Of a DNA stretch of 64,000 nt, positions 1 to 64,000 are shown in pieces. The position numbers were made by a program, and so were the translations under genes. The DNA comes from Enterococcus pallens ATCC BAA-351 (lineage in GTDB: Bacteria > Bacillota > Bacilli > Lactobacillales > Enterococcaceae): contig NZ_ASWD01000001.1 of assembly GCF_000407485.1 (NCBI RefSeq), forward strand, positions 930,001 to 994,000, read 5' to 3'. Every line of letters starts with the position of its first letter. The first letter of the stretch is position 1. The notes beneath the pieces are model-generated. The model worked only from the letters and a program-made list of their open reading frames with translations, made no database searches and was not told the origin of the DNA.

Positions 1-122
1 AGTTAGCAGAAGAAGCTGCTTTATGTGCCCGTTTGCTGCAGGCAGAGGTGCAGGCAGAAGGCTTTTATCATGTGAAACGAGAAGGATTAAAAACAGAATA
101 TGAATTAAGAGAGGACCTTTAA
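1..122 (+). CDS. C-terminal end of an unidentified protein upstream of selB
   Basis: An open frame enters from the window edge (codons start at base 3) and gives about 39 residues ending in ELREDL before TAA at 120-122. The selB ATG follows immediately at 123, with no gap, so the two are almost certainly translated from the same mRNA. Position suggests a selenium-related or co-transcribed gene, for example selD or an accessory gene, but the short tail is not diagnostic and I do not recognise it. Confidence 0.6.
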   Translation, partial: LAEEAALCARLLQAEVQAEGFYHVKREGLKTEYELREDL

Positions 123-2024
123 ATGGCAAATATTGTAATTGGAACTGCCGGCCATATTGATCATGGGAAAACAACCTTAATTAAGGCCTTGACGGGAATT
201 GAGACGGATACGACGAAAGAAGAAAAAAAACGGGGAATGTCCATTAATTTAGGCTTTGCCTATTTAGATTTGCCTAATAAGCAACGAGTGGGAATTGTGG
301 ATGTTCCTGGACATGAAAAATTTATTAAAAATATGGTGGCTGGATTACCAGGCATCAATTTAGTCTTATTGGTCATTGATGCTGCCGAAGGAATTATGCC
401 ACAAACCAAAGAGCACATTGATATTCTGACACTGCTGGGGATTCAGGACTTTCTAGTCGTTTTAACTAAAGTTGATACGGTTGATCCTGAATTAAAAGAA
501 CTGGTAGTAGAGGATATTCGCGATCAGCTGGCAGATACTCCTTTAGCTGAAGCAGAGATTATTGAGACGGATGCGATTAGCGGTACCGGAATTAAAGAAT
601 TATTGACTGCAATTCAAACTCGTTCTGAAGAACTGGCGGAAAAAAGCAGTACCGGAATCGCTCGTTTGAATATTGATCGTGTTTTCAGCGTCAAGGGGTT
701 CGGAACGGTTATTACGGGTACTTTGCTGGATGGGACGGTCCAGCTAGGAGACGAGCTGTTTGTATACCCAAGCGGGAAAAAAGTGCGGGTTAGAAATATT
801 CAGGTTCATGAACAAGATGTTCAGCAGGCTCAGGCTGGTCAGCGTACAGCGTTGAATTTAGCAAATATTGGTAAAGACGAGCTGGAGCGGGGCGATGTAT
901 TGTCAGCCTCTGAAAATCTACAGCCTACCTGGATGCTAGATGTGAAGGTCAAATGTTTGCCGGAAGTGGAAACCGGAATTGGACTATGGGATCGCGTCCG
1001 CTTGTTGATTGGAACTAGAGAAGTCATGGCGCGCACGGTACCTCTGGGAACAGAGTGGATTGAACCGGGAACGGAAGGCTTTCTGCAGTTGCGTTTAGAG
1101 GATCAGGTAGCGGTTAGAGAACGTGATCATTTTATTTTGCGTTCTTATTCACCTATGCACACAATTGCTGGGGGCGAAGTTTTGGATGCAGCACCAACCA
1201 AACATCGGCGCTTTAAAGTAGAAATTTTGGAAAGCTTGAAGGCCAAAGAGGCTGGAAGTATTGAAGAGATCATTTTGGATTTCATGAACAACAAGAAGCA
1301 GCCTTTTACTACACTAAAAGAATTGCACGAATATTTGGGACAAGCTACAGAAGAATTACAGCCGTTGTTGCAAGAAATGGTGACTAATCAGCAAATTGTC
1401 CCTACAAAAGCGGGTTACTTAGCTCAAGGCAGCTACCAATTGCTACAGGAAAAAGCAATCAATAGCTTGAATGATTATCATAAAAAGCATCGTTTACGAT
1501 CAGGTATGCCAGCTGAGGAATTTCGTTCCCGTATGAGGGATCAGTTGACTGAAAAGGAATTGTCAGCACTGATCCGCTTATTGATAGAATCAAAAGCAAT
1601 CAAAGAGCAGCAAGACAAATTGGCTGTTGCTGAATTTACAGTTACCTTTAATAAATACCAACAGGCTGCCAAAGAAAAAATTGAAAAGGCCTTGGAAAAA
1701 AATGGGTATACTCCGGTGAAAAAAGAAGAATTATATGGACTCGACAAGAACGCTGAAGAAGTTTTAGAGGCGATAAACGGAGATACAGTGATTTTTCTGA
1801 CTCACGAATATGTATTGTTAGCTAAGATTTATTGGCAAGCAGTTGGGCAGGTTCGTAAAACCATTCAGGAAAATGAACAAATGACTTTAGCAGATTTTCG
1901 CGACATGACGAACTCTAGTCGTAAATCTTCTATGTTGATTTTGGAATATATGGATAAGCAAGAAATTACTAAACGTGTGGAGAATTATCGGGTATTAGGT
2001 GCCTCAAAAGAAATGGGTGAATAG
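123..2024 (+). CDS. selB: Selenocysteine-specific elongation factor SelB
   Basis: SelB is a GTPase that carries Sec-tRNA(Sec) to the ribosome at UGA codons followed by a SECIS element. The 633-residue length fits the family. The G1 motif [11 protein letters not shown] lies at about residues 7-17, the G3 motif DVPGH at 60-64 and the G4 motif TKVD at 115-118. EF-Tu-like beta-barrel domains follow, and the C-terminal 250 residues are the charged, helical winged-helix region that binds SECIS RNA. The ATG directly abuts the stop of the upstream gene, and a cysteine desulfurase and selA follow, which is the expected context. The presence of a UCA-anticodon tRNA-Sec at 10.1 kb strongly supports function. 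No in-frame-UGA selenoprotein gene was recognised inside this window. Confidence 0.95.
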
Positions 2025-2025
2025 G

Positions 2026-3162
2026 ATGAGTCTATATTTTGACAATGCTGCAACCACAATTCATAAGCCAGCTGTTGTGGCTAAACGAGTAGCAGAGATA
2101 CTGAGTGCTGATAGCTATGGGAATCCCTCACGAGGAGCCCACCTTTATTCTTTACGGGCTTATCAAGCTGTAGAGGAAACCCGAGAAGCACTCAAGAAGC
2201 TTTTCCAGGCGACAGAAAGATATGAGGTTGCTTTTACCAATAACGCAACAGTGGCATTAAACGAAATCCTGAAAGGAATAATTCATCCAGGGGATCATGT
2301 ACTAACAACTAGTTGGGAGCATAATTCAGTACTTCGACCGTTGTATCAATTAGAGCAGGCAGGTGTCAAGTTAGACTTTGTTAGCAGTGAAGCAACAACT
2401 GGTTGTTTAAATTATCAAGAGTTTGAGGAAAAAGTGCGTCCGGAAACTAAAGTGGTGGTTTGCAACCATGCCAGTAATGTGACCGGAAACGTATTGGATT
2501 TAGCATGGATAAAAGATTTTTGCAAAAAACATGCGTTGCTGCTGGTGCTGGATATTTCTCAAACAGCTGGAGTTGTACCGATTGATCTAAGGGATGAAGC
2601 AATTGCAGCAGTTTGCTTCACGGGACATAAATCCTTGTATGGACCACAAGGAACAGGTGGAATTTGTGTGCGAAAAGATGTAGCCATTGAGCCGGTATTA
2701 ACCGGTGGCGATGGCATGCGTTCTTTTTCCAAAACGCAACCGAAGGAATTACCTACTTTATTGGAAGCCGGTACGGTGAATGTTCCTGGAATCGCCGGCT
2801 TAGGAGCCGCTGTTCACTGGGGACTCGAAAACCCTGCACCTGCACAAGAAGTATTAGGTAACTATTTCATTGAACAGCTTCAGGATTTTTCGGACATTAC
2901 TTTATATGGAGATTTGAAGCATCCTCGAGTGAATGTTTTTTCTTTAAATATTGCGGATGCTGATTCTGCTTTAGTGAGTGACTTATTATGGGAAGATTAT
3001 GAAATTGCCACACGTCCAGGCTATCATTGTGCGCCGTTGATGCATGAAGCCTTAGGAACGGCGGCACGAGGAACCGTTCGCTTTTCTTTTTCTCGTTTTA
3101 CTACTCATAAAGAAATTGATCAGGTGATTCAGGCATTACGTGAACTGGCTGGAAGGAAGTAA
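2026..3162 (+). CDS. Cysteine desulfurase (SufS/CsdB/NifS-like, class V aminotransferase)
   Basis: A PLP-dependent enzyme of the cysteine desulfurase/selenocysteine lyase family, 378 residues. The N-terminus (YFDNAATT) is the family hallmark, and a Schiff-base lysine sits in the FTGHKSLYGPQGTGG motif at about residue 205. Between selB and selA its probable job is to supply activated selenium or sulfur for selenophosphate synthesis, as suggested for similar enzymes in clostridial and enterococcal selenium loci. The ATG at 2026 lies one base after the selB stop at 2024 and has a clear alignment to family N-termini, so the earlier in-frame ATG at 1999 is not preferred. Substrate choice between cysteine and selenocysteine cannot be read from the sequence. 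Confidence 0.88.
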   Translation: MSLYFDNAATTIHKPAVVAKRVAEILSADSYGNPSRGAHLYSLRAYQAVEETREALKKLFQATERYEVAFTNNATVALNEILKGIIHPGDHVLTTSWEHNSVLRPLYQLEQAGVKLDFVSSEATTGCLNYQEFEEKVRPETKVVVCNHASNVTGNVLDLAWIKDFCKKHALLLVLDISQTAGVVPIDLRDEAIAAVCFTGHKSLYGPQGTGGICVRKDVAIEPVLTGGDGMRSFSKTQPKELPTLLEAGTVNVPGIAGLGAAVHWGLENPAPAQEVLGNYFIEQLQDFSDITLYGDLKHPRVNVFSLNIADADSALVSDLLWEDYEIATRPGYHCAPLMHEALGTAARGTVRFSFSRFTTHKEIDQVIQALRELAGRK

Positions 3163-3169
3163 GAAAATT

Positions 3170-4561
3170 ATGGTAAAAAGGATTCAAGAGCTTTTAGCAC
3201 AATTACCGGCAGTGGATATTCTGTTGAAGCGTCCAGCGATTGAACAGTTAGCTGCGGAGTATCCTAGAGGAGCGGTAAAAGCAGCAATTCAAGAAGTTCT
3301 CAGCAATATTCGTCAAGAAGTATTGCAGCAGGTACGTCAAGAGTTACCAGAATTGCCAACCTTCGAACAAATGATTACGGAAGAACTGGTGCAGCACCAA
3401 TTCTCCCTGCGTCGGGTAATCAACGGAACAGGTACCGTGATTCATACCAATTTAGGAAGATCCTCTTTAAGTAAACGGGTTAAACAGCAGATAGAAGAGA
3501 TTAGTTTTCACTATTCTAATTTAGAGTTTGATTTAGAAACAGGCAGTCGCGGGTCACGCTACAGCCATTTAGTAGAAATCATTAAGGAATTAACGGGAGC
3601 CGAAGATGTCTTAGTCGTGAATAATAATGCTGCGGCCGTTCTGTTAGTGCTAAGTACATTAATTAAGGATCGGGAGGTTTTGGTTTCTCGTGGAGAGCTG
3701 GTGGAAATTGGCGGTGCATTTCGTATTCCTGATGTAATAACCTCCAGCGGGGGAACCATTGTGGAGGTTGGAACCACCAATAAAACGCATTTAGCAGATT
3801 ACCAACAGGCATTGACTGAGGAAACTGGCGGAATTTTAAAGGTGCATACTAGCAATTATCGAATTGTTGGTTTTACCGAAAGTGTTTCTATACCAGCATT
3901 AGCAAAGTTAGCTGGCGAGGCGGACATTCCTCTAATTAATGATTTAGGCAGCGGCTTATTTATTGATATGCGGCAATTCGGCTTGCCCTATGAGCCGACC
4001 GTAAAAGAAGCACTAGATCAAGGCTGTGACATTGTTACCTTTAGTGGCGATAAATTATTAGGGGGCCCCCAAGCCGGTATTATTGTAGGGAAAAAGAAAT
4101 ACCTTCAGCAAATGAAAAAAAATCAGCTGCTGCGGGCCTTGAGAATCGACAAAATGACGCTAAGTGCCTTGGAGGCAACCTTTGAATTATACCGGGATCC
4201 AGGACAAGCGGTTCAAGAAATTCCGGTTTTGCATATGTTGTCGTTAACGGAAGCGGACTGCAAAAAGAAAGCGATGGTGTTAGCTGAGGAATTGCAAAAA
4301 AGTTCTAGCAGCTTAACGGTCACTGTTGAGAAGGATACGAGTGCAGTTGGAGGCGGCTCCTATCCCGAGCATTCGCTGCCAACTTATGTGGTATCTCTTC
4401 ACTCGGAGGATATTTCGGCTGAAATGCTGCAGCAAAAGCTGCGAACAAGTCATACGCCAATTATCAGCCGCATAAAGAATCAAAAAAATTATTTAGATGT
4501 ACGCACGATTGAAGAGGAAGAGTTCCCATTTATCACTTCAGCGATCAAAGCCTTAGGATAA
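3170..4561 (+). CDS. selA: L-seryl-tRNA(Sec) selenium transferase SelA
   Basis: SelA converts Ser-tRNA(Sec) to Sec-tRNA(Sec) with selenophosphate, in a homodecamer with PLP. The predicted protein is 463 residues from the ATG at 3170. The PLP lysine lies in SGDKLLGGPQAG at about residue 295, the position reported for E. coli SelA. The N-terminal helical domain that binds tRNA-Sec and the RRVINGTGTVIHTNLGR segment are typical. It starts 7 bases after the desulfurase stop and its ribosome-binding site AAGGAAG overlaps the end of that gene. A rho-independent terminator at 4572-4612 closes the operon. Confidence 0.95.
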   Translation: MVKRIQELLAQLPAVDILLKRPAIEQLAAEYPRGAVKAAIQEVLSNIRQEVLQQVRQELPELPTFEQMITEELVQHQFSLRRVINGTGTVIHTNLGRSSLSKRVKQQIEEISFHYSNLEFDLETGSRGSRYSHLVEIIKELTGAEDVLVVNNNAAAVLLVLSTLIKDREVLVSRGELVEIGGAFRIPDVITSSGGTIVEVGTTNKTHLADYQQALTEETGGILKVHTSNYRIVGFTESVSIPALAKLAGEADIPLINDLGSGLFIDMRQFGLPYEPTVKEALDQGCDIVTFSGDKLLGGPQAGIIVGKKKYLQQMKKNQLLRALRIDKMTLSALEATFELYRDPGQAVQEIPVLHMLSLTEADCKKKAMVLAEELQKSSSSLTVTVEKDTSAVGGGSYPEHSLPTYVVSLHSEDISAEMLQQKLRTSHTPIISRIKNQKNYLDVRTIEEEEFPFITSAIKALG

Positions 4562-4571
4562 AATAAGTACC

Positions 4572-4612
4572 AGACTCAAACGATGGAGAAATCCAGGTTT
4601 GGGTCTTTTTTT
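4572..4612 (+). terminator. Terminator after selA
   Basis: AGACTCAAAC pairs with GTTTGGGTCT and is followed by a run of T. It ends the selB-desulfurase-selA transcript. Confidence 0.85.
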
Positions 4613-4711
4613 GTTCACATGACAAAACTGTTAGTTCTTTTTAGTCTGCTTCGATGGAGCATTTTGTAAGATCCGCCTATACTACAAGAAAAAACAAGGG
4701 AGCGATACAGA

Positions 4712-5077
4712 TTGAAAAAAGTTTTAATTGGATTAATTACATTGATTGTGATTGGAGTAGCAGGTCTAAAAATAGCTGATATTGTTGTTATGGGAGGAGA
4801 CAGCTACTATGTCCAAGTAACAACAGATGGAATAAAACAGAGCGAAAGGGACGATCAAGGTCATACGTATACTAGATATCAATATCAATTGCCTGGCTAT
4901 GATCAAAATGGTGAGAAAAAAGACCTGGATTTTTCTACGGTAAAGGAACGTCCATTAAGAAAAGAAGCTTTTTTGAAATTAACTTGGAACAAGAATAAAG
5001 GGGTCACCTCGTTTGAGGAAGTACAAGAAAAAGAAGTTCCTAAAAAAGCGCAAGAAAAATTAATGGAGGCTAAATAA
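4712..5077 (+). CDS. YxeA-family small secreted/anchored protein
   Basis: A 121-residue protein with one N-terminal hydrophobic segment (about residues 3-22, IGLITLIVIGVAGL) and a soluble C-terminal part containing the YYVQV...Y.Y.LPGYD pattern of the YxeA family. The start is TTG at 4712, with GGGAG a few bases upstream. The stop overlaps the ATG of the next gene by one base, so it is coupled to the ABC transporter. In B. subtilis the YxeA gene accompanies the YxdLM transporter, which responds to cationic peptides, so a role in envelope stress is an inference from context. No biochemical function is established for the family to my knowledge. Confidence 0.8.
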   Translation: MKKVLIGLITLIVIGVAGLKIADIVVMGGDSYYVQVTTDGIKQSERDDQGHTYTRYQYQLPGYDQNGEKKDLDFSTVKERPLRKEAFLKLTWNKNKGVTSFEEVQEKEVPKKAQEKLMEAK

Positions 5078-5829
5078 TGGAGACAATTGTTTCAATTCAA
5101 GACGTGAAAAAAGTATATGGTAAAAAAAATGAAAAAAAGACCGAGGCCTTAAAGGGGATTTCTTTTGAAGTAAACAAAGGTGAATTCATCGGCATCATGG
5201 GCGCCTCTGGTTCAGGCAAATCAACCTTACTAGATTTATTGTCAACGTTGGATAATCCAACGGCTGGCAATATTTTGATTAATCAAAAGGATGTCTCTAC
5301 GTTAAAAGGCAATCAATTGGCTGATTTTCGCGGCAAGGAAATTGGGTTTATTTTTCAAGATTTTAATTTGTTGGAAAATTTAACTGCCGCTGAAAACATT
5401 GCGGTTCCTTTATCCCTACAAGGCATAAAACCGAAAGTTATTAAGAAAAAGGTTCAACAGGTAGCTCAGCGTTTGTCTATTGATCATATTTTAGACAGTT
5501 ATCCAGCAGCCATCTCTGGTGGTCAAAAGCAGCGGGTAGCAGCTGCTCGGGCATTGGTAACTCAACCGACCATATTACTAGGTGATGAACCGACAGGCGC
5601 TTTAGATTCAAAAAGTGCCAAGGATCTGTTGGACACAATGGAAGAATTAAATCGTGAGGACCAAGTCTCGATTTTATTAGTGACCCATGATCCGTTATCT
5701 GCTAGCTATTGTCAGCGAATTTTATTTATTAAGGACGGTGTCATCAACCAGGAAATTCAGCGGGGAGACCAAAGTCGCGAAGTATTTTATCGGGAGATTT
5801 TATCGACTTTAGGAAACCTGGAACAGTAG
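5077..5829 (+). CDS. ABC transporter ATPase, BceA/YxdL type
   Basis: A 250-residue cytoplasmic ATPase of the MacB/BceA group. Walker A is GASGSGKST (about residues 45-53), the signature motif is ISGGQKQR and Walker B is ILLGDEPTGALD. It should drive the permease encoded 13 bases downstream. This group usually serves in antimicrobial peptide or bacitracin resistance and in signalling to a partner histidine kinase. No two-component system is present within several kilobases, unlike the classic bceRSAB or yxdJKLM loci, so the regulator must be elsewhere or absent. Confidence 0.9.
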   Translation: METIVSIQDVKKVYGKKNEKKTEALKGISFEVNKGEFIGIMGASGSGKSTLLDLLSTLDNPTAGNILINQKDVSTLKGNQLADFRGKEIGFIFQDFNLLENLTAAENIAVPLSLQGIKPKVIKKKVQQVAQRLSIDHILDSYPAAISGGQKQRVAAARALVTQPTILLGDEPTGALDSKSAKDLLDTMEELNREDQVSILLVTHDPLSASYCQRILFIKDGVINQEIQRGDQSREVFYREILSTLGNLEQ

Positions 5830-5842
5830 AAGGAGTGTATGT

Positions 5843-7648
5843 ATGTTAGTCAAGTTAGCTTTAACCGGAGTAAAAAGCCGTTTGCGGGACTACTTAGTCC
5901 TGTTTTCGGGTTTAGTGATGGCGGCGGCCATCTTTTATATGTTTCAATCTATGGCTAGTAATGAAACTTTTCTAAAAAGTAATTCCCTGGTGTCGTCGAT
6001 TGTTTTTATCTTTTATTTTGGGACTGTTCTGCTGTCGATTATTACGCTCGTCTACATTTTCTATGCCAATTCGTTTTTAATGGCGATGCGGCAAAAGGAT
6101 TATGGCATGTTTATGATGCTGGGAGCCAAAACCAAAAAAATTGCTCAGATGATTTTTATTGAAACGTTTTTAATTGGTATTCTGGCAACTATTTGCGGCG
6201 CCATCGTGGGTCTGAGCCTAACTTCCGTCGTGAATCATTTATTGACCACGCGACTCAATATTCAAGTTCAACACTTTTCGCCGGTTAATGGACAGGCCTT
6301 TTTAGTAACCGTGATTTTCTTTACCATTCTGTTTTTACTTGCGGCTATTTCAAATGCTGTGGCAATTGCTAAGAAACCCATCTTGACTTTGCTGCGGGAA
6401 AATCAAACGCCTGTGCAAGTAAAACGTCGTAAAATAGGTTTGTTTTTTGAAGCACTGCTAGGTGTAATTTTATTGGCAGCAGGCTATATTATGATGGATC
6501 AATTGATGATTCTGCAGCTTTTCGGAATTGCCGGGGCATTGTTAACCATTGTATTAGGTACTTATTTTGTGTTCCATTCAGTCATTGTGTTCCTTTTGTC
6601 TATGCTAAAAAAAGTAGACACGATTGCCTTTAAGCAGTTGAATAATTTTACTTTGTCACAATTAAGCTTTCGCATGCAGGAATATACGCGAATCTTGTCA
6701 ATGGTAGCCATGCTGGTTGCTTTAGCCTTAGGAGCTTTAACCGTCGGGTTGGGTTTCCGAAATGAGGTACCTAAAATGGCCGATGCAGTGACACCCTATG
6801 ATCTTGTACTAAACAATGCTCAAAAGGTGGATCAGCAGAAGGTTTTAGCATTAAAGCCCACGACTAATGTGAAGTATCAGTTTAAAGAAGATGCGGATAC
6901 TATCTATTATTTGACGGATGAATTTAATCAAGCGCCAATTTCCACTCATGAGTTTCAAGATGATCGTTCAGTCAAGGTAAGAAACTATACCGGTTCAGAA
7001 ATGCAGGACAATATAACTGTGCAAGATGCGATTCGTTCAGTAGAACTGCCAGATCAGCAAAGCAAGGAAATACACTTAGTTTCGCAAGCAGATTTTGAGG
7101 CTGTCGCTCAACCAGTTGCTCTGTTGCAAGTGGTTCAAGTTAGTGATTTCTTGCAGCAATTAAAACCTATTCAGGCTCTGGCACAAGAAAATGAGAAAAA
7201 CAATCCCTCAGTAGGCAATGAGGAGATGGGGCTCTTCTCGCAAAAGGCTTCTGCCTATAATACGTATAATATTATGTTTTCTGGCTTTGAATTTATGGGT
7301 TTCTTCTTGGGATTGGCTTTTCTAACGATGCTAGCCAGCTGTTTAATGTTCAAAATTTTATCAGGAGCTTACAGTGATGTTCAACGTTATCGTATGTTAA
7401 ATAAAATTGGTGCTCGGCAAGCCTTGTTGAAGCAGTCTATTCGAAGAGAAATAGGGGTTTTATTTTTAGGACCGGGCCTATTAGGAATGATTCACGTACT
7501 GTTTGGGCTGCAAATGTTCAAAGCATTTTTGAGTGAACCGTATCAGCAGTTATGGATACCCTTTGGAATATTCTTCCTCTTATACTTAATTTACTATCTG
7601 GTGACGGTTTGGATGTACACCCATTTGGTAATTGAACAGCCGGAATAA
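5843..7648 (+). CDS. ABC transporter permease, BceB/YxdM-like (FtsX domain)
   Basis: A 601-residue membrane protein. Two FtsX-type membrane units flank an extracytoplasmic domain: helices cluster at about residues 15-190 and 200-320, a soluble stretch runs from about 325 to 470, and the last helices lie at about 475-600. The soluble domain is the part that in BceB-type permeases contacts the peptide or the sensor kinase. The ATG at 5843 has a good AAGGAG site. It forms one operon with the YxeA and ATPase genes and ends at 7648 before a 255-base gap. Substrate unknown; peptide antibiotic sensing or export is inferred from the family. Confidence 0.88.
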   Translation: MLVKLALTGVKSRLRDYLVLFSGLVMAAAIFYMFQSMASNETFLKSNSLVSSIVFIFYFGTVLLSIITLVYIFYANSFLMAMRQKDYGMFMMLGAKTKKIAQMIFIETFLIGILATICGAIVGLSLTSVVNHLLTTRLNIQVQHFSPVNGQAFLVTVIFFTILFLLAAISNAVAIAKKPILTLLRENQTPVQVKRRKIGLFFEALLGVILLAAGYIMMDQLMILQLFGIAGALLTIVLGTYFVFHSVIVFLLSMLKKVDTIAFKQLNNFTLSQLSFRMQEYTRILSMVAMLVALALGALTVGLGFRNEVPKMADAVTPYDLVLNNAQKVDQQKVLALKPTTNVKYQFKEDADTIYYLTDEFNQAPISTHEFQDDRSVKVRNYTGSEMQDNITVQDAIRSVELPDQQSKEIHLVSQADFEAVAQPVALLQVVQVSDFLQQLKPIQALAQENEKNNPSVGNEEMGLFSQKASAYNTYNIMFSGFEFMGFFLGLAFLTMLASCLMFKILSGAYSDVQRYRMLNKIGARQALLKQSIRREIGVLFLGPGLLGMIHVLFGLQMFKAFLSEPYQQLWIPFGIFFLLYLIYYLVTVWMYTHLVIEQPE

Positions 7649-7903
7649 TACTGGAAGATTTGTTATTTTATCGTGTGGTGGCAAAATTGTGAAAAAAATG
7701 CGATAAAAGGGTAAATTTTTCCAAGTGATTAATGGAAACTATTTTCTGTCTAACTAAGCGTAGTTACGCTAAACCGTAAGTTATGACTGAGCCTTCAGAA
7801 GAAATTTTAAAAAAACTAAATAATTCAGGGGAATTGATCGTTTTTTTATTCAGAGGTTTATAGTATGGGATGGAGAATTCAATAGTAGAAAGAAGTGGTT
7901 CCG

Positions 7904-9964
7904 ATGGACCGAATTAAACGGATGGGTACCAATCGCTGGGTAATTTTGCTGGTTGTTGGTCTCTTGTTCTGGGCTAAAACGATGTTGGCTTATTACTTAG
8001 ATTTTTCGTTAGGTGTTGAGGGATCCATCCAAACAATGATCTTGTGGATCAATCCGATTGCAACAACAATGCTAATTTTTGGTATTTTTCTTTATGTAAA
8101 GAAAATCAAACCAGCCTTAGTTACCTTGTTTTTGCTAGATGTGTTAAATACCTTGATTTTGTATTTGAACATTATTTTTTATCGGGAATTTACTGATTTT
8201 GTTACGATCAAATCAGTGTTGGGCTTTTCGAAGGTTTCTGATGGAATTTCTGGCAGTTCGTTTGCCTTAATGAAGGGGCACGATGTTTTTTATTGGTTAG
8301 ATATTTTAGTATTTCTAGGTATTTTACTGTGGCTGTTTATTAAGAAAATACCACTAGCCAGCCCCATTGTTAAAAAGCCAGCAGCTATTGCGATGACAGC
8401 ATTATCTGTCTTGTTTTTTACAGTCAATCTGTCCTTAAGTGAAGCCAATCGACCTCAGCTTTTGCAGCGGACCTTTGATCGTTCCTATATTGTAAAATAT
8501 TTGGGACTGGATGCTTTTACGGTTTATGATGGCATTACTACGGAAATGGCTAATAGTGTTCGAGCCCATGCCTCCAGCAATGGCTTAGAAGAAGTCAAAA
8601 AGTACACCGATAGTCATTATGCGGCAGCGAACCCTAATCTATTTGGCGTAGCTAAGAACAAGAATGTGATCGTTATTCACCTGGAGAGCTTCCAGCAATT
8701 TTTAATTGGCATGAAGGTTGACGGTCAGGAAGTGACCCCGTTTTTGAATAGTCTGTTTAATGATAAGCAAACCTTGGCCTTTGATAATTTCTTTCATGAG
8801 GTAGGACAAGGTAAGACAAGTGACGCAGAAAATATGCTGGAAACTGGTACCTATGGCTTACCTCAAGGGTCGTTGTTTACGCAGCTAGGCTCAGATAATG
8901 TCTTCCAAGGTGCTCCGGCGATTTTAAACCAATCGGCAGGGTACACGAGCGCGGTTTTCCATGGAAATGTCGGGAGCTTTTGGAATCGGGATCACGTGTA
9001 TAAGAATTTGGGCTATCAAAACTTTTTTGATCGTTCGTACTTCAATCAATCAGATGAAAGTTTAGGCTATGGTATTTTGGATAAGGATATGCTGAAGGAA
9101 TCGGTGGGGCATTTAGAACATTTGCAGCAGCCGTTTTATGCTAAATTTTTAACGGTAACGAATCATACGCCTTATTATACAGATGACAAAAATTTCAATT
9201 TCCCTTCATTAAATACGGGCGATAGTGTAGTGGACGATTATGTGCGAACCGCTCATTACTTGGACGAATCGCTGCAACAGTTTTTCACGTATTTAAAAAA
9301 TGCTGGCATTTATCAGAATTCAATTTTTATGATTTATGGCGATCATTTCGGTATTTCTGATACGAATAATAAAGATTTAGCCCAAACCTTAGGGAAAGAT
9401 CCAAGCACCTGGAGTAAGTTTGACAATGCTCAAATGCAGCGAGTACCATTGATGTTCCACATTCCAGGTTTTGAAAATGGTGGGGTGCAGCATCAATACG
9501 GTGGTGAAATTGATGTATTGCCAACTTTGTTACATTTAGTGGGTGTTGATGATAAAAACTATATTCACTTTGGAACGGATCTTTTTTCACCACAGCATAA
9601 TCAAGTAGTCGCATTTAGAAATGGGGATTTCGTTACACCCCAGTATACGGAGTTAGGTGGACAGACCTATGACAATCAAACCGGCCAGGTAATTGATCCT
9701 AAAGCGGCAGGAATTGCGGATCAAGTGGACAAAGATCAAAAGCAGGTGAAGACTTCTTTATCTTTATCAGATAAGCTGAATCAAGAAAACTTATTGCGCT
9801 TTTACACACCACAGGGCTTTACGCCAGTGGAGGCCAAAAAATATGATTATCATAATTTAGATGAAAAGAATGAGGCGATTGAAAAGGAAAAGGGAGCAAA
9901 ATCAACCAGCGTCTATTCTAAAAATGGGAATCAGACAACTGCTAATTTGTATCCCGCTGAATAA
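7904..9964 (+). CDS. ltaS: Lipoteichoic acid synthase LtaS-type
   Basis: This enzyme polymerises glycerol phosphate from phosphatidylglycerol onto the glycolipid anchor outside the membrane. Five hydrophobic helices occupy about residues 12-195, followed by a long extracellular sulfatase-fold domain. The catalytic threonine lies in GQGKTSDAE at about residue 304, next to the LtaS nucleophile position in S. aureus (Thr300). Later metal ligands are visible in HGNVGSFWNRD and YGDHFG. About 686 residues is normal to slightly long for the family. The ATG at 7904 is chosen; an in-frame GTG at 7895 is possible. Enterococci often have more than one LtaS paralogue, so this may be the primary or the accessory enzyme. 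Confidence 0.9.
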   Translation: MDRIKRMGTNRWVILLVVGLLFWAKTMLAYYLDFSLGVEGSIQTMILWINPIATTMLIFGIFLYVKKIKPALVTLFLLDVLNTLILYLNIIFYREFTDFVTIKSVLGFSKVSDGISGSSFALMKGHDVFYWLDILVFLGILLWLFIKKIPLASPIVKKPAAIAMTALSVLFFTVNLSLSEANRPQLLQRTFDRSYIVKYLGLDAFTVYDGITTEMANSVRAHASSNGLEEVKKYTDSHYAAANPNLFGVAKNKNVIVIHLESFQQFLIGMKVDGQEVTPFLNSLFNDKQTLAFDNFFHEVGQGKTSDAENMLETGTYGLPQGSLFTQLGSDNVFQGAPAILNQSAGYTSAVFHGNVGSFWNRDHVYKNLGYQNFFDRSYFNQSDESLGYGILDKDMLKESVGHLEHLQQPFYAKFLTVTNHTPYYTDDKNFNFPSLNTGDSVVDDYVRTAHYLDESLQQFFTYLKNAGIYQNSIFMIYGDHFGISDTNNKDLAQTLGKDPSTWSKFDNAQMQRVPLMFHIPGFENGGVQHQYGGEIDVLPTLLHLVGVDDKNYIHFGTDLFSPQHNQVVAFRNGDFVTPQYTELGGQTYDNQTGQVIDPKAAGIADQVDKDQKQVKTSLSLSDKLNQENLLRFYTPQGFTPVEAKKYDYHNLDEKNEAIEKEKGAKSTSVYSKNGNQTTANLYPAE

Positions 9965-9969
9965 TGAAC

Positions 9970-10026
9970 AAGCGAACAGAGAAAAGGTAGAGCAAATCCG
10001 GCTAACTTTTCCTGTTCGCTTTTTTG
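9970..10026 (+). terminator. Terminator after ltaS
   Basis: AAGCGAACAG pairs with CTGTTCGCTT over a 30-base loop region with extra pairing of AAAAG with CTTTT, then a T run. Confidence 0.85.
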
Positions 10027-10074
10027 CTCAAACAAAAAAGCCAATCACTAAGGATCAGCTTGATTAGGCATTAT

Positions 10075-10171
10075 TGGCGGGAATGTGTGGGAATCGAACC
10101 CACCCAAGAAGCTACTAACTCCTCATACTGGTTTTGAAGACCAGAGGGCACACCAGAACCCATCCACTCCC
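10075..10171 (-). tRNA. selC: tRNA-Sec (anticodon TCA)
   Basis: Read on the minus strand this is a 97-base tRNA with encoded CCA. It has an 8-bp acceptor stem (GGGAGTGG with ACATTCCC), a long 6-bp D stem with a short TGGT loop, an anticodon arm CTGGT-CTTCAAA-ACCAG with anticodon TCA, a long variable arm (AGGAG with CTTCT) and a T arm GTGGG-TTCGATT-CCCAC. The 8+5 acceptor/T geometry, 4-base D loop and TCA anticodon are diagnostic of bacterial tRNA-Sec. Two imperfections are visible: the eighth acceptor pair is G-A and one D-stem pair is U-U. It sits 5.5 kb from selA and is transcribed in the opposite direction. Confidence 0.93.
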
Positions 10172-10182
10172 GAAACAAGATA

Positions 10183-10211
10183 ATCTTATCATTCTTTTGC
10201 ACTGTAAGCAA
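10183..10211 (-). promoter_or_regulatory. Probable promoter of tRNA-Sec
   Basis: On the minus strand TTGCTT is followed after 17 bases by TAAGAT, which ends 11 bases before the mature tRNA 5' end. This is a good position and spacing for the selC promoter. Confidence 0.55.
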
Positions 10212-10795
10212 CTGTTTTTATAACGAAAATACTAAGCAGATAGAAAGCTTGCGCTTGATTCGGTCACGTGCACTTTTTTACTGAAAAATGAACGATAGCC
10301 TTCTCAAAAAAGAGAAGGCTATCTAACTAATCAATATTCATATTCTAAAGTTGAGGGTGTAGACTATTACTAAAAATTAACTATTTCTCGTTTAAACGAT
10401 GTATTCCCAAATCCTTCTAATACATCCTTGTAACCCTATAGTTACGCCAGATTGATTAAATTTCATCAAAATGAGTTAAAGTGTCGCATAAAAATATCTT
10501 TCGTATTGGATTAGTATAGCATAATTTGGCTGTAAAAAGATAATAGGCGGATTCACTATTTAATATTTTTTTAAATAGAGAAATCGATTGCAGGTATTTC
10601 AGGTACTCACACTATTTTTAAGATTTTTCTTGAGAAATTTTTTCTTCGACAATTCAAGTAAGTTTAAAAATACAATGACATATTTTTTACTATCGACAAT
10701 ATTCATGAAAAGTCTAATTCATTGATTTAAATAAACTAATAGAAAAAACAGGAAGCCAACAAGCTACTTCCTGTCTAAGGGTTGATCAACTTTAG
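10184..10795. other. Long non-coding stretch right of tRNA-Sec
   Basis: About 600 AT-rich bases without a supported gene. It contains the tRNA-Sec promoter at its left end, a near-perfect 12-bp inverted repeat at 10294-10323 (GATAGCCTTCTC, six-A loop, complement) without a proper T tract, and the terminator of the next minus-strand gene at 10747-10775. I see nothing else in it. Confidence 0.5.
10747..10775 (-). terminator. Terminator of the DUF4352-like gene
   Basis: On the minus strand ACAGGAAG pairs with CTTCCTGT and a T run follows, 20 bases beyond the stop codon of the gene ending at 10796. Confidence 0.8.
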
Positions 10796-11392
10796 CTATA
10801 CAGTTACTTTGAATTTAGCTGCTTTTTCAAAAGAGATTAGTGGACTAAAATGGACCTCAATTTCTCCTGGTTGATTGAGAGTGAAATGCGCGGTACAGTC
10901 CATTTCTTTTCCGGGTGCTACAGATCCCATAGTGTTCTCGTTAGGGTAAGTCTCAGCTTTTTTATTGTCAGAACCGTAAACTTCTACATCTACGCCCACT
11001 GGAAGATCGGTATCTCCATTGTTTTTAACAGTATAAGTGATCATTACTACTTGTGCTGGCTCGGTATCAGCGAACTGATTTCTCTCATCAGTCAATGTAG
11101 CACTATGAAGAGTATATTCAGCATCACCAACCTTCACCGTTTCACCTAAATTATAGAATTGTGTATCGGCAGATTCGTTGCTTTTTGATGTGCTGGTACT
11201 ACTAGATACTTTTGTTCCACCGTTGTTATTGTTAGAAGTGTTCTGGTCTTCAGATTCCCCACCTAGACCCCCAATTACTATAATGACAACAATGATTGCT
11301 AAAATCCAAAACCAGACTCGTTTGTAAAACGGTTTTTTTTCTTTAACTACATAAGTTTTCCCATCTTCTCCCGTTACTCTCTTTTTTGCCAT
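10796..11392 (-). CDS. Membrane-anchored protein with DUF4352/DUF5067-like C-terminal domain
   Basis: A 198-residue protein. Residues 1-24 are basic and cytoplasmic, residues about 25-45 form one membrane helix (WFWILAIIVVIIVIGG), residues 50-80 are a Ser/Asn/Thr-rich linker, and residues 85-198 form a beta-rich extracellular domain with the pattern VKVGDAEYTL...VMITYTVKNNGD...PG. That pattern is typical of DUF4352-type immunoprotective-like folds found in Firmicute surface lipoproteins. Function is unknown. It is monocistronic, with its own terminator. The start ATG at 11392 has AAGGAG upstream. Confidence 0.8.
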   Translation of the reverse strand: MAKKRVTGEDGKTYVVKEKKPFYKRVWFWILAIIVVIIVIGGLGGESEDQNTSNNNNGGTKVSSSTSTSKSNESADTQFYNLGETVKVGDAEYTLHSATLTDERNQFADTEPAQVVMITYTVKNNGDTDLPVGVDVEVYGSDNKKAETYPNENTMGSVAPGKEMDCTAHFTLNQPGEIEVHFSPLISFEKAAKFKVTV

Positions 11393-11420
11393 TTGTAACT
11401 CCTTCTTTCTTTGTTATAAT
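11393..11420 (+). promoter_or_regulatory. Possible plus-strand promoter facing away from the DUF4352-like gene
   Basis: TTGTAA at 11393-11398 and TATAAT at 11415-11420 are 16 bases apart on the plus strand. A start near 11427 would give a transcript of only about 50 bases, ending at the hairpin at 11449-11475. This could make a very small RNA, or may be chance in AT-rich DNA. Confidence 0.3.
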
Positions 11421-11448
11421 ATATTTAAGCAATCTCAAAAATGAGGTT

Positions 11449-11475
11449 AGTCCACGTTGCCGCGTGGACTTTTTT
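11449..11475 (+). terminator. Orphan plus-strand terminator
   Basis: AGTCCACG-TTGC-CGTGGACT followed by six T. No plus-strand gene precedes it; the nearest possible promoter is at 11393-11420. It may end a small RNA or protect the region from antisense transcription. Confidence 0.6.
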
Positions 11476-11807
11476 CTTTTTTAATAAGTTTATTATTGAA
11501 CCAAAGTAGTATAGATTTAATACTTGAATAATAGCTGTATCTACTAGAAACAAATATAATACTTATTATTCATTATATCATAGGTGATGCAAAAAAGTCT
11601 GTGTTTATTGATAGTGATGTTTTTTTATGACTGATTGTAGATTTGTTTTCATAAGTTTACATCACGTCTCATTATTGAGATAAGCTCGCGAAAAACTATA
11701 ATATCTAGCTTTCTTTTGATTTCGTTAAAAGAGAGCCATTACGATCAGAATTTAACGCAAAAGATGCTATACATTAAAAACGAATAAATTTAGAAAAAAG
11801 CACAACA
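11476..11807. other. AT-rich intergenic region
   Basis: About 330 very AT-rich bases. Several weak TATAAT-like words are present, but I see no ORF with a ribosome-binding site, no RNA gene and no clear repeat. Confidence 0.4.
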
Positions 11808-11843
11808 AAAGGCATCTACCATAGGCTTATAGTAGATGCCTTT
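11808..11843 (-). terminator. Terminator of the 49-residue ORF
   Basis: AAAGGCATCTAC pairs perfectly with GTAGATGCCTTT. On the minus strand it is followed by TTTTGTTG, 39 bases past the stop of the small gene at 11882. Confidence 0.75.
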
Positions 11844-11881
11844 ACAGAGAACTGGAACCGTTCATTTGAGAATTGCACTCC

Positions 11882-12031
11882 TTATGCGATTTTTTTCAAT
11901 TCTTGTACTGCTTGTTCGATGGTAACGCCGGTAGCAAATTGATTGGCATCCTCTTGGTTAAAGACGATGAAAAGATTCAATTCAGTATCCAAAGTTACTC
12001 GATAAGTTAATTCTTTGTTATAGAATGTCAT
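11882..12031 (-). CDS. Small 49-residue protein, unknown function
   Basis: A short ORF on the minus strand starting MTFYNKELTYRVTLDTE and ending QELKKIA. It has a convincing ribosome-binding site (AAAGGAG, 7-8 bases before the ATG at 12031) and its own terminator at 11808-11843. The composition is that of a soluble folded protein: beta-like N-terminal half and a helical C-terminal end. I do not recognise the family. The codon use, good RBS and terminator make it more likely real than chance. Confidence 0.65.
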   Translation of the reverse strand: MTFYNKELTYRVTLDTELNLFIVFNQEDANQFATGVTIEQAVQELKKIA

Positions 12032-12434
12032 ATTCATTCTCCTTTCTCTAAACTAACGAAAGGCAACTATTACGCTGATAACGAAATTCCATCTACTATT
12101 ATAGCATAATTTAATGGTCTTGGCCAATTTGTTGTCCTTTCAATTAAAGGGGATAGACTAGCTGAAGCTCTCCACCTCTATGTTATAGTATAAACTGTTT
12201 ATTTGTAGCTTAAATGAATAGTTTGTAAAGAGTGTGTAAACTGTTTAGAAAAAGCAGTTGTTTTTTTACGAAAAGCATGCTGCTGAGAGACGTTGGGATT
12301 CTTCGATTCAGGCGTACACAGCGAAAGCAGAAAGAGCGTCAAGCAAATCAATTGCTGCTTTATGCTAATGCAGCTTCTGGATGGCAAGCTTGGGCTTACG
12401 ATTGGGATGTTATCAAGTAATTTTAAAGTGAAAA
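12032..12434. other. Intergenic region without a supported gene
   Basis: About 400 bases. Short overlapping ORFs exist on both strands around 12200-12500, but none has a ribosome-binding site or recognisable product. It may hold gene remnants. The right end contains the terminator at 12435-12472. Confidence 0.4.
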
Positions 12435-12472
12435 AAGCGAAAAGTAAGCTAAGGCCCACTTTTCGCTTCTTT
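12429..12472 (-). terminator. Terminator of the PH-domain gene (bidirectional)
   Basis: AAGCGAAAAGT pairs with ACTTTTCGCTT, and runs of T are present on both sides. Confidence 0.8.
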
Positions 12473-12474
12473 TT

Positions 12475-12855
12475 CTATTTTAAAACCGCTGCTGCTAATG
12501 CTTGCTGAACCTTCACAATATTTTTATCTTTCCTAAATTGTAATGACTCTGCAGGCTCTAGAGCGCTTGAAACCCAAATTTTTAGTTCCGCATCTAAATC
12601 AAAATGACCAGAAGTTTCTACACTAAAGCGTGAAATACTTTTATATGGATAACTCTTATATTCAACTTTTTTACCGGTCATTCCTTGTTTATCAACAATA
12701 ATCAATCGATAATCAGTGAAAACGATCAAGTCTCTTACTAGGACAAAAGCTAAATCAACGGTTTCGCCAGGAACCAAAACATCCTCCAAATCTTTGTCAG
12801 CTTTTGCTTGCTTAACTTCAGAAGCATTGCCCATTAGGCCATCAAATAATCCCAT
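12475..12855 (-). CDS. PH-domain (bPH_1-like) protein
   Basis: A 126-residue soluble protein. The sequence has the pattern of bacterial pleckstrin-homology proteins such as the YvbH/DUF1696 group: an N-terminal helix (MGLFDGLMGNASE), a strand block ending FTDYRLIIVDKQGMTGKKVEYKS, then PYKSISRFSVETSGHFDLDAELKIWV and a C-terminal helix. The function of these proteins is unknown; they form oligomeric rings in some structures. It lies 42 bases downstream of the ImmA-like gene in the same direction but probably belongs to the host rather than the tail cluster. Confidence 0.75.
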   Translation of the reverse strand: MGLFDGLMGNASEVKQAKADKDLEDVLVPGETVDLAFVLVRDLIVFTDYRLIIVDKQGMTGKKVEYKSYPYKSISRFSVETSGHFDLDAELKIWVSSALEPAESLQFRKDKNIVKVQQALAAAVLK

Positions 12856-12897
12856 GATTGTTCCCTCTTTCTAATAGTTATTTGTGATAAGCATTAT

Positions 12898-13581
12898 CTA
12901 AATACACAAAGCCTCATAAAAAGGATTTGTATAAATGATCTTTTTTTCGAGATTTGTTCCTAAATCTTTCATCAATGTCTCACCAGAGTAACCAAACTGA
13001 TTTAAAATTTTGAAGCTGGTTTTGCTGGCTGCTTCATACGAGGCACTGAACTCAGCTTGCATTGTTTGGATCAGTCGAAGCTTTAAAGCTGTTTCAGAAA
13101 TACCAAATTCTTTTGAAATATCCGCTGGTTTTTTCCCTTGCTTCAACACGTGAATAAATACAGGATCAGGTAAAAGAATCGCGGCAGCTCCAATGTTGGC
13201 CTGAAACTCGACCAGTGATTTGTGATCGTAGGTATTCAAAGTCTGTTTTGTGTCATAGTAATAAGGCATTTCTTTGTTCAAGTGATATAAATAGTGAATC
13301 AACTCATGTGAAATTGTAAAATTGATTCGATTTTGGTTCATATACTTATTATAGGTAATGGTCGTTTCACGGTCATCCTTAACAATCATCCCAGAGACAG
13401 CCTGCCGCGCTTTTCCTTCAAAATAAAACCCACGAATTTTTACATTATCTTCCATGATACATTGCCAAATTACTTCATGATTGTAGTTTTCAACATTCAT
13501 TTCTAAACCTAGCATCGTGGCTGAAAGGTATTCGTTGATTTTTGTAGAAAACTGGATATATTCCTCTAACTCGCCTGACAT
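12898..13581 (-). CDS. ImmA/IrrE-family metallopeptidase
   Basis: A 227-residue protein with the zinc-peptidase motif HELIH at residues 92-96, followed by a second-shell region with FQANIGAAAILLP, which is the classic ImmA/IrrE pattern. Proteases of this family cleave a Xre-type repressor to induce a mobile element (ImmA-ImmR of ICEBs1, phi105). The repressor gene lies 4 bases upstream in the same direction, so the pair is almost certainly such a switch. Its likely target is the adjacent repressor, so it would relieve repression of the tail cluster. The start at 13581 has AAGGATTG upstream. Confidence 0.9.
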   Translation of the reverse strand: MSGELEEYIQFSTKINEYLSATMLGLEMNVENYNHEVIWQCIMEDNVKIRGFYFEGKARQAVSGMIVKDDRETTITYNKYMNQNRINFTISHELIHYLYHLNKEMPYYYDTKQTLNTYDHKSLVEFQANIGAAAILLPDPVFIHVLKQGKKPADISKEFGISETALKLRLIQTMQAEFSASYEAASKTSFKILNQFGYSGETLMKDLGTNLEKKIIYTNPFYEALCI

Positions 13582-13585
13582 ACAA

Positions 13586-13951
13586 TCAATCCTTTTCTGT
13601 ACGTTCTCGTTTGATTTCTTGCAGACGCCAATTCAAAAAGCGTTCAACTTCTTTTTCAATATCTTCTGCATCCTCTTCTGAAAGATCGGAGGTATCTGAA
13701 CGAAGCATGATTTGCCTGGCAATTGAATGATTGTCAGAAGGATCAGCAATAGCAGTATTAGATGCCCGATCCAGTAGATAGTCGAGAGAAACATCAAAAT
13801 AATCAGCAACTTTTTCAATTTTATCGATGCCAGGTTTATTTTTCCGCCATCGGTTGATTACTCCATTGCCAAAATTTAACTGTTCTTCTAATTGACGAAT
13901 CGATATATTTTGCTCATTCGCCAATTTTTTTATTTTTTCATATAGATTCAT
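13586..13951 (-). CDS. Xre/Cro-CI family repressor of the tail cluster
   Basis: A 121-residue repressor with an N-terminal helix-turn-helix (IRQLEEQLNFGNGVINRWRK, about residues 18-37) and an acidic helical C-terminus. The start is placed at ATG 13951 (MNLYEKIKKLA) because the longer frame has a membrane-like, implausible extension and no ribosome-binding site. It is transcribed away from the regulators and tail genes and is coupled to the ImmA-like protease. By analogy with ICEBs1 ImmR it should hold the divergent promoter at 14001-14029 off, probably through the ATAGACAAA/TTTGTCTAT half-sites nearby. Confidence 0.88.
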   Translation of the reverse strand: MNLYEKIKKLANEQNISIRQLEEQLNFGNGVINRWRKNKPGIDKIEKVADYFDVSLDYLLDRASNTAIADPSDNHSIARQIMLRSDTSDLSEEDAEDIEKEVERFLNWRLQEIKRERTEKD

Positions 13952-13979
13952 ACAGTAACCTTTCTTTCTACAAAAAAAC

Positions 13980-14099
13980 ATAGACAAAAAATCGACATAG
14001 TTGCATAATATAGAAAATATGTATACAATACTTATACAAGAAACAGAAAAAAGGGTCAAATTCCTCGCTTCTCCTTTTTATTGTAGAATATTTGTCTAT
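13980..14099. promoter_or_regulatory. Divergent control region with ATAGACAAA inverted half-sites
   Basis: ATAGACAAA at 13980-13988 and its exact complement TTTGTCTAT at 14091-14099 flank the divergent promoter. These 9-base words are plausible operator half-sites of the Xre repressor. Binding has not been shown. Confidence 0.45.
14001..14029 (+). promoter_or_regulatory. Rightward promoter of the first tail-cluster regulator
   Basis: TTGCAT at 14001-14006 and TACAAT at 14024-14029 are separated by exactly 17 bases. It faces the regulator starting at 14145 and lies between the two putative repressor half-sites. Confidence 0.65.
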
Positions 14100-14144
14100 A
14101 TTAGTAAAGGAAAAATGGAGGATTGCTTGTTAGGAGGTATGTAC

Positions 14145-14507
14145 ATGGAAAAATGGAAAAAGAATTATTTGAAGGGACTTCTTTCCGAATATCCTCATTT
14201 GGAGAGGTATATTAAAGAAAAGGAAAGAGAATTGTCTTGTCATCGACGAAATAATGAGGGACCTTTACTCATAACGATTTCTTCAGATAGGCGACTAAGA
14301 AGCCTAGAAAGAAAGCACCGAATTATTCGGGAAGCTCTTTTGGAATCTTCTCCAGAGGTTCGGGAGATTATTGAAGAACTATACATGAAGCCTTGTAAAA
14401 ATAGTAGTTTAACCAAGGTGGCAGATCAAGTTTACTTAAGTACAAGACAGGTAACCCGTTTACGAAATCATTTTTTTGAAAATTTATTAGAGAAATTAGA
14501 GCTCTAA
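14145..14507 (+). CDS. ArpU/RinA-like late regulator (first of three)
   Basis: A 120-residue basic protein with an N-terminal helical part and a C-terminal helix-turn-helix (LTKVADQVYLSTRQVTRLRN, about residues 88-107). The layout matches small sigma-like activators of phage late genes (ArpU, RinA, DUF1492-type). The ATG at 14145 is 7 bases from TAGGAGGT; a longer in-frame start at 14001 has no ribosome-binding site and would lie in the promoter. Two more proteins of the same general type lie at 14578 and 24268. Its likely role is to turn on the tail operon. Confidence 0.7.
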   Translation: MEKWKKNYLKGLLSEYPHLERYIKEKERELSCHRRNNEGPLLITISSDRRLRSLERKHRIIREALLESSPEVREIIEELYMKPCKNSSLTKVADQVYLSTRQVTRLRNHFFENLLEKLEL

Positions 14508-14512
14508 TTTTT

Positions 14513-14542
14513 TTGCTCCGAAAAGAACATACGTTCGATAAA
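14513..14542 (+). promoter_or_regulatory. LexA-box promoter of the second tail-cluster regulator
   Basis: TTGCTC (14513-14518), an 18-base spacer and GATAAA (14537-14542) form a weak promoter. The spacer holds GAACATACGTTC at 14525-14536, a match to the Gram-positive LexA/DinR box (CGAACATATGTTCG type). LexA bound there would block RNA polymerase, so DNA damage should induce the regulator at 14578. Confidence 0.75.
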
Positions 14543-14577
14543 ATTGATTGATAATAAAAAAACGAGGAGGAGTTAGC

Positions 14578-15003
14578 ATGGCAGAATTAAGCAAAGCAAA
14601 ATTAGCAAATTTAGAGGAGGATCTTCGTTCGTATAAACAACTGCCAAGAAAAATGGCGGAAGCCTTAATAGCAGATGAATGGCAGCCCAAGGATGTAAAG
14701 GCATGGATGAAAAATCCAATGGATCAACAAGAAAAAGTAATGAATGAAAAAACGCAGAAAGAGAAGAACAAAAGCTATATGTACTACGCAACGTTATACG
14801 AAGACATTACAAAGGTATATAACCAGCTGAGCGAAGAGTTGAAGGAACTGGTGGATGTTTATTTGTGGGGAGAATACAGTTACCTAAGTTGGCCTGAAAT
14901 AGCTAAGGCAACCTATTTCTCTACTGCTGGGATTTACAAGAAACGTTATCGAATTTTAGAGAAATTAGCAATTGAACGGGGGATTTTGGTAAGAGTAGAA
15001 TAA
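14578..15003 (+). CDS. ArpU/RinA-like regulator under LexA control (second of three)
   Basis: A 141-residue charged helical protein from the ATG at 14578 (GAGGAGGAG 6-8 bases upstream; an upstream TTG at 14548 is rejected). The C-terminal part contains a sigma-region-4-like helix-turn-helix (WPEIAKATYFSTAGIYKKRY, about residues 104-123) as in phage ArpU/RinA activators. Its promoter carries a LexA box in the spacer, so it is the best candidate for the SOS input of the cluster. The 200-base region after it has repeats that could be its targets. Confidence 0.75.
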   Translation: MAELSKAKLANLEEDLRSYKQLPRKMAEALIADEWQPKDVKAWMKNPMDQQEKVMNEKTQKEKNKSYMYYATLYEDITKVYNQLSEELKELVDVYLWGEYSYLSWPEIAKATYFSTAGIYKKRYRILEKLAIERGILVRVE

Positions 15004-15017
15004 CACATCTATCTTTC

Positions 15018-15109
15018 TACCAATTACATACGTTAAATTGGTAATGTCAAATAGAGCAACAATTCTAAACAACAGAATGGTCCGTTTCCGGAGGTTGTGG
15101 ACGTTAAAT
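15018..15109 (+). promoter_or_regulatory. Candidate late-operon control region with repeats
   Basis: The gap 15004-15206 separates the regulators from the structural genes. It contains a perfect inverted repeat TACCAATT/AATTGGTA at 15018-15043 and a direct repeat ACGTTAAAT at 15030-15038 and 15101-15109. I see no good vegetative promoter here, which fits an activator-dependent late promoter. Confidence 0.5.
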
Positions 15110-15206
15110 AAAACACGTGAGGGTCTCCCAGTGACCAAAAATGTGCGTATCTGAAAATAATTAGTTACAAGTGAACCGCTGCAGAGGGAGTAGGAGGACT
15201 AATCAT

Positions 15207-15596
15207 TTGGAATCAGAAAAAATTATTGAAAAGCTGCAAAAACGAGTGGGCAAAGAACAAGCAAGAAAAAATGCATTTCGCCAACGTTTAGCAGAAACAC
15301 AGCTTTATATTCAACAACTTGAGAACCAACAAAAAGAGCTGACTCAAGAAAAGCAAAAACAGGAAGAGCAGCTTTCAAGGTTGGAGTTGCACTATCGCCA
15401 ACAACTTTTTATGAGGCAATCAGAAAGAATTTGGCAAGAATTTCAACACAGTTTTACAGAACCACTGCTATTAACAGACCAATCTCATGAGCTTGCATTG
15501 GAAGCTTTAACTATCCTGATCGATGACTTAAAAAATCAGATCAGTCTGTTAATCAGCAACAAATTACCTTTAGAAAAAAAGAAAATGGAGGAATGA
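15207..15596 (+). CDS. Coiled-coil protein at the head of the tail operon
   Basis: About 129 residues from a TTG start at 15207 (AGGAGG at 15192-15197, 9 bases before). Residues 1-80 are almost pure heptad-type helix, rich in Glu, Gln, Lys and Arg (ENQQKELTQEKQKQEEQ), followed by a helical C-terminal half. No family is recognised. It is separated by 3 bases from the major tail protein and so belongs to the structural operon. It could be a tail assembly, scaffold or cap protein replacing the head-joining proteins of a complete phage; this is inference. Confidence 0.6.
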   Translation: MESEKIIEKLQKRVGKEQARKNAFRQRLAETQLYIQQLENQQKELTQEKQKQEEQLSRLELHYRQQLFMRQSERIWQEFQHSFTEPLLLTDQSHELALEALTILIDDLKNQISLLISNKLPLEKKKMEE

Positions 15597-15599
15597 AAT

Positions 15600-16112
15600 A
15601 TGGCAGCATTAGACGGAATTGATGTATTGTGGCGCTATCGTTTTACAGAAGAAGAAGGAAATGAAGCAGCCTGGGGATTAGCTTATACAACAGAAAGCGG
15701 CTATTCAAAATCAAAAAGCAGTGAAACAACAATTACGAAAGACGGTACAGTTGTTACACCAGGAGCAGTCGAAACAACTGCTTCAGCAACTACTTTATAC
15801 AAAGTAGGAGATACCCGCATCGATGAATTGGAAGAAAAAGGAATTGATGCCGGCAAACGGATGCAATTATGGCGGATCAGCACTAAAGAGGCTGGCACCG
15901 GGGAAAATGCATCTAAGTATAAAGCAAAGTATTTTGAAGGGTATCTGACAACCTTTGAACCAACAGACAACGCTGAAGACAAAGTAGAGTATTCACTGGA
16001 ATGGTCCATTGAATCAACTGGGAAAAATGGCTATGCAACCTTAGTAATTGACGACAGTGATGGTGGCGATTACGCATTCAAGGATACAGTAAAAGTTGAA
16101 GCAGCACCATAA
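15600..16112 (+). CDS. Major tail tube protein, TP901-1/phi13 type
   Basis: A 170-residue protein starting MAALDGIDVLWRYR with the pattern DVLWRYRFTEEEG...SYSKS...DGTVVTPGAVETTAS...LW.I, which is typical of siphophage major tail proteins of the TP901-1 family. It should form the hexameric rings of the tail tube. It is followed by chaperones and tape measure in the canonical order. It has an ideal GGAGGA site and intact frame. Confidence 0.85.
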   Translation: MAALDGIDVLWRYRFTEEEGNEAAWGLAYTTESGYSKSKSSETTITKDGTVVTPGAVETTASATTLYKVGDTRIDELEEKGIDAGKRMQLWRISTKEAGTGENASKYKAKYFEGYLTTFEPTDNAEDKVEYSLEWSIESTGKNGYATLVIDDSDGGDYAFKDTVKVEAAP

Positions 16113-16136
16113 TCTAACACTTAGGAGGATCTTTTT

Positions 16137-16484
16137 GTGGATATTACGGTAAATGAAAAAACCTATCATTTTAAATTTGGGTACGGTTTTTTAGCAAGAA
16201 TTAACGAGAAATACTCGTTAGATAAAAACGGTATTGAGCTGAGACTAGGGATTGGAACCATCATTACTAATCTTATGTTGGGTGATATGCAAACTGCCTT
16301 TGAAGCACTTCTTATGGCGAATGAGACAGAAAAGCCTAAAATCACGCTGGATTTATTGGATCAGTACTTAAATGAAGTTGGTGCTGAAAAACTTATTAAT
16401 GATGTGATCGAAGAGTTAAAAAAGTCGGAGTATACAAAACGCCTAGTCAATCAAACACTGCAGGAAGCGCAAGGAGCGCTGTAA
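16137..16484 (+). CDS. Tail assembly chaperone gpG-like
   Basis: A 115-residue protein with a GTG start at 16137 after AGGAGG. The sequence (YHFKFGYGFLARINEKY...GIGTIITNLMLGDMQTAFEALL) is typical of Gram-positive siphophage tail assembly chaperones placed between tail tube and tape measure genes. It binds the tape measure and recruits tube subunits. A perfect A AAA AAG slippery heptamer at 16418-16424, in the zero frame, allows -1 shifting into the downstream frame to make the longer gpGT-type product. Confidence 0.85.
   Translation: MDITVNEKTYHFKFGYGFLARINEKYSLDKNGIELRLGIGTIITNLMLGDMQTAFEALLMANETEKPKITLDLLDQYLNEVGAEKLINDVIEELKKSEYTKRLVNQTLQEAQGAL
16418..16424 (+). promoter_or_regulatory. 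Programmed -1 frameshift site (A AAA AAG)
   Basis: In the gpG-like frame the codons read TTA AAA AAG, so the heptamer AAAAAAG has X XXY YYZ phasing. After a -1 slip the frame stays open from here through the second chaperone ORF to 16837. This is the arrangement of gpG/gpGT genes in siphophages. Confidence 0.85.
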
Positions 16485-16837
16485 AACCAAGATCATTTCG
16501 CGATTACTATGAAGAAGTTCAAATCAACGCTTTGCGTTGTCTGAACTTCTTCCATTTTAAAGATATTGAGCGAATGACGATTGCGGAATATGAACTAAGG
16601 ATGAAGGCCTTTCGTCTGCAGCAGGTGGATGAACAATATATGATTCATTCACAGGCTTGGGCTAATGCCATGGCCCAAGCAACGAAAAAAGGGAAACCTA
16701 TTTATACGCGTTTTGATAAGTTTTTTGATTATAAGAAGGCAATTAAACGAGCAACTGAAGAGGTGTCGGTAAAAGAAGCTGATAAGGATCAGCTGCAGGA
16801 CTTTATTGCAAATTATAATGCGAAAGGAGGGAAATAG
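16425..16837 (+). CDS. Tail chaperone T-domain, made as gpGT fusion by -1 frameshift
   Basis: This frame is -1 relative to the gpG gene and is open from the slippery site to 16837. Its first ATG (16574) and alternative start (16532) lack a ribosome-binding site, so it is best read as the C-terminal extension of gpG. The sequence contains FRDYYEEVQINALRC and FFHFKDIERMTIAEYELRM, typical of this second chaperone domain. The fusion protein would be about 233 residues. It ends directly before the tape measure gene. Confidence 0.82.
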
Positions 16838-18802
16838 ATGGATGACATGTATAATTTTGAAATTACACTTTCTAACATGAATAGTTTATTTCAACGAACA
16901 GAAGCAGCGAAAGAAGAAAGCGAGCCAGTGCGAGGGATTTTACGAATGGCTTCGAATTTAGCTGATGCAGCAACTGGAAAAATCTCAGGGCGCTCTAGTG
17001 CTTCGGTAAACGAATTAGAAAATTCTGGTAAAGCCATAAACAGTCTAGGGAAATCGGGTAATTCAAGTGTTGATGAGTTATCAAAGGCTTGGCAAAAGAT
17101 TTTAAACGGTGTCAATCAAGTTAATCGCGCGTTTGAAACCCTAGGTGAAAATAGCGGTATTTCCAAATTTTTAGAATTAATGGGTAATGTAAAAGCCATT
17201 GTTACGCCAGTAGAAAAAGCCTTAAGTAAATTTAACGGCGTAGTTGATTCGTCAGTAGGAAAAATAACTGGCTTACTAGGAAGTAAAAAAGACGATAATG
17301 CTAAGTCGGATGGTAAGGATAATTCAGGCTGTAACTGTTCTTCTTCAAGCGGCGGAGAGAAAAAAAGTGGTGGAGCAAATCCAGCAGTGCAGTTGAAGGA
17401 TGAGGTTGAAAAATCGAAAGGTGCATTTGAAACAGTTCAAGGTATTGTAAACGGCATGCTAGGTGGCTTAACCAATGTATTTGGTCTAGCACTAAAAGTA
17501 TTAGGCCCAGGAGCAATTTTAGGTGTCGTTTTAGCTGGTTTAGGTTTAGCCAATCAGCAATTTGGAGAGCAGATCTCCAGTATGATTACGATGATTGCTA
17601 CGAAGGGACCAGAGATCATTAATAGCTTAGTGACGAACATAACGACAGCTTTACCAGCCTTGATCGCTTCGGGGGCGCAAATTCTAACGTCGCTAATGGA
17701 AGCCATTACTGCCAACATCGAACCTATATTTAATGGTGCGGTGGCAATTATTAGTTCGCTAATCGAAGGAGTGATTGCGGCTTTACCGCAATTAATTCCA
17801 GCTGCCTTGCAGATGATTGAAACTTTGGCAATCAGTTTGATCAGCGCAGCACCTCAATTAATGATTCAGGGCTTGAATCTGCTACTGGCGATTGTACAAG
17901 GGATTAGTGAAAATACCGGGAGGATTGTCGAAACGATCGCTAATGTTCTAACCGCTTTTCTTGGTGCTATTACGGAATACTTACCGACCATTTTTTCTAA
18001 AGGGATTGAAATTTTAGTCACATTAATTACCGCGATTGCTAAAACAATTGTCGAACTGATCCCCGTAGCGGCAAGTATTATTTACCAATTTTTGAGTACC
18101 ATTGGAGAGAAGCTGCCGGATGTTGTCAGCAAGGGGATCGAAATAGTTGGTTCCTTGATTCAAGGATTAATCGAAAAACTGCCTCAGGTTATCGAATCAG
18201 GTGTTCAATTGATCCAAGCCCTTATCCAATCGATTGCCGAAAAAATTCCAGCAGTAAAGGAAAAGGCGATGGAAATTACCGCTAATTTACTTTCTAAAAT
18301 TTTGGAAGCTGGCTCAGATATGGTCGGGGCCGGCAAAGATTTAGTGCGTGGATTTATTGAAGGCATTGGCTCAATGATCGACAGTGTTGTTCGAAAAGCA
18401 GGTGAATTAGCTTCTTCGGCTGTGAATAAAGTCAAAGAATTTCTAAGAATAAAATCCCCGTCTCGAGTATTTAAAAGGATTGGTGAATATACTGGTCAGG
18501 GGTTTGTATTGGGAATGGACAGTATGATTTCTAACGTTGAGAAAACTTCTGAGCAGTTAGCCCAGGCAGCGATTCCCGATATGCAATCGATGGACTATGC
18601 CATGAATCAAAGTATGGGAAGTATTGGTGCTAGTTTTTCAGCGGAATCAATGAATCAACCAATTATTATCGGCAATGATCAACCAATTTATGTCACGTTG
18701 CCAGATGGAAGGATTATTGCTGAAACAACCGCACCCTTTATGCCTAAGCTGCTTCAAAAACACCAGGATCGCAGGAACAGTCAATTAGGAAGGAGAGGAT
18801 AA
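16838..18802 (+). CDS. Tail tape measure protein
   Basis: A 654-residue protein with long amphipathic helical and hydrophobic stretches (about residues 200-500) typical of tape measures, and the C-terminal motif KVKEFLRIKSPSRVFKRIGE...GQGFVLGM found in siphophage tape measure proteins. A Cys pair (CNC) and a Ser/Gly-rich linker lie near residue 170. At roughly 1.5 angstrom per residue it predicts a tail near 100 nm, short for a Gram-positive siphophage. ATG at 16838 after AAAGGAGGG. The intact frame and correct position support a working tail. Confidence 0.88.
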   Translation: MDDMYNFEITLSNMNSLFQRTEAAKEESEPVRGILRMASNLADAATGKISGRSSASVNELENSGKAINSLGKSGNSSVDELSKAWQKILNGVNQVNRAFETLGENSGISKFLELMGNVKAIVTPVEKALSKFNGVVDSSVGKITGLLGSKKDDNAKSDGKDNSGCNCSSSSGGEKKSGGANPAVQLKDEVEKSKGAFETVQGIVNGMLGGLTNVFGLALKVLGPGAILGVVLAGLGLANQQFGEQISSMITMIATKGPEIINSLVTNITTALPALIASGAQILTSLMEAITANIEPIFNGAVAIISSLIEGVIAALPQLIPAALQMIETLAISLISAAPQLMIQGLNLLLAIVQGISENTGRIVETIANVLTAFLGAITEYLPTIFSKGIEILVTLITAIAKTIVELIPVAASIIYQFLSTIGEKLPDVVSKGIEIVGSLIQGLIEKLPQVIESGVQLIQALIQSIAEKIPAVKEKAMEITANLLSKILEAGSDMVGAGKDLVRGFIEGIGSMIDSVVRKAGELASSAVNKVKEFLRIKSPSRVFKRIGEYTGQGFVLGMDSMISNVEKTSEQLAQAAIPDMQSMDYAMNQSMGSIGASFSAESMNQPIIIGNDQPIYVTLPDGRIIAETTAPFMPKLLQKHQDRRNSQLGRRG

Positions 18803-18805
18803 CCT

Positions 18806-19738
18806 TTGAGCTTATATGAATTTATTGATACAACAGCAACGCAAAAGGAACGCCCTCTTCCTTCTGAGGCGTTGAATTTTAATGGGAACTTTCTCGAAAA
18901 ACTGATTCCCGGATATCGAACATTAAATGTAACCGGACGTGAATTGGCAGCGACAGAAGTTGAAAGCTATCAATTAGGAATTCGTGACGGAAAACGACAT
19001 GTGTATGCCAGAATTCCGGATCGTGTACTGACAATCAAGTATCAGCTGACGGCGTCAAACAATGAATCTTTTCGGGATAAATTCAATCGGCTGAATGTAG
19101 CTTTGTTTTCGGAGAAAGATGTAGACATTTGGTTCAATGATGAGCCAGAGATGCGTTGGTCAGGCAGTAAATTGGACGTCGGTGAGGTGCCCGAAGGAGG
19201 AAATCAAGTAATTGGCACTTTTACTATTTTACTAAGTGATCCTTATAAATATACTCGTTCAGATGCTACAAGTGTAATGTGGGGTTCTCAGACTATTACT
19301 TTCCAAGCCAATTATTTAATGGGAAATACTGGCTCTGGAGCTGTAAATATGCCGATTAAGATCGAAGGTGGAGCTTATTGGGGATCCACTATGATCACTT
19401 TTCAAAATCGGGCCTATACAATGGGAGATGAAGGCAAAGAAATTAAACCAATTGAAATTTATCCAACCGTTGAGGGATTGAAGGTAAAACCTACCATTAC
19501 TTTATCAGGAACTGGGCGAGGCGTTTGGATTAAGACTAGGAATGACACTGTTGATTTAGGTGACTTTGACCGTTCAGATGTTGTCATTGATACCAAATTT
19601 TTTAATATTACTAGAAATGGACAACCAATGATTCGACCAATGAATGATTTTTATATTTATCCTAACGAACCATTGTACATCCAAGCAAAGGATAGTGATT
19701 TCCGCCTAACTATACGCTATCCAAATCGATTCTTATAG
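18806..19738 (+). CDS. Distal tail protein Dit
   Basis: A 310-residue protein starting at TTG 18806. The sequence (LTIKYQLTASNNESFRDKFNRLNVALF...RWSGSKLDVGEVPEGGNQVIGTFTILLSDPYKY) follows the siphophage distal tail family, where Dit hexamers cap the tube and carry the baseplate or fibres. Its position between tape measure and Tal is canonical. It is co-translated with its neighbours (3-base gap to the tape measure gene). Confidence 0.85.
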   Translation: MSLYEFIDTTATQKERPLPSEALNFNGNFLEKLIPGYRTLNVTGRELAATEVESYQLGIRDGKRHVYARIPDRVLTIKYQLTASNNESFRDKFNRLNVALFSEKDVDIWFNDEPEMRWSGSKLDVGEVPEGGNQVIGTFTILLSDPYKYTRSDATSVMWGSQTITFQANYLMGNTGSGAVNMPIKIEGGAYWGSTMITFQNRAYTMGDEGKEIKPIEIYPTVEGLKVKPTITLSGTGRGVWIKTRNDTVDLGDFDRSDVVIDTKFFNITRNGQPMIRPMNDFYIYPNEPLYIQAKDSDFRLTIRYPNRFL

Positions 19739-19750
19739 GAGGCTGAGCAT

Positions 19751-21784
19751 ATGCTTATGGCAATGAATCTCAAGCGAGAGTATACAGCGATCCTTGAGAA
19801 TGCATTTAATGTTAGTTATGAAAAAATTGAAAATCAGATTGGAAGCATTGAGTTTTCCATGCCGCTGGACGAACCTAAAAATAAGTTTTTACAAGAAATG
19901 TTGTGGGTAGAGCTAGTGGATAATGAGAATGAATATATTGGGTTGTATCGGATCATGCCTTCAACGATTCGAAAAGATGCCTCGCAAAATACGATTACCT
20001 ATACAGCTACTCATGCATTGTGCACATTACTAGATACGGTCCTCTTTGGTTATCACGAGTGTATCAACAGAAAAACAGAGGATGCGATCAAGTTCATTTT
20101 AGCTAAACAAAAGACAAAACATTGGGTATTGAAAAAGTGCGAGTTTACGAAGTACTTTTCCTACTCTTGGGAAAATGAGAATGGGTTAGCAGATGCGCTG
20201 TTTTCAATTCCAGAGGTCTTTGATGAAGAGTATTTGTGGGAGTGGAATACACAAACATATCCGTTTGAACTCTCTTTGGTTAAGCCTAAGACATCCGCTG
20301 TGGCTCGGATTCAAGAAGGCTATAATATGCAAGGCTTTGAAATTGAAAGAGATCCCAATAATTTAGTCAATCGCATTTATCCTCTGGGTTCGGGTGAAGG
20401 CGTCAACCAATTAAATATTTCTTCTGTCAACAATGGAATTTATTACATTGAAAACAAAGAAAGTATCGAGAAGCATGGATTAATTGAATATGTTTGGACA
20501 GATACTCGTTTTACCCAGGCTCAGTCGTTAAAAGACAGTGCCGAAAGCCTATTAAAAAAATGGCTGGAACCTAAAATTTCATGGACTATTCGAGCGACTG
20601 ACCTGATGAAGTTAACCGATCAGCCGTTAGCAATTGATCAATTAAGATTGGGCAATATCGTAATGATTAATACCAATGATTTTGGCAGTGTTGATTTGCG
20701 AATCAAAAAAGAAAGAAAAAATGATGTATTTGGCGCTCCACAGGATATTGAATTAGAGCTTGGCAATCTAAGCGGAGACATCACAACCACCGTTTCTGAT
20801 TTGAGTCGAAAGCAGCAGATCAATGAAACCTACTCCCAAGGGGCAACAAATATATTGAGCTACTCTTATCAAGATAATTGTGAATACAACTTTCCAGCGA
20901 AAATTGATTTTTATTTAGATGAGGATGTATTTCATATCAATACGGTGGAATTAACCTATAAAACCAAAAAATATCGTGGGTATACGAAAGCTGTTCGTGA
21001 TGGAGGAGCGAAATCTATCAACAGTGAAGATGGCGGTGCAAAAACGATTAGCAGTAAAAACAATCGAGCAATAACGGTAGCTGCTTCCAACGGTGGTGGA
21101 GGAAATTCGACAACCAGTTCTGATGGGGATATCCATATAAACGAAATGACTGGTCAAAGTGGTGGAGGAACGACAAATACTAGTCCTGCCGGTGATCATA
21201 ATCATTTGGTACTTCGAGGTGGTAGTACTGTTAATCATAAGTGGAAGGATGACGAGACAGCGAATGTTTATGATGCGTCCAACGGCAATAGTCTTTTTGT
21301 TGGTGGAAGCGGCTCAGTTAAAGACATTTATACTGCAAGCTCTTCTGGAAATCATTCACACAGTGTGGATTTACCAAGTCACTCTCATAATTTCAGGTTT
21401 GATAAAGCCGGGCATACCCACAGCGTTACGATTCCCGCCCACGCTCATAATGTGACGATTCCGGCACATAATCATCAAGTGGATTTACCGGCGCATAAAC
21501 ATAAGATAAATCTGCCAAATCACACACATCCATTACAGCTAGGAATTTATGAAGCCAATGAAAACGCCAGTAAGGTAGATATTTATGTGGATGGAAAACT
21601 ACTAAAAGATAGCCATAAATTAGATGAAAATCGATTGGATATTGTAGGAAGTTTAAAAAAAAGCAATGGGAAAATTCTACGGGGCAATCATACAATCGAG
21701 ATTAGACCCAATAAATTAGCGAGAATAGAAGCGCAAATTACTTGTCGGGTATTTATTCAAAGTCAAATCGGCGGACAGTTTTAG
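19751..21784 (+). CDS. Tail-associated protein Tal with His-rich HxH repeats
   Basis: A 677-residue protein. Residues 1-330 match the prophage endopeptidase/tail-tip fold (MNLKREYTAILENAFNV...IGLYRIMPSTIRKD), the Tal or gp27-like hub. Residues about 400-500 are Gly/Ser/Asn-rich. Residues about 535-595 carry seven HxH motifs spaced mostly eight residues apart (for example PAHAHNV, PAHNHQV, PAHKHKI). Similar HxH needles bind iron in tail fibres and spikes. The C-terminus is beta-rich. It probably forms the tail tip that contacts the cell. SD AGGAGG lies 9 bases before the ATG. Confidence 0.82.
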   Translation: MLMAMNLKREYTAILENAFNVSYEKIENQIGSIEFSMPLDEPKNKFLQEMLWVELVDNENEYIGLYRIMPSTIRKDASQNTITYTATHALCTLLDTVLFGYHECINRKTEDAIKFILAKQKTKHWVLKKCEFTKYFSYSWENENGLADALFSIPEVFDEEYLWEWNTQTYPFELSLVKPKTSAVARIQEGYNMQGFEIERDPNNLVNRIYPLGSGEGVNQLNISSVNNGIYYIENKESIEKHGLIEYVWTDTRFTQAQSLKDSAESLLKKWLEPKISWTIRATDLMKLTDQPLAIDQLRLGNIVMINTNDFGSVDLRIKKERKNDVFGAPQDIELELGNLSGDITTTVSDLSRKQQINETYSQGATNILSYSYQDNCEYNFPAKIDFYLDEDVFHINTVELTYKTKKYRGYTKAVRDGGAKSINSEDGGAKTISSKNNRAITVAASNGGGGNSTTSSDGDIHINEMTGQSGGGTTNTSPAGDHNHLVLRGGSTVNHKWKDDETANVYDASNGNSLFVGGSGSVKDIYTASSSGNHSHSVDLPSHSHNFRFDKAGHTHSVTIPAHAHNVTIPAHNHQVDLPAHKHKINLPNHTHPLQLGIYEANENASKVDIYVDGKLLKDSHKLDENRLDIVGSLKKSNGKILRGNHTIEIRPNKLARIEAQITCRVFIQSQIGGQF

Positions 21785-21843
21785 TGACGTTACAAATTGA
21801 ATTGAGCTGCTAAAGTGAAGCAGCTTAAAGGAGGAAAAAACAT

Positions 21844-23679
21844 ATGGCAATTGAACATATTAAAGAGACCGATACCCTTAATCAAGGGCGGCAAAAGATT
21901 AACGAAATCATGGACCAATCCAATCAGTCAGCTCAAAAGGTTGACGACTATTCAAGAACCTTAGAACAAGGAATCAGAGATGCCAAACAAATTGCGGCCG
22001 ATGCCGGCGATGATGCCAAACAAATCGCTCAAAATGCCGGAGCAGAGGCAAATGTAAAGGCAGATCAAGCAGTCGCTGATTCAAAAACAGCGGTAGAAAC
22101 AGCCAATCGTGCGGTAGGAACAGCCAATCAAAATAAACAAGAATTTGACACGCTAAGAAATGAGTTTGATGAGCTTGTTGCCGAATCTGGCGACAGCAAT
22201 CCGGAAATTGTCCAAGCTCGTACCGATACAGAAGGAATTAAACAGCCAACCTTACAAGCAAGATTAACCAGAGATTTCGGCAACCGTCTGACTACCGCGG
22301 ATGCGATCAAAATGTTTTCATGTTCAGTAAACACCCCTAAGATGATGGATTTTTCAAGTAAAACAGCTGGGAATCTAGCAACTAATCCTCATCAAGGCTA
22401 TTCAGATTATACGGCAACCACGTTGAAAAAGCCTGCTGCAGCTTGGAACGAAGTAAATCAGGATGCTTACAATAAGCTGGTAGCTCGAGATGACTCTGGC
22501 GTTTCAACAGGCTCAACGCAAAATGGCGTAATTCCGCAGCAACTATTTAAATTTGATGTAATAAAAGCCATTGAACAGATTGCACCAACAGTATTTAGTG
22601 GAAAAAGTTTAGAGGAAAGTATTCAGTTGATAAAAAACAACTTTGTTTCATTTACGCTAGCACTGCGGGGAAAAGCAACTTCACCTAACAATAAAAATCT
22701 GAAGGCCGCAACTTATTTGGAATCGACGGATAGCTACTCTACTCAGCTGCAAAGTTCAGCGCAAGAGTACACTGACTTTACAACAGAAATTAATGATCGC
22801 AATTTTATTGATTCTAAAGGAAAAATCAATGTACTTGTTTATTCGGATAGTTCTAATGGTGTAACTTCTTCAAACATCGATATTGATTATGTTGGGGTTC
22901 AGATTGTCGTCTCCTTGAATCCATTAGATGTTTTAGAATCAAGCGGTTTTGCCAAGTCAGAGAATGTCACTAATCAATTGAAGCAGCATACCGATGATAA
23001 AAACAACCCTCACAGTGTTACAAAAAGCCAGGTCGGACTAGGCAGTGTACCCAATTATGGGGCTGCAACAGATGCCGAAGCTTTATTGGGAACAGTTAAT
23101 AATAAAATGATGACTCCGAAGAATGTGAAGGATGTATTGGATGCAAAGACGGTATTGATTGAGGGAGATCAAGAAATATCTGGTTTAAAAAACTTTCTTA
23201 CCACTCCCAAAGTAAATGACAATTTGATTTTAACGGAGAATAATTGTCTCGTAACAGTGTTACAAGGTATTAGAATGAAAGGAACTGTAGAGTCTGGAAC
23301 GAAAATCAAGTTTAACAATAAAGTTTTGAGTGCGAATTCAATAAAGAGTGAGCCTATATTTTCTATTCAAAACGAAACTGACATTATTTGTCATAATCCG
23401 GGTATCTATTTACTCCAATTGTCGGCGTTTATTCAAATGGACTTGGCTAGTAACAATTATTTTTATTTGGATTTGGCCATAAATGGGGGATCTCCTAAAG
23501 ATACTGATGAACGTTTGGCAGGGATTGGTGGGCAACATACACTTCGTAATGAAATATCAGGATCGACTATTGTAAAGATTAACTCAAATGATGTAATTAC
23601 AATAAAAACAAATACTAATCTAAAAGGGAGCGCTACAAGTTTTGGTGCGATGACGTTTAGAATACAGGAAGTTTCTTGA
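21844..23679 (+). CDS. Tail fibre / receptor-binding protein
   Basis: A 611-residue protein. The N-terminal 140 residues are helical and coiled-coil-like with Ala repeats (SKTAVETANRAVGTANQNKQ). The middle contains the fibre motif DDKNNPHSVTKSQVGLGSVPN (about residues 381-400), common in phage and tailocin fibres. The last 130 residues look like a C1q/jelly-roll head (CLVTVLQGIRMKG...GIYLLQLSAF...FGAMTFRIQEVS) that would bind the cell surface. It would set the host range of the particle. SD AAGGAGG precedes ATG 21844. Confidence 0.82.
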   Translation: MAIEHIKETDTLNQGRQKINEIMDQSNQSAQKVDDYSRTLEQGIRDAKQIAADAGDDAKQIAQNAGAEANVKADQAVADSKTAVETANRAVGTANQNKQEFDTLRNEFDELVAESGDSNPEIVQARTDTEGIKQPTLQARLTRDFGNRLTTADAIKMFSCSVNTPKMMDFSSKTAGNLATNPHQGYSDYTATTLKKPAAAWNEVNQDAYNKLVARDDSGVSTGSTQNGVIPQQLFKFDVIKAIEQIAPTVFSGKSLEESIQLIKNNFVSFTLALRGKATSPNNKNLKAATYLESTDSYSTQLQSSAQEYTDFTTEINDRNFIDSKGKINVLVYSDSSNGVTSSNIDIDYVGVQIVVSLNPLDVLESSGFAKSENVTNQLKQHTDDKNNPHSVTKSQVGLGSVPNYGAATDAEALLGTVNNKMMTPKNVKDVLDAKTVLIEGDQEISGLKNFLTTPKVNDNLILTENNCLVTVLQGIRMKGTVESGTKIKFNNKVLSANSIKSEPIFSIQNETDIICHNPGIYLLQLSAFIQMDLASNNYFYLDLAINGGSPKDTDERLAGIGGQHTLRNEISGSTIVKINSNDVITIKTNTNLKGSATSFGAMTFRIQEVS

Positions 23680-23750
23680 CTTTACGAAGAATGCTTTTAT
23701 ATTGAAAAGATTAGTCAACATTTATACTATCATTAAATCGAGGTGAACAC

Positions 23751-24155
23751 ATGGAAAAATATTTAAACGAACTGTCTATCATTATCGGTTTGATTGGTGG
23801 ATTCTTCGTGAATTATCTTGGGGGGATGGATGCTATTTTACATGCACTAATCTTTTTAGTGGTGCTTGATTATATCACTGGATTGATTAAGGCTTGGAAA
23901 TTGAAAACAATCAACAGTGAGGTTGGTTTTACAGGTTTAATAAAAAAAGTACTGCTATTTGCAGTTGTGGCTGTTTCTGTTGAGGTGGAGAAAATTTTAG
24001 GGAACACAATCCCGTTACGGGAAATTGTTATTATGTTCTATTTAGCAAACGAAGGGATTTCGTTTCTTGAGAACATTTCTGAATTTATTCCTCTGCCAGA
24101 AAAGCTGCGGGAAGTTTTTCAACAAATCAGAGACAAGGAAGAAAAAAGCAGTTGA
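23751..24155 (+). CDS. Phage holin (holin_4/toxin-secretion type)
   Basis: A 134-residue membrane protein with three hydrophobic segments (about residues 8-45, 62-80 and 85-105) and the pattern LDYITGLIKAWKLKTINSEVGFTGLIKKVL, typical of the Cph1/phi29-type holin_4 family. It would release the particles. No endolysin gene follows, which is unusual for this position. Confidence 0.85.
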   Translation: MEKYLNELSIIIGLIGGFFVNYLGGMDAILHALIFLVVLDYITGLIKAWKLKTINSEVGFTGLIKKVLLFAVVAVSVEVEKILGNTIPLREIVIMFYLANEGISFLENISEFIPLPEKLREVFQQIRDKEEKSS

Positions 24156-24267
24156 ATAAGGTATGAAAAAAACAAACTATTTTGAAGATAGGATTGCTCG
24201 AAAACTAGCTTGAAAAGCTTACAATAATTAGGGTTTCACTAGCCTAGTATTTTAGTAGGAGGATTCG

Positions 24268-24651
24268 ATGGATAAAGCAACTAGAACTCATATACGGAAT
24301 ATTTTGTGGAGTGTCAAGAAAATCAAGAAAGTACTGAATAATATTTCAAATGTTGTTATAGATCAAAAAAATGTTTTTTTGGAGTATCCTGTTTCGAATG
24401 ATTCAGATACGCAATGGAGTGTGAATCAATTGGTTTTTCACAAAATGTTTTTGACTATAGTTGAAGAAACGTTAGCAAATTCACCTGAGCAAGTAACGGA
24501 TATTTTTACTTCAAAATATTTAAATGGCTATCCGAACAAAGAAAATGCTCTAGTAGCCAGCGAAGTCCACCTTAGTGAATCTACAATCAAACGGTACGAC
24601 AAAGAATTTTTGCAAGAAATTGCTATTCGATTAGGCTGGCTATCGGTTTAA
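24268..24651 (+). CDS. ArpU/RinA-like regulator (third of three)
   Basis: A 127-residue protein with an N-terminal helical region and a C-terminal helix-turn-helix (NALVASEVHLSESTIKRYDK, about residues 92-111). It resembles the late regulators at 14145 and 14578 in size and layout. It is the last gene of the tail cluster, after the holin, and has AGGAGG before ATG 24268. It may have its own weak promoter in the 110-base gap. Role inferred only. Confidence 0.6.
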   Translation: MDKATRTHIRNILWSVKKIKKVLNNISNVVIDQKNVFLEYPVSNDSDTQWSVNQLVFHKMFLTIVEETLANSPEQVTDIFTSKYLNGYPNKENALVASEVHLSESTIKRYDKEFLQEIAIRLGWLSV

Positions 24652-24691
24652 ACCAGCACTTAAATGTACAAAGCTAAAGCTTTTTTACTCA

Positions 24692-24745
24692 AAAATAAAA
24701 GGGATTCAATAATGGATGAGAAAATTATTGAATCCCTTATTTTCT
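24692..24745. terminator. Bidirectional terminator closing the tail cluster
   Basis: AAGGGATTCAATAAT at 24699-24713 pairs perfectly with ATTATTGAATCCCTT at 24724-24738, with A and T runs on both sides. It ends both the plus-strand cluster and the minus-strand monooxygenase gene. Confidence 0.85.
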
Positions 24746-25032
24746 TACCCTTGATACTCCACCTTTTTCAACTCTTTGTCCGCTGATAAGTAGGGGTCGA
24801 TTTCTGCTAGGAATTTTTTTAGATGATCGGTAGCATTATGCTTATCGATGGCCGCTTGATCACGCCAATTTTCAATGATCATGAACTGATTTCTAGTATC
24901 TAAACTTTCTAAGCAGTCATAGAACAAAGCACCTTCATCTTGACGAGATTTATTGACTAGATCTTCTACAAATACCAAAAATTCCTCGCGTTTTTCTTCT
25001 TTCACTTTCAGTAATACGTTGATAATAATCAT
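24745..25032 (-). CDS. Antibiotic biosynthesis monooxygenase (ABM) domain protein, YgiN-like
   Basis: A 95-residue dimeric alpha-beta barrel protein (VLLKVKEEKREEFLVFVEDLVNKSRQDEGALFYDCLES...FMIIENWRDQAAIDKHN), typical of quinol monooxygenase/ABM proteins. It oxidises or protects against quinone-like compounds in some family members. It lies 12 bases downstream of a VOC-family gene in the same direction, so the two are probably one operon. Confidence 0.85.
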   Translation of the reverse strand: MIIINVLLKVKEEKREEFLVFVEDLVNKSRQDEGALFYDCLESLDTRNQFMIIENWRDQAAIDKHNATDHLKKFLAEIDPYLSADKELKKVEYQG

Positions 25033-25044
25033 ACTTTTTCTCCT

Positions 25045-25404
25045 TTAAGCTTCTTTGTGACAGACGGCTTCAATATTGTAGCCATCGGGATCAATTACAA
25101 AAGCACCGTAGTAATTTTCATGATAATGAGGACGCAGACCTGGAGCTCCGTTGTCTTTACCGCCGGAGTTCATCGCAGCCTGGTAAAAGGAATCTACTAG
25201 CTCACGAGTCTTTGCCGCAAAAGCAACATGGGTTTTGCTTGGTTCACTTTTGACAATCCAAAGGTCGCCGCCATCTTCAGCACCAAAACAAACACCATGT
25301 TCCATCTCTACCTTGACTTGATAGCCCAGTGGTTTTAATGCTTCTTGGTAAAAGTCTTTACTCTTAGCCAAATCGGAAACACCCAAACTCAAATGATCAA
25401 TCAT
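25045..25404 (-). CDS. VOC-family (glyoxalase/bleomycin resistance-like) protein
   Basis: About 119 residues from ATG 25404 (MIDHLSLGVSDLAKSKDFY), chosen over an upstream ATG because GAAGG lies 7 bases before it. Metal ligands of the two beta-alpha-beta-beta-beta modules are His3, a later His and a Glu near the C-terminus (GYNIEAVCHKEA). Substrate unknown. It shares an operon with the ABM protein. Confidence 0.82.
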   Translation of the reverse strand: MIDHLSLGVSDLAKSKDFYQEALKPLGYQVKVEMEHGVCFGAEDGGDLWIVKSEPSKTHVAFAAKTRELVDSFYQAAMNSGGKDNGAPGLRPHYHENYYGAFVIDPDGYNIEAVCHKEA

Positions 25405-25513
25405 ACTAGAACCTTCTTTCATAGTTGTTTTAAATAGTATAACAAATAGTAAGTGTGTATCGATAGAGATTCACAATCTTTACCATTTTTTGACAGAAAA
25501 AATACACTTGTTA

Positions 25514-25963
25514 TTATTTGCCCGTGTCTGCTGTCTTTTCTAGAGGAGCTAAGGTTATGGGTTCGGTTTCCTGAGGTTCCTCTGGGGTAAAGACTACGTT
25601 TTCCCCGTCCATTTTTACTCTGTAGTCATTATCTAACTCTAACTCTTCATTTTTTAGATGAATCGTTTCTTCATCTAATTGGTAAGCGACATGGAAAGAC
25701 ATATTCTCAATCAGTTGATTACTTAATTCTTCCCCGGCTTGTTCCCATTCATTAGACGCCTGGGTCTGCATATCTGAAGCATCGATCGTAAGAATCATTT
25801 CCTTATTATTAAAGGATGCAATAAATCTAACCTCTTCAGCTTGTTCCTGTGTTTCCATTACCCAGTCATGTGCTGTCAGGTCCTCTACTGTGACCGACTT
25901 TCCACAAGCTGTTAGTGTGAGGCATAGTAAGATTCCCCACATTCCCACAAACAACCTTTTCAT
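25514..25963 (-). CDS. Putative lipoprotein
   Basis: About 149 residues from ATG 25963 (MKRLFVGMWGILLCLTLTACGK). A lipobox LTAC puts the modified Cys at residue 20. The mature part is acidic and beta-rich (HDWVMETQEQAEEVRFIASFNNKEMILTIDAS), similar in style to small Firmicute lipoproteins of unknown function. The start with GGGGG upstream is preferred to the longer frame. Single gene. Confidence 0.75.
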   Translation of the reverse strand: MKRLFVGMWGILLCLTLTACGKSVTVEDLTAHDWVMETQEQAEEVRFIASFNNKEMILTIDASDMQTQASNEWEQAGEELSNQLIENMSFHVAYQLDEETIHLKNEELELDNDYRVKMDGENVVFTPEEPQETEPITLAPLEKTADTGK

Positions 25964-26115
25964 AAAAAACCCCCTTTCAGTAATTTTAACAAAAAAAGGT
26001 AACGTTTTCAAAAATTACTGAAAGTAACAAATTTGACACTCAGATGACAAAGATGTTCTTATTGTTTCGTAGATTTCTGGAGAATATTATAGCAAAAAAA
26101 TAACAGATAAGAATA

Positions 26116-26526
26116 TTACTCTTTAAATAAATGTGTAAGAAATTCTTCTTCAGTAAATTTTTTTGCGTTATTATTTAACTGATAAAAATCAGGTTTATTG
26201 TCGTAGCAAATTTCTTCGGTAATAGTCCCAGTAATCTTTTCAAAAAGTCCTGCTGGAAAGAAATAGCCACCTTCTAAAGCATGATAAAATAGGCTTGAAC
26301 CGCAATTTTTACAAAAACCGCGCTCTGCCCACGGAGAGGAAGAATATCGGTGAACACTTTCTTCACCTTTCAAGGTAAATTGATCGGAGGCGAGTTCTTG
26401 TAATGACAAGAAGGGGCTGCCAAAGAATTTTTGACACATGTGACAATGACATACAGTAATTTCTTGTGAGATGTCCGGTATAGTAATCTGAACCTTCCCA
26501 CATAAACAACTACCAGATAATTTCAT
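26116..26526 (-). CDS. GFA-family zinc protein (glutathione-dependent formaldehyde-activating-like)
   Basis: A 136-residue protein with three zinc-ligand clusters, CLCGKVQI near the N-terminus, CHCHMCQKF at about residue 26, and CKNCGSSLFY at about residue 72. This is the CENP-V/GFA domain. The reaction with glutathione is known for some members, but the true substrate here is unknown. It is divergent from the MerR gene. Confidence 0.85.
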   Translation of the reverse strand: MKLSGSCLCGKVQITIPDISQEITVCHCHMCQKFFGSPFLSLQELASDQFTLKGEESVHRYSSSPWAERGFCKNCGSSLFYHALEGGYFFPAGLFEKITGTITEEICYDNKPDFYQLNNNAKKFTEEEFLTHLFKE

Positions 26527-26581
26527 AAAAGACTCCTTTATTTTTTACTTTACTGAAACAAAAAATAAAATGCAAATTGAC

Positions 26582-26612
26582 TTGACCTTAACGTTGCGTA
26601 AAGGTGTAAGTT
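26582..26612 (+). promoter_or_regulatory. MerR-type promoter with dyad in a 19-base spacer
   Basis: TTGACC (26582-26587), a 19-base spacer and TAAGTT-like -10 frame the dyad ACCTTAACG-TTG-CGTAAAGGT at 26585-26605. Long spacers with a central dyad are the mark of MerR-family autoregulated promoters. Confidence 0.75.
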
Positions 26613-26633
26613 AATGATAGGGAGGTGGAAACA

Positions 26634-27389
26634 ATGGCTTATACAGTTAAACAATTAGCTGATTTGTCTGGAGTGAGTCCTCGAACACTGCGCTATTATG
26701 ATGAGATTGGATTGTTAAAGCCTGCAGAAATTAATCTGGCAGGGTATCGCTTGTATCAGCAGAGGGAAGTTGATCGTCTGCAACAGATTTTGGTCTATCG
26801 CTCGATGGGACTGCCCTTAAAAGAGATTCAGCAAATTTTGGATCAGCCAGAATTTAACATTGAAACCGCGCTTTATAAGCAGCAAAAGCAGCTGCTGAAA
26901 AAACGTCAAGAGATTAATGAATTACTTCTGTTAGTTGATCAAACCTTGGCTCATTATGAAGGAGAGCAAGAAATGAACAATGAAGAAAAATTTAAGCTGT
27001 TTAAACAACAAGCCTGGCAAGAAAATGAAGCGGAATATGGGGAAGAAATACGTGAAAAATATGGGGAAGAGACCGTGAAGCAAGCTGCCGATAAGTGGTC
27101 TGACATGTCTCAAAGTGATTTTCAAGCAAGGGAAGAGCTAGAACAAGAATTATTGATGAAACTGAAAAAATATGGACAAGCTCCGGCACTGCCAAGTGAC
27201 TTAGCAGAACAAATTTATGCTCTTCACAAAAAATGGCTGCAGTACAGCTGGCAAAAATATTCTGTTCAAGCACATCGCGGAGTTGCTGAAATGTATGTAT
27301 TAGATGAGCGGTTTACTGAATATTATGAGTTACGTGCAGGGAAAAATGCGGCCCATTGCTTAAGAGATATTATCCAATTCTATGCGTAA
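26634..27389 (+). CDS. MerR-family regulator with TipA-type ligand domain
   Basis: A 251-residue activator from ATG 26634 (GGGAGG 8 bases upstream). Residues 1-70 are a MerR winged helix (VKQLADLSGVSPRTLRYYDEIGLLKP), followed by a dimerisation helix. Residues about 125-251 are the TipAS antibiotic-recognition fold (QKYSVQAHRGVAEMYVLDERFTEYYE). Such proteins bind thiopeptides or multidrug ligands and activate their own gene and drug transporters. Its own promoter has the MerR dyad. No transporter is adjacent. Confidence 0.85.
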   Translation: MAYTVKQLADLSGVSPRTLRYYDEIGLLKPAEINLAGYRLYQQREVDRLQQILVYRSMGLPLKEIQQILDQPEFNIETALYKQQKQLLKKRQEINELLLLVDQTLAHYEGEQEMNNEEKFKLFKQQAWQENEAEYGEEIREKYGEETVKQAADKWSDMSQSDFQAREELEQELLMKLKKYGQAPALPSDLAEQIYALHKKWLQYSWQKYSVQAHRGVAEMYVLDERFTEYYELRAGKNAAHCLRDIIQFYA

Positions 27390-27447
27390 CATTCGGTGAA
27401 TATAAGCCTTTCTGATATAGTATTTTCAAAGAGAGGAAGCGACCAGC

Positions 27448-27789
27448 ATGGCTAAAAAAACACCCCCAATTGATACGCAAGCGTATATTGATCAAGCTGC
27501 TCCTGAGGCACAGGCGTTATTATCCCAGTTAGCTGTTCTTTTACGAAAAATGCAACCTACTGAAGAGAAGATTAAGTGGGGGCAACCGTTTTTCTTCTAT
27601 AAAGAACGGCGGGCTAGTATAGCTGCATATAAGGAACATGTGAGTGTTAGTTTTTCTGAGGATTTAACCCCTGAAGAAACCAATCAAGCAAAAAATTTGG
27701 GCTATGCAACCGGACAGAAGCGAGTGAATATCCGCTTTGATCAATCCATTCCCGATGAGCTGCTTGAAGAAATGATCAAAAAAAAGTAG
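27448..27789 (+). CDS. DUF1801/YdhG-type protein
   Basis: A 113-residue protein (IDTQAYIDQAAPEAQALLSQL...EEKIKWGQPFFFYKERRASIAAYKEHVSVSF) of the YdhG/YobT DUF1801 family, which has the frataxin-like fold. In B. subtilis a YdhG protein (Fra) has been linked to iron delivery. Start ATG 27448 with GAGAGGAAG upstream. It may be co-transcribed with the MerR gene 58 bases upstream. Confidence 0.8.
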   Translation: MAKKTPPIDTQAYIDQAAPEAQALLSQLAVLLRKMQPTEEKIKWGQPFFFYKERRASIAAYKEHVSVSFSEDLTPEETNQAKNLGYATGQKRVNIRFDQSIPDELLEEMIKKK

Positions 27790-27800
27790 GAGTGTCCTTT

Positions 27801-28190
27801 TTACAGGTACACTTCTACTTTTTTTCGATCACTTACAGGTAAATTTTTCACCACCAATCGGTGAGAAAGACGAATCATGTTTTCAATTTCCTGGTCACTT
27901 AATTGAGTAGTAGCTAGCTTGATGGTGTTCCAATGCTTTTTATTCATGTGATAACCAGGAGTAATATCAGAATATAGTTCACGCAGCTCTTCATTTTTCT
28001 CAGGCAAGCCTTTTAAAGTAATGGTTGAAGCATCAGTAGCTTCTAGGGTCATTAAGCCAAACATTTTACCGTAAAGATCAAAATACAAGGTTTCCCAATC
28101 TTGACGATAATAGACTTTTGCTTTAGGCAATTCATTGCCGAAGTTTTGAAAACGTTCAATCCTCTTTTTGATGCGTTGAAGTTCTGACAT
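27801..28190 (-). CDS. MmcQ/YjbR-family protein (CyaY-like fold)
   Basis: A 129-residue protein. The C-terminal part (DITPGYHMNKKHWNTIKL...IENMIRLSHRLVVKNL) is the signature of the MmcQ/YjbR double-wing DNA-binding-like family. Function not established. The start is immediately at the stop of the HEAT-like gene, and its SD (AAGGAGG) lies inside the last codons of that gene, so translation is coupled. Confidence 0.8.
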   Translation of the reverse strand: MSELQRIKKRIERFQNFGNELPKAKVYYRQDWETLYFDLYGKMFGLMTLEATDASTITLKGLPEKNEELRELYSDITPGYHMNKKHWNTIKLATTQLSDQEIENMIRLSHRLVVKNLPVSDRKKVEVYL

Positions 28191-28883
28191 TTAGGTGGAC
28201 CTCCTTACATTTAATGAGCGCTGGGCTTCAGTTGCTAAGCCAGCATTGGTTTGAATAATTTCTTCAAGCAGCGGTTTACTTTGGGGAAAGGCAGAAAAGC
28301 AAATGATTAATTTCCATTGAATCAAAGGATTATCTTCATTTTCATCCCAAAGTGTTAGAAGCTGGTTAAAGTATTCATCAGATGCTTCATGAGGATGATA
28401 AAAAACCAGCAGACCAATGGCATCAATCAGTTCACTTAGTTTAGATGAGTTCAGGCTGCCCAACTGCTCAAATAAAGTCGGCAAGATTGTTGGATACATG
28501 TTACCTAGTGAACGAGCGATAAGGTCTCGAGGTAACGGGAACGACTTTTTAGCCGAGGGTTTCGCTAAGGGCAGCTGGTGCTGATTGTTTCCAATTTCAC
28601 CTAAATAGGGCAGCATTTGTTTAGCGGTTTCAGGCGTTCCCACCTCCAATTTACGCATGATTTCTAAGCGACAATACAACTTTTTTTCGTTTGCTGCTGC
28701 CTCCAATAGTTTAGCAGTCGTTGTTTTTGTAAGCGGCATCAAACGTGCAGCAGCACTGCGTTCCTGCGGTTTTTCTGAATCTAATAAGTTTAATAGTTCT
28801 TCTGGAGATCTATTTTGAAACGGGACTAAATCGTCGGCTTCTATCCAACCTCTTGCTTGCAGTTGTTCTTGATTACTTTTCAT
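28191..28883 (-). CDS. Helical-repeat (HEAT-like) protein
   Basis: A 230-residue all-alpha protein with repeating helix pairs (SPEELLNLLDSEKPQERSAAARLM; ATAKLLEAAANEKKLYCRLEIMRKL; LIARSLGNMYPTILPTLFEQLG), resembling HEAT or PBS lyase-type repeats. Probably a protein-binding scaffold. Function unknown. Coupled to the MmcQ/YjbR gene downstream, which points to a shared role. Confidence 0.65.
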   Translation of the reverse strand: MKSNQEQLQARGWIEADDLVPFQNRSPEELLNLLDSEKPQERSAAARLMPLTKTTTAKLLEAAANEKKLYCRLEIMRKLEVGTPETAKQMLPYLGEIGNNQHQLPLAKPSAKKSFPLPRDLIARSLGNMYPTILPTLFEQLGSLNSSKLSELIDAIGLLVFYHPHEASDEYFNQLLTLWDENEDNPLIQWKLIICFSAFPQSKPLLEEIIQTNAGLATEAQRSLNVRRST

Positions 28884-29027
28884 AAGAAATCTCCTTTTTT
28901 TGAGTATAGCAGTAAAAAAAGAGATAGTGAATGATCTTTTAAACGAATATTTTTTGTGCTTTTTTTCACAAATTCGTTGCTTTCTCTTTTTTTATGTGCT
29001 AAAGTATGGAAAAGGAGATGTGATAAT

Positions 29028-29318
29028 ATGAGAAAAATTGTTGCCAATCCAATCGAACTGAGAGATGCCATTCGTTGTGAGAAGAAAGAGATTGCACTAA
29101 CTAGCGGATTTGCTAACATGATGCGTCCTTTCGCTGAGTTTCAAAAAAGAACCAAAAAGGAAATGAGTATCAACGAGGTAACTGAAGCGGTTGATCTGCC
29201 AGCAAGCGTAGTACTTGCTTTCGATTCAAAAACCATGGACAAGCTGTTCAAAACCTATCAAGTAGTAGTAAATGAAGATACTGCTAAGGGAGTGGAACTG
29301 GAATACGTTCATGTTTAA
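29028..29318 (+). CDS. Small 96-residue protein, unknown function
   Basis: Soluble, from ATG 29028 (AAAGGAGATG upstream). The sequence starts MRKIVANPIELRDAIRCEKKE and has two helical parts followed by a beta-rich tail (YQVVVNEDTAKGVELEYVHV). The earlier in-frame start at 28956 lacks a ribosome-binding site. I do not recognise the family. It has its own terminator at 29350-29402 and is probably monocistronic. Confidence 0.65.
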   Translation: MRKIVANPIELRDAIRCEKKEIALTSGFANMMRPFAEFQKRTKKEMSINEVTEAVDLPASVVLAFDSKTMDKLFKTYQVVVNEDTAKGVELEYVHV

Positions 29319-29789
29319 TTTTTTTCTAGAATCTTGTGAAAAAATTATCAAAGGTAGTCTGTAAAGCGTATTTAATCGTTCTTTACTGACTGCCTTTTTT
29401 ATTTTGTCCCCAAACTCAGTTGGTTTAGCGAAATACAAATTCAAAAAAAGTGTTGCTTAGATTTGGAAGAAGCCAAAGAAATAGTTGAGTAGGGTATAGA
29501 TTTATGTCAATGCCAAAAAAACGAAATGACATAGTTGAGCACGCTCTCTATTAAGCGTGCTCGTAGAAGCGTTTGTTGGCGAAAATGGTCTATTGCTGAA
29601 ACGAGTATTGTCCGAAATCAAAACAAGTGCCATGGGTATTTGATAGCGGCTTTAGCAGATGAAAAGTTGTTTCACCGCCATGGCTAATGCTGAGGGCTCA
29701 AAGTTTATTTCAAAATACCTAAACAATAGCCGGATTCAGTAATGGACCAAGCTTTTTTGTCGCCTCTTTTCACTTATAGCAAGCCCAAC
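29319..29789. other. Intergenic region with terminator and inverted repeat
   Basis: The left end holds a terminator at 29350-29402 (AAAGGTAGTC with GACTGCCTTT plus T). GAGCACGCT at 29537-29545 and AGCGTGCTC at 29554-29562 form a hairpin without T tract. The rest looks like degraded coding DNA (short fragments, many stops) but nothing is recognisable. Confidence 0.4.
29350..29402 (+). terminator. Terminator after the 96-residue gene
   Basis: AAAGGTAGTCTGTAAAG pairs with CTTTACTGACTGCCTTT with one bulge, then T. Confidence 0.75.
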
Positions 29790-30959
29790 TTATTTCCGCT
29801 TTTTCTTATTTCGCTTACTCTTGCCCATTTTTTTATCCAAACGTCTTTTCAATCGCTTTTGTTCCCACTGTTCTTTTTTCTTGCGAATTTCTTCCGGACT
29901 CTCATAAGAGTTCTGCTTCTTATTCTTATTCTTTTTGGATTTCTTCTTATTAGGGAGCTTTTCTGTTTTTGTTTTTTTGTCGGAATCAGGATCAGGCGTG
30001 TTCTCTGGTTCATCACTCAAGACAAATTCAGCTTGAGCATCCTTCAACTTAATCCCTTGTGCAAAGGCAGTCAACAGCCTGCTGAGCAATTCTGTTTCAT
30101 CTGTTTCTGGAGGCAGCGTAAAGCCATCCAATAAGAATTCAGTGGTTCCTTCGAGGGATTTGCCTGCATAGACATTATTTTTCAAATAGTCGCTGGACTC
30201 AAGAAACGGAACAGTCTCTGCTGAACCACCTTCAAGTTGAGTTTCCATTTGAGCCAAGATATTCATTGCTTTAGAGATTTGTGGCTGCAGAATACTCAGC
30301 ATGTCATCAGCTGGTTCTGCTTCAACTTCTTTTTCTGCTTCCCGTTCACTGTCGTAAACCGGCTCGGTTGGTAAATAGATGTAGCGAACCAATTCAGTGA
30401 AGCGTCTTACGCCATCTTTTTCAAGGATGGTTAGTGAGCTTAAAATGGATAAAAGGGCAGTGGTTTCTTCAATAGAATAGCAAGGATCAGTATCCTTTAA
30501 AGTAAAGCGATGCTTTTTGCCATTGGCGTCTTTATAGACAGTGGAAATGTTTATGAGTTCTTTGGCTTCGCGGCTGCCAGAGTGCAGCATTTCATGGAGA
30601 TGATCAGTTTTCTCGCGGGTAGCTTTGGTAACGGCTAAATACTCTTCGTGACTTTCAAATAAACGGGAAAGGACCTTTTCCCAATCTTCTGGAGTGAAAT
30701 ATTCTTTAACATAGACACAAAAATGGCGGACGGAGGCTAATTCCTGCACATTACCTTCCAAAAAAATACGGCAAATCAACTCTTGACCTAAGAAAGAAAA
30801 GTCACAGGGTGAAAACGCATTGCGAACAAGTACAAAAATAGCACTTTCTACTATGTGCTGGATGGCATGATGCTCTGCGAAGTGCTCGGGAAATCTACGT
30901 TCAAGTCCTTTTCTCTTCATGGTTGTCAGTTGAGTTAGCTGCAGGTTTTTTGTGGTCAT
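29790..30959 (-). CDS. Large hypothetical protein with a very basic C-terminal tail
   Basis: A 389-residue soluble protein. The N-terminal half is helical (ERRFPEHFAEHHAIQHIVES...LGQELICRIFLEGNV), the middle is acidic (EREAEKEVEAEPADDMLS) and the last 70 residues are a Lys/Arg/Asn-rich tail (KKKSKKNKNKKQN, RKKKEQWEQKRLKRRLDKK). The tail looks made for RNA or DNA binding. I cannot name the family. It is monocistronic, with GAGGAGATAATGCC before ATG 30959. The contrast between acidic middle and basic tail is notable. Confidence 0.6.
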   Translation of the reverse strand: MTTKNLQLTQLTTMKRKGLERRFPEHFAEHHAIQHIVESAIFVLVRNAFSPCDFSFLGQELICRIFLEGNVQELASVRHFCVYVKEYFTPEDWEKVLSRLFESHEEYLAVTKATREKTDHLHEMLHSGSREAKELINISTVYKDANGKKHRFTLKDTDPCYSIEETTALLSILSSLTILEKDGVRRFTELVRYIYLPTEPVYDSEREAEKEVEAEPADDMLSILQPQISKAMNILAQMETQLEGGSAETVPFLESSDYLKNNVYAGKSLEGTTEFLLDGFTLPPETDETELLSRLLTAFAQGIKLKDAQAEFVLSDEPENTPDPDSDKKTKTEKLPNKKKSKKNKNKKQNSYESPEEIRKKKEQWEQKRLKRRLDKKMGKSKRNKKKRK

Positions 30960-31589
30960 GGCATTATCTCCTCATCTATAGTTGTAAGTTTGAATGAATT
31001 GTTTCATGTTGTTTTAGCATCCGCTTCCATTGTAATATACTGGAACGAAAAATCAAGTATTTTTTCAAAAAAGAAACAAAATGACTAATATAAGCTCTAT
31101 TTATTAGTCGTTTTTCTCCTATATGTAACTATAAAAATAATAATTATAGTTTAACGAAATGTTATCCGAAATATAATGATTTTGTGATGTTATAGCGAGT
31201 TCATAACGAATATAGAACGAATTGCCGATTAAAATTTTAAAAAATACTTAAGGAAGTTTCAGGTGAGAAGGGCAAAATTTCTTTGGCCTTTTGATGCTAG
31301 AAGCAGATTTTTTTTAGGGACTGCTTAATGTTCAGCGATGGTTTTTAGCTGTAGCCGCAGGGATAAAAAGGGGCAAAAAAATAAGTGCATTTGTTAAGCT
31401 AGGCATAGAAGAAAGCAATCTTCCTTCTTTTTTTTCCGTGTTTATGTAAGATAAGCAGGATCTCCCCCTATGTCATTTGTCACAGGAGGGTCTTTTTGAG
31501 CGGATGTTTTTCTTTTTTATTAGTCAGTCGATACAATAGAAGAAAGCTGTGAGTAGTTCAGTTTATGCAGTTGAGGAGGGGGAAATCCA
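30960..31589. other. 630-base non-coding region
   Basis: No gene supported. The sequence is AT-rich. At about 31449-31498 a C-rich then G-rich stretch (GGATCTCCCCC later GGAGGGTCTTTTTG) can form an imperfect terminator-like hairpin on the plus strand. At 31410-31434 AGAAG...CTTCCTTC precedes a T run. A TACAAT at about 31541 may be the -10 of the gene at 31590. Confidence 0.4.
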
Positions 31590-32045
31590 ATGCCTTGGAA
31601 TATGAAAGATTATCCAGCTTCGATGAAAAACCTAGAAAAAGTAACACGAAAAAAAGCAATTGATATAGGGAATGCGCTTTTAGCTGACGGCTATCCAGAA
31701 GAGCGCGCGATTCCGATTGCGATTAGTCAGGCCGAAAAGTGGTATGAGGATGCTTCTGATCAAGAGATCCAGCAAGCTAAAAAAGCTAAGAATCCACAAA
31801 AAAACGACAAACATGAAACCAACCCCAATACTAAAAAACTCATTAATGCGAACGTGTCCGTTAAATATCAAGACGATCAATGGGAAGTTATTTCAGATGG
31901 GGCGGAGCATGCCAGTGAACGGTTTGCAAAAAAATCGGAAGCAATTCAGCGAGGAAAAGCAATAGCTGAAAACAAACAATCTGAATTAAAGATTTTTAAA
32001 CGTGATGGTACCTTGCAAGAAACCCAAAATTTTAAAGCTAACTAG
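31590..32045 (+). CDS. YdaT-like stress protein with DUF2188 C-terminal domain
   Basis: A 151-residue protein. Residues 1-60 carry a helical domain starting MPWNMKDYPASMKNL, seen at the N-terminus of B. subtilis YdaT-type general stress proteins. Residues about 88-151 are a DUF2188 domain (WEVISDGAEHASERFAKKSEAIQRGKAIA). The start has GAGGAGG upstream. Probably involved in stress response, by family only. Confidence 0.75.
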   Translation: MPWNMKDYPASMKNLEKVTRKKAIDIGNALLADGYPEERAIPIAISQAEKWYEDASDQEIQQAKKAKNPQKNDKHETNPNTKKLINANVSVKYQDDQWEVISDGAEHASERFAKKSEAIQRGKAIAENKQSELKIFKRDGTLQETQNFKAN

Positions 32046-32047
32046 AG

Positions 32048-32086
32048 AAAAACCGTGAGAAAGTTCTTCCTTCTCACGGTTTTTTA
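32048..32086. terminator. Bidirectional terminator between YdaT-like gene and SOS operon
   Basis: AAACCGTGAGAA pairs with TTCTCACGGTTT, with runs of A and T on both sides. Confidence 0.85.
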
Positions 32087-32362
32087 TGAAATAGAATGCG
32101 ATTGCTGGAAATTCTCCATATCAATCATAATACGTGTTTTTCCTAGCACAGCATATTTGGCTGCAACAAATTGATTTCGTGAATTAAATTGCCCGCCAAC
32201 GATAACCTGCATACCGTTTTCTACATCGGCTAAGAAGTTCAAGCTATGTTTAGCGATTAAACAATGTTGATTATCCAACTGAAAGTATACGAGAGGGGAA
32301 TTAGAAAGCTTTAGCACCTTTAAGTGACTAACCGTTCCTTTTAACGTAATCATAGAATTCAC
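32084..32362 (-). CDS. Second gene of the LexA-box operon; unknown
   Basis: A 92-residue protein with a compact beta-barrel-like pattern (LKGTVSHLKVLKLSNSPLVYFQLDNQHCLIAKHSLNFLADVENGMQVIVGGQFNSRNQFVAAKYAVLG). The pattern of strands and the valine/glycine layout suggest an OB-type nucleic-acid-binding fold (similar in style to small SSB/PriB-like domains). This is inference from visual reading. Its start overlaps the stop of the upstream gene by 4 bases. It is controlled by the LexA-box promoter at 32650-32669. Confidence 0.7.
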   Translation of the reverse strand: MNSMITLKGTVSHLKVLKLSNSPLVYFQLDNQHCLIAKHSLNFLADVENGMQVIVGGQFNSRNQFVAAKYAVLGKTRIMIDMENFQQSHSIS

Positions 32363-32631
32363 TCCTTATTCCTAAGATTGAAAGCAGACTGGTAAGGACT
32401 TTGTGTACGAACTCCCTTAAAAACGAGTTCATCATTGGAACGCTCAAATATAAAGTAACTATCTTGTTTTTTCTTAGTACGTTTAGCAGCTACCTTAAAA
32501 TAATCTCGCTGCTCCGCATCCATTTTTTCCACAATAGTACTAAGAAATAAGGCCAAAGGAACGGAATCTTGAACAACCGAGTAATAAGCTTGATAAAACG
32601 TTGAAACAGAGTTTGCACTGATCATGGACAT
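32359..32631 (-). CDS. First gene of the LexA-box operon; unknown
   Basis: About 90 residues from ATG 32631 (GAGG about 9 bases upstream; several in-frame starts are possible between 32640 and 32625). Helical N-terminal region (SVSTFYQAYYSVVQDSVPLALFLSTIVEKMDAEQRDYF) and a basic beta-like tail (KQDSYFIFERSNDELVFKG). No family recognised. Directly preceded by a promoter whose spacer contains a perfect LexA box, so it should be induced by DNA damage together with the next gene. Confidence 0.7.
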   Translation of the reverse strand: MSMISANSVSTFYQAYYSVVQDSVPLALFLSTIVEKMDAEQRDYFKVAAKRTKKKQDSYFIFERSNDELVFKGVRTQSPYQSAFNLRNKE

Positions 32632-32649
32632 TATCATCACCTCAACACT

Positions 32650-32678
32650 ATTATACGAACATGCGTTCGGAAAGTAAA
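32650..32678 (-). promoter_or_regulatory. LexA-box promoter of a two-gene SOS operon
   Basis: On the minus strand a TATAAT -10 (32650-32655) is preceded by a 17-base spacer containing CGAACGCATGTTCG (32656-32669), a perfect palindromic LexA/DinR box. A weak TTTACT -35 lies at 32673-32678. Confidence 0.85.
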
Positions 32679-32693
32679 GTAAGTTTTCTCAAA

Positions 32694-32717
32694 AAAAAGA
32701 AGCTTTTCAGCTTCTTA
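32694..32717 (-). terminator. Terminator of the Prd-like operon
   Basis: On the minus strand AAGAAGCTGAAAAGCTTCTT is followed by eight T, right at the end of the gene at 32715. Confidence 0.85.
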
Positions 32718-33176
32718 AGATTGACGCATTTTTAGACGCAAACGGGCAATCGCTTTTTGCGCATCTAATTTAGTGACCGTATTTTGACCTAGAATCCCCG
32801 TTTCATTCCCGTGAGTGCTTTTGTAAAAGGGCAGAACCTCTTTCAAATACTGGTTCGTAACAACAAAATCCTCAGCTTCACAAACACTCATAGCGACAAA
32901 TGGAAGTGCAGCTTTTCCAACTTCATGGATTAGATTTGCGTAATCAATGTGGTTATTACCAATCCCGTTACAGGATAAAATGGCCCCGTCAATTTTTAAA
33001 GAACGAAGCAGCTGCGCGGTTCGAGTGCTGGCTAACATTTTTGTTGGGGTATCATCAGCACTGCCCATAATGATAATTCCACGTAAATCAATTTCTTCAT
33101 CTGCTGCTAAAAGCTCTACAAAGGGATCACGATAATGGTATAGGGTTGTTTCTTTCATACTTGCACCTAAACCCAT
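32715..33176 (-). CDS. prdE: PrdE-like protein: C-terminal half of the D-proline reductase proprotein family
   Basis: A 153-residue protein. The sequence IDGAILSCNGIGNNHIDYAN followed by IHEVGKAALPFVAMSVCEAEDFVV and YLKEVLPFYKSTHGNETGIL lines up with the part of PrdA after its self-cleavage site. It also carries the family pattern LAADEEIDLRGIIIMGS near the start. PrdA is the pyruvoyl subunit of selenoprotein D-proline reductase; PrdD and PrdE are smaller homologues in the same clostridial operons. The gene starts exactly where PrdA is cleaved. It has no Thr-Cys or Ser-Cys at its N-terminus (it starts MGLGAS), so it cannot form a pyruvoyl group. 12 bases after the PrdD-like gene. Confidence 0.75.
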   Translation of the reverse strand: MGLGASMKETTLYHYRDPFVELLAADEEIDLRGIIIMGSADDTPTKMLASTRTAQLLRSLKIDGAILSCNGIGNNHIDYANLIHEVGKAALPFVAMSVCEAEDFVVTNQYLKEVLPFYKSTHGNETGILGQNTVTKLDAQKAIARLRLKMRQS

Positions 33177-33188
33177 AACATTGCCTCC

Positions 33189-33926
33189 TTAATCCATAGC
33201 GCGAATAACACCGTCACGATATTCATTTGGTGTTACCAGTTGGGGCATACAGCCCATATCAATAATTGACTTGCTTCCTTGAAAACCTGCTGGCTCAGTA
33301 GGAAATAAATGCGTATCATAAACGGCTCCTTGACCTGAAACCTCCTTCACTAAGACAATTTGCTTAGCTTCAGGCCGACACTGATCATCAAATACATGCT
33401 TTTCAGTATAAGCGTTAGGGTCAAAAGTTCGCAGCTGTTGCCGGAAAAATGAACAAAATTGATCGCAGGCTAAATGTGCCGCATCTGGCCCAGCTCGGGA
33501 AACCCAAGCATCTGCTTTTAAGATGACATCAAAGGAAATGAGCCAATCATCCTGTGCTGGGGTTCCTGGTTTGCCCCAGTCAATTTGTTCTGACAAAATT
33601 CCTTCTGAACCACCACCATTACAAATTTGTCGTCCATTGGTATCCACCCCAGTTAGTAGGACGTATACACCTGTTAAGGTATGAGTGATCCCTTCACCAA
33701 GCTTTCCCAATGCTTTAGCTGAAAGGGGGATGATGTCCATAATCGTGTTGGTATATTGATAACGCTTATCTGGTGGGATAACGTTGATGGTGATTGATTC
33801 AATCAAAGGGTGAACCAAAGACGATGTATCTGGGGAAACAATCATTCTCCCCGTCTCAACAACTAAATTATTTTCTCCTAATTGGATCTCTTGAACGTGA
33901 TAACCTTTGATAGTTAATAGAGACAT
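33189..33926 (-). CDS. prdD: PrdD-like protein: N-terminal half of the D-proline reductase proprotein family
   Basis: A 245-residue protein. It matches the central part of PrdA up to the cleavage site: VIPPDKRYQYTNTIMDIIPL, GITHTLTGVYVLLTGVDTNG, SEGILSEQIDWGKPGTPAQD, RAGPDAAHLACDQF and VLVKEVSGQGAVYD. It ends at ...DGVIRAMD, where PrdA continues across its Thr-Cys cleavage point. PrdD proteins accompany proline reductase in clostridia. With the PrdE-like gene this gives a natural split version. It implies the organism has a D-proline reductase, a selenoprotein enzyme, elsewhere, and this fits selA/selB/tRNA-Sec in this window. Confidence 0.78.
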   Translation of the reverse strand: MSLLTIKGYHVQEIQLGENNLVVETGRMIVSPDTSSLVHPLIESITINVIPPDKRYQYTNTIMDIIPLSAKALGKLGEGITHTLTGVYVLLTGVDTNGRQICNGGGSEGILSEQIDWGKPGTPAQDDWLISFDVILKADAWVSRAGPDAAHLACDQFCSFFRQQLRTFDPNAYTEKHVFDDQCRPEAKQIVLVKEVSGQGAVYDTHLFPTEPAGFQGSKSIIDMGCMPQLVTPNEYRDGVIRAMD

Positions 33927-33965
33927 TTCATCGCCGCCTTTTCATAATGTAAAGGTTCTCAAAAA

Positions 33966-34208
33966 TCAGCAATTTCGGGTTTTATCTAATAAAGAATTCA
34001 CCCAGTACTCTTTATTAATCCGCTCAACATAAATATCAAAATCATGAGAAGCGTTCATTTGATCAGAAATATTTTTAGTGATTCCATGAATTAAATAGAA
34101 ACGTTGACTCGTATCAATTTGGATCGTTTCAGAGACAGCTGGAATCGTTGATAATTCTGCCAAAAATGTTTTTCGGGTTACCAGATCGTGCAAACAAACT
34201 TTATGCAT
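33966..34208 (-). CDS. Small 80-residue protein upstream of the Prd-like pair
   Basis: Soluble (MHKVCLHDLVTRKTFLAELS...FDIYVERINKEYWVNSLLDK) with AAAGGAG before ATG 34208. No family recognised. It lies 39 bases upstream of the PrdD-like gene in the same direction and may share its transcript. Confidence 0.55.
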   Translation of the reverse strand: MHKVCLHDLVTRKTFLAELSTIPAVSETIQIDTSQRFYLIHGITKNISDQMNASHDFDIYVERINKEYWVNSLLDKTRNC

Positions 34209-34375
34209 AACAAACTCCTTTATTCAAACGATGAACTTATGTTGATTATAGCACAGGATATAAAGGAGTTCTTTAGGAATAATAAGATTTATTTGAAACA
34301 AAATAATAAAGCGTGGTGGGGAACAGGAGAATGACAGTTTCATTCGAATACAGTAGAAAAGCCAGAAAATTCTGG

Positions 34376-34657
34376 CTATTTTGAAATCTTTTCATACATA
34401 TTATTTGGATGCTTAAAAAAGATTTCTGCGTTTTTTCTCTTGAGATTGTTTTTTGCGAATACCAAGTCTCTTCGGGTCCAAATCGTTGCTGGAGCGCCTT
34501 CAATATGTTCAGCAACATAGAAAAAGGAGCCGCAGGAGGTTAAATAAGGTGTCATTTTATGGACACTTAGACTTTTTGTCACACAAGTAAATCGCAACTC
34601 TTCAGGAGAATCAAACGGGGGAATTTCGTTTAGTAGGGGAATCTTAATAAAAAGCAT
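34376..34657 (-). CDS. Hypothetical 93-residue protein
   Basis: Starts MLFIKIPLLNEIPPFDSPEE after AAGAAAGAAGTG and reads as a folded soluble protein (LTSCGSFFYVAEHIEGAPATIW). A shorter overlapping frame in another phase has no support. No family recognised. It is followed by 170 bases before the next minus-strand gene. Confidence 0.5.
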   Translation of the reverse strand: MLFIKIPLLNEIPPFDSPEELRFTCVTKSLSVHKMTPYLTSCGSFFYVAEHIEGAPATIWTRRDLVFAKNNLKRKNAEIFFKHPNNMYEKISK

Positions 34658-34822
34658 GTTTTCACTTCTTTCTTAACGACTAAACCGATTCAATTCACCT
34701 AAAAAAAGGATAGTCAAGTCTGACTATCCCAGTATCTTGACCTGTCTAGTTAGTTAGACAGTGTCATAATATCAAATTGTAATTTCATTCACAAGAAAAG
34801 TACTCAGAAAATTCAAAAAAGG

Positions 34823-34932
34823 GATTGACCATGAAGCATGCGTAAACAAATTAAAGGACCTGAGAAAGATAGTAATAGGTGTAAACAAATTAATTATCTG
34901 TATTCTGCAGGTTCTAAAAGTCATGGTCAATC
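34823..34932. repeat. Structured element closed by a perfect 12-bp inverted repeat
   Basis: GATTGACCATGA at 34823-34834 and TCATGGTCAATC at 34921-34932 are exact complements. Inside is the direct repeat GTAAACAAATTAA at 34842-34854 and 34881-34893, and a second weaker pairing (GGACCTG with CAGGTTC). It could be a small structured RNA, a MITE-like remnant or a protein-binding array. No target duplication seen. Confidence 0.5.
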
Positions 34933-35049
34933 TAACAAGAATTATAGCATACTAAAATTGCTAGGAAAAGATAACATTTAAAGAGGATGAAATTAAAACT
35001 GTCAGAAGTATAAGGAAAATACTTTTATTTTTGAAAGCAAACAAAAAAC

Positions 35050-35069
35050 CGGCCACTCATGCGGCCGGA
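35050..35069 (-). terminator. GC-rich hairpin, minus-strand terminator shape
   Basis: CCGGCC and GGCCGG flank an 8-base loop; on the minus strand a T run follows. It may be a back-up terminator for the tRNA-like transcript, which ends at 35158-35187. Confidence 0.5.
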
Positions 35070-35157
35070 AAAAAATGGGGTAGTTGGGATATATGCTACA
35101 TACTTAATGTACCATCATCTTTCTAAAACAACAAAAAATATGCCCGCGGATCAAAAA

Positions 35158-35187
35158 AAGTGCAGCCTGCTAATTTGCAAGCTGCAA
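35158..35187 (-). terminator. Terminator of the tRNA-like gene
   Basis: On the minus strand GCAGCTTGC pairs with GCAGGCTGC and seven T follow, 49 bases after the mature 3' end of the tRNA-like RNA. Confidence 0.75.
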
Positions 35188-35235
35188 AACTACCGAAAGT
35201 TAGGTTGAATTTTTCAATAAAAAAGTTTTCTTGAA

Positions 35236-35319
35236 TGTGGATGCCAGGAGTCGAACCTGAGACCTCTTTCTTAAATGCAGACTACTTCATTGAACGAGTG
35301 AAACACCGTGTTCATCCAC
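35236..35319 (-). ncRNA. Abnormal tRNA-like RNA
   Basis: Minus strand, 84 bases. It has a perfect 7-bp acceptor stem (GTGGATG with CATCCAC), discriminator A and a perfect T arm (TCAGG-TTCGACT-CCTGG). The middle is not normal. One fold gives a 5-bp stem TTCAC/ATGAA with a 7-base TCGTTCA loop, no U33. Another gives a 4-base variable region GGTC after a loop ATTTAAG that would present UUA, with a weak stem (3 of 5 pairs). No canonical D arm exists and CCA is not encoded. A terminator follows on the same strand. It may be a decayed tRNA or a functional tRNA-like small RNA. Confidence 0.6.
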
Positions 35320-35333
35320 AAATATAGTATATC

Positions 35334-35368
35334 AAAAAGGAGGGCAGCTTTTATTTCAAGCTGCTCCT
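35334..35368 (-). terminator. Terminator of the DUF697-like gene
   Basis: On the minus strand AAGGAGCAGCTT pairs with AAGCTGCCCTCCTT, then T. It separates the membrane-like gene from the tRNA-like gene. Confidence 0.75.
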
Positions 35369-35369
35369 T

Positions 35370-35741
35370 TTAAGCTTTTTTTAAAGCTTTGTTCTCTTCA
35401 GAAAATTCTCTGGCGATCATCCAGCCATAGGTTTCAGTAATAGCTGCTGCTGTAGTCGCGTTAATAACATTGCCAGCAATTGGAATTTTCCCCACAAAAA
35501 ATCGGGCAGTCATTTTTCCAGCTTGTTGAGCAACAAATTGAGTTGCCAAAGCCTTAGCCGCACCATCTTCCAGTTTTTTTCCAAAGATTTTTCCTAGTGC
35601 AACAATCATAGCTGTTTGAATAGGGATTAGGGCTGCTGCGTCAGTGACCGGTAATTGAGCCATTCCTCCACCAATTGCTGCAGCAGCGGATGAAGCTGTG
35701 TGAATGACCAAATGAGCTTTTTTACGTTGTGTTTTATTCAT
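35370..35741 (-). CDS. Small Ala-rich DUF697-like protein
   Basis: About 123 residues from ATG 35741 (AAAGGAAG upstream). Hydrophobic helical segments (HTASSAAAAIGGGMAQLP, LIPIQTAMIVALGKIFG and IPIAGNVINATTAAAITETYG) with Gly-rich turns are in the style of DUF697 proteins, which associate with membranes or GTPases. Function unknown. Confidence 0.65.
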   Translation of the reverse strand: MNKTQRKKAHLVIHTASSAAAAIGGGMAQLPVTDAAALIPIQTAMIVALGKIFGKKLEDGAAKALATQFVAQQAGKMTARFFVGKIPIAGNVINATTAAAITETYGWMIAREFSEENKALKKA

Positions 35742-35870
35742 TACAAGCTTCCTTTCAATAAAGCTGGTCACAGTTTAGCATTCGAAAGGAGAAAGTACAA
35801 TAAATTGAACCCTTTCAAACAAGTAGGATACTAAAAATATGCTATACTTAAAGAAAAGGAGGCGGTTACA

Positions 35871-36305
35871 ATGTTTGGGAAATATGAATCAATTTTAGTA
35901 GCTGTTGACGGGTCAAAGCAAGCAGAAAGAGCCTTTGAAGAAGCAGTCGCAATTGCTGTAGCTAACCAAGCAACATTGACTATCGCTTGGATTATCAATG
36001 AGGAAGATTTAAGCAACAGTGCCTTTTCGTACTCCAAAATTCTGCATGAAGAAAAGGAAATGGTTGAGAAGGAAATGTTAAAGAAAATCCATGATGCCAA
36101 ACAAGCCCAGATTGAAGAAGTTGCTAGTGTGATTGAAATCGGGAATCCCAAAGAATATCTTGCCACGCTTATTCCTGAAAGTCAGTCTATCGATTTAATT
36201 GTGATGGGACCAACAGGTAAAGGGATGATCCGCCGAGCCTTAGTGGGTTCAACAACCTCCTATGTTGTAAACAATGCCTCTTGCAGTGTTTTAGTTGTGA
36301 AATAA
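35871..36305 (+). CDS. Universal stress protein (UspA family), copy 1
   Basis: A 144-residue protein with the UspA fold: N-terminal ILVAVDGSKQAERAFEEAV and C-terminal ATP-binding motif GPTGKGMIRRALVGSTTSYV, then ASCSVLVVK. Binds ATP or AMP and is induced under stress. It starts at ATG 35871 after AAAGGAGG. A second copy follows with a 7-base gap, so the two are one operon. Confidence 0.9.
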   Translation: MFGKYESILVAVDGSKQAERAFEEAVAIAVANQATLTIAWIINEEDLSNSAFSYSKILHEEKEMVEKEMLKKIHDAKQAQIEEVASVIEIGNPKEYLATLIPESQSIDLIVMGPTGKGMIRRALVGSTTSYVVNNASCSVLVVK

Positions 36306-36312
36306 GGTGAGA

Positions 36313-36735
36313 ATGATGAAAGAATATCGTAAAATATTGGTTCCAGTGGATGGTTCGAAGTTAGCTGGCAAGGCGTTTGAAGAAGCCTGTCAGGTTGCCA
36401 AGCGAAATCATGGGCAGCTGCTTTTGCTTACAGTGATTGATTTAACCAGCTTTCGGGGAACCGCCAGTGCCAGCTCGATGGAAATAACCAAAGAATTACA
36501 AAAAAATGCGCAGCAGCTGATCGCTGAGCTGGAACAAAGCACCGATGTACCGTTGCAAACACAAATTTCTGCCGGGAATCCTAAACAGGAAATTATTAAA
36601 GCAGCAGAAGATTTTGATAGTGATCTGATTATTATGGGGGCAACAGGACTAAGTAAACTAGGCCAGTGGATGCTAGGATCGACAACTGGTTATGTCGTCA
36701 ACCATGCCTCTTGTAATGTCATGGTAATTAAATAG
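36313..36735 (+). CDS. Universal stress protein (UspA family), copy 2
   Basis: About 140 residues, MMKEYRKILVPVDGSKLAGK at the N-terminus and GATGLSKLGQWMLGSTTGYV near the C-terminus (ATP-binding G-2x-G-9x-GST motif). The two ATG codons at 36313 and 36316 cannot be separated by the ribosome-binding site AAGGTGA. It is a diverged paralogue of the preceding gene. Confidence 0.9.
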   Translation: MMKEYRKILVPVDGSKLAGKAFEEACQVAKRNHGQLLLLTVIDLTSFRGTASASSMEITKELQKNAQQLIAELEQSTDVPLQTQISAGNPKQEIIKAAEDFDSDLIIMGATGLSKLGQWMLGSTTGYVVNHASCNVMVIK

Positions 36736-36741
36736 AAAACA

Positions 36742-36785
36742 ACCCTCAAATGCCAAAATATTGATCGGCATTTGAGGGTCCTTTT
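36742..36785 (+). terminator. Terminator after the Usp pair
   Basis: ACCCTCAAATGCC pairs with GGCATTTGAGGGT, then CCTTTT. It also serves the minus-strand gene ending at 36794 weakly. Confidence 0.75.
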
Positions 36786-36793
36786 AGTAAATT

Positions 36794-37108
36794 TCAGTTT
36801 TTTTCTTCTAAAGTCATGATTAATTCTTCCCCAGTGTCATATACGTATAGGCGGTTGGGGAAGGGAACATGTTCATAGGCCTGTATGTAAGGTGCAGTCA
36901 CACTATCGGAAAAGTAAGGCTCACTTTGTGAATGAACGACACTTAAGGTTTGATTGGGATTTTTAAAAAAATTAAAGCGTTGCGGTGAGCTTAAAGGCAG
37001 TCCTTTGTGTGGTCGCATAAAAATCATATGCCACAGTTCATTTTGCATTTGCTCAGGCAATTGCTCAGCAGGAACCTCGCTTTTCCGAGGCTTCGTTGGT
37101 TCAAACAT
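36794..37108 (-). CDS. DUF960-family protein
   Basis: About 104 residues from ATG 37108 (MFEPTKPRKSE), with AAAGGA 9 bases before. The pattern LPEQMQNELWHMI then SVVHSQSEPYF and LYVYDTGEELIMTLEE is the DUF960 family of small Firmicute proteins. Function unknown. Confidence 0.75.
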   Translation of the reverse strand: MFEPTKPRKSEVPAEQLPEQMQNELWHMIFMRPHKGLPLSSPQRFNFFKNPNQTLSVVHSQSEPYFSDSVTAPYIQAYEHVPFPNRLYVYDTGEELIMTLEEKN

Positions 37109-37242
37109 AACAGTCATTCCTTTCTAGCTTTATAATAGCAGTTTTTCTGAAAAAGAAAAATATTTGGGTGAGAAAATAATCATTTTAACGGCTTTTTTTT
37201 CGTTGTCATGGTATGGTTAGATTGATGAAAGAAGGGATTCAC

Positions 37243-38136
37243 ATGACATATGCAATTTTTTTTAATTCCAACGCTGGGGATGGTAAAGCAGAACAAACAG
37301 CGCACCAAATGAAAGAGAAATTGGAGGCGGCAGACAAGGAGGCGGAATTCTTAACAGCACCTGATCCAGAAGCAGCGATCAAGAAAATTAAGGATCATTT
37401 ATCTGATTATGAAGCAATTGTCGCAATCGGAGGAGACGGCACCTTAAATATCGTTGCTACGGCGTTTGTACAGGCCGAAAAAACGATCCCCTTTGGAATT
37501 ATTCCCGGTGGGACAGTCAATAATTTTGCCAAACGTTGGCACATTCCAATGGATTTAGAGCAAGCAATGGATGTTATTGTTGCTGGTCATACACGTAAGG
37601 TGGGGATTGGTGCCTGTGACGAACACAAAAAGGCGATTGTCAGCTCCTTTGCTTTTGGGACGTTTGCGGATATTTCCAACGAAGTACGTCAGCAGGAAAA
37701 ACAAAAATTTGGTTTGATTGTTTATCCTTTAAAAGCGTTGAAGCAATTAGGGAAGAAAAGATCCTACAAGGTGCGTGTTGAGGCCGATTCTTATACGGAG
37801 GAACTTAAGGTATGGTTTGCTTTAATTACAACCACCCGCTCCATTGGCGGTATGAACTATGTTCAAGAAGGCTCGGAATCGTTTCATGTGAGCGTCTTGC
37901 ACAACATGACCTTCCTCAAATTATTTCAACTGGCTCGGTTTGTTTTTACAGGTAAATTGAAAAATACGGAAAGCTTGTTGTATCTGCAACCGAAGAAAGT
38001 CAAGCTCACGCCTTTAGGAAAGCATGAGATTGTTGCTCGAATTGATGGCGACAAGGGCCCAACCTTACCAGTAGAACTAGATTGGCTGGAAAAATTTTTG
38101 ACTATTTATGTACCGGAGCGAAAGGACAGCAAATAA
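37243..38136 (+). CDS. Diacylglycerol kinase-family lipid kinase (DgkB/YegS-like)
   Basis: About 297 residues from ATG 37243 (AAGAAGGG upstream). The nucleotide-binding motif GGDGTL (VAIGGDGTLNIVATA) and the substrate loop GIIPGGTVNNFAKR are clear. The family phosphorylates diacylglycerol or related lipids and returns it to phospholipid synthesis, important in cells making lipoteichoic acid. It is followed 18 bases later by a pyridoxamine oxidase-fold gene, probably co-transcribed. Confidence 0.87.
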   Translation: MTYAIFFNSNAGDGKAEQTAHQMKEKLEAADKEAEFLTAPDPEAAIKKIKDHLSDYEAIVAIGGDGTLNIVATAFVQAEKTIPFGIIPGGTVNNFAKRWHIPMDLEQAMDVIVAGHTRKVGIGACDEHKKAIVSSFAFGTFADISNEVRQQEKQKFGLIVYPLKALKQLGKKRSYKVRVEADSYTEELKVWFALITTTRSIGGMNYVQEGSESFHVSVLHNMTFLKLFQLARFVFTGKLKNTESLLYLQPKKVKLTPLGKHEIVARIDGDKGPTLPVELDWLEKFLTIYVPERKDSK

Positions 38137-38154
38137 TTTTTAAGGAGAATTCTG

Positions 38155-38553
38155 ATGGATAAGGACATTGAGGCATTATTAAAAAGAGCGGATACCTTTA
38201 CCTTAACAACAATTGACAGTCGAGGGTTTCCTCATGTAATCGCAGTATCAAAGCCACTAGAGCGCAGCGGCTTTCATTATTTTAAATTCTATATCAATAT
38301 GGATGGGAAAACTGCTGAGAACATCAAGAAAAATCGCGCGGGCAGCTTGTTTTGTGTTGATTCAGCGAAGCATGAAAGTCTGGCACTGAAGGGGTATTTC
38401 TTTTTAGAAGAAATTGAAGGCTACGAAGCATTGACCGCAAAGCTGAATGATTTTCAGCAGCAGCTAGAGTATCATCATCCGGTACTGGCCGTTTTTGAAA
38501 CCTTAAGTGTTAAGCATTATAAAGATAATCAGACAGAGATTATCGACGGTTAA
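38155..38553 (+). CDS. Pyridoxamine 5'-phosphate oxidase-fold (FMN-binding split barrel) protein
   Basis: A 132-residue protein. The sequence ADTFTLTTIDSRGFPHVIAVSK...AENIKKNRAGSLFCVD follows the general stress protein 26/PNPOx-like family, which binds FMN or F420 in other bacteria. Enzyme activity is unknown. SD AAGGAG before ATG 38155. Confidence 0.8.
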   Translation: MDKDIEALLKRADTFTLTTIDSRGFPHVIAVSKPLERSGFHYFKFYINMDGKTAENIKKNRAGSLFCVDSAKHESLALKGYFFLEEIEGYEALTAKLNDFQQQLEYHHPVLAVFETLSVKHYKDNQTEIIDG

Positions 38554-38591
38554 TCGTTTGAATCCAAAAGGCAAATCAATCAATAAGTAAT

Positions 38592-38668
38592 CTGAACTAC
38601 AAGAGTATCTACTCCAAAACGCAGTTGGGCGGCCGGAGGAATACGAAGGTAGTTCAGTTTTTTTTTAG
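38592..38668 (+). terminator. Long-stem terminator after the PNPOx-fold gene
   Basis: CTGAACTAC at 38592-38600 pairs with GTAGTTCAG at 38649-38658 around a partly paired 48-base interior, followed by a T run. Confidence 0.7.
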
Positions 38669-38692
38669 TTAAAAAGAAATTTTTATTGGTTA

Positions 38693-38753
38693 TTGACAAA
38701 GGAATTTGACCTATGCTAAATTTAAACCCATGCGGCAAAACGTAAGTGTTACG
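38693..38753 (+). promoter_or_regulatory. adcA promoter and Zur-like box
   Basis: TTGACA (38693-38698) and a -10 CTAAAT (38716-38721) are 17 bases apart. CGTAAGTGTTACG at 38741-38753 is a perfect inverted repeat with a 3-base centre, a match to Zur-type operators (TCGTAATnATTACGA style). Bound Zur would cover the transcribed leader near the start. Confidence 0.6.
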
Positions 38754-38789
38754 ATTTGGAAACGTAAAGTGTAAAGGAGCAGGTGGAAA

Positions 38790-40313
38790 ATGAAGAAAGC
38801 ATGGAAATGGTTGGCATTATTTGGATTAGCAGGAGTACTAGGTGCCTGTGGAAATAACGACGAAACAAAGGAGAGCTCGGAAAAAGATGGTTTAACCATC
38901 GTAGCCAGCTTTTATCCAATGTATGATTTTACTAAAAATATTGTTGGGGATGAAGGAAACGTGGAACTGCTGGTTCCTGCGGGTACGGATTCACATGATT
39001 TTGAGCCCTCTGCCAAAGACATCGCAAAAATTCAAAACGCGGATGCGCTCGTATACAACAATGAAAATATGGAAATGTGGGTACCAGACGTTGAAGACTC
39101 TTTAGCTAAAGAAGATGTGAAGGTTATTAAGGCTACCAAAGATATGTTGTTAATGCCAGGTAGTGAGGAAGAAGAACATGATCATGATCACAGTGAAGAA
39201 GGCCATCACCATGAATTAGATCCCCACGTTTGGCTGGCTCCTAGTTTAGCAGTCAAAGAAGTGGAAGCCATTCGCGATCAATTAAGTGAAAGCTATCCGG
39301 AGCATGCGGCTGCCTTTAAGAAAAATGCAGCTGCTTATATCGAAAAGCTGAAAAAGCTGGATAGTAATTACACCAATGCCTTTGCCGAGGCTAAGCAAAA
39401 AAGCTTTGTAACTCAGCATGCCGCCTTCAGCTATTTAGCTTTAGAATATGGCTTAAATCAGGTGCCAATTTCTGGTGTGTCCGCAGAGGAAGAGCCTTCA
39501 CCTGCTCGCTTGGCTGAGCTGAAGGAATTTGTTGAAAAAAATGGCATTCAATACATTTACTTCGAAGAAAATGCCAAAAGCAGTGTGGCCGAAACCTTAG
39601 CAGCGGAAACAAACATCAAAACAGAAGTATTGAACCCGCTTGAAGGATTAACCCAACAGCAAATGGACGATGGTGAAGACTACATTTCTGTGATGGAGCA
39701 AAATTTAAAGGCATTGCGGAAAACAACCGATAGCGAAAATCCGAAAGAAGAAAATTTAACGCCAGTTAAAGAAAAAACAGTTTACAATGGTTATTTCAAA
39801 GACAGCGAGGTAAAAGAACGACCATTAACTGATTGGGCTGGGGATTGGCAATCGGTGTATCCCTACTTGCAGGACGGCACACTGGATCAAGTAATGGCAT
39901 ATAAAACGAAAAAGGATTCTTCCAAAACCGCAGAGGAATACAAAGCTTATTACGAAACCGGCTATCAAACAGAGGTGAAGAAAATCAACATTAAGGGAGC
40001 TAAGATGACCTTTATTTTTGATGACGGAACCGAAAAAACGGCGGAGTACAAAGCGGCAGGATACAAAATCTTGGATTATAAAGCAGGAAATCGCGGCGTT
40101 CGATTTTTATTTGAGGCCAAAGGAGAAACGGATGCCTTTAAATACATTCAGTTTAGCGACCATGGAATTAATCCTGAAAAATCTGGTCATTTCCATATTT
40201 ATTATGGCAATGACAGCCAAGAAGCGTTATTGGAAGAAATGGACCATTGGCCAACCTATTACCCAGCCAATTTAACTGGAATGGAAATTGCCCAGGAGAT
40301 GTTGGCACACTAA
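38790..40313 (+). CDS. adcA: Zinc ABC transporter substrate-binding lipoprotein AdcA with ZinT domain
   Basis: A 507-residue lipoprotein: lipobox GVLGAC with Cys at residue 20, then a cluster A-I zinc-binding fold (residues about 35-310). A His-rich loop (HDHDHSEEGHHHE) lies at about residues 130-143 and a ZinT domain from about residue 325 to the end. It captures Zn2+ outside the cell for an AdcBC transporter, which is not in this window, so the permease and ATPase must be elsewhere. A Zur-like box lies at 38741-38753. SD AAAGGAG. Confidence 0.93.
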   Translation: MKKAWKWLALFGLAGVLGACGNNDETKESSEKDGLTIVASFYPMYDFTKNIVGDEGNVELLVPAGTDSHDFEPSAKDIAKIQNADALVYNNENMEMWVPDVEDSLAKEDVKVIKATKDMLLMPGSEEEEHDHDHSEEGHHHELDPHVWLAPSLAVKEVEAIRDQLSESYPEHAAAFKKNAAAYIEKLKKLDSNYTNAFAEAKQKSFVTQHAAFSYLALEYGLNQVPISGVSAEEEPSPARLAELKEFVEKNGIQYIYFEENAKSSVAETLAAETNIKTEVLNPLEGLTQQQMDDGEDYISVMEQNLKALRKTTDSENPKEENLTPVKEKTVYNGYFKDSEVKERPLTDWAGDWQSVYPYLQDGTLDQVMAYKTKKDSSKTAEEYKAYYETGYQTEVKKINIKGAKMTFIFDDGTEKTAEYKAAGYKILDYKAGNRGVRFLFEAKGETDAFKYIQFSDHGINPEKSGHFHIYYGNDSQEALLEEMDHWPTYYPANLTGMEIAQEMLAH

Positions 40314-40377
40314 TTCTTCACAAACCATGCGGCTTCCGCTAAAATAAAAGAAACACCATAGTGAAGAGGGGAAGCCC

Positions 40378-41364
40378 ATGAAAAAGAAAGTGACGATTAA
40401 TCAAGTTGCTGAACAAGCTGGCGTGTCTAAAACGACCATTTCTCGCTTTTTAAATGGCCATTACGGAAACATGTCCCAGGAAACTAAAGAAAAAATTGCA
40501 ACAGTTATCGAGGAATTAAAGTATCGACCAAATCGTCAGGCGCAAGCGCTGAAGTCAAAGCGCAGCTATTTAATTGGGGTAGTAGTTGCCGATATCTCCA
40601 ATATGTACTCTTCATTACTATTAAAGGGAATTGGCGAAGTATTGGGAAAACACGGGTACCAGATGATTATTATGGATGCTGCCAACTCGATTGAGCAGGA
40701 ACATGACCTGCTGGAGAAGCTGCTGGATCAAAGCGTTGAGGCGATTATTTTGCAGCCTGCTTCTCGTGAGGCTCAGCATTACGAATTTTTAAAGGAAAGA
40801 AACATTCCCTTACTGCTGGTAGATCGACAAACAGCTCCAGTTCAGTGGCCTGCGGTGGTAACCGATAACGTGGCATCAATCAAACAAATCATGCAGGCGG
40901 TGATTCGGGAAAAGTACCAAAAGGTGGTCGTTGTTAGTGAGCCTTTGAAAGAGGCAACCACGCGTGAAATTCGTTATGAGACCGTTAAAAGTCTAGCAGA
41001 GGAAGCTGGGATGGAAGCTTTTTTACTGGAAACAACTTTAGAGGATGCCTTCAATCAGCGCATTCAAGAGCAAATCCAGCAGCCGAAAAAAACGCTGCTG
41101 TTTGCTTCCAACGGTCGTGTATTGATGGCGCTATTAACTTTCTTAGTCGAAGAAAAAATCAGTATCCCTGAAACTGTGGGGGTAACCGGCTTTGATGATT
41201 GGAATTTAACGGCCTTGGTGGGACCAGGGATCACTAGTATTGAGCAGCAATCCCAAGCAATTGGTCAAACAGCAGCCGAAAAAATTCTTCAATTGCTGCA
41301 AAAAGAGGAAACGATTGAAGAGACGGTAGTACCAACGAAACTACGTTGGCGTCATTCAATTTAG
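40378..41364 (+). CDS. LacI-family repressor of the adjacent sugar-acid operon (KdgR-like)
   Basis: A 328-residue repressor: helix-turn-helix INQVAEQAGVSKTTISRFLN near the N-terminus (residues about 6-25) and a periplasmic-binding-protein-type sugar-binding domain (residues about 62-328). The operon starting at 41548 has two perfect AACCGGTT operators in its promoter, the natural targets. The gene content points to a keto-deoxy-gluconate inducer; the name is tentative. It ends 60 bases before a hairpin terminator at 41401-41439. Confidence 0.87.
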   Translation: MKKKVTINQVAEQAGVSKTTISRFLNGHYGNMSQETKEKIATVIEELKYRPNRQAQALKSKRSYLIGVVVADISNMYSSLLLKGIGEVLGKHGYQMIIMDAANSIEQEHDLLEKLLDQSVEAIILQPASREAQHYEFLKERNIPLLLVDRQTAPVQWPAVVTDNVASIKQIMQAVIREKYQKVVVVSEPLKEATTREIRYETVKSLAEEAGMEAFLLETTLEDAFNQRIQEQIQQPKKTLLFASNGRVLMALLTFLVEEKISIPETVGVTGFDDWNLTALVGPGITSIEQQSQAIGQTAAEKILQLLQKEETIEETVVPTKLRWRHSI

Positions 41365-41400
41365 TTTGTTATTGTTTAAGAAAATATTAAGACGAAGAAG

Positions 41401-41439
41401 CTAAGTATGGGAACCGTTTTCCATACTTAGCTTCTTTTT
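41401..41439 (+). terminator. Terminator of the LacI-type repressor gene
   Basis: CTAAGTATGG at 41401-41410 pairs with CCATACTTAG, followed by CTTCTTTTT. Confidence 0.7.
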
Positions 41440-41466
41440 GCCTGCAGGGAATTTCTGTTTTTGGAG

Positions 41467-41523
41467 TGTAAGCGGTTGACACTTTTTGGGAACCGGTTTA
41501 CTATATGAGTATAGAAACCGGTT
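41467..41523 (+). promoter_or_regulatory. Sugar-acid operon promoter with cre site and two LacI operators
   Basis: TTGACA at 41476-41481 and TACTAT at 41499-41504 are 17 bases apart. A cre-like word TGTAAGCGGTTGACA (41467-41481) overlaps the -35, for CcpA catabolite repression. Perfect palindromes AACCGGTT lie at 41491-41498 (in the spacer) and 41516-41523, 25 bases apart, the likely repressor operators. Confidence 0.8.
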
Positions 41524-41547
41524 AACATATTGAAAGGAAGCTGTTTT

Positions 41548-42282
41548 ATGAAGAGAGAGCAAATTGTGTTAAACTTACTTGTTTTTGCAAAAGAGGTAGA
41601 AGCTGGAGCCCTTCAAGCAGAGCTGCTGCTAAAGGCGAAGGAGTTAGGATTTAACAAGGTTGAATTAAGAAGAGAATATTTTAAGAATATAAAAGAAGAA
41701 ATGCCTGTTATCAAAAAAATAGCAGATGATCAGGGGATTGAACTGTTCTACAGTGTGCCGGATGAGGTGTTTGTCAATCGGGAAGTGAATCCTAAGTTGA
41801 CGGAATATTTAATGGAAGCCAATCAATTAGGGGTGAAGCATATTAAATGGAATATTGGTGATTTCCACGAGGATAGTCCGCTAGCTGAGCTTCAGGCACT
41901 TACTGAAAAAGGGATAGAAATTAATATTGAGAATGACCAAACCCAAACTTCAGGAACCATTCAGGCAATTGCCACATTTATGGAAGCGGTTAAGAAAGCA
42001 GAATTGGCGATTGGATATGTCTATGACTTAGGGAACTGGCGCTTTGTTGGGGAGTCTGAGGAAGCTGCAGCTAAACAATTAGCCGAATACGTTCGCTACA
42101 TTCATGTAAAAGATGTTGCTTATGCGAACGACCAACCGCAAGCTGCAGAATTAGATAAAGGGGTCATTGAATGGCGGAATATTTTAGCGATATTACCTCA
42201 GGATGTACCGGTAGCAATTGAATATCCGACTACGTCAGATGAACAAATTTTAGCAGCCAAGCAATTATTAGAGGAGGCATAG
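41548..42282 (+). CDS. Sugar phosphate isomerase/epimerase family (TIM barrel)
   Basis: A 244-residue protein from ATG 41548 (AAGGAAG upstream). It belongs to the AP endonuclease 2/xylose isomerase-like barrel group: QIVLNLLVFAKEVEAGALQAELLLKAKELGFNKVELRREYF at the N-terminus, INIENDQTQTSGT and VAIEYPTTSDEQ later, the last with metal-binding Glu. First gene of the operon; it may epimerise or isomerise the incoming sugar acid. Substrate unknown. Confidence 0.75.
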   Translation: MKREQIVLNLLVFAKEVEAGALQAELLLKAKELGFNKVELRREYFKNIKEEMPVIKKIADDQGIELFYSVPDEVFVNREVNPKLTEYLMEANQLGVKHIKWNIGDFHEDSPLAELQALTEKGIEINIENDQTQTSGTIQAIATFMEAVKKAELAIGYVYDLGNWRFVGESEEAAAKQLAEYVRYIHVKDVAYANDQPQAAELDKGVIEWRNILAILPQDVPVAIEYPTTSDEQILAAKQLLEEA

Positions 42283-42286
42283 CATC

Positions 42287-42532
42287 ATGCAAGACCAACA
42301 AACGAAAATCGATCCAGAAACCTTTGCCTATCATTTCATGGATACGATTAAACGACCAACGATTGAAAAACAAAAAATGGAGGATGCGGCTAAAGAAGCA
42401 TTGGCAGCATACCTAAGTGCCTACTATTTAGCTCAACGGTTTAATAGTATGGAAAATGAGTTTTTTATTGATGACCACACGAAGCCTATTTCAACGTATC
42501 AAAAGATTTTAAGTGAATTGAATCAATATTGA
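42287..42532 (+). CDS. Small 81-residue protein of the sugar-acid operon
   Basis: A helical, polar protein (FAYHFMDTIKRPTIEKQKMEDAAKEALAAYLSAYYLAQRFNSME). It lies 4 bases after the isomerase gene and 13 bases before the transporter, so it is in the operon. I do not recognise it. It may be a small partner or regulatory subunit. Confidence 0.65.
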   Translation: MQDQQTKIDPETFAYHFMDTIKRPTIEKQKMEDAAKEALAAYLSAYYLAQRFNSMENEFFIDDHTKPISTYQKILSELNQY

Positions 42533-42545
42533 GGAGGTGACTACC

Positions 42546-43817
42546 ATGAGTAGTGCAATTATTGGAATATTGTTAGCGATTACCTTTATTATTTTCGTGC
42601 TATATGCTATGAAGGGCGGTAACCTAACTGTCGGCTTCTTCGTAATGGCAGTCTTATGGACCATCATTGGTCGTGTGCCATTTAACCAAGCCATTCAAGA
42701 AATTTTTACTGAGCCAGTCTTAAACTACGGAAAAACGGCGGCGTATATTATTTTCGGTTCCTGGTTTGGCCGGGTACTGGTGGATACCGGGATTGCCGGC
42801 AGTATTAGTCGGCGAACTGAAACTGTCGGTAAGAAAAGCCCCGTACTGGCAACGGTCTTAATCGCATTGGTTATTGCGTTGATTTTTACTAGTTCTTATG
42901 GTGTGGGATCAGCGATTGCTGTTGGAGTCATTTTGTTCCCGATTATGTTTTCAATCGGAGTACCGCGAAATATTGCGGTGTTAGTTTTTACCATGTCAAT
43001 CGGAGCTGCGATGTATGTAAACAATGTGCTGTTTGTTCAATTTCAAGTATTCTTCCCGCAGGTGGAGTGGGGCCCTCATTACCAACGCTTTGGCTTTGTG
43101 GCAATGGGCGTCCAAATGGTGATTGTTTTACTATTCATTTTGTTTAATGCGAAAAAAATTCGCAATGGTACACCAGAAATTATTACTAGTGATTCCAGCG
43201 AGGAAATTCCTGAAGTTCCTATTTGGACGTATGTGTTACCCGTACTGCCAGTCGCTTTAAGCATTTTTGCTAAATGGGATGCCGTACCAGCATTGCTGTT
43301 GTCTACAATTATTGCTTTTGCTGCTACTGGTAATATGAAAAGCTATACTCGCTTCGTAACGATGATGAACGAAACGGCGAAGCACGCGATCAGTGATATT
43401 GCTGGTTTGTTGATTATGTTGTTTGTTTTAACGATGTTTCAGTCAGCTGCTGTGCATGCAATGTCTGGCTTCACAGGTGTTTTCCAACAGATCATTCCAG
43501 ACAACAAACTGATTCTCGTAATTATTATTGCCGCCATTGCGCCACTATCCTACTTCCGTGGGCCATTGATGCTGTACGGTGCTGGGGCAGCAACTGCCGC
43601 CATTTTAGTAGGAACCGGTATGTTCGATCAATACTTCTTGTACGGCTTGCTGGTAGTGCCTTCTATGATGGGTGTTTCCGCATGTATCACCCAATCTTGG
43701 AACTTATGGTCGGTACAATACGCGAAACTGGATACTAAAACCTTCTTAATGACAGGTTTGCCATGGGCATGGCTCGCAACTATTTTGAACCTGGCAACTG
43801 CATATATCTTACTTTAA
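42546..43817 (+). CDS. Sugar-acid transporter of the gluconate/citrate symporter type
   Basis: About 423 residues from ATG 42546 (GAGGAGG upstream), with 10-12 hydrophobic helices. Segments such as AAYIIFGSWFGRVLVDTGIA, LIFTSSYGVGSAIAVGVILFP and the C-terminal AAAIAPLSYFRGPLMLYGAG-like block follow the ion-coupled transporters of the GntP/CitM superfamily. It is a proton symporter in well-studied members. The substrate here is likely 2-keto-3-deoxygluconate or a related acid, by the flanking enzymes. Confidence 0.75.
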   Translation: MSSAIIGILLAITFIIFVLYAMKGGNLTVGFFVMAVLWTIIGRVPFNQAIQEIFTEPVLNYGKTAAYIIFGSWFGRVLVDTGIAGSISRRTETVGKKSPVLATVLIALVIALIFTSSYGVGSAIAVGVILFPIMFSIGVPRNIAVLVFTMSIGAAMYVNNVLFVQFQVFFPQVEWGPHYQRFGFVAMGVQMVIVLLFILFNAKKIRNGTPEIITSDSSEEIPEVPIWTYVLPVLPVALSIFAKWDAVPALLLSTIIAFAATGNMKSYTRFVTMMNETAKHAISDIAGLLIMLFVLTMFQSAAVHAMSGFTGVFQQIIPDNKLILVIIIAAIAPLSYFRGPLMLYGAGAATAAILVGTGMFDQYFLYGLLVVPSMMGVSACITQSWNLWSVQYAKLDTKTFLMTGLPWAWLATILNLATAYILL

Positions 43818-43833
43818 TAGAAAAGAGGAATAA

Positions 43834-44805
43834 ATGATGAGTGAATTTTTAACGATTGGTGAACCGATTGCTTTATTTGGATCAACTGAGGTGGACAAGA
43901 GCTTAAAGGATGCAGGGAATTTTCAAAAATTTCTAGCTGGCGCTGAAGTGAATGTAGCAGTAGGCGTTTCGCGCTTGGGGCATTCTTCGGAATACATTAC
44001 TAGTGTAGGGAAAGATCCCTTTGGTGAATTTATTATTGATCAGCTGCACGAAAATAAAGTAGGCACTGATTATATCGATCAAACAGAGGATTACTGGACT
44101 GCCTTTCAATTGAAGGATCGTGTTAGTCAAGGCGATCCAAGTATCTTCTACTTCCGTAAAGGCTCAGCAGCCGCTCATTTTGATCAGCAGGTATTGGATA
44201 AAATTGATTTTTCAGAAGTGAAAATGGTCCATTTATCAGGGATTTTCCCAGCCATTTCTGACGAAGCGCTGGCGGCTTTCCGCTATTTTGTCAAATTATT
44301 AGAGGAAAAACAAATCCGAACCACCTTTGATCCTAACTTGCGGCCGCAATTGTGGGCGTCACAGGAGAAAATGGTAGCAACGATTAATGAATTAGCTTCA
44401 CATGCCGAAATCATCTTACCAGGCATCAATGAAGGAGAAATTTTAATGGGCAGTCGTGAACCAGAAGCGATTGCGGACTTCTATCTTGCCAATGGCGAAG
44501 CAACTCAAACGGTAGTAGTGAAGCTTGGAACAGAAGGCGCTTATGTAAAACAAAAGGATGGCACCAGCTTTACGGTACCTGGCTTCAACGTTGATGAAGT
44601 TGTGGACACAGTGGGGGCTGGCGATGGATTTGCCGCAGGGCTGATCACCGCTTTAATAGAAGGAAAGAGTCTGAAAGAAGCGATTATCAGAGCCAATGCA
44701 GTAGGAGCATTAGCAGTTCAATCACCAGGGGACAACGACGGCTATCCTACTCCTGAAGAATTAGCCGCCTTTTTAAAAGAGAATAAGGTGGACGACTTAG
44801 CATGA
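43834..44805 (+). CDS. kdgK: 2-keto-3-deoxygluconate kinase (PfkB family)
   Basis: A 323-residue sugar kinase. It has the PfkB signatures: an N-terminal AGAEVNVAVGVSRLGHSSEYI and a C-terminal DTVGAGDGFAAGLI with the catalytic Asp. The FDPNLRPQLW motif and operon partner (KDPG aldolase) favour KDG kinase, making KDPG from 2-keto-3-deoxygluconate. ATG at 43834 or 43837 is possible. It overlaps the next gene by 4 bases. Confidence 0.85.
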   Translation: MMSEFLTIGEPIALFGSTEVDKSLKDAGNFQKFLAGAEVNVAVGVSRLGHSSEYITSVGKDPFGEFIIDQLHENKVGTDYIDQTEDYWTAFQLKDRVSQGDPSIFYFRKGSAAAHFDQQVLDKIDFSEVKMVHLSGIFPAISDEALAAFRYFVKLLEEKQIRTTFDPNLRPQLWASQEKMVATINELASHAEIILPGINEGEILMGSREPEAIADFYLANGEATQTVVVKLGTEGAYVKQKDGTSFTVPGFNVDEVVDTVGAGDGFAAGLITALIEGKSLKEAIIRANAVGALAVQSPGDNDGYPTPEELAAFLKENKVDDLA

Positions 44806-45425
44806 AATTACAAACAGCCATTGACCGCATTTCTTTAGAGGAAGCTGTCAAACTAGCGCAAGCTTTAAATGGAAAAACAGATATTTTAGAAATGGGCACC
44901 TCGTTAGTGAAGGATTACGGCAATCTAGCTATTGAACAGATTCGGGCTGTTTTACCAGATACTGAATTATTAGTTGATTTGAAAACCATTGATGAGGGTG
45001 CTTATGAATTTCGTCAAGGCTATCGTTATGGTGGAGATATCTTAACAGTGATGGGAGCGGCTTCCTATGACACACTGCAGGCTTGTTATGAAGTCGCACA
45101 GGAGCAGCAGAAAACCATGATGATTGATTTGCTGGAGGTAACGGATGAAAAGGTGGCACAGCTGACCGCTTTTGATCAAGCCATTTTCGCCCTGCATCAT
45201 TCCATTGATCGCAAGGACAAGCTGGATGCAGTAGCCAGTGTGAAGACCTTTCATCAACAGTTTCCAACGATTAAGCGCTTGGCGATCGCTGGGGGAATCG
45301 ACCTGAAGCAAGCAAAGGGCTTAGCAGAACAAGGTCTGACGGAAATTGTTATTGTGGGATCAAAAATCACTAAAGCAGAGGAACCTTTACAGGCTGTTCA
45401 GCAATTTATGGAGGGAATACAATGA
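44802..45425 (+). CDS. hxlA: 3-hexulose-6-phosphate synthase-like (HPS)
   Basis: A 207-residue barrel protein of the OMP decarboxylase suprafamily. The motif VDLKTIDEGAYE matches the HPS form (DLKT-x-D) better than the 3-keto-gulonate-6-phosphate decarboxylase form. IFALHHSID and IAIAGGIDLKQA-like segments fit too. HPS joins ribulose 5-phosphate and formaldehyde, or runs in reverse. Coupled to the kinase gene upstream by ATGA overlap, and to the PHI gene downstream. Its role in a KDG operon is unclear. Confidence 0.8.
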   Translation: MKLQTAIDRISLEEAVKLAQALNGKTDILEMGTSLVKDYGNLAIEQIRAVLPDTELLVDLKTIDEGAYEFRQGYRYGGDILTVMGAASYDTLQACYEVAQEQQKTMMIDLLEVTDEKVAQLTAFDQAIFALHHSIDRKDKLDAVASVKTFHQQFPTIKRLAIAGGIDLKQAKGLAEQGLTEIVIVGSKITKAEEPLQAVQQFMEGIQ

Positions 45426-45964
45426 GTACAATACCAACAATTATGACCGAAATTAATGAAGTAATGAAGCAGGTAGATGAAACACAATTAGCGGCTGCTT
45501 TACAATACTTTCAAAAAGATAAACGTATTTTTGTCATTGGTGCTGGCCGCAGCGGTTTTCAAGGCAAAGGGTTTGCAATGCGCTTGATGCATATTGGCTA
45601 TACCGACTATGTGATGGGAGAAACGATTACTCCTTCCATCCAAAAAGGGGATACATGGGTGGCAATTTCTGGTTCCGGCACAACGAAAAGCATTGTAGCA
45701 GACACCCAAGCAGCCAAAAAATTAGGCCTGGATATTGTCGTGCTGACAAGTGATCCCAATTCGCCATTAGCAGAATTAGCGGATCAAGTAATTGTTGTGC
45801 CAGGGGCAACGAAAACCGGTGCAGGAATAAAATCTGTTCAATTATTGTCATCACTATTTGATCAAACCGTTCATATTACCTTAGATGCCTTAACCTTGAT
45901 GTTGGCAAAACGTGACGATACTTCCAATGAGGATGCGTTGCATGAACATGTGAACGTAGAATAG
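45422..45964 (+). CDS. hxlB: 6-phospho-3-hexuloisomerase-like (PHI, SIS domain)
   Basis: A 180-residue SIS-domain protein: FVIGAGRSGFQGKGFAMRLMHIG at the N-terminus and WVAISGSGTTKSIVADTQAAKKLGL in the middle, as in HxlB. It interconverts 3-hexulose 6-phosphate and fructose 6-phosphate. It overlaps the HPS gene by 4 bases, so the two are coupled. Together they form the ribulose monophosphate pair. Confidence 0.82.
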   Translation: MSTIPTIMTEINEVMKQVDETQLAAALQYFQKDKRIFVIGAGRSGFQGKGFAMRLMHIGYTDYVMGETITPSIQKGDTWVAISGSGTTKSIVADTQAAKKLGLDIVVLTSDPNSPLAELADQVIVVPGATKTGAGIKSVQLLSSLFDQTVHITLDALTLMLAKRDDTSNEDALHEHVNVE

Positions 45965-45975
45965 GAAGTGCACGC

Positions 45976-46614
45976 ATGCAGCGAATGAAGATTCTACAGC
46001 TATTACAGCAGGCTGGAGTAATTGCTGTAGTTAGAGGAAATAGCAAAGCGGAAGCATTAACGGCCTGTCGCGCTTTAATTGAAGGTGGTATCACCGGAAT
46101 TGAAGTAACCTTAACTGTTCCTGAAGCTGAGGCCGTTATTCGTGAATTAAAACAAGAATATGCGGAAAATCAAGAGGTAGTCATTGGTGCTGGAACGGTG
46201 CTGCAGGCAGCAAGTGCAGAGAGAATGCTTATGGCAGGAGCGGCTTTTATTGTCAGTCCAGCTTTTGATCAAGCCACGGCAGAGCTTTGTAATTTGTATC
46301 AAATACCCTATCTTCCAGGCTGTGCCACGATTACAGAAATGCAGCAGGCCTTAAAAAGCGGTGCTGAAGTTATTAAGCTGTTTCCTGGCAGCAGTGCTGG
46401 TCCGAAGATGATCCAAGCTGTTAAAGGTCCTTTGCCTCAAATAAATCTAATGCCTACCGGTGGAGTAAGCTTAGACAATTTAGCAGACTGGCAGGCAGCA
46501 GGCGCAGTAATGGTAGGCGTTGGCGGACATCTTTTAGCCGGTTCGCCTGAACAAATTTCCCAAACGGCTGCTCAATACAAGCAGTGCTGGAGTGAACTGG
46601 TGAAAAATGAATAA
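45976..46614 (+). CDS. KDPG/KHG aldolase
   Basis: A 212-residue class I aldolase. EVTLTVPEAEAVI, VIGAGTVLQAASAERM, FIVSPAFDQATAEL, YLPGCATITEMQQAL and EVIKLFPGSSAGP (Schiff-base Lys) are all present. It cleaves 2-keto-3-deoxy-6-phosphogluconate to pyruvate and glyceraldehyde 3-phosphate, the natural end of the KDG kinase step. Last gene of the operon, followed by a strong bidirectional terminator at 46615-46660. Confidence 0.9.
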   Translation: MQRMKILQLLQQAGVIAVVRGNSKAEALTACRALIEGGITGIEVTLTVPEAEAVIRELKQEYAENQEVVIGAGTVLQAASAERMLMAGAAFIVSPAFDQATAELCNLYQIPYLPGCATITEMQQALKSGAEVIKLFPGSSAGPKMIQAVKGPLPQINLMPTGGVSLDNLADWQAAGAVMVGVGGHLLAGSPEQISQTAAQYKQCWSELVKNE

Positions 46615-46660
46615 ACGATTCGAGGCTGTGACATAAAACGTCACAGCCTCGTTTTTTTAC
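46615..46660. terminator. Bidirectional terminator between sugar-acid operon and treR
   Basis: GAGGCTGTGAC pairs with GTCACAGCCTC, with runs of T on both strands. Confidence 0.88.
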
Positions 46661-47379
46661 ATAGTAGTTGGATTCCGGCGAGCAAAATCGAAGAAACGGA
46701 ACTTATCTACCTGATGGCGGCTTTCTGTGTATTGAAATTGCTGTGCATCAGAGGTATACACACGACTTTTGACAGATACAATATTGATATCATGCTGATT
46801 CAAATCCAACAGCTCCCGATCCTCTTCCGTAAGACTGTCAATAGTAATTTCCTTTTCCGCAAAGCCGATGGAAATATGCAATCCTTGCTCAATGTAACGA
46901 TAAATAGAATCCTTAGCAATTTCTGTATCCAATTCTGGAATTAGGGAAGCCAATAACAAATCCTTGTCTAAAATCACTTTCTTTTGATCAATTTGGCGAG
47001 TCCGAATCAGGGACCAGCAAATGGCTCCAACTTCAAAGCCTGTAATCCGAGCCATTTCTTCATCAATAGTTACTTTAGTTAAACGAACAACGTCAGTAAC
47101 ACTTTCGTAACCGTAAGAATTTTGCAGTTCCTTGTAGCTGGTTAAACCAGAAACCGGGAAACGCAGCTGCTCACGCTTCAACACTAAAGAACCTTTCCCC
47201 TGCATCTTTTGAATGTATCCATTGGCCATTAGTAAAGAAAGAGCTTTGCGAATCGTATCGCGGGATACAGCATAGGTTTTGCGTAATTGGTTCTCACTGG
47301 GCAAATAGCTGCCAGCAGGATAAATTCCCTTTAAAATGCCTCGTTCAATCGTTTGATAGATCATTTCATAGGTTTTCAT
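46657..47379 (-). CDS. treR: Trehalose operon repressor TreR (GntR family, UTRA domain)
   Basis: A 240-residue GntR-HutC regulator: winged helix (YPAGSYLPSENQLRKTYAVSRDTIRKALSLL, about residues 20-50) and a UTRA effector domain (residues about 90-235). It lies divergently from treP-treA. The tre operon lies to its right, with a near-palindrome CTTGTACGTATAAG at 47413-47426 as candidate operator. Trehalose 6-phosphate is the effector of known TreR proteins. Confidence 0.87.
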   Translation of the reverse strand: MKTYEMIYQTIERGILKGIYPAGSYLPSENQLRKTYAVSRDTIRKALSLLMANGYIQKMQGKGSLVLKREQLRFPVSGLTSYKELQNSYGYESVTDVVRLTKVTIDEEMARITGFEVGAICWSLIRTRQIDQKKVILDKDLLLASLIPELDTEIAKDSIYRYIEQGLHISIGFAEKEITIDSLTEEDRELLDLNQHDINIVSVKSRVYTSDAQQFQYTESRHQVDKFRFFDFARRNPTTM

Positions 47380-47412
47380 GGTGAACCTCCTTTGTCCGTG
47401 CTTTTATTTTAA

Positions 47413-47426
47413 CTTGTACGTATAAG
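47413..47426. promoter_or_regulatory. Candidate TreR operator
   Basis: CTTGTACGTATAAG is a palindrome with one mismatched pair, 34 bases upstream of the treR start. It resembles GntR/HutC half-site arrangements. A cre-like word (AGTAAACCGCTTTCT) lies at 47458-47472. Confidence 0.5.
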
Positions 47427-47639
47427 CATCTAAAGTATAATTAAAAAAACTCCAAAAGTAAACCGCTTTCTAAAACTGTTTTAGAACATTAGAAAAAACT
47501 TATTTTAACTTAAAATATACGGTTGCTTGTTTGGTGATTAGACAACATGTCGGTAGTTGTCAGACAAATATGCTAGTAAAATCTTTTTCAATAATTTGTT
47601 TAAATGAGAATTTTCTAATTAAAAACATTTACGCTAAAG

Positions 47640-47677
47640 TGTAAGCGGTTTACAAGAGTGGGATAATTTCATATAGT
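47640..47677 (+). promoter_or_regulatory. treP promoter with overlapping cre site
   Basis: TGTAAGCGGTTTACA (47640-47654) is a strong CcpA cre site. It contains the -35 TTTACA (47649-47654), followed after 17 bases by TATAGT (47672-47677). Glucose repression of trehalose uptake is expected. Confidence 0.82.
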
Positions 47678-47728
47678 TAAGACAGAAAGAACTTATCCAT
47701 ACAAGTTCAAAAAATTGGAGGGAAAACA

Positions 47729-49684
47729 ATGGGTAAATATGAAAAGGATGCCAAAGAGCTGTTAGCGTCCATCGGTGGCAAGCAAAATATTTCTGCGGTC
47801 ACCCACTGTGCCACACGAATGAGGTTTGTACTAAATGATCCGAAGAAAGCCGATGAGGATAAAATTGGAGATATTCCCAGTGTTAAAGGAATGTTCACCA
47901 ACGCTGGTCAATTCCAGGTAATCATCGGTAATGATGTCCCAGTTTTTTACAATGAGTTTGTTGCAATTTCCGGAGTTGAAGGCGTTTCAAAGGAAGCCGC
48001 CAAATCAGTCGCCAAGCAAAATCAAAACCCTGTCCAACGTGCCATTACTTTATTAGCTGAAATTTTCACGCCATTATTACCTGCCATTATTGTCGGCGGT
48101 TTGATTTTAGGGTTCCGCAATATTTTAGAAGCGGTTCCCATGAGTTTTCTTGGTGGACAAACAATCACTGATTATTCCCAATTCTGGAATGCAGTAAACA
48201 ACTTTTTATGGCTGCCTGGTGAAGCAATTTTCCACTTCCTGCCGGTTGGGATTACTTGGAGTATCGCTCGTAAAATGGGAACAACCGAGATTCTGGGAAT
48301 TGTTCTAGGGATCACCTTAGTATCGCCGCAATTACTGAATGCTTATGCAGTAAATGGAACCTCAGCGGCTGAAATTGCCGCCAACTATACTTGGAACTTT
48401 GGTTTTCTAACGGTTGAAAAAATTGGTTATCAGGCTCAGGTTATTCCAGCAATGCTGGCGGGCTTCATGCTGGTTTACTTAGAACGCTTCTTTAGAAAAC
48501 ACATTCCGGAAGCGATCTCCATGATCTTTGTGCCATTCTTTTCATTACTGCCGACAATTTTTGCCGCACATGTGATTTTAGGACCTATCGGCTGGCAAAT
48601 CGGAACGATGATTTCATCCGTCGTGAATGCTGGACTAACTTCAAGTTTTAGCTGGCTGTTTGGAGGTGTGTTCGGGGCAGTCTATGCACCGCTGGTTATA
48701 ACCGGACTTCACCACACGACTTTAGCCATTGATTCACAGTTGATTGCTGACTTTGGGTCAACCAATTTATGGCCGATGATTTGTCTGTCCAATATTGCGC
48801 AAGGGGCAGCTGTTGCCGCAGTTGTTTATGCTCACCGAGGCAATAAAAAGGAAGAACAAGTATCCATTCCATCCGTAATTTCAGCTTGGCTGGGAGTTAC
48901 TGAGCCAGCGATGTTCGGGATTAATCTGAAGTACATGTATCCATTTATTGCCGCAATGATCGGCAGCGGAATTGCCGGCATGTTTGTGACGTTCTTTAAG
49001 GTTCGCGCCCTATCGATTGGGGTGGGTGGTTTACCAGGAATTCTAGCCATTCGACCGCAAGATTATCCAATTTTCGGGATTGCCATGTTGATAACGATTG
49101 TTGTGCCATTCATTCTAACCTTATTCTTCCGTCGGGCCGGCATGTTTAATAAAATTGACCGGGTAGGTGAACAAATGACGGTGGATTTAGCTGAAGTTGA
49201 TCAGCCGGTTTCTAGCAAAAAAGGGCAAGTTTTGGAATTGTTCGCACCATTAAAAGGTGAGATTCAACCCTTGAACCAAGCCAAAGATCCCGTCTTTGCA
49301 GAAGGAATGATGGGCCAAGGCGTTGTGATTAATCCAGCGGAGGGCAAGCTGTTTGCCCCATTTGATGGACAAGTCAGTCTGCTGTTTCCAACCAAGCATG
49401 CAATTGGTTTATTAAGCAATGACGGGACTGAGGTATTGATCCACATCGGTATCGACACGGTTAAATTAGATGGCAAATACTTTACTGCCAAGGTAGAGCA
49501 AGGCGATACTGTAACGAAAGGTCAGCTGCTGATGGAGTTTGATTTAGAGGCCATTCGTCAGGCGGGTTATGAAGTTCAAACCCCGATCATTGTGACCAAT
49601 TCCAACGAATTTCAAGTTGATCCTGTTTTAGAGGAGGCGCCAATTACGCCCTCTGAAGCAATCATGACGGTTACCCATTTATAA
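47729..49684 (+). CDS. treP: Trehalose-specific PTS transporter EIIBCA
   Basis: A 651-residue enzyme II with domain order IIB-IIC-IIA. The IIB Cys is residue 27 (SAVTHCATRMRFVL). IIC spans about residues 105-470 with many helices. IIA (crr-like) has its phospho-His in VLIHIGIDTVKLDGK near residue 572. Imports trehalose as trehalose 6-phosphate. cre and TreR sites precede it. SD GGAGGG before ATG 47729. Confidence 0.93.
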   Translation: MGKYEKDAKELLASIGGKQNISAVTHCATRMRFVLNDPKKADEDKIGDIPSVKGMFTNAGQFQVIIGNDVPVFYNEFVAISGVEGVSKEAAKSVAKQNQNPVQRAITLLAEIFTPLLPAIIVGGLILGFRNILEAVPMSFLGGQTITDYSQFWNAVNNFLWLPGEAIFHFLPVGITWSIARKMGTTEILGIVLGITLVSPQLLNAYAVNGTSAAEIAANYTWNFGFLTVEKIGYQAQVIPAMLAGFMLVYLERFFRKHIPEAISMIFVPFFSLLPTIFAAHVILGPIGWQIGTMISSVVNAGLTSSFSWLFGGVFGAVYAPLVITGLHHTTLAIDSQLIADFGSTNLWPMICLSNIAQGAAVAAVVYAHRGNKKEEQVSIPSVISAWLGVTEPAMFGINLKYMYPFIAAMIGSGIAGMFVTFFKVRALSIGVGGLPGILAIRPQDYPIFGIAMLITIVVPFILTLFFRRAGMFNKIDRVGEQMTVDLAEVDQPVSSKKGQVLELFAPLKGEIQPLNQAKDPVFAEGMMGQGVVINPAEGKLFAPFDGQVSLLFPTKHAIGLLSNDGTEVLIHIGIDTVKLDGKYFTAKVEQGDTVTKGQLLMEFDLEAIRQAGYEVQTPIIVTNSNEFQVDPVLEEAPITPSEAIMTVTHL

Positions 49685-49733
49685 TTCGCGCAGGTAGTTG
49701 GTGAAACAGCTGCCTCGTTTTAGGAGGAAGAAA

Positions 49734-51356
49734 ATGTCTTTTAAGGACAAAGTAATTTATCAAATTTATCCCAAATCTTATTTAGATACTGACGGAGACG
49801 GGATTGGTGATTTGGCTGGGATTATCAAAAAACTGCCCTATCTGAAATTATTGGGAGTAGACATGATCTGGCTGAATCCAGTTTATCCAAGTCCGCAAAA
49901 AGATAATGGCTATGACATCTCCGATTACACAGCGATTAATCCGCTGTTTGGTACGATGGAGGAGTTCCAGCTGCTGATCGAAAGAGCTAAAGAGCAGGGA
50001 ATTACTGTAATGCTGGACATGGTTTTGAACCATGTCTCCATTGAGCATGAATGGTTCCAAAAAGCCTTGGCCGGAGATAAAAAGTATCAGGATTACTTTA
50101 TTTTGCGAGATGAGCCCACAGATTGGGTGTCAAAATTTGGCGGCAATGCCTGGGCACCTTTTGGCAATACAGGCAAATACTATTTACATTTGTTTGATGT
50201 TACGCAAGCAGATTTGAATTGGCGCAATCCTGAAGTGCGGGAAGAGCTGTTCAAGGTTGTCCGTTTTTGGATGGATAAAGGGATCAAAGGCTTCCGCTTT
50301 GACGTAATCAATTTGATTGGTAAAGATGAAGTGTTAAAGAATAATGCCATCAATGATGGGAAACCCGAATACACGGACCGTCCCATCGCCCACGAGTATT
50401 TGCGAATGCTGAACGAAGCAACCTATGGCAAGGACCCCGAAATTATTACGGTAGGGGAAATGAGTTTTACAACTGTGGAAAACTGTATTTTGTATACTCA
50501 GCCGCAGCGGCATGAATTGTCCATGACCTTCAATTTTCATCATTTAAAGGTAGACTATGAGAACGGCAAAAAGTGGACAGATGTTCCCTTTGACTTCTCA
50601 GAATTAAAAAGATTGTTTCACACTTGGGGAACACAAATGAGTGAAAACAACGGGTGGAACGCTTGGTTTTGGAATAACCATGATCAGCCCCGGGCCCTAA
50701 ACCGTTTTGTGGATGTGGAAAACTATCGAATAGAAGGAGCAAAGATGCTGGCAACAGCCATTCATCTGAACCGTGGAACGCCGTATATTTATATGGGAGA
50801 AGAAATTGGGATGGTTGATCCTGACTTTGAGTCTATGGCAGATTATGTGGATGTGGAAAGCCTGAATGCTTATCAGGAGCTGATTCAGCAAGGCTATTCG
50901 GAAGATGCGGCCTTTACGATTGTCCGCAGAAAGTCGCGAGACAATGCCCGAACACCTATGCAATGGACCCATGAAAAGAATGCTGGTTTTACTAAAGGCA
51001 CACCGTGGCTGGCTGTCGGCAATCATGCCCAAGAGATTAACGCTGCCAAGGAGCTGGAGGAAGGATCCATTTTTGCTTATTATCAACAGCTGATTCGTCT
51101 GCGGAAAAAGTATCCCGTAATCTCAGAAGGCAGTTACCAGGCCTTTGTGCCGGAGCACGAGAGTGTTTATGGGTTTGTTCGTGAATATGATAACCATAAG
51201 CTGCTGGTGTTAAACAATTTCTTTGGTTCAGCTGCTGAGGTTCAGCTGCCATTGGATTATGTGTCTGGAGAAATTTTGATTGATAATTATCGTGGTACCC
51301 AGCTGACAGAGCATTTGCAGCTGCAGCCGTATCAAGCGCTAGCTATTTTGATTTAA
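49734..51356 (+). CDS. treA: Trehalose-6-phosphate hydrolase (GH13)
   Basis: A 540-residue alpha-amylase family enzyme. Motifs: MVLNHVSIEHEWF, nucleophile Asp190 in GFRFDVINLIG, acid Glu242 in VGEMSF and NNHDQPR. It hydrolyses trehalose 6-phosphate to glucose and glucose 6-phosphate. The ATG at 49734 (AGGAGG upstream) is used instead of an upstream ATG at 49698. It could also act on oligo-1,6-glucosides, but the pair with treP supports treA. Confidence 0.92.
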   Translation: MSFKDKVIYQIYPKSYLDTDGDGIGDLAGIIKKLPYLKLLGVDMIWLNPVYPSPQKDNGYDISDYTAINPLFGTMEEFQLLIERAKEQGITVMLDMVLNHVSIEHEWFQKALAGDKKYQDYFILRDEPTDWVSKFGGNAWAPFGNTGKYYLHLFDVTQADLNWRNPEVREELFKVVRFWMDKGIKGFRFDVINLIGKDEVLKNNAINDGKPEYTDRPIAHEYLRMLNEATYGKDPEIITVGEMSFTTVENCILYTQPQRHELSMTFNFHHLKVDYENGKKWTDVPFDFSELKRLFHTWGTQMSENNGWNAWFWNNHDQPRALNRFVDVENYRIEGAKMLATAIHLNRGTPYIYMGEEIGMVDPDFESMADYVDVESLNAYQELIQQGYSEDAAFTIVRRKSRDNARTPMQWTHEKNAGFTKGTPWLAVGNHAQEINAAKELEEGSIFAYYQQLIRLRKKYPVISEGSYQAFVPEHESVYGFVREYDNHKLLVLNNFFGSAAEVQLPLDYVSGEILIDNYRGTQLTEHLQLQPYQALAILI

Positions 51357-51373
51357 ATAAAGAGAAAATACAA

Positions 51374-51447
51374 TAAGTATCGATCGGCCTTCTCAGCTGT
51401 CCCGGCAATTATCCGGCAAGCTTTGAACAGCAGATCGATCTTTTTTT
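51374..51447 (+). terminator. Terminator after treA
   Basis: AAGTATCGATC at 51374-51384 pairs with GATCGATCTTT near 51434-51444, closing a loop with some internal pairing, followed by T. Confidence 0.65.
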
Positions 51448-51534
51448 ATCCTAAAAATAGTCAGAGACAGATCTTATGTTCCGGATAATATATTGTCTAT
51501 TTTTATACAAGGTTACAGAATTTATAAAAAACAC

Positions 51535-51621
51535 TTGAAAAGTTATCAATCCATTTTATAATTAAAGTACTACACTGCCTCGAGCGGCTGAAAAACGGTG
51601 AATCATTAACATAAAACGTTT
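51535..51621 (+). promoter_or_regulatory. Promoter and candidate operator of the second LacI gene
   Basis: TTGAAA (51535-51540) and TATAAT (51557-51562) are 16 bases apart. The leader of about 100 bases contains the palindrome AAACGTTT (51614-51621), a possible self-regulating LacI site. Confidence 0.6.
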
Positions 51622-51672
51622 AATCTGGGGATAGGTTTATGTAGATAATCGAGTAAAGGATTGACAGGATTA

Positions 51673-52677
51673 ATGGACAAAAAAGCCACAATCAAAGATG
51701 TAGCAAGATTTTCGGGAGTGTCTATTGCCACAGTATCATTGGTTTTAAATGGAAACGCCCACAAGTTTAGCCCTGCCACAGTTGCGAAAGTGATGGAAGC
51801 AAAAAAAGAACTAAATTATTCCCCCAATTATTTTGCCCAAAGAATGGTGATTAAAGGCAGTAAAACAATAGGTGTAATGCTTTCTGATATTTCGAATCCA
51901 TTTTTCGGTCAGCTCATGGCTGGGGTTGAAAAGGCATTGTATCAAGAAGACTTTGTAACTGTTTTGTGTAATGCGAAATTTGATATAAAAAAGGAACATG
52001 ATTACTTAGAAGAGCTGATGCGTCGCGGAGTAGATGGCTTCATTATTGCGACACCGGCTATTTCTAACGAAGCATTATGCGAAATGCTGCATGGAAATAA
52101 TCATCCCTTTATTGTGATTGACCAAAAACGAACACAGGGCTTTAGTGATTCCGTTGTTTCAGATGATTTTGAAGGTGGACGTCTGGCAGCGGAGCATTTA
52201 ATCGGCTTAGGCCACAAGCGATTAGCGATTGTGATGCCCGTAGATGGCGCGGAAAACCTGCAAAATCGTTTACGAGGATTTAAAAAGGCCTGCGAAAATC
52301 AGGCAGTAACCATCACTATCCTAGATGCCAGCATGAGTAAGGCTGGTGGTCAGGAAGCTGCTGCACAATTGGTGGAAACCAATGCTACAGGCGTTTTTGC
52401 CATTAATGATGAGACGGCCTTTGGCTTGTATCGTGGGCTGGCGGATTTAGGCAAGCAGATTCCAGAAGACTACAGCATAGTCGGGTATGATAACGTTGAG
52501 ATGTGTGAGTATGTTGCCCCGCGTTTAACAACGATTGCTCAGCCAATTGAGGACCTTGGGGAAGCGGCGGCTCAGCTGTTGATGAAACGCATTAAAGATC
52601 CCGATAAGGAAGCAGAAGCTATTCAATTGCCAGTGAAGTTAATGGATCGCTGCTCAACTAGGAAAGTGGAGGGTTAG
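51673..52677 (+). CDS. LacI-family regulator (RbsR/CcpA-like layout)
   Basis: A 334-residue regulator from ATG 51673. The helix-turn-helix is KDVARFSGVSIATVSLVLNG (residues about 7-26), with the hinge helix and periplasmic-binding domain after it (IGVMLSDISNPFFGQLMAGVEKAL). Last residues MDRCSTRKVEG. It stands alone; no adjacent sugar genes in the same operon, so its regulon is unknown. Transcribed from a good promoter at 51535-51562. Confidence 0.82.
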   Translation: MDKKATIKDVARFSGVSIATVSLVLNGNAHKFSPATVAKVMEAKKELNYSPNYFAQRMVIKGSKTIGVMLSDISNPFFGQLMAGVEKALYQEDFVTVLCNAKFDIKKEHDYLEELMRRGVDGFIIATPAISNEALCEMLHGNNHPFIVIDQKRTQGFSDSVVSDDFEGGRLAAEHLIGLGHKRLAIVMPVDGAENLQNRLRGFKKACENQAVTITILDASMSKAGGQEAAAQLVETNATGVFAINDETAFGLYRGLADLGKQIPEDYSIVGYDNVEMCEYVAPRLTTIAQPIEDLGEAAAQLLMKRIKDPDKEAEAIQLPVKLMDRCSTRKVEG

Positions 52678-52782
52678 TCAATGTGATTTTTGCTGAATCT
52701 TCAGGCAGCTCGCTGCCAGGCTAAGATTGCGGAGACTTTGTGAATAGAAACCACTTAGTCAGAAGAAGCTTAATAATCAAGA

Positions 52783-52815
52783 AAAGCCTGCAAATTTTCC
52801 TGCAGGCTTTTCTTT
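52783..52815. terminator. Hairpin between LacI gene and adenine deaminase
   Basis: AAAGCCTGCA pairs with TGCAGGCTTT around an AATTTTCC loop. Serves as terminator on either strand. Confidence 0.75.
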
Positions 52816-52875
52816 TTACCTAAATCAGCGGTACTCCTGTTATAATAGAAGAAATATTTTTTTAAGGAGTGACCC

Positions 52876-54618
52876 ATGGTGAACAAGGAACAGTTAAAGC
52901 AAATAATTGATGTAGCTGCCGGGCGAGTACCAGCAGATGTCGTTTTTAAACAGGCTAAAATCATTGATGTCTATCAAGCAGCGGTGTTGGAGGAGGACGT
53001 TGCTATCGTAAATGGGGTTATCGCCGGCATTGGCGGTACTTACGACGGCAAAGTGGTTCATGATCTGCAAGGAAAATATCTGGCTCCTGGCTTGATCGAG
53101 TCTCATATCCATGTGGAATCTTCCTATGTGACACCAGAAGAATTTGGGCGGTTGCTGGTTCCTCACGGGACAACGACGGTTCTGGCCGATCCTCATGAAA
53201 TTGTGAATGTCTTAGGATTAAAGGGGCTGGACTACATGCTGGAGGCAGCCAAGGGAACGGTCCTAGATATTCGCTATATGCTGCCATCGTGTGTGCCGGC
53301 GACCAATATGGAAAATGCTGGAGCTGTGATTACAGCGGAAGACATGCTGCAGCCAATGAAGGATCAAGTGGTGGATGGTTTAGCAGAGTTCATGGATTTC
53401 CCTGGAGTTATCCAAGGACAAGACGAAATTTTGGATAAGCTTTTGGTAGCGAAGAATCAAGGAAAACGAATTGACGGCCATGCTCCGATGGTTTTCGATA
53501 AAGAGCTGAATGCTTATGCGGCAGCAGGGATTACCAATGACCATGAATCTTCAACGATTGAAGAAATGCAGGATCGTATCGCTCGGGGCATGTATGCTTT
53601 CTTGCGGGAAGGCTCAGTGACCCAGAATCTGCGTGCCCTTTTGAAGGGGGTAACCCCGAATAATGCCCATCGCTGTGTTTTGGTGGCGGATGATTTGCAG
53701 GCGGCCTCGATTTTAGAAGTAGGTCATTTGGACAACAGTATTCGCATCTGTATTGAAGAAGGACTTGAGCCAATTCGTGCTATTCAAATGGCCACCCTTA
53801 ACGCGGCGCAATGCTGCCAGCTTCCAGATCGCGGTGCGGTAGCTCCTGGTATGAAGGCGGATCTAATTGTCTTTTCTGATTTAGAAAATTTTGTAGTGGA
53901 AGAAACGTACATTGATGGTGCTCTTGTGGCGAAGGATGGCGAGTATTTACCTGAAGTCCGGAAAGCATCTACTGAAAACGTTCAGTCCAGCGTGCACATT
54001 GCTGAGTTCAAGCCTGAACAGCTGCGTTTGGCTTTGACCTCAGAAAAAGCGCGGGCGATTGAAGTAGTACCAAAAGAAGCTCTCACCAATGAAGCGATTG
54101 TGACGGTACAACAAGATGGAGAAGGCAATTTTGTTTACGATGCGCAGCAGGATGTAACCAAAATCGCGGTCATTGAACGGCACCACAATACTGGCAATGT
54201 GTTTGTTGGTTTACTGAAAAATTACGGCTTGAAAAAAGGTGCAATCGGGCTGTCGATTGCTCATGATTCCCATAATTTAATTGTTACGGGAACTAACGAT
54301 GCGGATATGGCGGTTGCCGTAGAAGCGTTGAAGGAATTGGGCGGCGGAGTTGTGCTGGTGGCTGATCAAAAAGTAATCGGACAGCTAGCTTTGCCGATTG
54401 CCGGCTTAATGAGTGAGCTGACAGGAGCAGAGGTAGCTCAGCAGGAAGCGATAATCAATCAGATTGCCCATGAAGAGTTAGGAATTTCTAAGGAAGTTGA
54501 TCCGATTATGACCTTAGGCTTTATGTCTCTGGCGGTTATTCCCAGCCTGAAGATTACTGATCTTGGCTTGGTGGATGTTACCAAGTTTGAGATTGTTCCT
54601 GTTTCAATCGAGGGGTAA
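52876..54618 (+). CDS. ade: Adenine deaminase
   Basis: A 580-residue amidohydrolase: GKYLAPGLIESHIHVESSYVT (metal ligands His) and HDSHNLIVTGTNDADMA in the C-terminal domain, which is the AdeC type. It converts adenine to hypoxanthine and ammonia in purine salvage. Length and domain order are normal. AAGGAG before ATG 52876. No purine riboswitch could be seen in the short leader. Confidence 0.9.
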   Translation: MVNKEQLKQIIDVAAGRVPADVVFKQAKIIDVYQAAVLEEDVAIVNGVIAGIGGTYDGKVVHDLQGKYLAPGLIESHIHVESSYVTPEEFGRLLVPHGTTTVLADPHEIVNVLGLKGLDYMLEAAKGTVLDIRYMLPSCVPATNMENAGAVITAEDMLQPMKDQVVDGLAEFMDFPGVIQGQDEILDKLLVAKNQGKRIDGHAPMVFDKELNAYAAAGITNDHESSTIEEMQDRIARGMYAFLREGSVTQNLRALLKGVTPNNAHRCVLVADDLQAASILEVGHLDNSIRICIEEGLEPIRAIQMATLNAAQCCQLPDRGAVAPGMKADLIVFSDLENFVVEETYIDGALVAKDGEYLPEVRKASTENVQSSVHIAEFKPEQLRLALTSEKARAIEVVPKEALTNEAIVTVQQDGEGNFVYDAQQDVTKIAVIERHHNTGNVFVGLLKNYGLKKGAIGLSIAHDSHNLIVTGTNDADMAVAVEALKELGGGVVLVADQKVIGQLALPIAGLMSELTGAEVAQQEAIINQIAHEELGISKEVDPIMTLGFMSLAVIPSLKITDLGLVDVTKFEIVPVSIEG

Positions 54619-54633
54619 GCAGCCCAAAACGAT

Positions 54634-54675
54634 AAAACCAGAATTTCCTGAGTACAGGCAATTCTGGTTTTTTTG
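54634..54675. terminator. Bidirectional terminator between ade and rpiR
   Basis: AAACCAGAATT pairs with AATTCTGGTTT, with A and T runs on the two sides. Confidence 0.82.
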
Positions 54676-54677
54676 TA

Positions 54678-55433
54678 TTATTCCTTATTCCGATTGACCC
54701 GAATCGCGTAAGAGTCCAGCAAGATTCGAGCAATTACTGACAAAGGCAGGCGAGAGCGGACTTCGTAATCTGGGAAAAAAGAAATTTCTGATTTGAAGCC
54801 AATTAAGGACAACTCACAAAGGTCAGTCAGTCGACTGTCATTATTAGCAGTGATCAAAATGGTTGTGATCTCCTCTTTATAACAGTTTTTAGCAGCAACC
54901 ACCAATTCCTCCGTTTCACCATTTAGAGAAACAAAGATCACGGTATCACTTTTACTCAAACGAGTGCTCATGGTCTTGATAATATTAGGGTCAGTATGCA
55001 GTTCACAGTATTTTCCTGCCAGCTGGAACTTAATCTTCATTTCTTCGGCAATTAGTTCAGAGAAGGCGCGGGCAAAAAGAATAATCCGCTGCGAGCTGCC
55101 AATTTTTTGAATCGCGTCCTCAATAATCCCTGTATCCAGCATGTTAATGGTGCGCACTACCTCTTGCTCATTTTTCAAAATGGAGCGGCGAATTTCTTCA
55201 TCTACCTGATCTACTTTAGCAAAATTGATGGTGGAGCTGGCTTGTTCTTTTAAGTGGTGCTTGAAGGAAGTAAAGCCATCATAGCCTTTTTTCTTCATGG
55301 TTCGGACAATCGTACTAGTAGAAACGTTGGCTAATTCGCTTAGTTTTACAATCGACAAGTTTGGAATATCATTCATATGCTTGGTTATGTATTTCCACAA
55401 ATAAGCTTCTGCCTCACTCAACTTGCTATCCAT
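54678..55433 (-). CDS. RpiR-family regulator with SIS domain
   Basis: About 251 residues from ATG 55433 (MDSKLSEAEAYLWKYITKHM). N-terminal helix-turn-helix (SIVKLSELANVSTSTIVRTM) and a C-terminal SIS sugar-phosphate domain (residues about 105-230, SDTVIFVSLNGETEELVVA). It lies divergently from the tagatose-type operon and is its likely regulator. The Shine-Dalgarno region contains a run of nine G (plus strand C at 55441-55449), 7 bases before the ATG; a longer start would also include it. Confidence 0.85.
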   Translation of the reverse strand: MDSKLSEAEAYLWKYITKHMNDIPNLSIVKLSELANVSTSTIVRTMKKKGYDGFTSFKHHLKEQASSTINFAKVDQVDEEIRRSILKNEQEVVRTINMLDTGIIEDAIQKIGSSQRIILFARAFSELIAEEMKIKFQLAGKYCELHTDPNIIKTMSTRLSKSDTVIFVSLNGETEELVVAAKNCYKEEITTILITANNDSRLTDLCELSLIGFKSEISFFPDYEVRSRLPLSVIARILLDSYAIRVNRNKE

Positions 55434-55440
55434 GGGTGAT

Positions 55441-55449
55441 CCCCCCCCC
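55441..55449 (-). promoter_or_regulatory. G9 tract in the ribosome-binding site of the RpiR-type gene
   Basis: On the minus strand the sequence AAGGGGGGGGG is followed by ATCACCC and the ATG. Such mononucleotide runs slip during replication; a change of length here would alter the ribosome-binding site or spacing. Confidence 0.6.
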
Positions 55450-55641
55450 TTAATTCTTATCATATTGTAAGCTCTTTTATTTTGAAAAGCAAACCCTTTT
55501 AAGATGTTTTTTTGGCATAGGCAAAATAAAAAGATGAATTGCCAACTGTTTAGGAAATATTTCCAGCTGATTCCGCTTTTTTAGAAAACATTACCAGAAG
55601 TTTCTAAGGCATAATAAAGTCACAGAGATGGAGGGAAAGAA

Positions 55642-56562
55642 ATGGTAAATGTATATACCTGTACCATGAATCTGGCGATTGATTTATACATCGAAACAGA
55701 GCAGTTAATTCCCAAAGTAGTCAATCGAACAATCGATGACGACATTCAAGCCAATGGAAAAGGCGTCAATGTTTCCCTATTGTTGAAAATGCTGGGGATT
55801 CCCAATACCGCCCTTGGTTTTAGCGGCGGGTTTACTGGAGACTATATTGAACAATTTTTAAACAAGCAGGACATTCAAACCCAATTTGTTCCAGTTGACG
55901 GAATAACCCGGATTAACGTTTTTACTCAAGTTAATAGTGAGCAGACCGAATACAAGCTGGTGAACAAAGGGCCAGAAATTGATTCACCAAGCATCGATGC
56001 CCTGCTTCAACAGATTCGTCAGTTCAAGTCGGGGGATTATTTATGTGTTTCTGGCAGTTTGCCACGGGGGGTATCGCCGAGTATTTTGATCGAGATCAGT
56101 AAAATCTGCTTCGAAAATAAAGTGAACTTGATCATCGACAGCAGCTATGCAGAAATTTTGGAATGCTTGCCTTACAAACCGTTTCTATTAAAACCAAATG
56201 AAGATGAACTGGCCGAATGGTTTGGCAAGGAGCACCTTAAAGAAGAGGAGTATATTACGTACGGGAAAAAGCTGATTGCTGCAGGAGCTAAAAATGTGCT
56301 GTTGTCATTAGGAAGTGAAGGGGCTATTTTCATCAATCAGGAGCACTGCCTGCGAGGAAATTCACCCCAAGGCAAGCTGGTTAATTCAGCCTGTGCCGGA
56401 GATACGCTATTAGGAACTTTTTTAGCAGGATTAATTAAAGAAAATGATCTGGCTGAAACGTTACGAACAAGTATTGCAGCCGGGAGCTCAACTGCTTTTA
56501 GAAAAGGCTTAACTGATCTGTCAGATGTTGCAGAACTAGAAAAACAAATCACAATCGAATAG
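55642..56562 (+). CDS. PfkB sugar phosphate kinase, tagatose/fructose-1-phosphate kinase-like
   Basis: A 306-residue kinase with the family marks ANGKGVNVSLLLKMLG near residue 37 and NSACAGDTLLGTFLAG near residue 251 (catalytic Asp). Similar proteins include 1-phosphofructokinase FruK, LacC and TagK. The next genes code for a fructose-type PTS and a tagatose bisphosphate aldolase, so a tagatose-1-phosphate kinase is the best guess. SD GGAGGGA. First gene of the operon. Confidence 0.8.
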   Translation: MVNVYTCTMNLAIDLYIETEQLIPKVVNRTIDDDIQANGKGVNVSLLLKMLGIPNTALGFSGGFTGDYIEQFLNKQDIQTQFVPVDGITRINVFTQVNSEQTEYKLVNKGPEIDSPSIDALLQQIRQFKSGDYLCVSGSLPRGVSPSILIEISKICFENKVNLIIDSSYAEILECLPYKPFLLKPNEDELAEWFGKEHLKEEEYITYGKKLIAAGAKNVLLSLGSEGAIFINQEHCLRGNSPQGKLVNSACAGDTLLGTFLAGLIKENDLAETLRTSIAAGSSTAFRKGLTDLSDVAELEKQITIE

Positions 56563-56574
56563 GAGGAACATGCA

Positions 56575-57963
56575 ATGACAAAATATCAACTTATTGCCGC
56601 TACGGGCTGCCCTACAGGTATCGCCCATACGTATATGGCACAGGAGGCTTTGGAACAGGCGGCTAAGAAAAAAGGAATCACTATCAAGGTGGAAACCCAT
56701 GGGCAAGTGGGAGTGGAAAACGAGCTGAGCCCCGAAGAAATTGCCGGTGCTGATGCGGTCATTATTGCCGCAGACAAAGATGTCCATGCTGAACGCTTTG
56801 CAGGCAAACGGATCATTGATGTGCCGGTAGCCAAAGGGATCAAAGATGCGGAACAACTAATTGATGATGCTTTAGCCGGCAAGGGTAAAATTTCTCATGA
56901 AGAAAATTCAGCAGCCGTTGAGCAGGAAAATGAAAAATCAAGCGGGATTGGTCGCTCGATCTACAAAAACTTAATGAATGGTGTTTCCCATATGCTGCCT
57001 TTTGTTGTCAGCGGCGGAGTACTGATTGCCATTTCCTTCTTATGGGGAATTTACTCAGCTGATCCAACCAATGCACAATATAACGAACTTGCTGCTCGCT
57101 TAAACAGTATCGGCGGTTTCGCCATGAGCATGATGGTTCCCGTATTGTCAGCATATATTGCGGAAAGCATTGCTAAACGTCCTGGTTTAGTCGTAGGTTT
57201 CGTGGGCGGATTGATTGCTGCAGATGGCGGAACGGGATTCTTAGGTGGGATTGTCTCAGGTTTTCTAGCTGGTTATGTAATTTTAGGCTTAGGCAAGCTG
57301 TTAAATCCACTGCCAAAATCATTGGATGGCTTGAAGGCAATCTTTCTATATCCCGTTTTAGGGGTGGCAGTAACAGGAATCATCATGTCGCTGGTTTCTG
57401 GCCCAATGTCCTCTGTCAATGAAGCGATGATGAACTTTTTGGCAGGATTTGAAAATTCTAGTCCCTTAGTTTTAGGTATTATTGTGGGCTGTATGTGTGC
57501 CTTTGATATGGGTGGGCCCATCAACAAAGCTGCCTATGTTACCGGAACGGCCCTGTTAGCAGAAGGAAATACTACCTTCATGGCAGGCGTTTCAGCTGCA
57601 TGTATTGCACCGCCGTTGATTACTGGTTTTGCCGTTTTACTATTTGGAAAATATTTTGATAAAAATGACCGCAATGCAGGGTTAGTTAATTTTATCCTCG
57701 GTTCCACCCACATCACCGAAGGAGCAATCCCTTTTGCAGCGAAAGATCCGCTGCGGGTATTGCCAACGATGATGATTGGTTCTTCGATTGCCGCTGTTTT
57801 GACCTATATGTTTAAAGTTCAAGTACCTGCGCCGCATGGTGGATTTTTAGTACTGCCAGTGGTTACTCATGGATTGTTATGGGTAGTTGCCATCTTAGCT
57901 GGATCAATTGTAGGTGGAGTCATGTTAGGATTCATTCAAAAAAATCGAGTGAAGAAAGCTTAG
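56575..57963 (+). CDS. PTS fructose-family transporter EIIBC
   Basis: A 462-residue protein: N-terminal IIB (residues 1-100) with phospho-Cys12 in AATGCPTGIAHT, then an eight-plus-helix IIC (about residues 125-455; PFVVSGGVLIAISF). It imports and phosphorylates a hexose at C1. It has its own IIA gene next, 14 bases downstream. SD AGGAGG before ATG 56575. Confidence 0.88.
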   Translation: MTKYQLIAATGCPTGIAHTYMAQEALEQAAKKKGITIKVETHGQVGVENELSPEEIAGADAVIIAADKDVHAERFAGKRIIDVPVAKGIKDAEQLIDDALAGKGKISHEENSAAVEQENEKSSGIGRSIYKNLMNGVSHMLPFVVSGGVLIAISFLWGIYSADPTNAQYNELAARLNSIGGFAMSMMVPVLSAYIAESIAKRPGLVVGFVGGLIAADGGTGFLGGIVSGFLAGYVILGLGKLLNPLPKSLDGLKAIFLYPVLGVAVTGIIMSLVSGPMSSVNEAMMNFLAGFENSSPLVLGIIVGCMCAFDMGGPINKAAYVTGTALLAEGNTTFMAGVSAACIAPPLITGFAVLLFGKYFDKNDRNAGLVNFILGSTHITEGAIPFAAKDPLRVLPTMMIGSSIAAVLTYMFKVQVPAPHGGFLVLPVVTHGLLWVVAILAGSIVGGVMLGFIQKNRVKKA

Positions 57964-57976
57964 AGGAGTGAAAAGC

Positions 57977-58429
57977 ATGTTAAATGAAGAATTGATTTTT
58001 ACCGATCTGGCTTTGCCAGATCAGGAAGCGACCTTTCAATTTCTGGCGAAAACCATTGTAGAGAAAAAATTAGCCAATAATGAACAAGCCGTTTATGATG
58101 CGTTAAAAAAACGTGAAGCGGAAGGAACGACGGGAATGATGGATGGCTTTGCGATTCCGCATGCGAAAAGTGATGCAATTAGTCAGCCAGCAATTATCGT
58201 AATCAAACTTAAGGCAGGAATCAATTGGGACAGTCTGGATGGCAAGCCTACGAAATATGTGATTGCTCTGTTTATCCCAGTTGCTGAAGGTGGCACCACG
58301 CACTTGAAGGTTCTGTCCCAAGTTGCGCGCATGTTAATGAAGGAAGAGTTCAAAACACAATTTATCGAAACTAACTCAAGCCAAGCGTTAGCCCAATTAA
58401 TCTCAAGCCAATTAGAAGGAGCCAACTAA
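57977..58429 (+). CDS. PTS fructose-family EIIA
   Basis: A 150-residue PTS EIIA (Fru/Mtl type). The phospho-His is at residue 62 in [10 protein letters not shown]. Start at ATG 57977 with GAGGAG 8 bases upstream, in preference to GTG 57968. Partner of the EIIBC encoded just before. Confidence 0.87.
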
Positions 58430-58431
58430 TC

Positions 58432-59430
58432 GTGAAAAAAATGAACGCAGCCCAATATACAAACCTAATGAACACCTGCAATGCTGACGGCATAATCGGA
58501 GCTTTAGCCATTGACCAGCGTGGTGCTTTGAAAAAGATGATCGCCAACTATAAAGAGACTGCGACGTCTCAAGACATTATCGATTTCAAAAAAATCGTCT
58601 CAGAGGAATTAACACCGTATGCAACCTCAATCTTACTGGACCCAGAATACGGTTTGCCAGCAGCAGATGCAAGGGCTGAAAATGCTGGTTTGCTGCTAGC
58701 GTATGAAAAAACCGGCTATGATGCTTCCACACCTGGCCGTTTGCCCGACTCATTAAATGTTTGGTCAGTGAAGCGACTGAAGGAAGCGGGTGCCGATGCC
58801 TGCAAATTCTTACTGTATTACGATATTGATGAAGCCGACGAAATCAATGATCAAAAGAAAGCCTACATGGAAAGAATCGGTTCGGAATGTGTTGCTGAAG
58901 GAATTCCCTTCTTCTTGGAGCTGGTTTCCTATGATGCTAAGATTAGCGATGCAGCTTCAGAAGAATATGCCAAAGTAAAACCTCATAAAGTGAATGATAT
59001 GATGAAGGAGTTCTCCAACCCTCGTTATAACGTGGATGTATTGAAGGTCGAAGTTCCTGTCAATATGAAGTTTGTCGAAGGATTTGGTGAAATTGAGGTT
59101 TACTCTAAATCGGAAGCAGCACAGCTTTTTAAGGAACAAAGTGAAGCGACTGATCTGCCATTTATCTTTTTAAGTGCCGGTGTCAGCGCAGAATTATTCC
59201 AGCAAACATTACACTTTGCTAAAGATTCTGGTTCAACATTCAACGGTGTTTTATGTGGTCGCGCAACTTGGGCGAACGGTGTAGAACCCTTTATTACCAA
59301 GGGAGAAGAGGCTGCTCGTGAGTGGTTAAGAACGACTGGTCGCAAGAACATTGAAGAATTGAATGACGTTCTTAAAGTAACAGCATCACCATTGCAACAT
59401 AAAATTGAAGCTGAAACAACAATACAATAA
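58432..59430 (+). CDS. lacD: Tagatose-1,6-bisphosphate aldolase (LacD type)
   Basis: A 332-residue class I aldolase starting at GTG 58432 (AAGGAG 10 bases upstream). [16 protein letters not shown] at the N-terminus and [18 protein letters not shown] with the Schiff-base lysine region match LacD. It splits tagatose 1,6-bisphosphate to DHAP and glyceraldehyde 3-phosphate. Last gene of the operon; terminator at 59446-59487. Confidence in the aldolase family is high; the operon substrate is inferred. Confidence 0.88.
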
Positions 59431-59445
59431 TTTCCATTAAAATCG

Positions 59446-59487
59446 GACTAACCGGCAGAGAAAACGAAGCTGGTTAGTCCTTTTAAG
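59446..59487 (+). terminator. Terminator of the tagatose-type operon
   Basis: GGACTAACC pairs with GGTTAGTCC, followed by TTTT. Confidence 0.8.
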
Positions 59488-59632
59488 GTTTACTTTAATA
59501 GGCGTGTAGAACTTTTACTAGTTACTAGCCGCAGCATTGTACAGTTGTATTTACCTAAGTAAAGTGAGATAATCCAGCTAGTCTTTATAGATGGGGAAGC
59601 ATCTGATGTTCACTAAAAAAGGAGCGTGTTTC

Positions 59633-60382
59633 ATGGTTACATTAAAATCACCAAGAGAAATTGAACAAATGCAGGAATCCGGTGCGATTCTAGCAGGTAT
59701 ACATAAGCAGTTGCGAGCATTTATCAAACCCGGCATTACCACGAATCAAATCGATCAATTCGTTCAAGAAAAAATCGAAGCAGCCGGCGCGGTAGCCGCT
59801 CAAATTGGCTTCGAAGGATATAAATACGCAACTTGTACTAGCGTAAATGATGAGATTTGCCACGGCTTTCCTTCCGATTATCGTCTGAAAGCTGGCGATA
59901 TAGTGAATGTTGATTTTTGTGTGGATTATCATGGGGCGATTTCTGACAGCTGCTGGACCTATGCAGTCGGGGAAATCTCTGATAAGCACAAGGAATTAAT
60001 GGAAGTGACCTATGAAGCGTTAATGCTGGGAATCCAGCAAGCACAAGTCGGAAATCGGGTCGGAGATATCGGTCACGCTATCCAATCCTATGCTGAAGGC
60101 AAGGGCTATGGTGTCATTCGTGATTTTCTCGCTCACGGAATTGGCCCCTCGATTCATGAGGATCCTATTTTCCCTCACGTAGGCATCGCCGGCAAAGGTG
60201 CCCGATTAAAAGAAGGCATGACTATTACGATTGAGCCAATGATTGCCACCGGTACTTGGGAGATGCAAATGGATTTGAACAACTGGACAGCTCGCACGAT
60301 TGATGGCGGCTACTGTGCACAGTATGAACATTCCATTGCAATAACCAAGGACGGTCCCGTGATTATGACGTTGCAAGATTAA
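59633..60382 (+). CDS. map: Methionine aminopeptidase, type I
   Basis: A 249-residue enzyme from ATG 59633 (AAAGGAG upstream). Conserved metal-binding segments are visible: VNVDFCVDYHGAISDSCWTY (Asp ligands), FLAHGIGPSIHEDP (His), GMTITIEPMI (Glu) and YEHSIAIT near the end (Glu). It removes the initiator Met from new proteins. Enterococci often have two copies; this one lies alone between sugar genes and a phosphate transporter. Confidence 0.93.
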   Translation: MVTLKSPREIEQMQESGAILAGIHKQLRAFIKPGITTNQIDQFVQEKIEAAGAVAAQIGFEGYKYATCTSVNDEICHGFPSDYRLKAGDIVNVDFCVDYHGAISDSCWTYAVGEISDKHKELMEVTYEALMLGIQQAQVGNRVGDIGHAIQSYAEGKGYGVIRDFLAHGIGPSIHEDPIFPHVGIAGKGARLKEGMTITIEPMIATGTWEMQMDLNNWTARTIDGGYCAQYEHSIAITKDGPVIMTLQD

Positions 60383-60390
60383 TAACTACA

Positions 60391-60420
60391 AAAAAGCAGA
60401 AGCCGCGGCTTCTGCTTTTT
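60391..60420. terminator. Bidirectional terminator between map and the Na/Pi gene
   Basis: AAAAGCAGAAGCC pairs with GGCTTCTGCTTTT, with A and T runs on both sides. Confidence 0.85.
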
Positions 60421-60421
60421 A

Positions 60422-62143
60422 TTACACATCTTCTGTTTCAATATATTGGAAATTCTTAGTATCTGCTTTAAAGCTGTATTTATTTCCTAAAATATACTTG
60501 GCAATATGCAACGTACGATCACTAGAACGTTCTAGGTTCGAGCTGATATCAATGAATACCACACTATCTCCAGCACGGCCTTCGCCGGCATTCATCAAGC
60601 GGATATATTTCGAACGAAGCAAGTCCACCAGCTGATTGATTTCCTTTTCCCGTTCCAGCATTTTTTCAGCTAATTCAACATCGTCATCCTCTAAAACAGT
60701 CAGAGCATCACGGATGTTTTTCCGGACTTTATCAAACAGCAATTCCAAATCTTCATCATAAAGGATGTAGCTTTCACGGGTACTGGTTTTCTTATTCCGT
60801 TTATCCTTTTGTCGTTGACGTTCTTCACGGTCAATCGATTCCTCAATGTACCGAATGATGTTGATACAATGATCCCCCATCCGCTCGAAATCTTTCGTAA
60901 ATTCCATTAGCATCGCCTGTTCCTGACTCTCTAATTCAGACAGCTCGGCTGTAGAAATCTTCACAAGGAATTCCGTCAGTTCCACATCAAAGCGGTTGAT
61001 GGCTTCTTCATACTGATCGACATCTTCCTGCCATTCATTCTTCGGATCCAGGTAAAAGTTCTTCGCCGCATCCAACGCCGATAGGACATAACGCCCCATT
61101 TGAATGACTTCGTTAGACGCTTGCTCAATTGCCATATTAGGTGACGTATAAATTAAAGAATCACTCAAAGCCGTAGGACGAATGTTCAAATTCTTCTCGG
61201 TACCAGGAATAATTTTCTTCACGACAATTTCAATCTGTGGAATGAACCAGAACTGAATGGCCAAGTTCGACAAGTTGAACAGTCCATGAGCAAAAGCAAT
61301 TTGCATGGCTGGATTCAATCCAAACGTATCTGTTAAAAAGAGTACCACTTGCGTAAACGGTGATAGTAACAAAGTAAAGATCACTGCACCGACTAAATTG
61401 AAAATGACATGAGAAGCGGCGGTTCGTTTGGCTGCTACACTGGCCCCTAAAGAGGCGATAACAGCAGTAATTGTCGTTCCAATATTGTCACCGAACAGGA
61501 TCGGCAATGCAGCAGTTAGTCCTAAACTTCCTTGCATGTATAACTGTTGTAAAATCCCGATTGTTGCACTGGAACTCTGTAAGACCATCGTTAGTAAAGT
61601 TCCAATTCCCACCCCTAAAATCGGCAAATGGGACACTCGAATCATCAATTCATTAAATTGCGGCAGGTCCTTTAAAGGATCCATACTACTGCCCATCAAT
61701 TCTAAACCAAAAAACAGCGCACCAAAACCAAATAGAATTTGGCCTAAATACTGCAGCGACTTACGTTTAGTAAAGAATAGCAGCAAGGCGCCGACACCCA
61801 TAATCGGCAAAGCATACTCGCTTAAATTGAAACCAATAATGAATGCGGTTACAGTGGTTCCTACATTCGCACCCATGATAACGCCGATCGCTTGCTTCAA
61901 AGTCATGAATCCGGCACTCACCAGTCCCACTGCTAAAACGGTAGTCCCCGAACTACTCTGGATCAATCCAGTAACGATGATACCTGCTAACACCGCCCGA
62001 AAAGGAGTTGAAGTAAAGCGATTGAGTATTTCCCGCAATCGATTCCCAGCAGCCTTTTGCAGCCCGTCACCTAAATACTTAATCCCAAACAGAAAAATTC
62101 CTAAGCCGCCTAAAAACATAAAAAACATCTCTTGATAAGACAC
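60422..62143 (-). CDS. Na+/phosphate cotransporter family protein (NptA/YjbB type)
   Basis: A 573-residue membrane protein. The N-terminal 330 residues hold the duplicated Na/Pi repeat with the QSSS motifs (GLIQSSSGTTVLAVGLVSAG and VLQSSSATIGILQQ). The C-terminal 200 residues are a PhoU-like helical domain (FERMGDHCINIIRYIEE). It probably moves phosphate with sodium; direction (uptake or efflux) cannot be read. ATG 62143. Confidence 0.88.
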   Translation of the reverse strand: MSYQEMFFMFLGGLGIFLFGIKYLGDGLQKAAGNRLREILNRFTSTPFRAVLAGIIVTGLIQSSSGTTVLAVGLVSAGFMTLKQAIGVIMGANVGTTVTAFIIGFNLSEYALPIMGVGALLLFFTKRKSLQYLGQILFGFGALFFGLELMGSSMDPLKDLPQFNELMIRVSHLPILGVGIGTLLTMVLQSSSATIGILQQLYMQGSLGLTAALPILFGDNIGTTITAVIASLGASVAAKRTAASHVIFNLVGAVIFTLLLSPFTQVVLFLTDTFGLNPAMQIAFAHGLFNLSNLAIQFWFIPQIEIVVKKIIPGTEKNLNIRPTALSDSLIYTSPNMAIEQASNEVIQMGRYVLSALDAAKNFYLDPKNEWQEDVDQYEEAINRFDVELTEFLVKISTAELSELESQEQAMLMEFTKDFERMGDHCINIIRYIEESIDREERQRQKDKRNKKTSTRESYILYDEDLELLFDKVRKNIRDALTVLEDDDVELAEKMLEREKEINQLVDLLRSKYIRLMNAGEGRAGDSVVFIDISSNLERSSDRTLHIAKYILGNKYSFKADTKNFQYIETEDV

Positions 62144-62382
62144 GGCACAACCTCCATCACATCTTTTAAAACCACCACTCTAAACATAATCAAAAAATCG
62201 CCTCATGTAAACCATTTTTTTCAATTAAAGTAAATTTATTTTAGAAAATAAACGACGAAATACCTTGCATGACCTTTAGCTGATTTTTTAAGGAATTTAC
62301 CCGTTCGTTTATTTTGTCTTTTTGACGTATTTCGGCTAATCTAGTGAAAGAACGCAAATATATAATTAAGGGGAAATCGCAG

Positions 62383-62700
62383 ATGAAAGTTGTATTCCAT
62401 GTCGATGAGTTAGGCAAGCTTAGTGAAGCCCGTCGTAATATTCAAAACCTGTTAGCAGCAGACAAAAACGCCACAATTGCTCTAGTAGTAAATGGGGAGG
62501 CGATTCAAGGCTATCTGCTGCCGGCTCAAATTGAATTTTTGAAGGAGTGTCCTACAGTTAGTTATCTTGCCTGTAACAACGCCATGAATGCTCATCATAT
62601 CAAAAAAGAAGATCTAGCAGAAGGAATCGAAGTCGTACCAGCTGGTGTAATGGCACTGGTTCGTCTCCAGCATGAAGGCTATGCGTATATCAAACCATAA
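62383..62700 (+). CDS. DsrE-family protein
   Basis: A 105-residue protein from ATG 62383 (AAGGGGAAA upstream). Core DsrE/F-like fold (MKVVFHVDELGKLSEARRNIQNLLA...IALVVNGEAIQGYL). The Cys at CPTVSYLACNNAM could act in sulfur transfer. Function unknown; monocistronic with a terminator at 62702-62738. Confidence 0.82.
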   Translation: MKVVFHVDELGKLSEARRNIQNLLAADKNATIALVVNGEAIQGYLLPAQIEFLKECPTVSYLACNNAMNAHHIKKEDLAEGIEVVPAGVMALVRLQHEGYAYIKP

Positions 62701-62701
62701 C

Positions 62702-62738
62702 AAATCGCCGAACTAGTTAGATAGTTCGGCGATTTTTC
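62702..62738 (+). terminator. Terminator after the DsrE-like gene
   Basis: AAATCGCCGAACTA pairs with TAGTTCGGCGATTT, then T. Confidence 0.85.
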
Positions 62739-62956
62739 CGTAGTTGAAAAACTTTTCTTCTATAGAATATGCAGGATCTATCCCAAGGTATCTTAATCAC
62801 ACGATCTAACATTTTTTGCCTCCGCCAAATAGTGTGAAAAAGAAGTATGATGGTGAAAGGATAGTTGAAAAACTGACCAATGACTAAAATTCATGAGTAC
62901 AAGGGGAAAAAATTGGATAAGACAACTCCACGATAGGTCATCCACTAGCCTAACAA

Positions 62957-62985
62957 AAAAAGCCGTGCTCAAACAGCACGGCTAA
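62957..62985 (-). terminator. Terminator of the 57-residue gene
   Basis: AGCCGTGCT pairs with AGCACGGCT and on the minus strand runs into a stretch of T. It overlaps the stop codon at 62982. Confidence 0.8.
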
Positions 62986-63155
62986 CGGTTCTCATTCCAT
63001 TTTTTCGGACTCCAGATATTTCCCTCTAAAGCCACCTGCAAACTTTCATTATCATCCTCTAATTGTTCAATGTAACGCAGCGTTTCTTCGATTACAAGCT
63101 GATTTTGCTCAGTCTTTAAGGCCTGCAGCTGTTCAGCCAGCCAAGTATTACGCAT
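62982..63155 (-). CDS. Small coiled-coil-like protein, 57 residues
   Basis: From ATG 63155 (GAGGTGAAG upstream); ORF from 63164 is possible. Highly helical (LAEQLQALKTEQNQLVIEETLRYIEQLEDDNESLQ), like a short leucine-zipper protein. No family. The terminator at 62957-62985 and the ribosome-binding site support it. Confidence 0.6.
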   Translation of the reverse strand: MRNTWLAEQLQALKTEQNQLVIEETLRYIEQLEDDNESLQVALEGNIWSPKKWNENR

Positions 63156-63292
63156 GATCTTCACCTCATGACGAGTGTAACATAAGCTGATTCATCCGTG
63201 CTGTTTCCTGCTTGTTCATTTGCGAGCACATCTTTAGGACAAGGATTGGTTCAAGCGTATAATTAGAGATGTAAAAACAGGAGGGAAACAAC

Positions 63293-63484
63293 ATGACAAA
63301 CAAAGAAGAAATCAAAGGAAAATTAAATGAAGCTAAAGGTAAAGCAACTGGTGACAATAAAGATGAACTAAAAGGCAAGATTCAGCAAGGGATGGGCAAG
63401 GCAAAAGAAAAAGCAGAAGACACAGCCGATGACGCTGCGGGAAAAATGAACAAAAAGATCGATGAACATAGAGAAAAAGAGTAA
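63293..63484 (+). CDS. CsbD-like general stress protein
   Basis: A 63-residue CsbD-family protein (TNKEEIKGKLNEAKGKATGDNKDELKGKIQQG). Highly charged and helical, induced by stress in related bacteria. AGGAGG before ATG 63293. Terminator at 63528-63580. Confidence 0.88.
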   Translation: MTNKEEIKGKLNEAKGKATGDNKDELKGKIQQGMGKAKEKAEDTADDAAGKMNKKIDEHREKE

Positions 63485-63854
63485 CAGAAATACCTGTTAG
63501 CTCTAGATAAAAACTATCAACCAAAAATTAATCTACTAAGCCAACTTGAGCGATCAAAAACCGGCTTAGTAGATTTTTTTGGCTGAACAAGGCAATTCTT
63601 GTATGTCAAACTCCGATTTCGCAGCAGCAATACTTTTGATAGAAAAGGCGAGCCAAGAAAATTCCTATGCCTAGCTGTTCCTTTATAAATACCTTGGAAA
63701 ATAGAAAAATTACAATAAGATCATAAGAAAAAAGTGGTAAATTGAGAAGAAGTATTCAATTGTTCGTCTTGTTTCGGTAAAATGAAATAAAGCTTCATGT
63801 TTCAATAGCAAAAAAGGAATGAACTGCTTCCAGATGTCAGAAGGAGATTGAACT
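63485..63854. other. Intergenic region before the last gene
   Basis: A terminator at 63528-63580 (AATCTACTAAGCC pairing with GGCTTAGTAGATT, then T) is followed by about 270 AT-rich bases with no supported gene. The ribosome-binding site AAGGAG for the gene at 63855 lies at the right end. Confidence 0.5.
63528..63580 (+). terminator. Terminator after the CsbD-like gene
   Basis: AATCTACTAAGCC pairs with GGCTTAGTAGATT, then a T run. Confidence 0.8.
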
Positions 63855-64000
63855 GTGAGAAAATGGAATAAGAAATTTTACCGCGATAAATACTTTTGGA
63901 TAGGGATTCTCTGTATCACTTTAGCAGTGGCTTCCTATACTTATTTTAAGCAGCCTGTACACTCAGTGACCAATACTACGAGCACAAGCGGATCAGAATC
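63855..64000 (+). CDS. Start of a membrane-anchored or secreted protein (partial)
   Basis: GTG start at 63855 with AAGGAG eight bases upstream. The first 48 residues have a basic N-terminus and one hydrophobic segment (YFWIGILCITLAVASYTYF) followed by a Ser/Thr-rich stretch, typical of a signal anchor. The gene runs out of the window, so no function can be given. Confidence 0.7.
   Translation, partial: MRKWNKKFYRDKYFWIGILCITLAVASYTYFKQPVHSVTNTTSTSGSE

Follow-up and report, generated by a model that had tools for sequence, protein, structure and literature searches.

A candidate F-type, monocin-like tailocin in an SOS-controlled lysis island of Enterococcus pallens

To our knowledge, few tailocins of Gram-positive bacteria have been described, and the site analysed here bears on how they arise. 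F-pyocins and rhizoviticin are headless, non-contractile tails that serve as bacteriocins, in Gram-negative hosts and with other regulators. The Listeria monocin locus carries tail genes without a capsid, lysis genes and no excision genes, is SOS-induced, and is old and mostly vertically inherited (PMC6872733).

The nearest known element is pp2 of E. faecalis V583 (PHAGE02, EF1276-EF1293). This element was present in eight of eight tested isolates, was called core and had structural genes that were not decayed (PMC1899230); it was without integrase, was never seen to excise and was termed a remnant (PMC3675006); and zero pp2 genes were differentially transcribed with chloramphenicol (PMC2902013). 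Tail-only clusters of Enterococcus are already in print, as a remark, and neither an enterococcal tailocin nor this SOS lysis cassette was named in any title or abstract start among the matches listed for the open-licence literature. What is new here is the history of the site and its conserved SOS lysis unit.

Gene content of the locus

The window is the whole 64-kb stretch of E. pallens ATCC BAA-351 DNA that was analysed, and coordinates refer to it. The genome (G000, 5.44 Mb) belongs to a genus-level group, g1, which includes E. avium ATCC 14025 (G003). The region at 12.5-24.65 kb combines an Xre/ImmA switch with three ArpU-like regulators, the genes of a siphophage tail and a holin, and every gene named by the first-pass annotation had an open frame by ORF reading and family scans.

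On the minus strand lie the genes for a bPH-domain protein (12475..12855; PF08000, phrog_7115), which lies some 1.3 kb away from Arp1 in G000, G006, G012 and G007, for an ImmA-like metalloprotease, the presumed anti-repressor (12898..13581; PF06114), and for an Xre/CI-like repressor (13586..13951; family scan). The plus strand carries the ArpU-like regulator Arp1 (14145..14507), followed after 17 nt by the start of the LexA box AGAACATACGTTCG (14524..14537), and the ArpU-like Arp2 (14578..15003), the first gene downstream of the box and the presumed late activator. The third ArpU-like gene, Arp3 (24268..24651, plus strand), is positioned after the holin. The phrog_36 E-values of the three ArpU-type proteins were 1.9e-12, 5.1e-8 and 3e-10. 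Prophage L039 has a 47% relative of Arp3 downstream of its fibre and lysis genes, and in phiEf11 a regulator gene follows the endolysin.

The stretch at 15101..15250 (plus strand) is a candidate late promoter or operator, being 95% conserved between G000 and G006 (Enterococcus sp. 665A) against 83-88% in adjacent windows. It overlaps the start of a coiled-coil gene (coil, 15171..15596, plus strand; weak phrog_2932 match; start codon uncertain), whose product weakly resembles a short ORF preceding the tube gene in E. moraviensis-group clusters. Promoter and terminator scans of 13.4-15.7 kb gave counts near those of shuffled sequence; the scans of 23.6-25.1 kb counted 8 promoter-like matches (5.5 in shuffles) and 3 terminator-like ones (0.8 in shuffles), and neither result was relied on.

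The tail genes, all on the plus strand, begin with the tail tube protein (15600..16112; PF06199; phrog_238, 1.2e-38) and the tail assembly chaperone gpG (16137..16484; PF12363, 3e-20). The slip site A AAA AAG (16418..16424) is the sole in-phase X XXY YYZ heptamer in the overlap of gpG with the -1 frame of gpT; the -1 frame past it has 137 codons and leads by frameshift into the gpT part of gpGT (16424..16837; phrog_441, 7e-27). The heptamer stands 66 nt from the gpG stop in G000 and likewise in G006, and was also found in L059 and in three inspected E. moraviensis-group copies. GGGAAAG occupies the slip position in the pp2-like locus L038 and in phiEf11, and L054 had no slip heptamer by the same X XXY YYZ test. 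There follow the 654-aa tape measure (16838..18802; phrog_5493, 4e-71), the distal tail protein Dit (18806..19738; phrog_5163, 8e-186; 79% to phiEf11), the tail-associated protein Tal with His-rich repeats (19751..21784; PF06605, 7e-51), the tail fibre (21844..23679; phrog_5793, 8e-188) and the holin (23751..24155; PF05105; Holin_4_1, 3e-33). At 0.15 nm per residue, the 654-aa tape measure predicts a tail of about 98 nm. The fibre tip, modelled from one sequence with a pLDDT of 44, matched C1q/TNF-like proteins and the phage 1358 RBP, which is a hint at most.

Family scans of the cluster detected neither sheath or wedge genes, as expected of a non-contractile tail, nor replication genes. In genome-wide searches of G000, integrase (PF00589) gave 62 matches and terminase one (PF03354) or two (phrog_2), with none in the window; the closest integrase match lies some 70 kb away from the cluster, and the terminase matches lie in two places on other contigs. 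No portal or capsid gene was found by family scans of the cluster, by ORF reading or among the 25 listed of 87 Pfam families of the flanks (53 ORFs of at least 75 aa). The family scans found no endolysin in the cluster of G000 or in the G006 locus, and no tail-terminator hit in the cluster, while the pp2-like L038 has one. A plasmid search with the cluster gave zero matches.

The locus therefore has the non-contractile tail genes, the fixed site and, on sequence evidence, the SOS or repressor/ImmA control of an F-type tailocin, and is without sheath, wedge, head, packaging, integrase and replication genes; of the holin and endolysin that an F-type tailocin or monocin would own, G000 and G006 have the holin only. 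The terminase, portal, capsid and integrase that define a temperate siphophage were not found, nor was the integrase plus replication module of a PICI-like phage satellite. It is very unlikely that the tail serves a mobile island or a headed phage resident in the genome: G000 does have further prophage-like regions and terminase matches in two places, but integrase and terminase matches are absent from the window, the site is fixed in 12 species, and no tail-terminator hit was obtained that could join a tail to a head. Zero integrase or terminase matches inside the window also led us to drop an excisable element, and the tRNA-Sec gene (10075-10171) was dropped as an attachment site by reading, as its 3' end faces away from the cluster. 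A relocated endolysin was considered as well: a lone 403-aa Amidase_5-type lysin is encoded on contig C3 of G000, and since it is absent from G006 (E 1e-30), relocation fails to account for both species.

The first-pass annotation had read the cluster as an intact set of flexible, non-contractile tail genes from tube to fibre, with an Xre/ImmA pair, three ArpU-like proteins and no head, packaging or integration genes. All of this was borne out, although the cluster had been drawn just short of the ImmA gene. Head, terminase or integrase genes linked to the cluster had been named as counter-evidence; no terminase or integrase match lies in the window, and the scans and ORF reading described above found no head gene. 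With the endolysin missing from the G000 and 665A clusters, the set is not complete as a lytic tailocin, which lowers its claim to monocin membership, not to monocin-like working.

Other features of the window and genome were recorded in passing. A gene group of selB, a cysteine-desulfurase-like gene and selA (123-4561), close to the tRNA-Sec gene, is by its sequence a selenocysteine system in an Enterococcus. An Rfam match to the BsrC sRNA (10386-10475, plus strand; 50.5 bits, cut-off 38) lies between tRNA-Sec and the ORF at 10796. The 62 tyrosine-recombinase matches of G000 are on contigs C1, C2, C3 and C6, and a trio of recombinase genes is repeated seven times at identical scores in this genome; it looks like a recombinase-in-trio element.

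The same site in related enterococci

The LexA box at 14524 has 1 mismatch in 10 fixed positions, and about 1.1 sites as good are expected per 64 kb from base composition; a single box is therefore weak evidence, and its weight derives from conservation. The Arp1 subfamily has one copy each, at the same site, in 12 of 20 g1 genomes (E up to 4.7e-24; the other eight genomes include two that are merely 74 and 78% complete), and further Arp1 hits among 105 family genomes were at 2e-16 or weaker. Neighbouring genes are common to all 12 carriers. Each of the 12 cassettes has a LexA box, exact in 4 of them and with no more than 1 mismatch in the others, whose start lies 17-23 nt past the Arp1 stop, with a varying spacer. 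Of 24,000 mononucleotide-shuffled 100-nt stretches, 14 did as well as a real one; the 12 boxes come from related genomes and are thus not 12 independent events. On this evidence the SOS control proposed by the first-pass annotation looks conserved at the site.

Exact LexA boxes were also observed in the far flanks of the relatives L078, L079, L080, L082, L088 and L093, as a rough internal check of the box, and at window position 32656-32669, before a small ORF (32359-32640, minus strand) that is YolD-like by reading.

What stands behind the box varies. G000 and G006 have the tail and Holin_4_1, with the lysin absent; the tube gene at E 1e-40 was found in 21 of 105 family genomes, and within g1 in these two only. 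The ten tail-less cassettes all carry holin(s), and six have an intact-looking endolysin. In G012, an Amidase_5 lysin is followed by a holin 71% identical to that of the window, and in G007 a Holin_4_1-like gene is followed by a lysin in broken pieces. A BhlA-type holin occurs with Amidase_5 and lysozyme-like lysins in G011, G016 and G010, with Amidase_5 in G013 and G004, alone in G008, and with a Hol118-type holin in G017 and G003. (Pfam scans cover all three genes of G011, the lysins of G012 and G004 and the second holin of G017; the rest were named by likeness of sequence.) The conserved unit at the site is thus the SOS box, the ArpU gene and the holin, and the tail is present in just two of the 12 cassettes. 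Where the tail operon is present, it lies in the interval from the LexA box to the holin, which in the sister species G012 is the location of the endolysin.

The left flank at 10796-12037 is variable: a 198-aa phrog_806 ORF has no match in G006 or G012, and these two genomes have ABC-transporter-like genes (by reading) between p50 and the bPH gene.

The first-pass annotation had proposed to look for the same gene order at the same site in relatives, and had held that decay of the tail genes in most of them would speak against a tailocin. The neighbourhood, Arp1 and the LexA box are shared by all 12, the tail by two; in the ten others the tail is absent, with lysis genes instead, and is not visibly decaying, so that this objection applies in part.

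Regulated cell lysis could itself be the conserved function, with the tail as an occasional passenger; the island would then release other bacteriocins, DNA or resident phages, or coordinate prophages through ImmA. The tail-less cassettes, with their LexA box, ArpU gene and holin(s) and, in six, an intact-looking lysin, fit this reading, as do the short monocin loci of Listeria, which have 3-6 genes and all keep mpaR, a gene that controls resident prophages (PMC6872733). Yet both tail carriers are without a lysin and have an intact tail, which suggests that there the tail, not lysis, is selected; G008, G017 and G003 are also without a lysin and that of G007 is broken, so that lysis itself may be breaking down in some of the group's members. 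We consider a lysis island with a passenger tail improbable.

Origin and history of the tail operon

The Arp1 tree pairs G000 with G006 (support 89/93) and places eight other genomes in one group (98/99); as the majority of its inner branches are unresolved, it does not decide between gain and loss of the tail. The two tail-bearing genomes, one per species, were compared gene by gene. Synonymous divergence (dS) of the regulators was 2.48 (ImmA), 0.80 (Xre), 1.40 (Arp1), 2.09 (Arp2) and 0.89 (Arp3), and that of flanking genes 1.11 (sulfatase), 1.30 (bPH), 1.48 (ABM), 1.46 (glyoxalase-like), 0.99 (lipoprotein) and 1.56 (merR), with 2.34, 1.35 and one saturated value for three further flank genes. 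The other genes of the cluster gave 0.49 (coil), 0.22 (tube), 0.24 (gpG), 0.18 (gpGT), 0.18 (tape measure), 0.30 (Dit), 0.12 (Tal), 0.18 (fibre residues 1-467) and 0.54 (holin). Among the flanks, p50, a small upstream gene, departs from this pattern (dS 0.19), so that a low dS is not peculiar to the tail. Per-gene DNA identity of the tail was 92.5-96.9%; in 150-base windows, identity was 91-100% over 15.7-23.05 kb, except for 85-91% at 18.85-19.3 kb, and 28-45% at the fibre tip (23.2-23.65 kb), which past residue ~467 was not alignable between G000 and 665A.

Because the dS of Arp1, Arp2 and Arp3 is near that of most flanks, the regulatory framework, Arp2 and Arp3 included, is read as already in place when the two species split. 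The tail dS of 0.12-0.30 points to exchange later than the split, and we read the structural block as replaced by recombination from a common source, with the tip swapped; two captures from a tail-only relative could be an alternative.

The same comparison bears on whether the locus is a prophage remnant that lost its head, replication and integration genes and whose drifting tail is kept because it is recent. The tail genes clearly derive from phiEf11/NF5-type phages, the endolysin is missing, ten of 12 same-site loci are without a tail (among them G007 with its broken lysin), and pp2 was itself termed a remnant (PMC3675006). On the other hand, the tail frames are all open in both species, dN/dS is 0.02-0.09 from tube to Tal (57 nonsynonymous and 214 synonymous changes) and 0.24 in fibre residues 1-467, the slip site is kept, the LexA box is conserved, and the regulators look older than the split. 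We judge a remnant unlikely and read the tail as a module that is maintained and has been exchanged, not as a decaying prophage. The block may come by exchange from an unseen phage, in which case the dN/dS signal could partly reflect selection in phages.

As judged by sequence, the tail is a hybrid of two sources. For the tube (68-71%, 17 genomes), gpG, gpGT and the tape measure, the closest relatives belong to a tail-only cluster found in the E. moraviensis group, and Dit, Tal and fibre are nearest to phiEf11-type phages and pp2. No near-identical phage tail was found in IMG/VR or INPHARED; the IMG/VR donor search used exact peptide patterns, which recover close relatives only. It returned the same-strain contig only for the tape measure and Arp1, that contig and six others at 26% identity for the tube, and 34 loci for Dit, of which the best full-length ones bar the same-strain contig were at 80%. 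IMG/VR contig L098 was excluded as an independent relative, as it is 100% identical to the window over 13,360 bases.

Tail-only homologues elsewhere in the family are L038 (pp2-like), L054 and L059. The E. moraviensis group (g13; 22 genomes in the searches) has a syntenic tail-only cluster in 17 genomes (L048-L053, L055, L061, L062, L065-L072), adjoining a phospho-beta-glucosidase-like gene (by reading) in all 17 and directly before rplU in four. ORF order revealed no head or lysis genes there, with family scans made on five L049 ORFs and two neighbours, and no LexA box was present within 1 kb upstream of the tube gene in any of the 17. The g13 tubes are 93-99% identical to that of L049, and the tape measures range from 666 to 923 aa. 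L054 (G069), L059 (G021) and L073 (G033) are tail-only clusters with Xre and ArpU genes directly upstream of the tube gene, and endolysins were present in the scanned L054 and L059. OR846658.1 (L035), deposited as 'Enterococcus phage Efs 1-1-1', is an unannotated 10.8-kb record with the end of a tape measure, Dit, Tal, fibre and holin; it may be a piece of the pp2 element rather than a phage.

Proposed working and comparison with known systems

We take the locus to be an F-type, monocin-like tailocin built into an SOS-controlled lysis island of part of the E. avium group, with a probability of about two in three (0.66); from this we infer a particle and killing by it. Going by family knowledge and the Listeria MpaR work, Xre would hold the divergent promoters and ImmA would relieve them under stress. 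DNA damage would free the box past Arp1 from LexA, leading to expression of Arp2 and then of the late operon. The tube would be assembled by gpG and gpGT, the latter made by -1 slippage, on the 654-residue tape measure, and the expected product is a flexible tail ~100 nm long that has no head and ends in Dit, Tal and the variable fibre. The holin would open the membrane. Since the locus is without its own lysin, wall lysis must have an outside source, presumably host autolysins or resident prophage lysins. Released tails would bind related cells via the fibre tip and kill by depolarisation, as monocins and F-pyocins do.

More tentatively, at somewhat less than even odds, we suggest that an old SOS lysis island, made up of Xre/ImmA, ArpU, the LexA box and a holin with or without an endolysin, has been retained at one site in the E. 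avium group, that the tail operon makes this suicide switch a lysin-less tailocin, and that the block recombines between species while the fibre tip is renewed. At one site, sister species carry only lysis genes, only holins, a holin next to a lysin in pieces, or a lysin-less tail set; with such varied cassettes behind one conserved SOS box, the order of domestication steps becomes testable.

The Listeria monocin likeness claimed by the first-pass annotation holds for layout (a CI-like repressor with a metalloprotease, regulators, a capsid-less tail, lysis and no excision genes) and not for sequence. PDB sequence searches with tube, Dit, Tal and fibre returned zero monocin chains (tube and Dit at E up to 1), and the monocin carries holin and endolysin where this locus has the holin only. 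By sequence, the locus falls outside the Listeria monocin family proper; remote homology may exist.

The nearest solved tail tube is that of Brochothrix phage NF5 (9m7c; 3.3e-40 by sequence). By fold, the modelled tube (pLDDT 65) matched NF5 at E 9e-11 and monocin tube chains at E 0.06 with 12% identity, and the NF5 Dit relative (9m8o; 3.5e-21) is only 32.5% identical over 60%. NF5 itself differs in being a phage record of 37 kb. The phages phiEf11, EFC-1 and IME197 share the Dit-Tal-fibre half (Dit 77.5-78.6% identical; DNA ~72% over one third of the tail block), but are full-length genomes of 40-43 kb with another tube and tape measure half, and the phiEf11 annotation has the terminase, portal, capsid, endolysin and integrase that the locus is without.

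Closest of all is pp2, for which locus L038 was taken from its content and site. Like the locus, it is a small tail-only element without head or integrase genes, and it has a repressor, metalloprotease, ArpU (36%), tube, gpG/gpGT and tape measure, with the same tail gene order and homologous Dit (79%), Tal (65% over 404 residues), fibre (48%) and holin (49%). Its chromosomal site and regulators are not the same: its neighbours are an RbfA-like gene on one side and a TruB-like gene on the other (both by reading), and no LexA box with at most 1 mismatch was present in the 20 kb of L038. Unlike the window locus, it has an endolysin, a tail terminator and DnaB_2/IstB-type genes; its tube is only 28% identical and its tape measure has 977 aa. 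The site analysed here also suggests that pp2, which has been termed a remnant, is one of a broader range of tail-only loci in enterococci.
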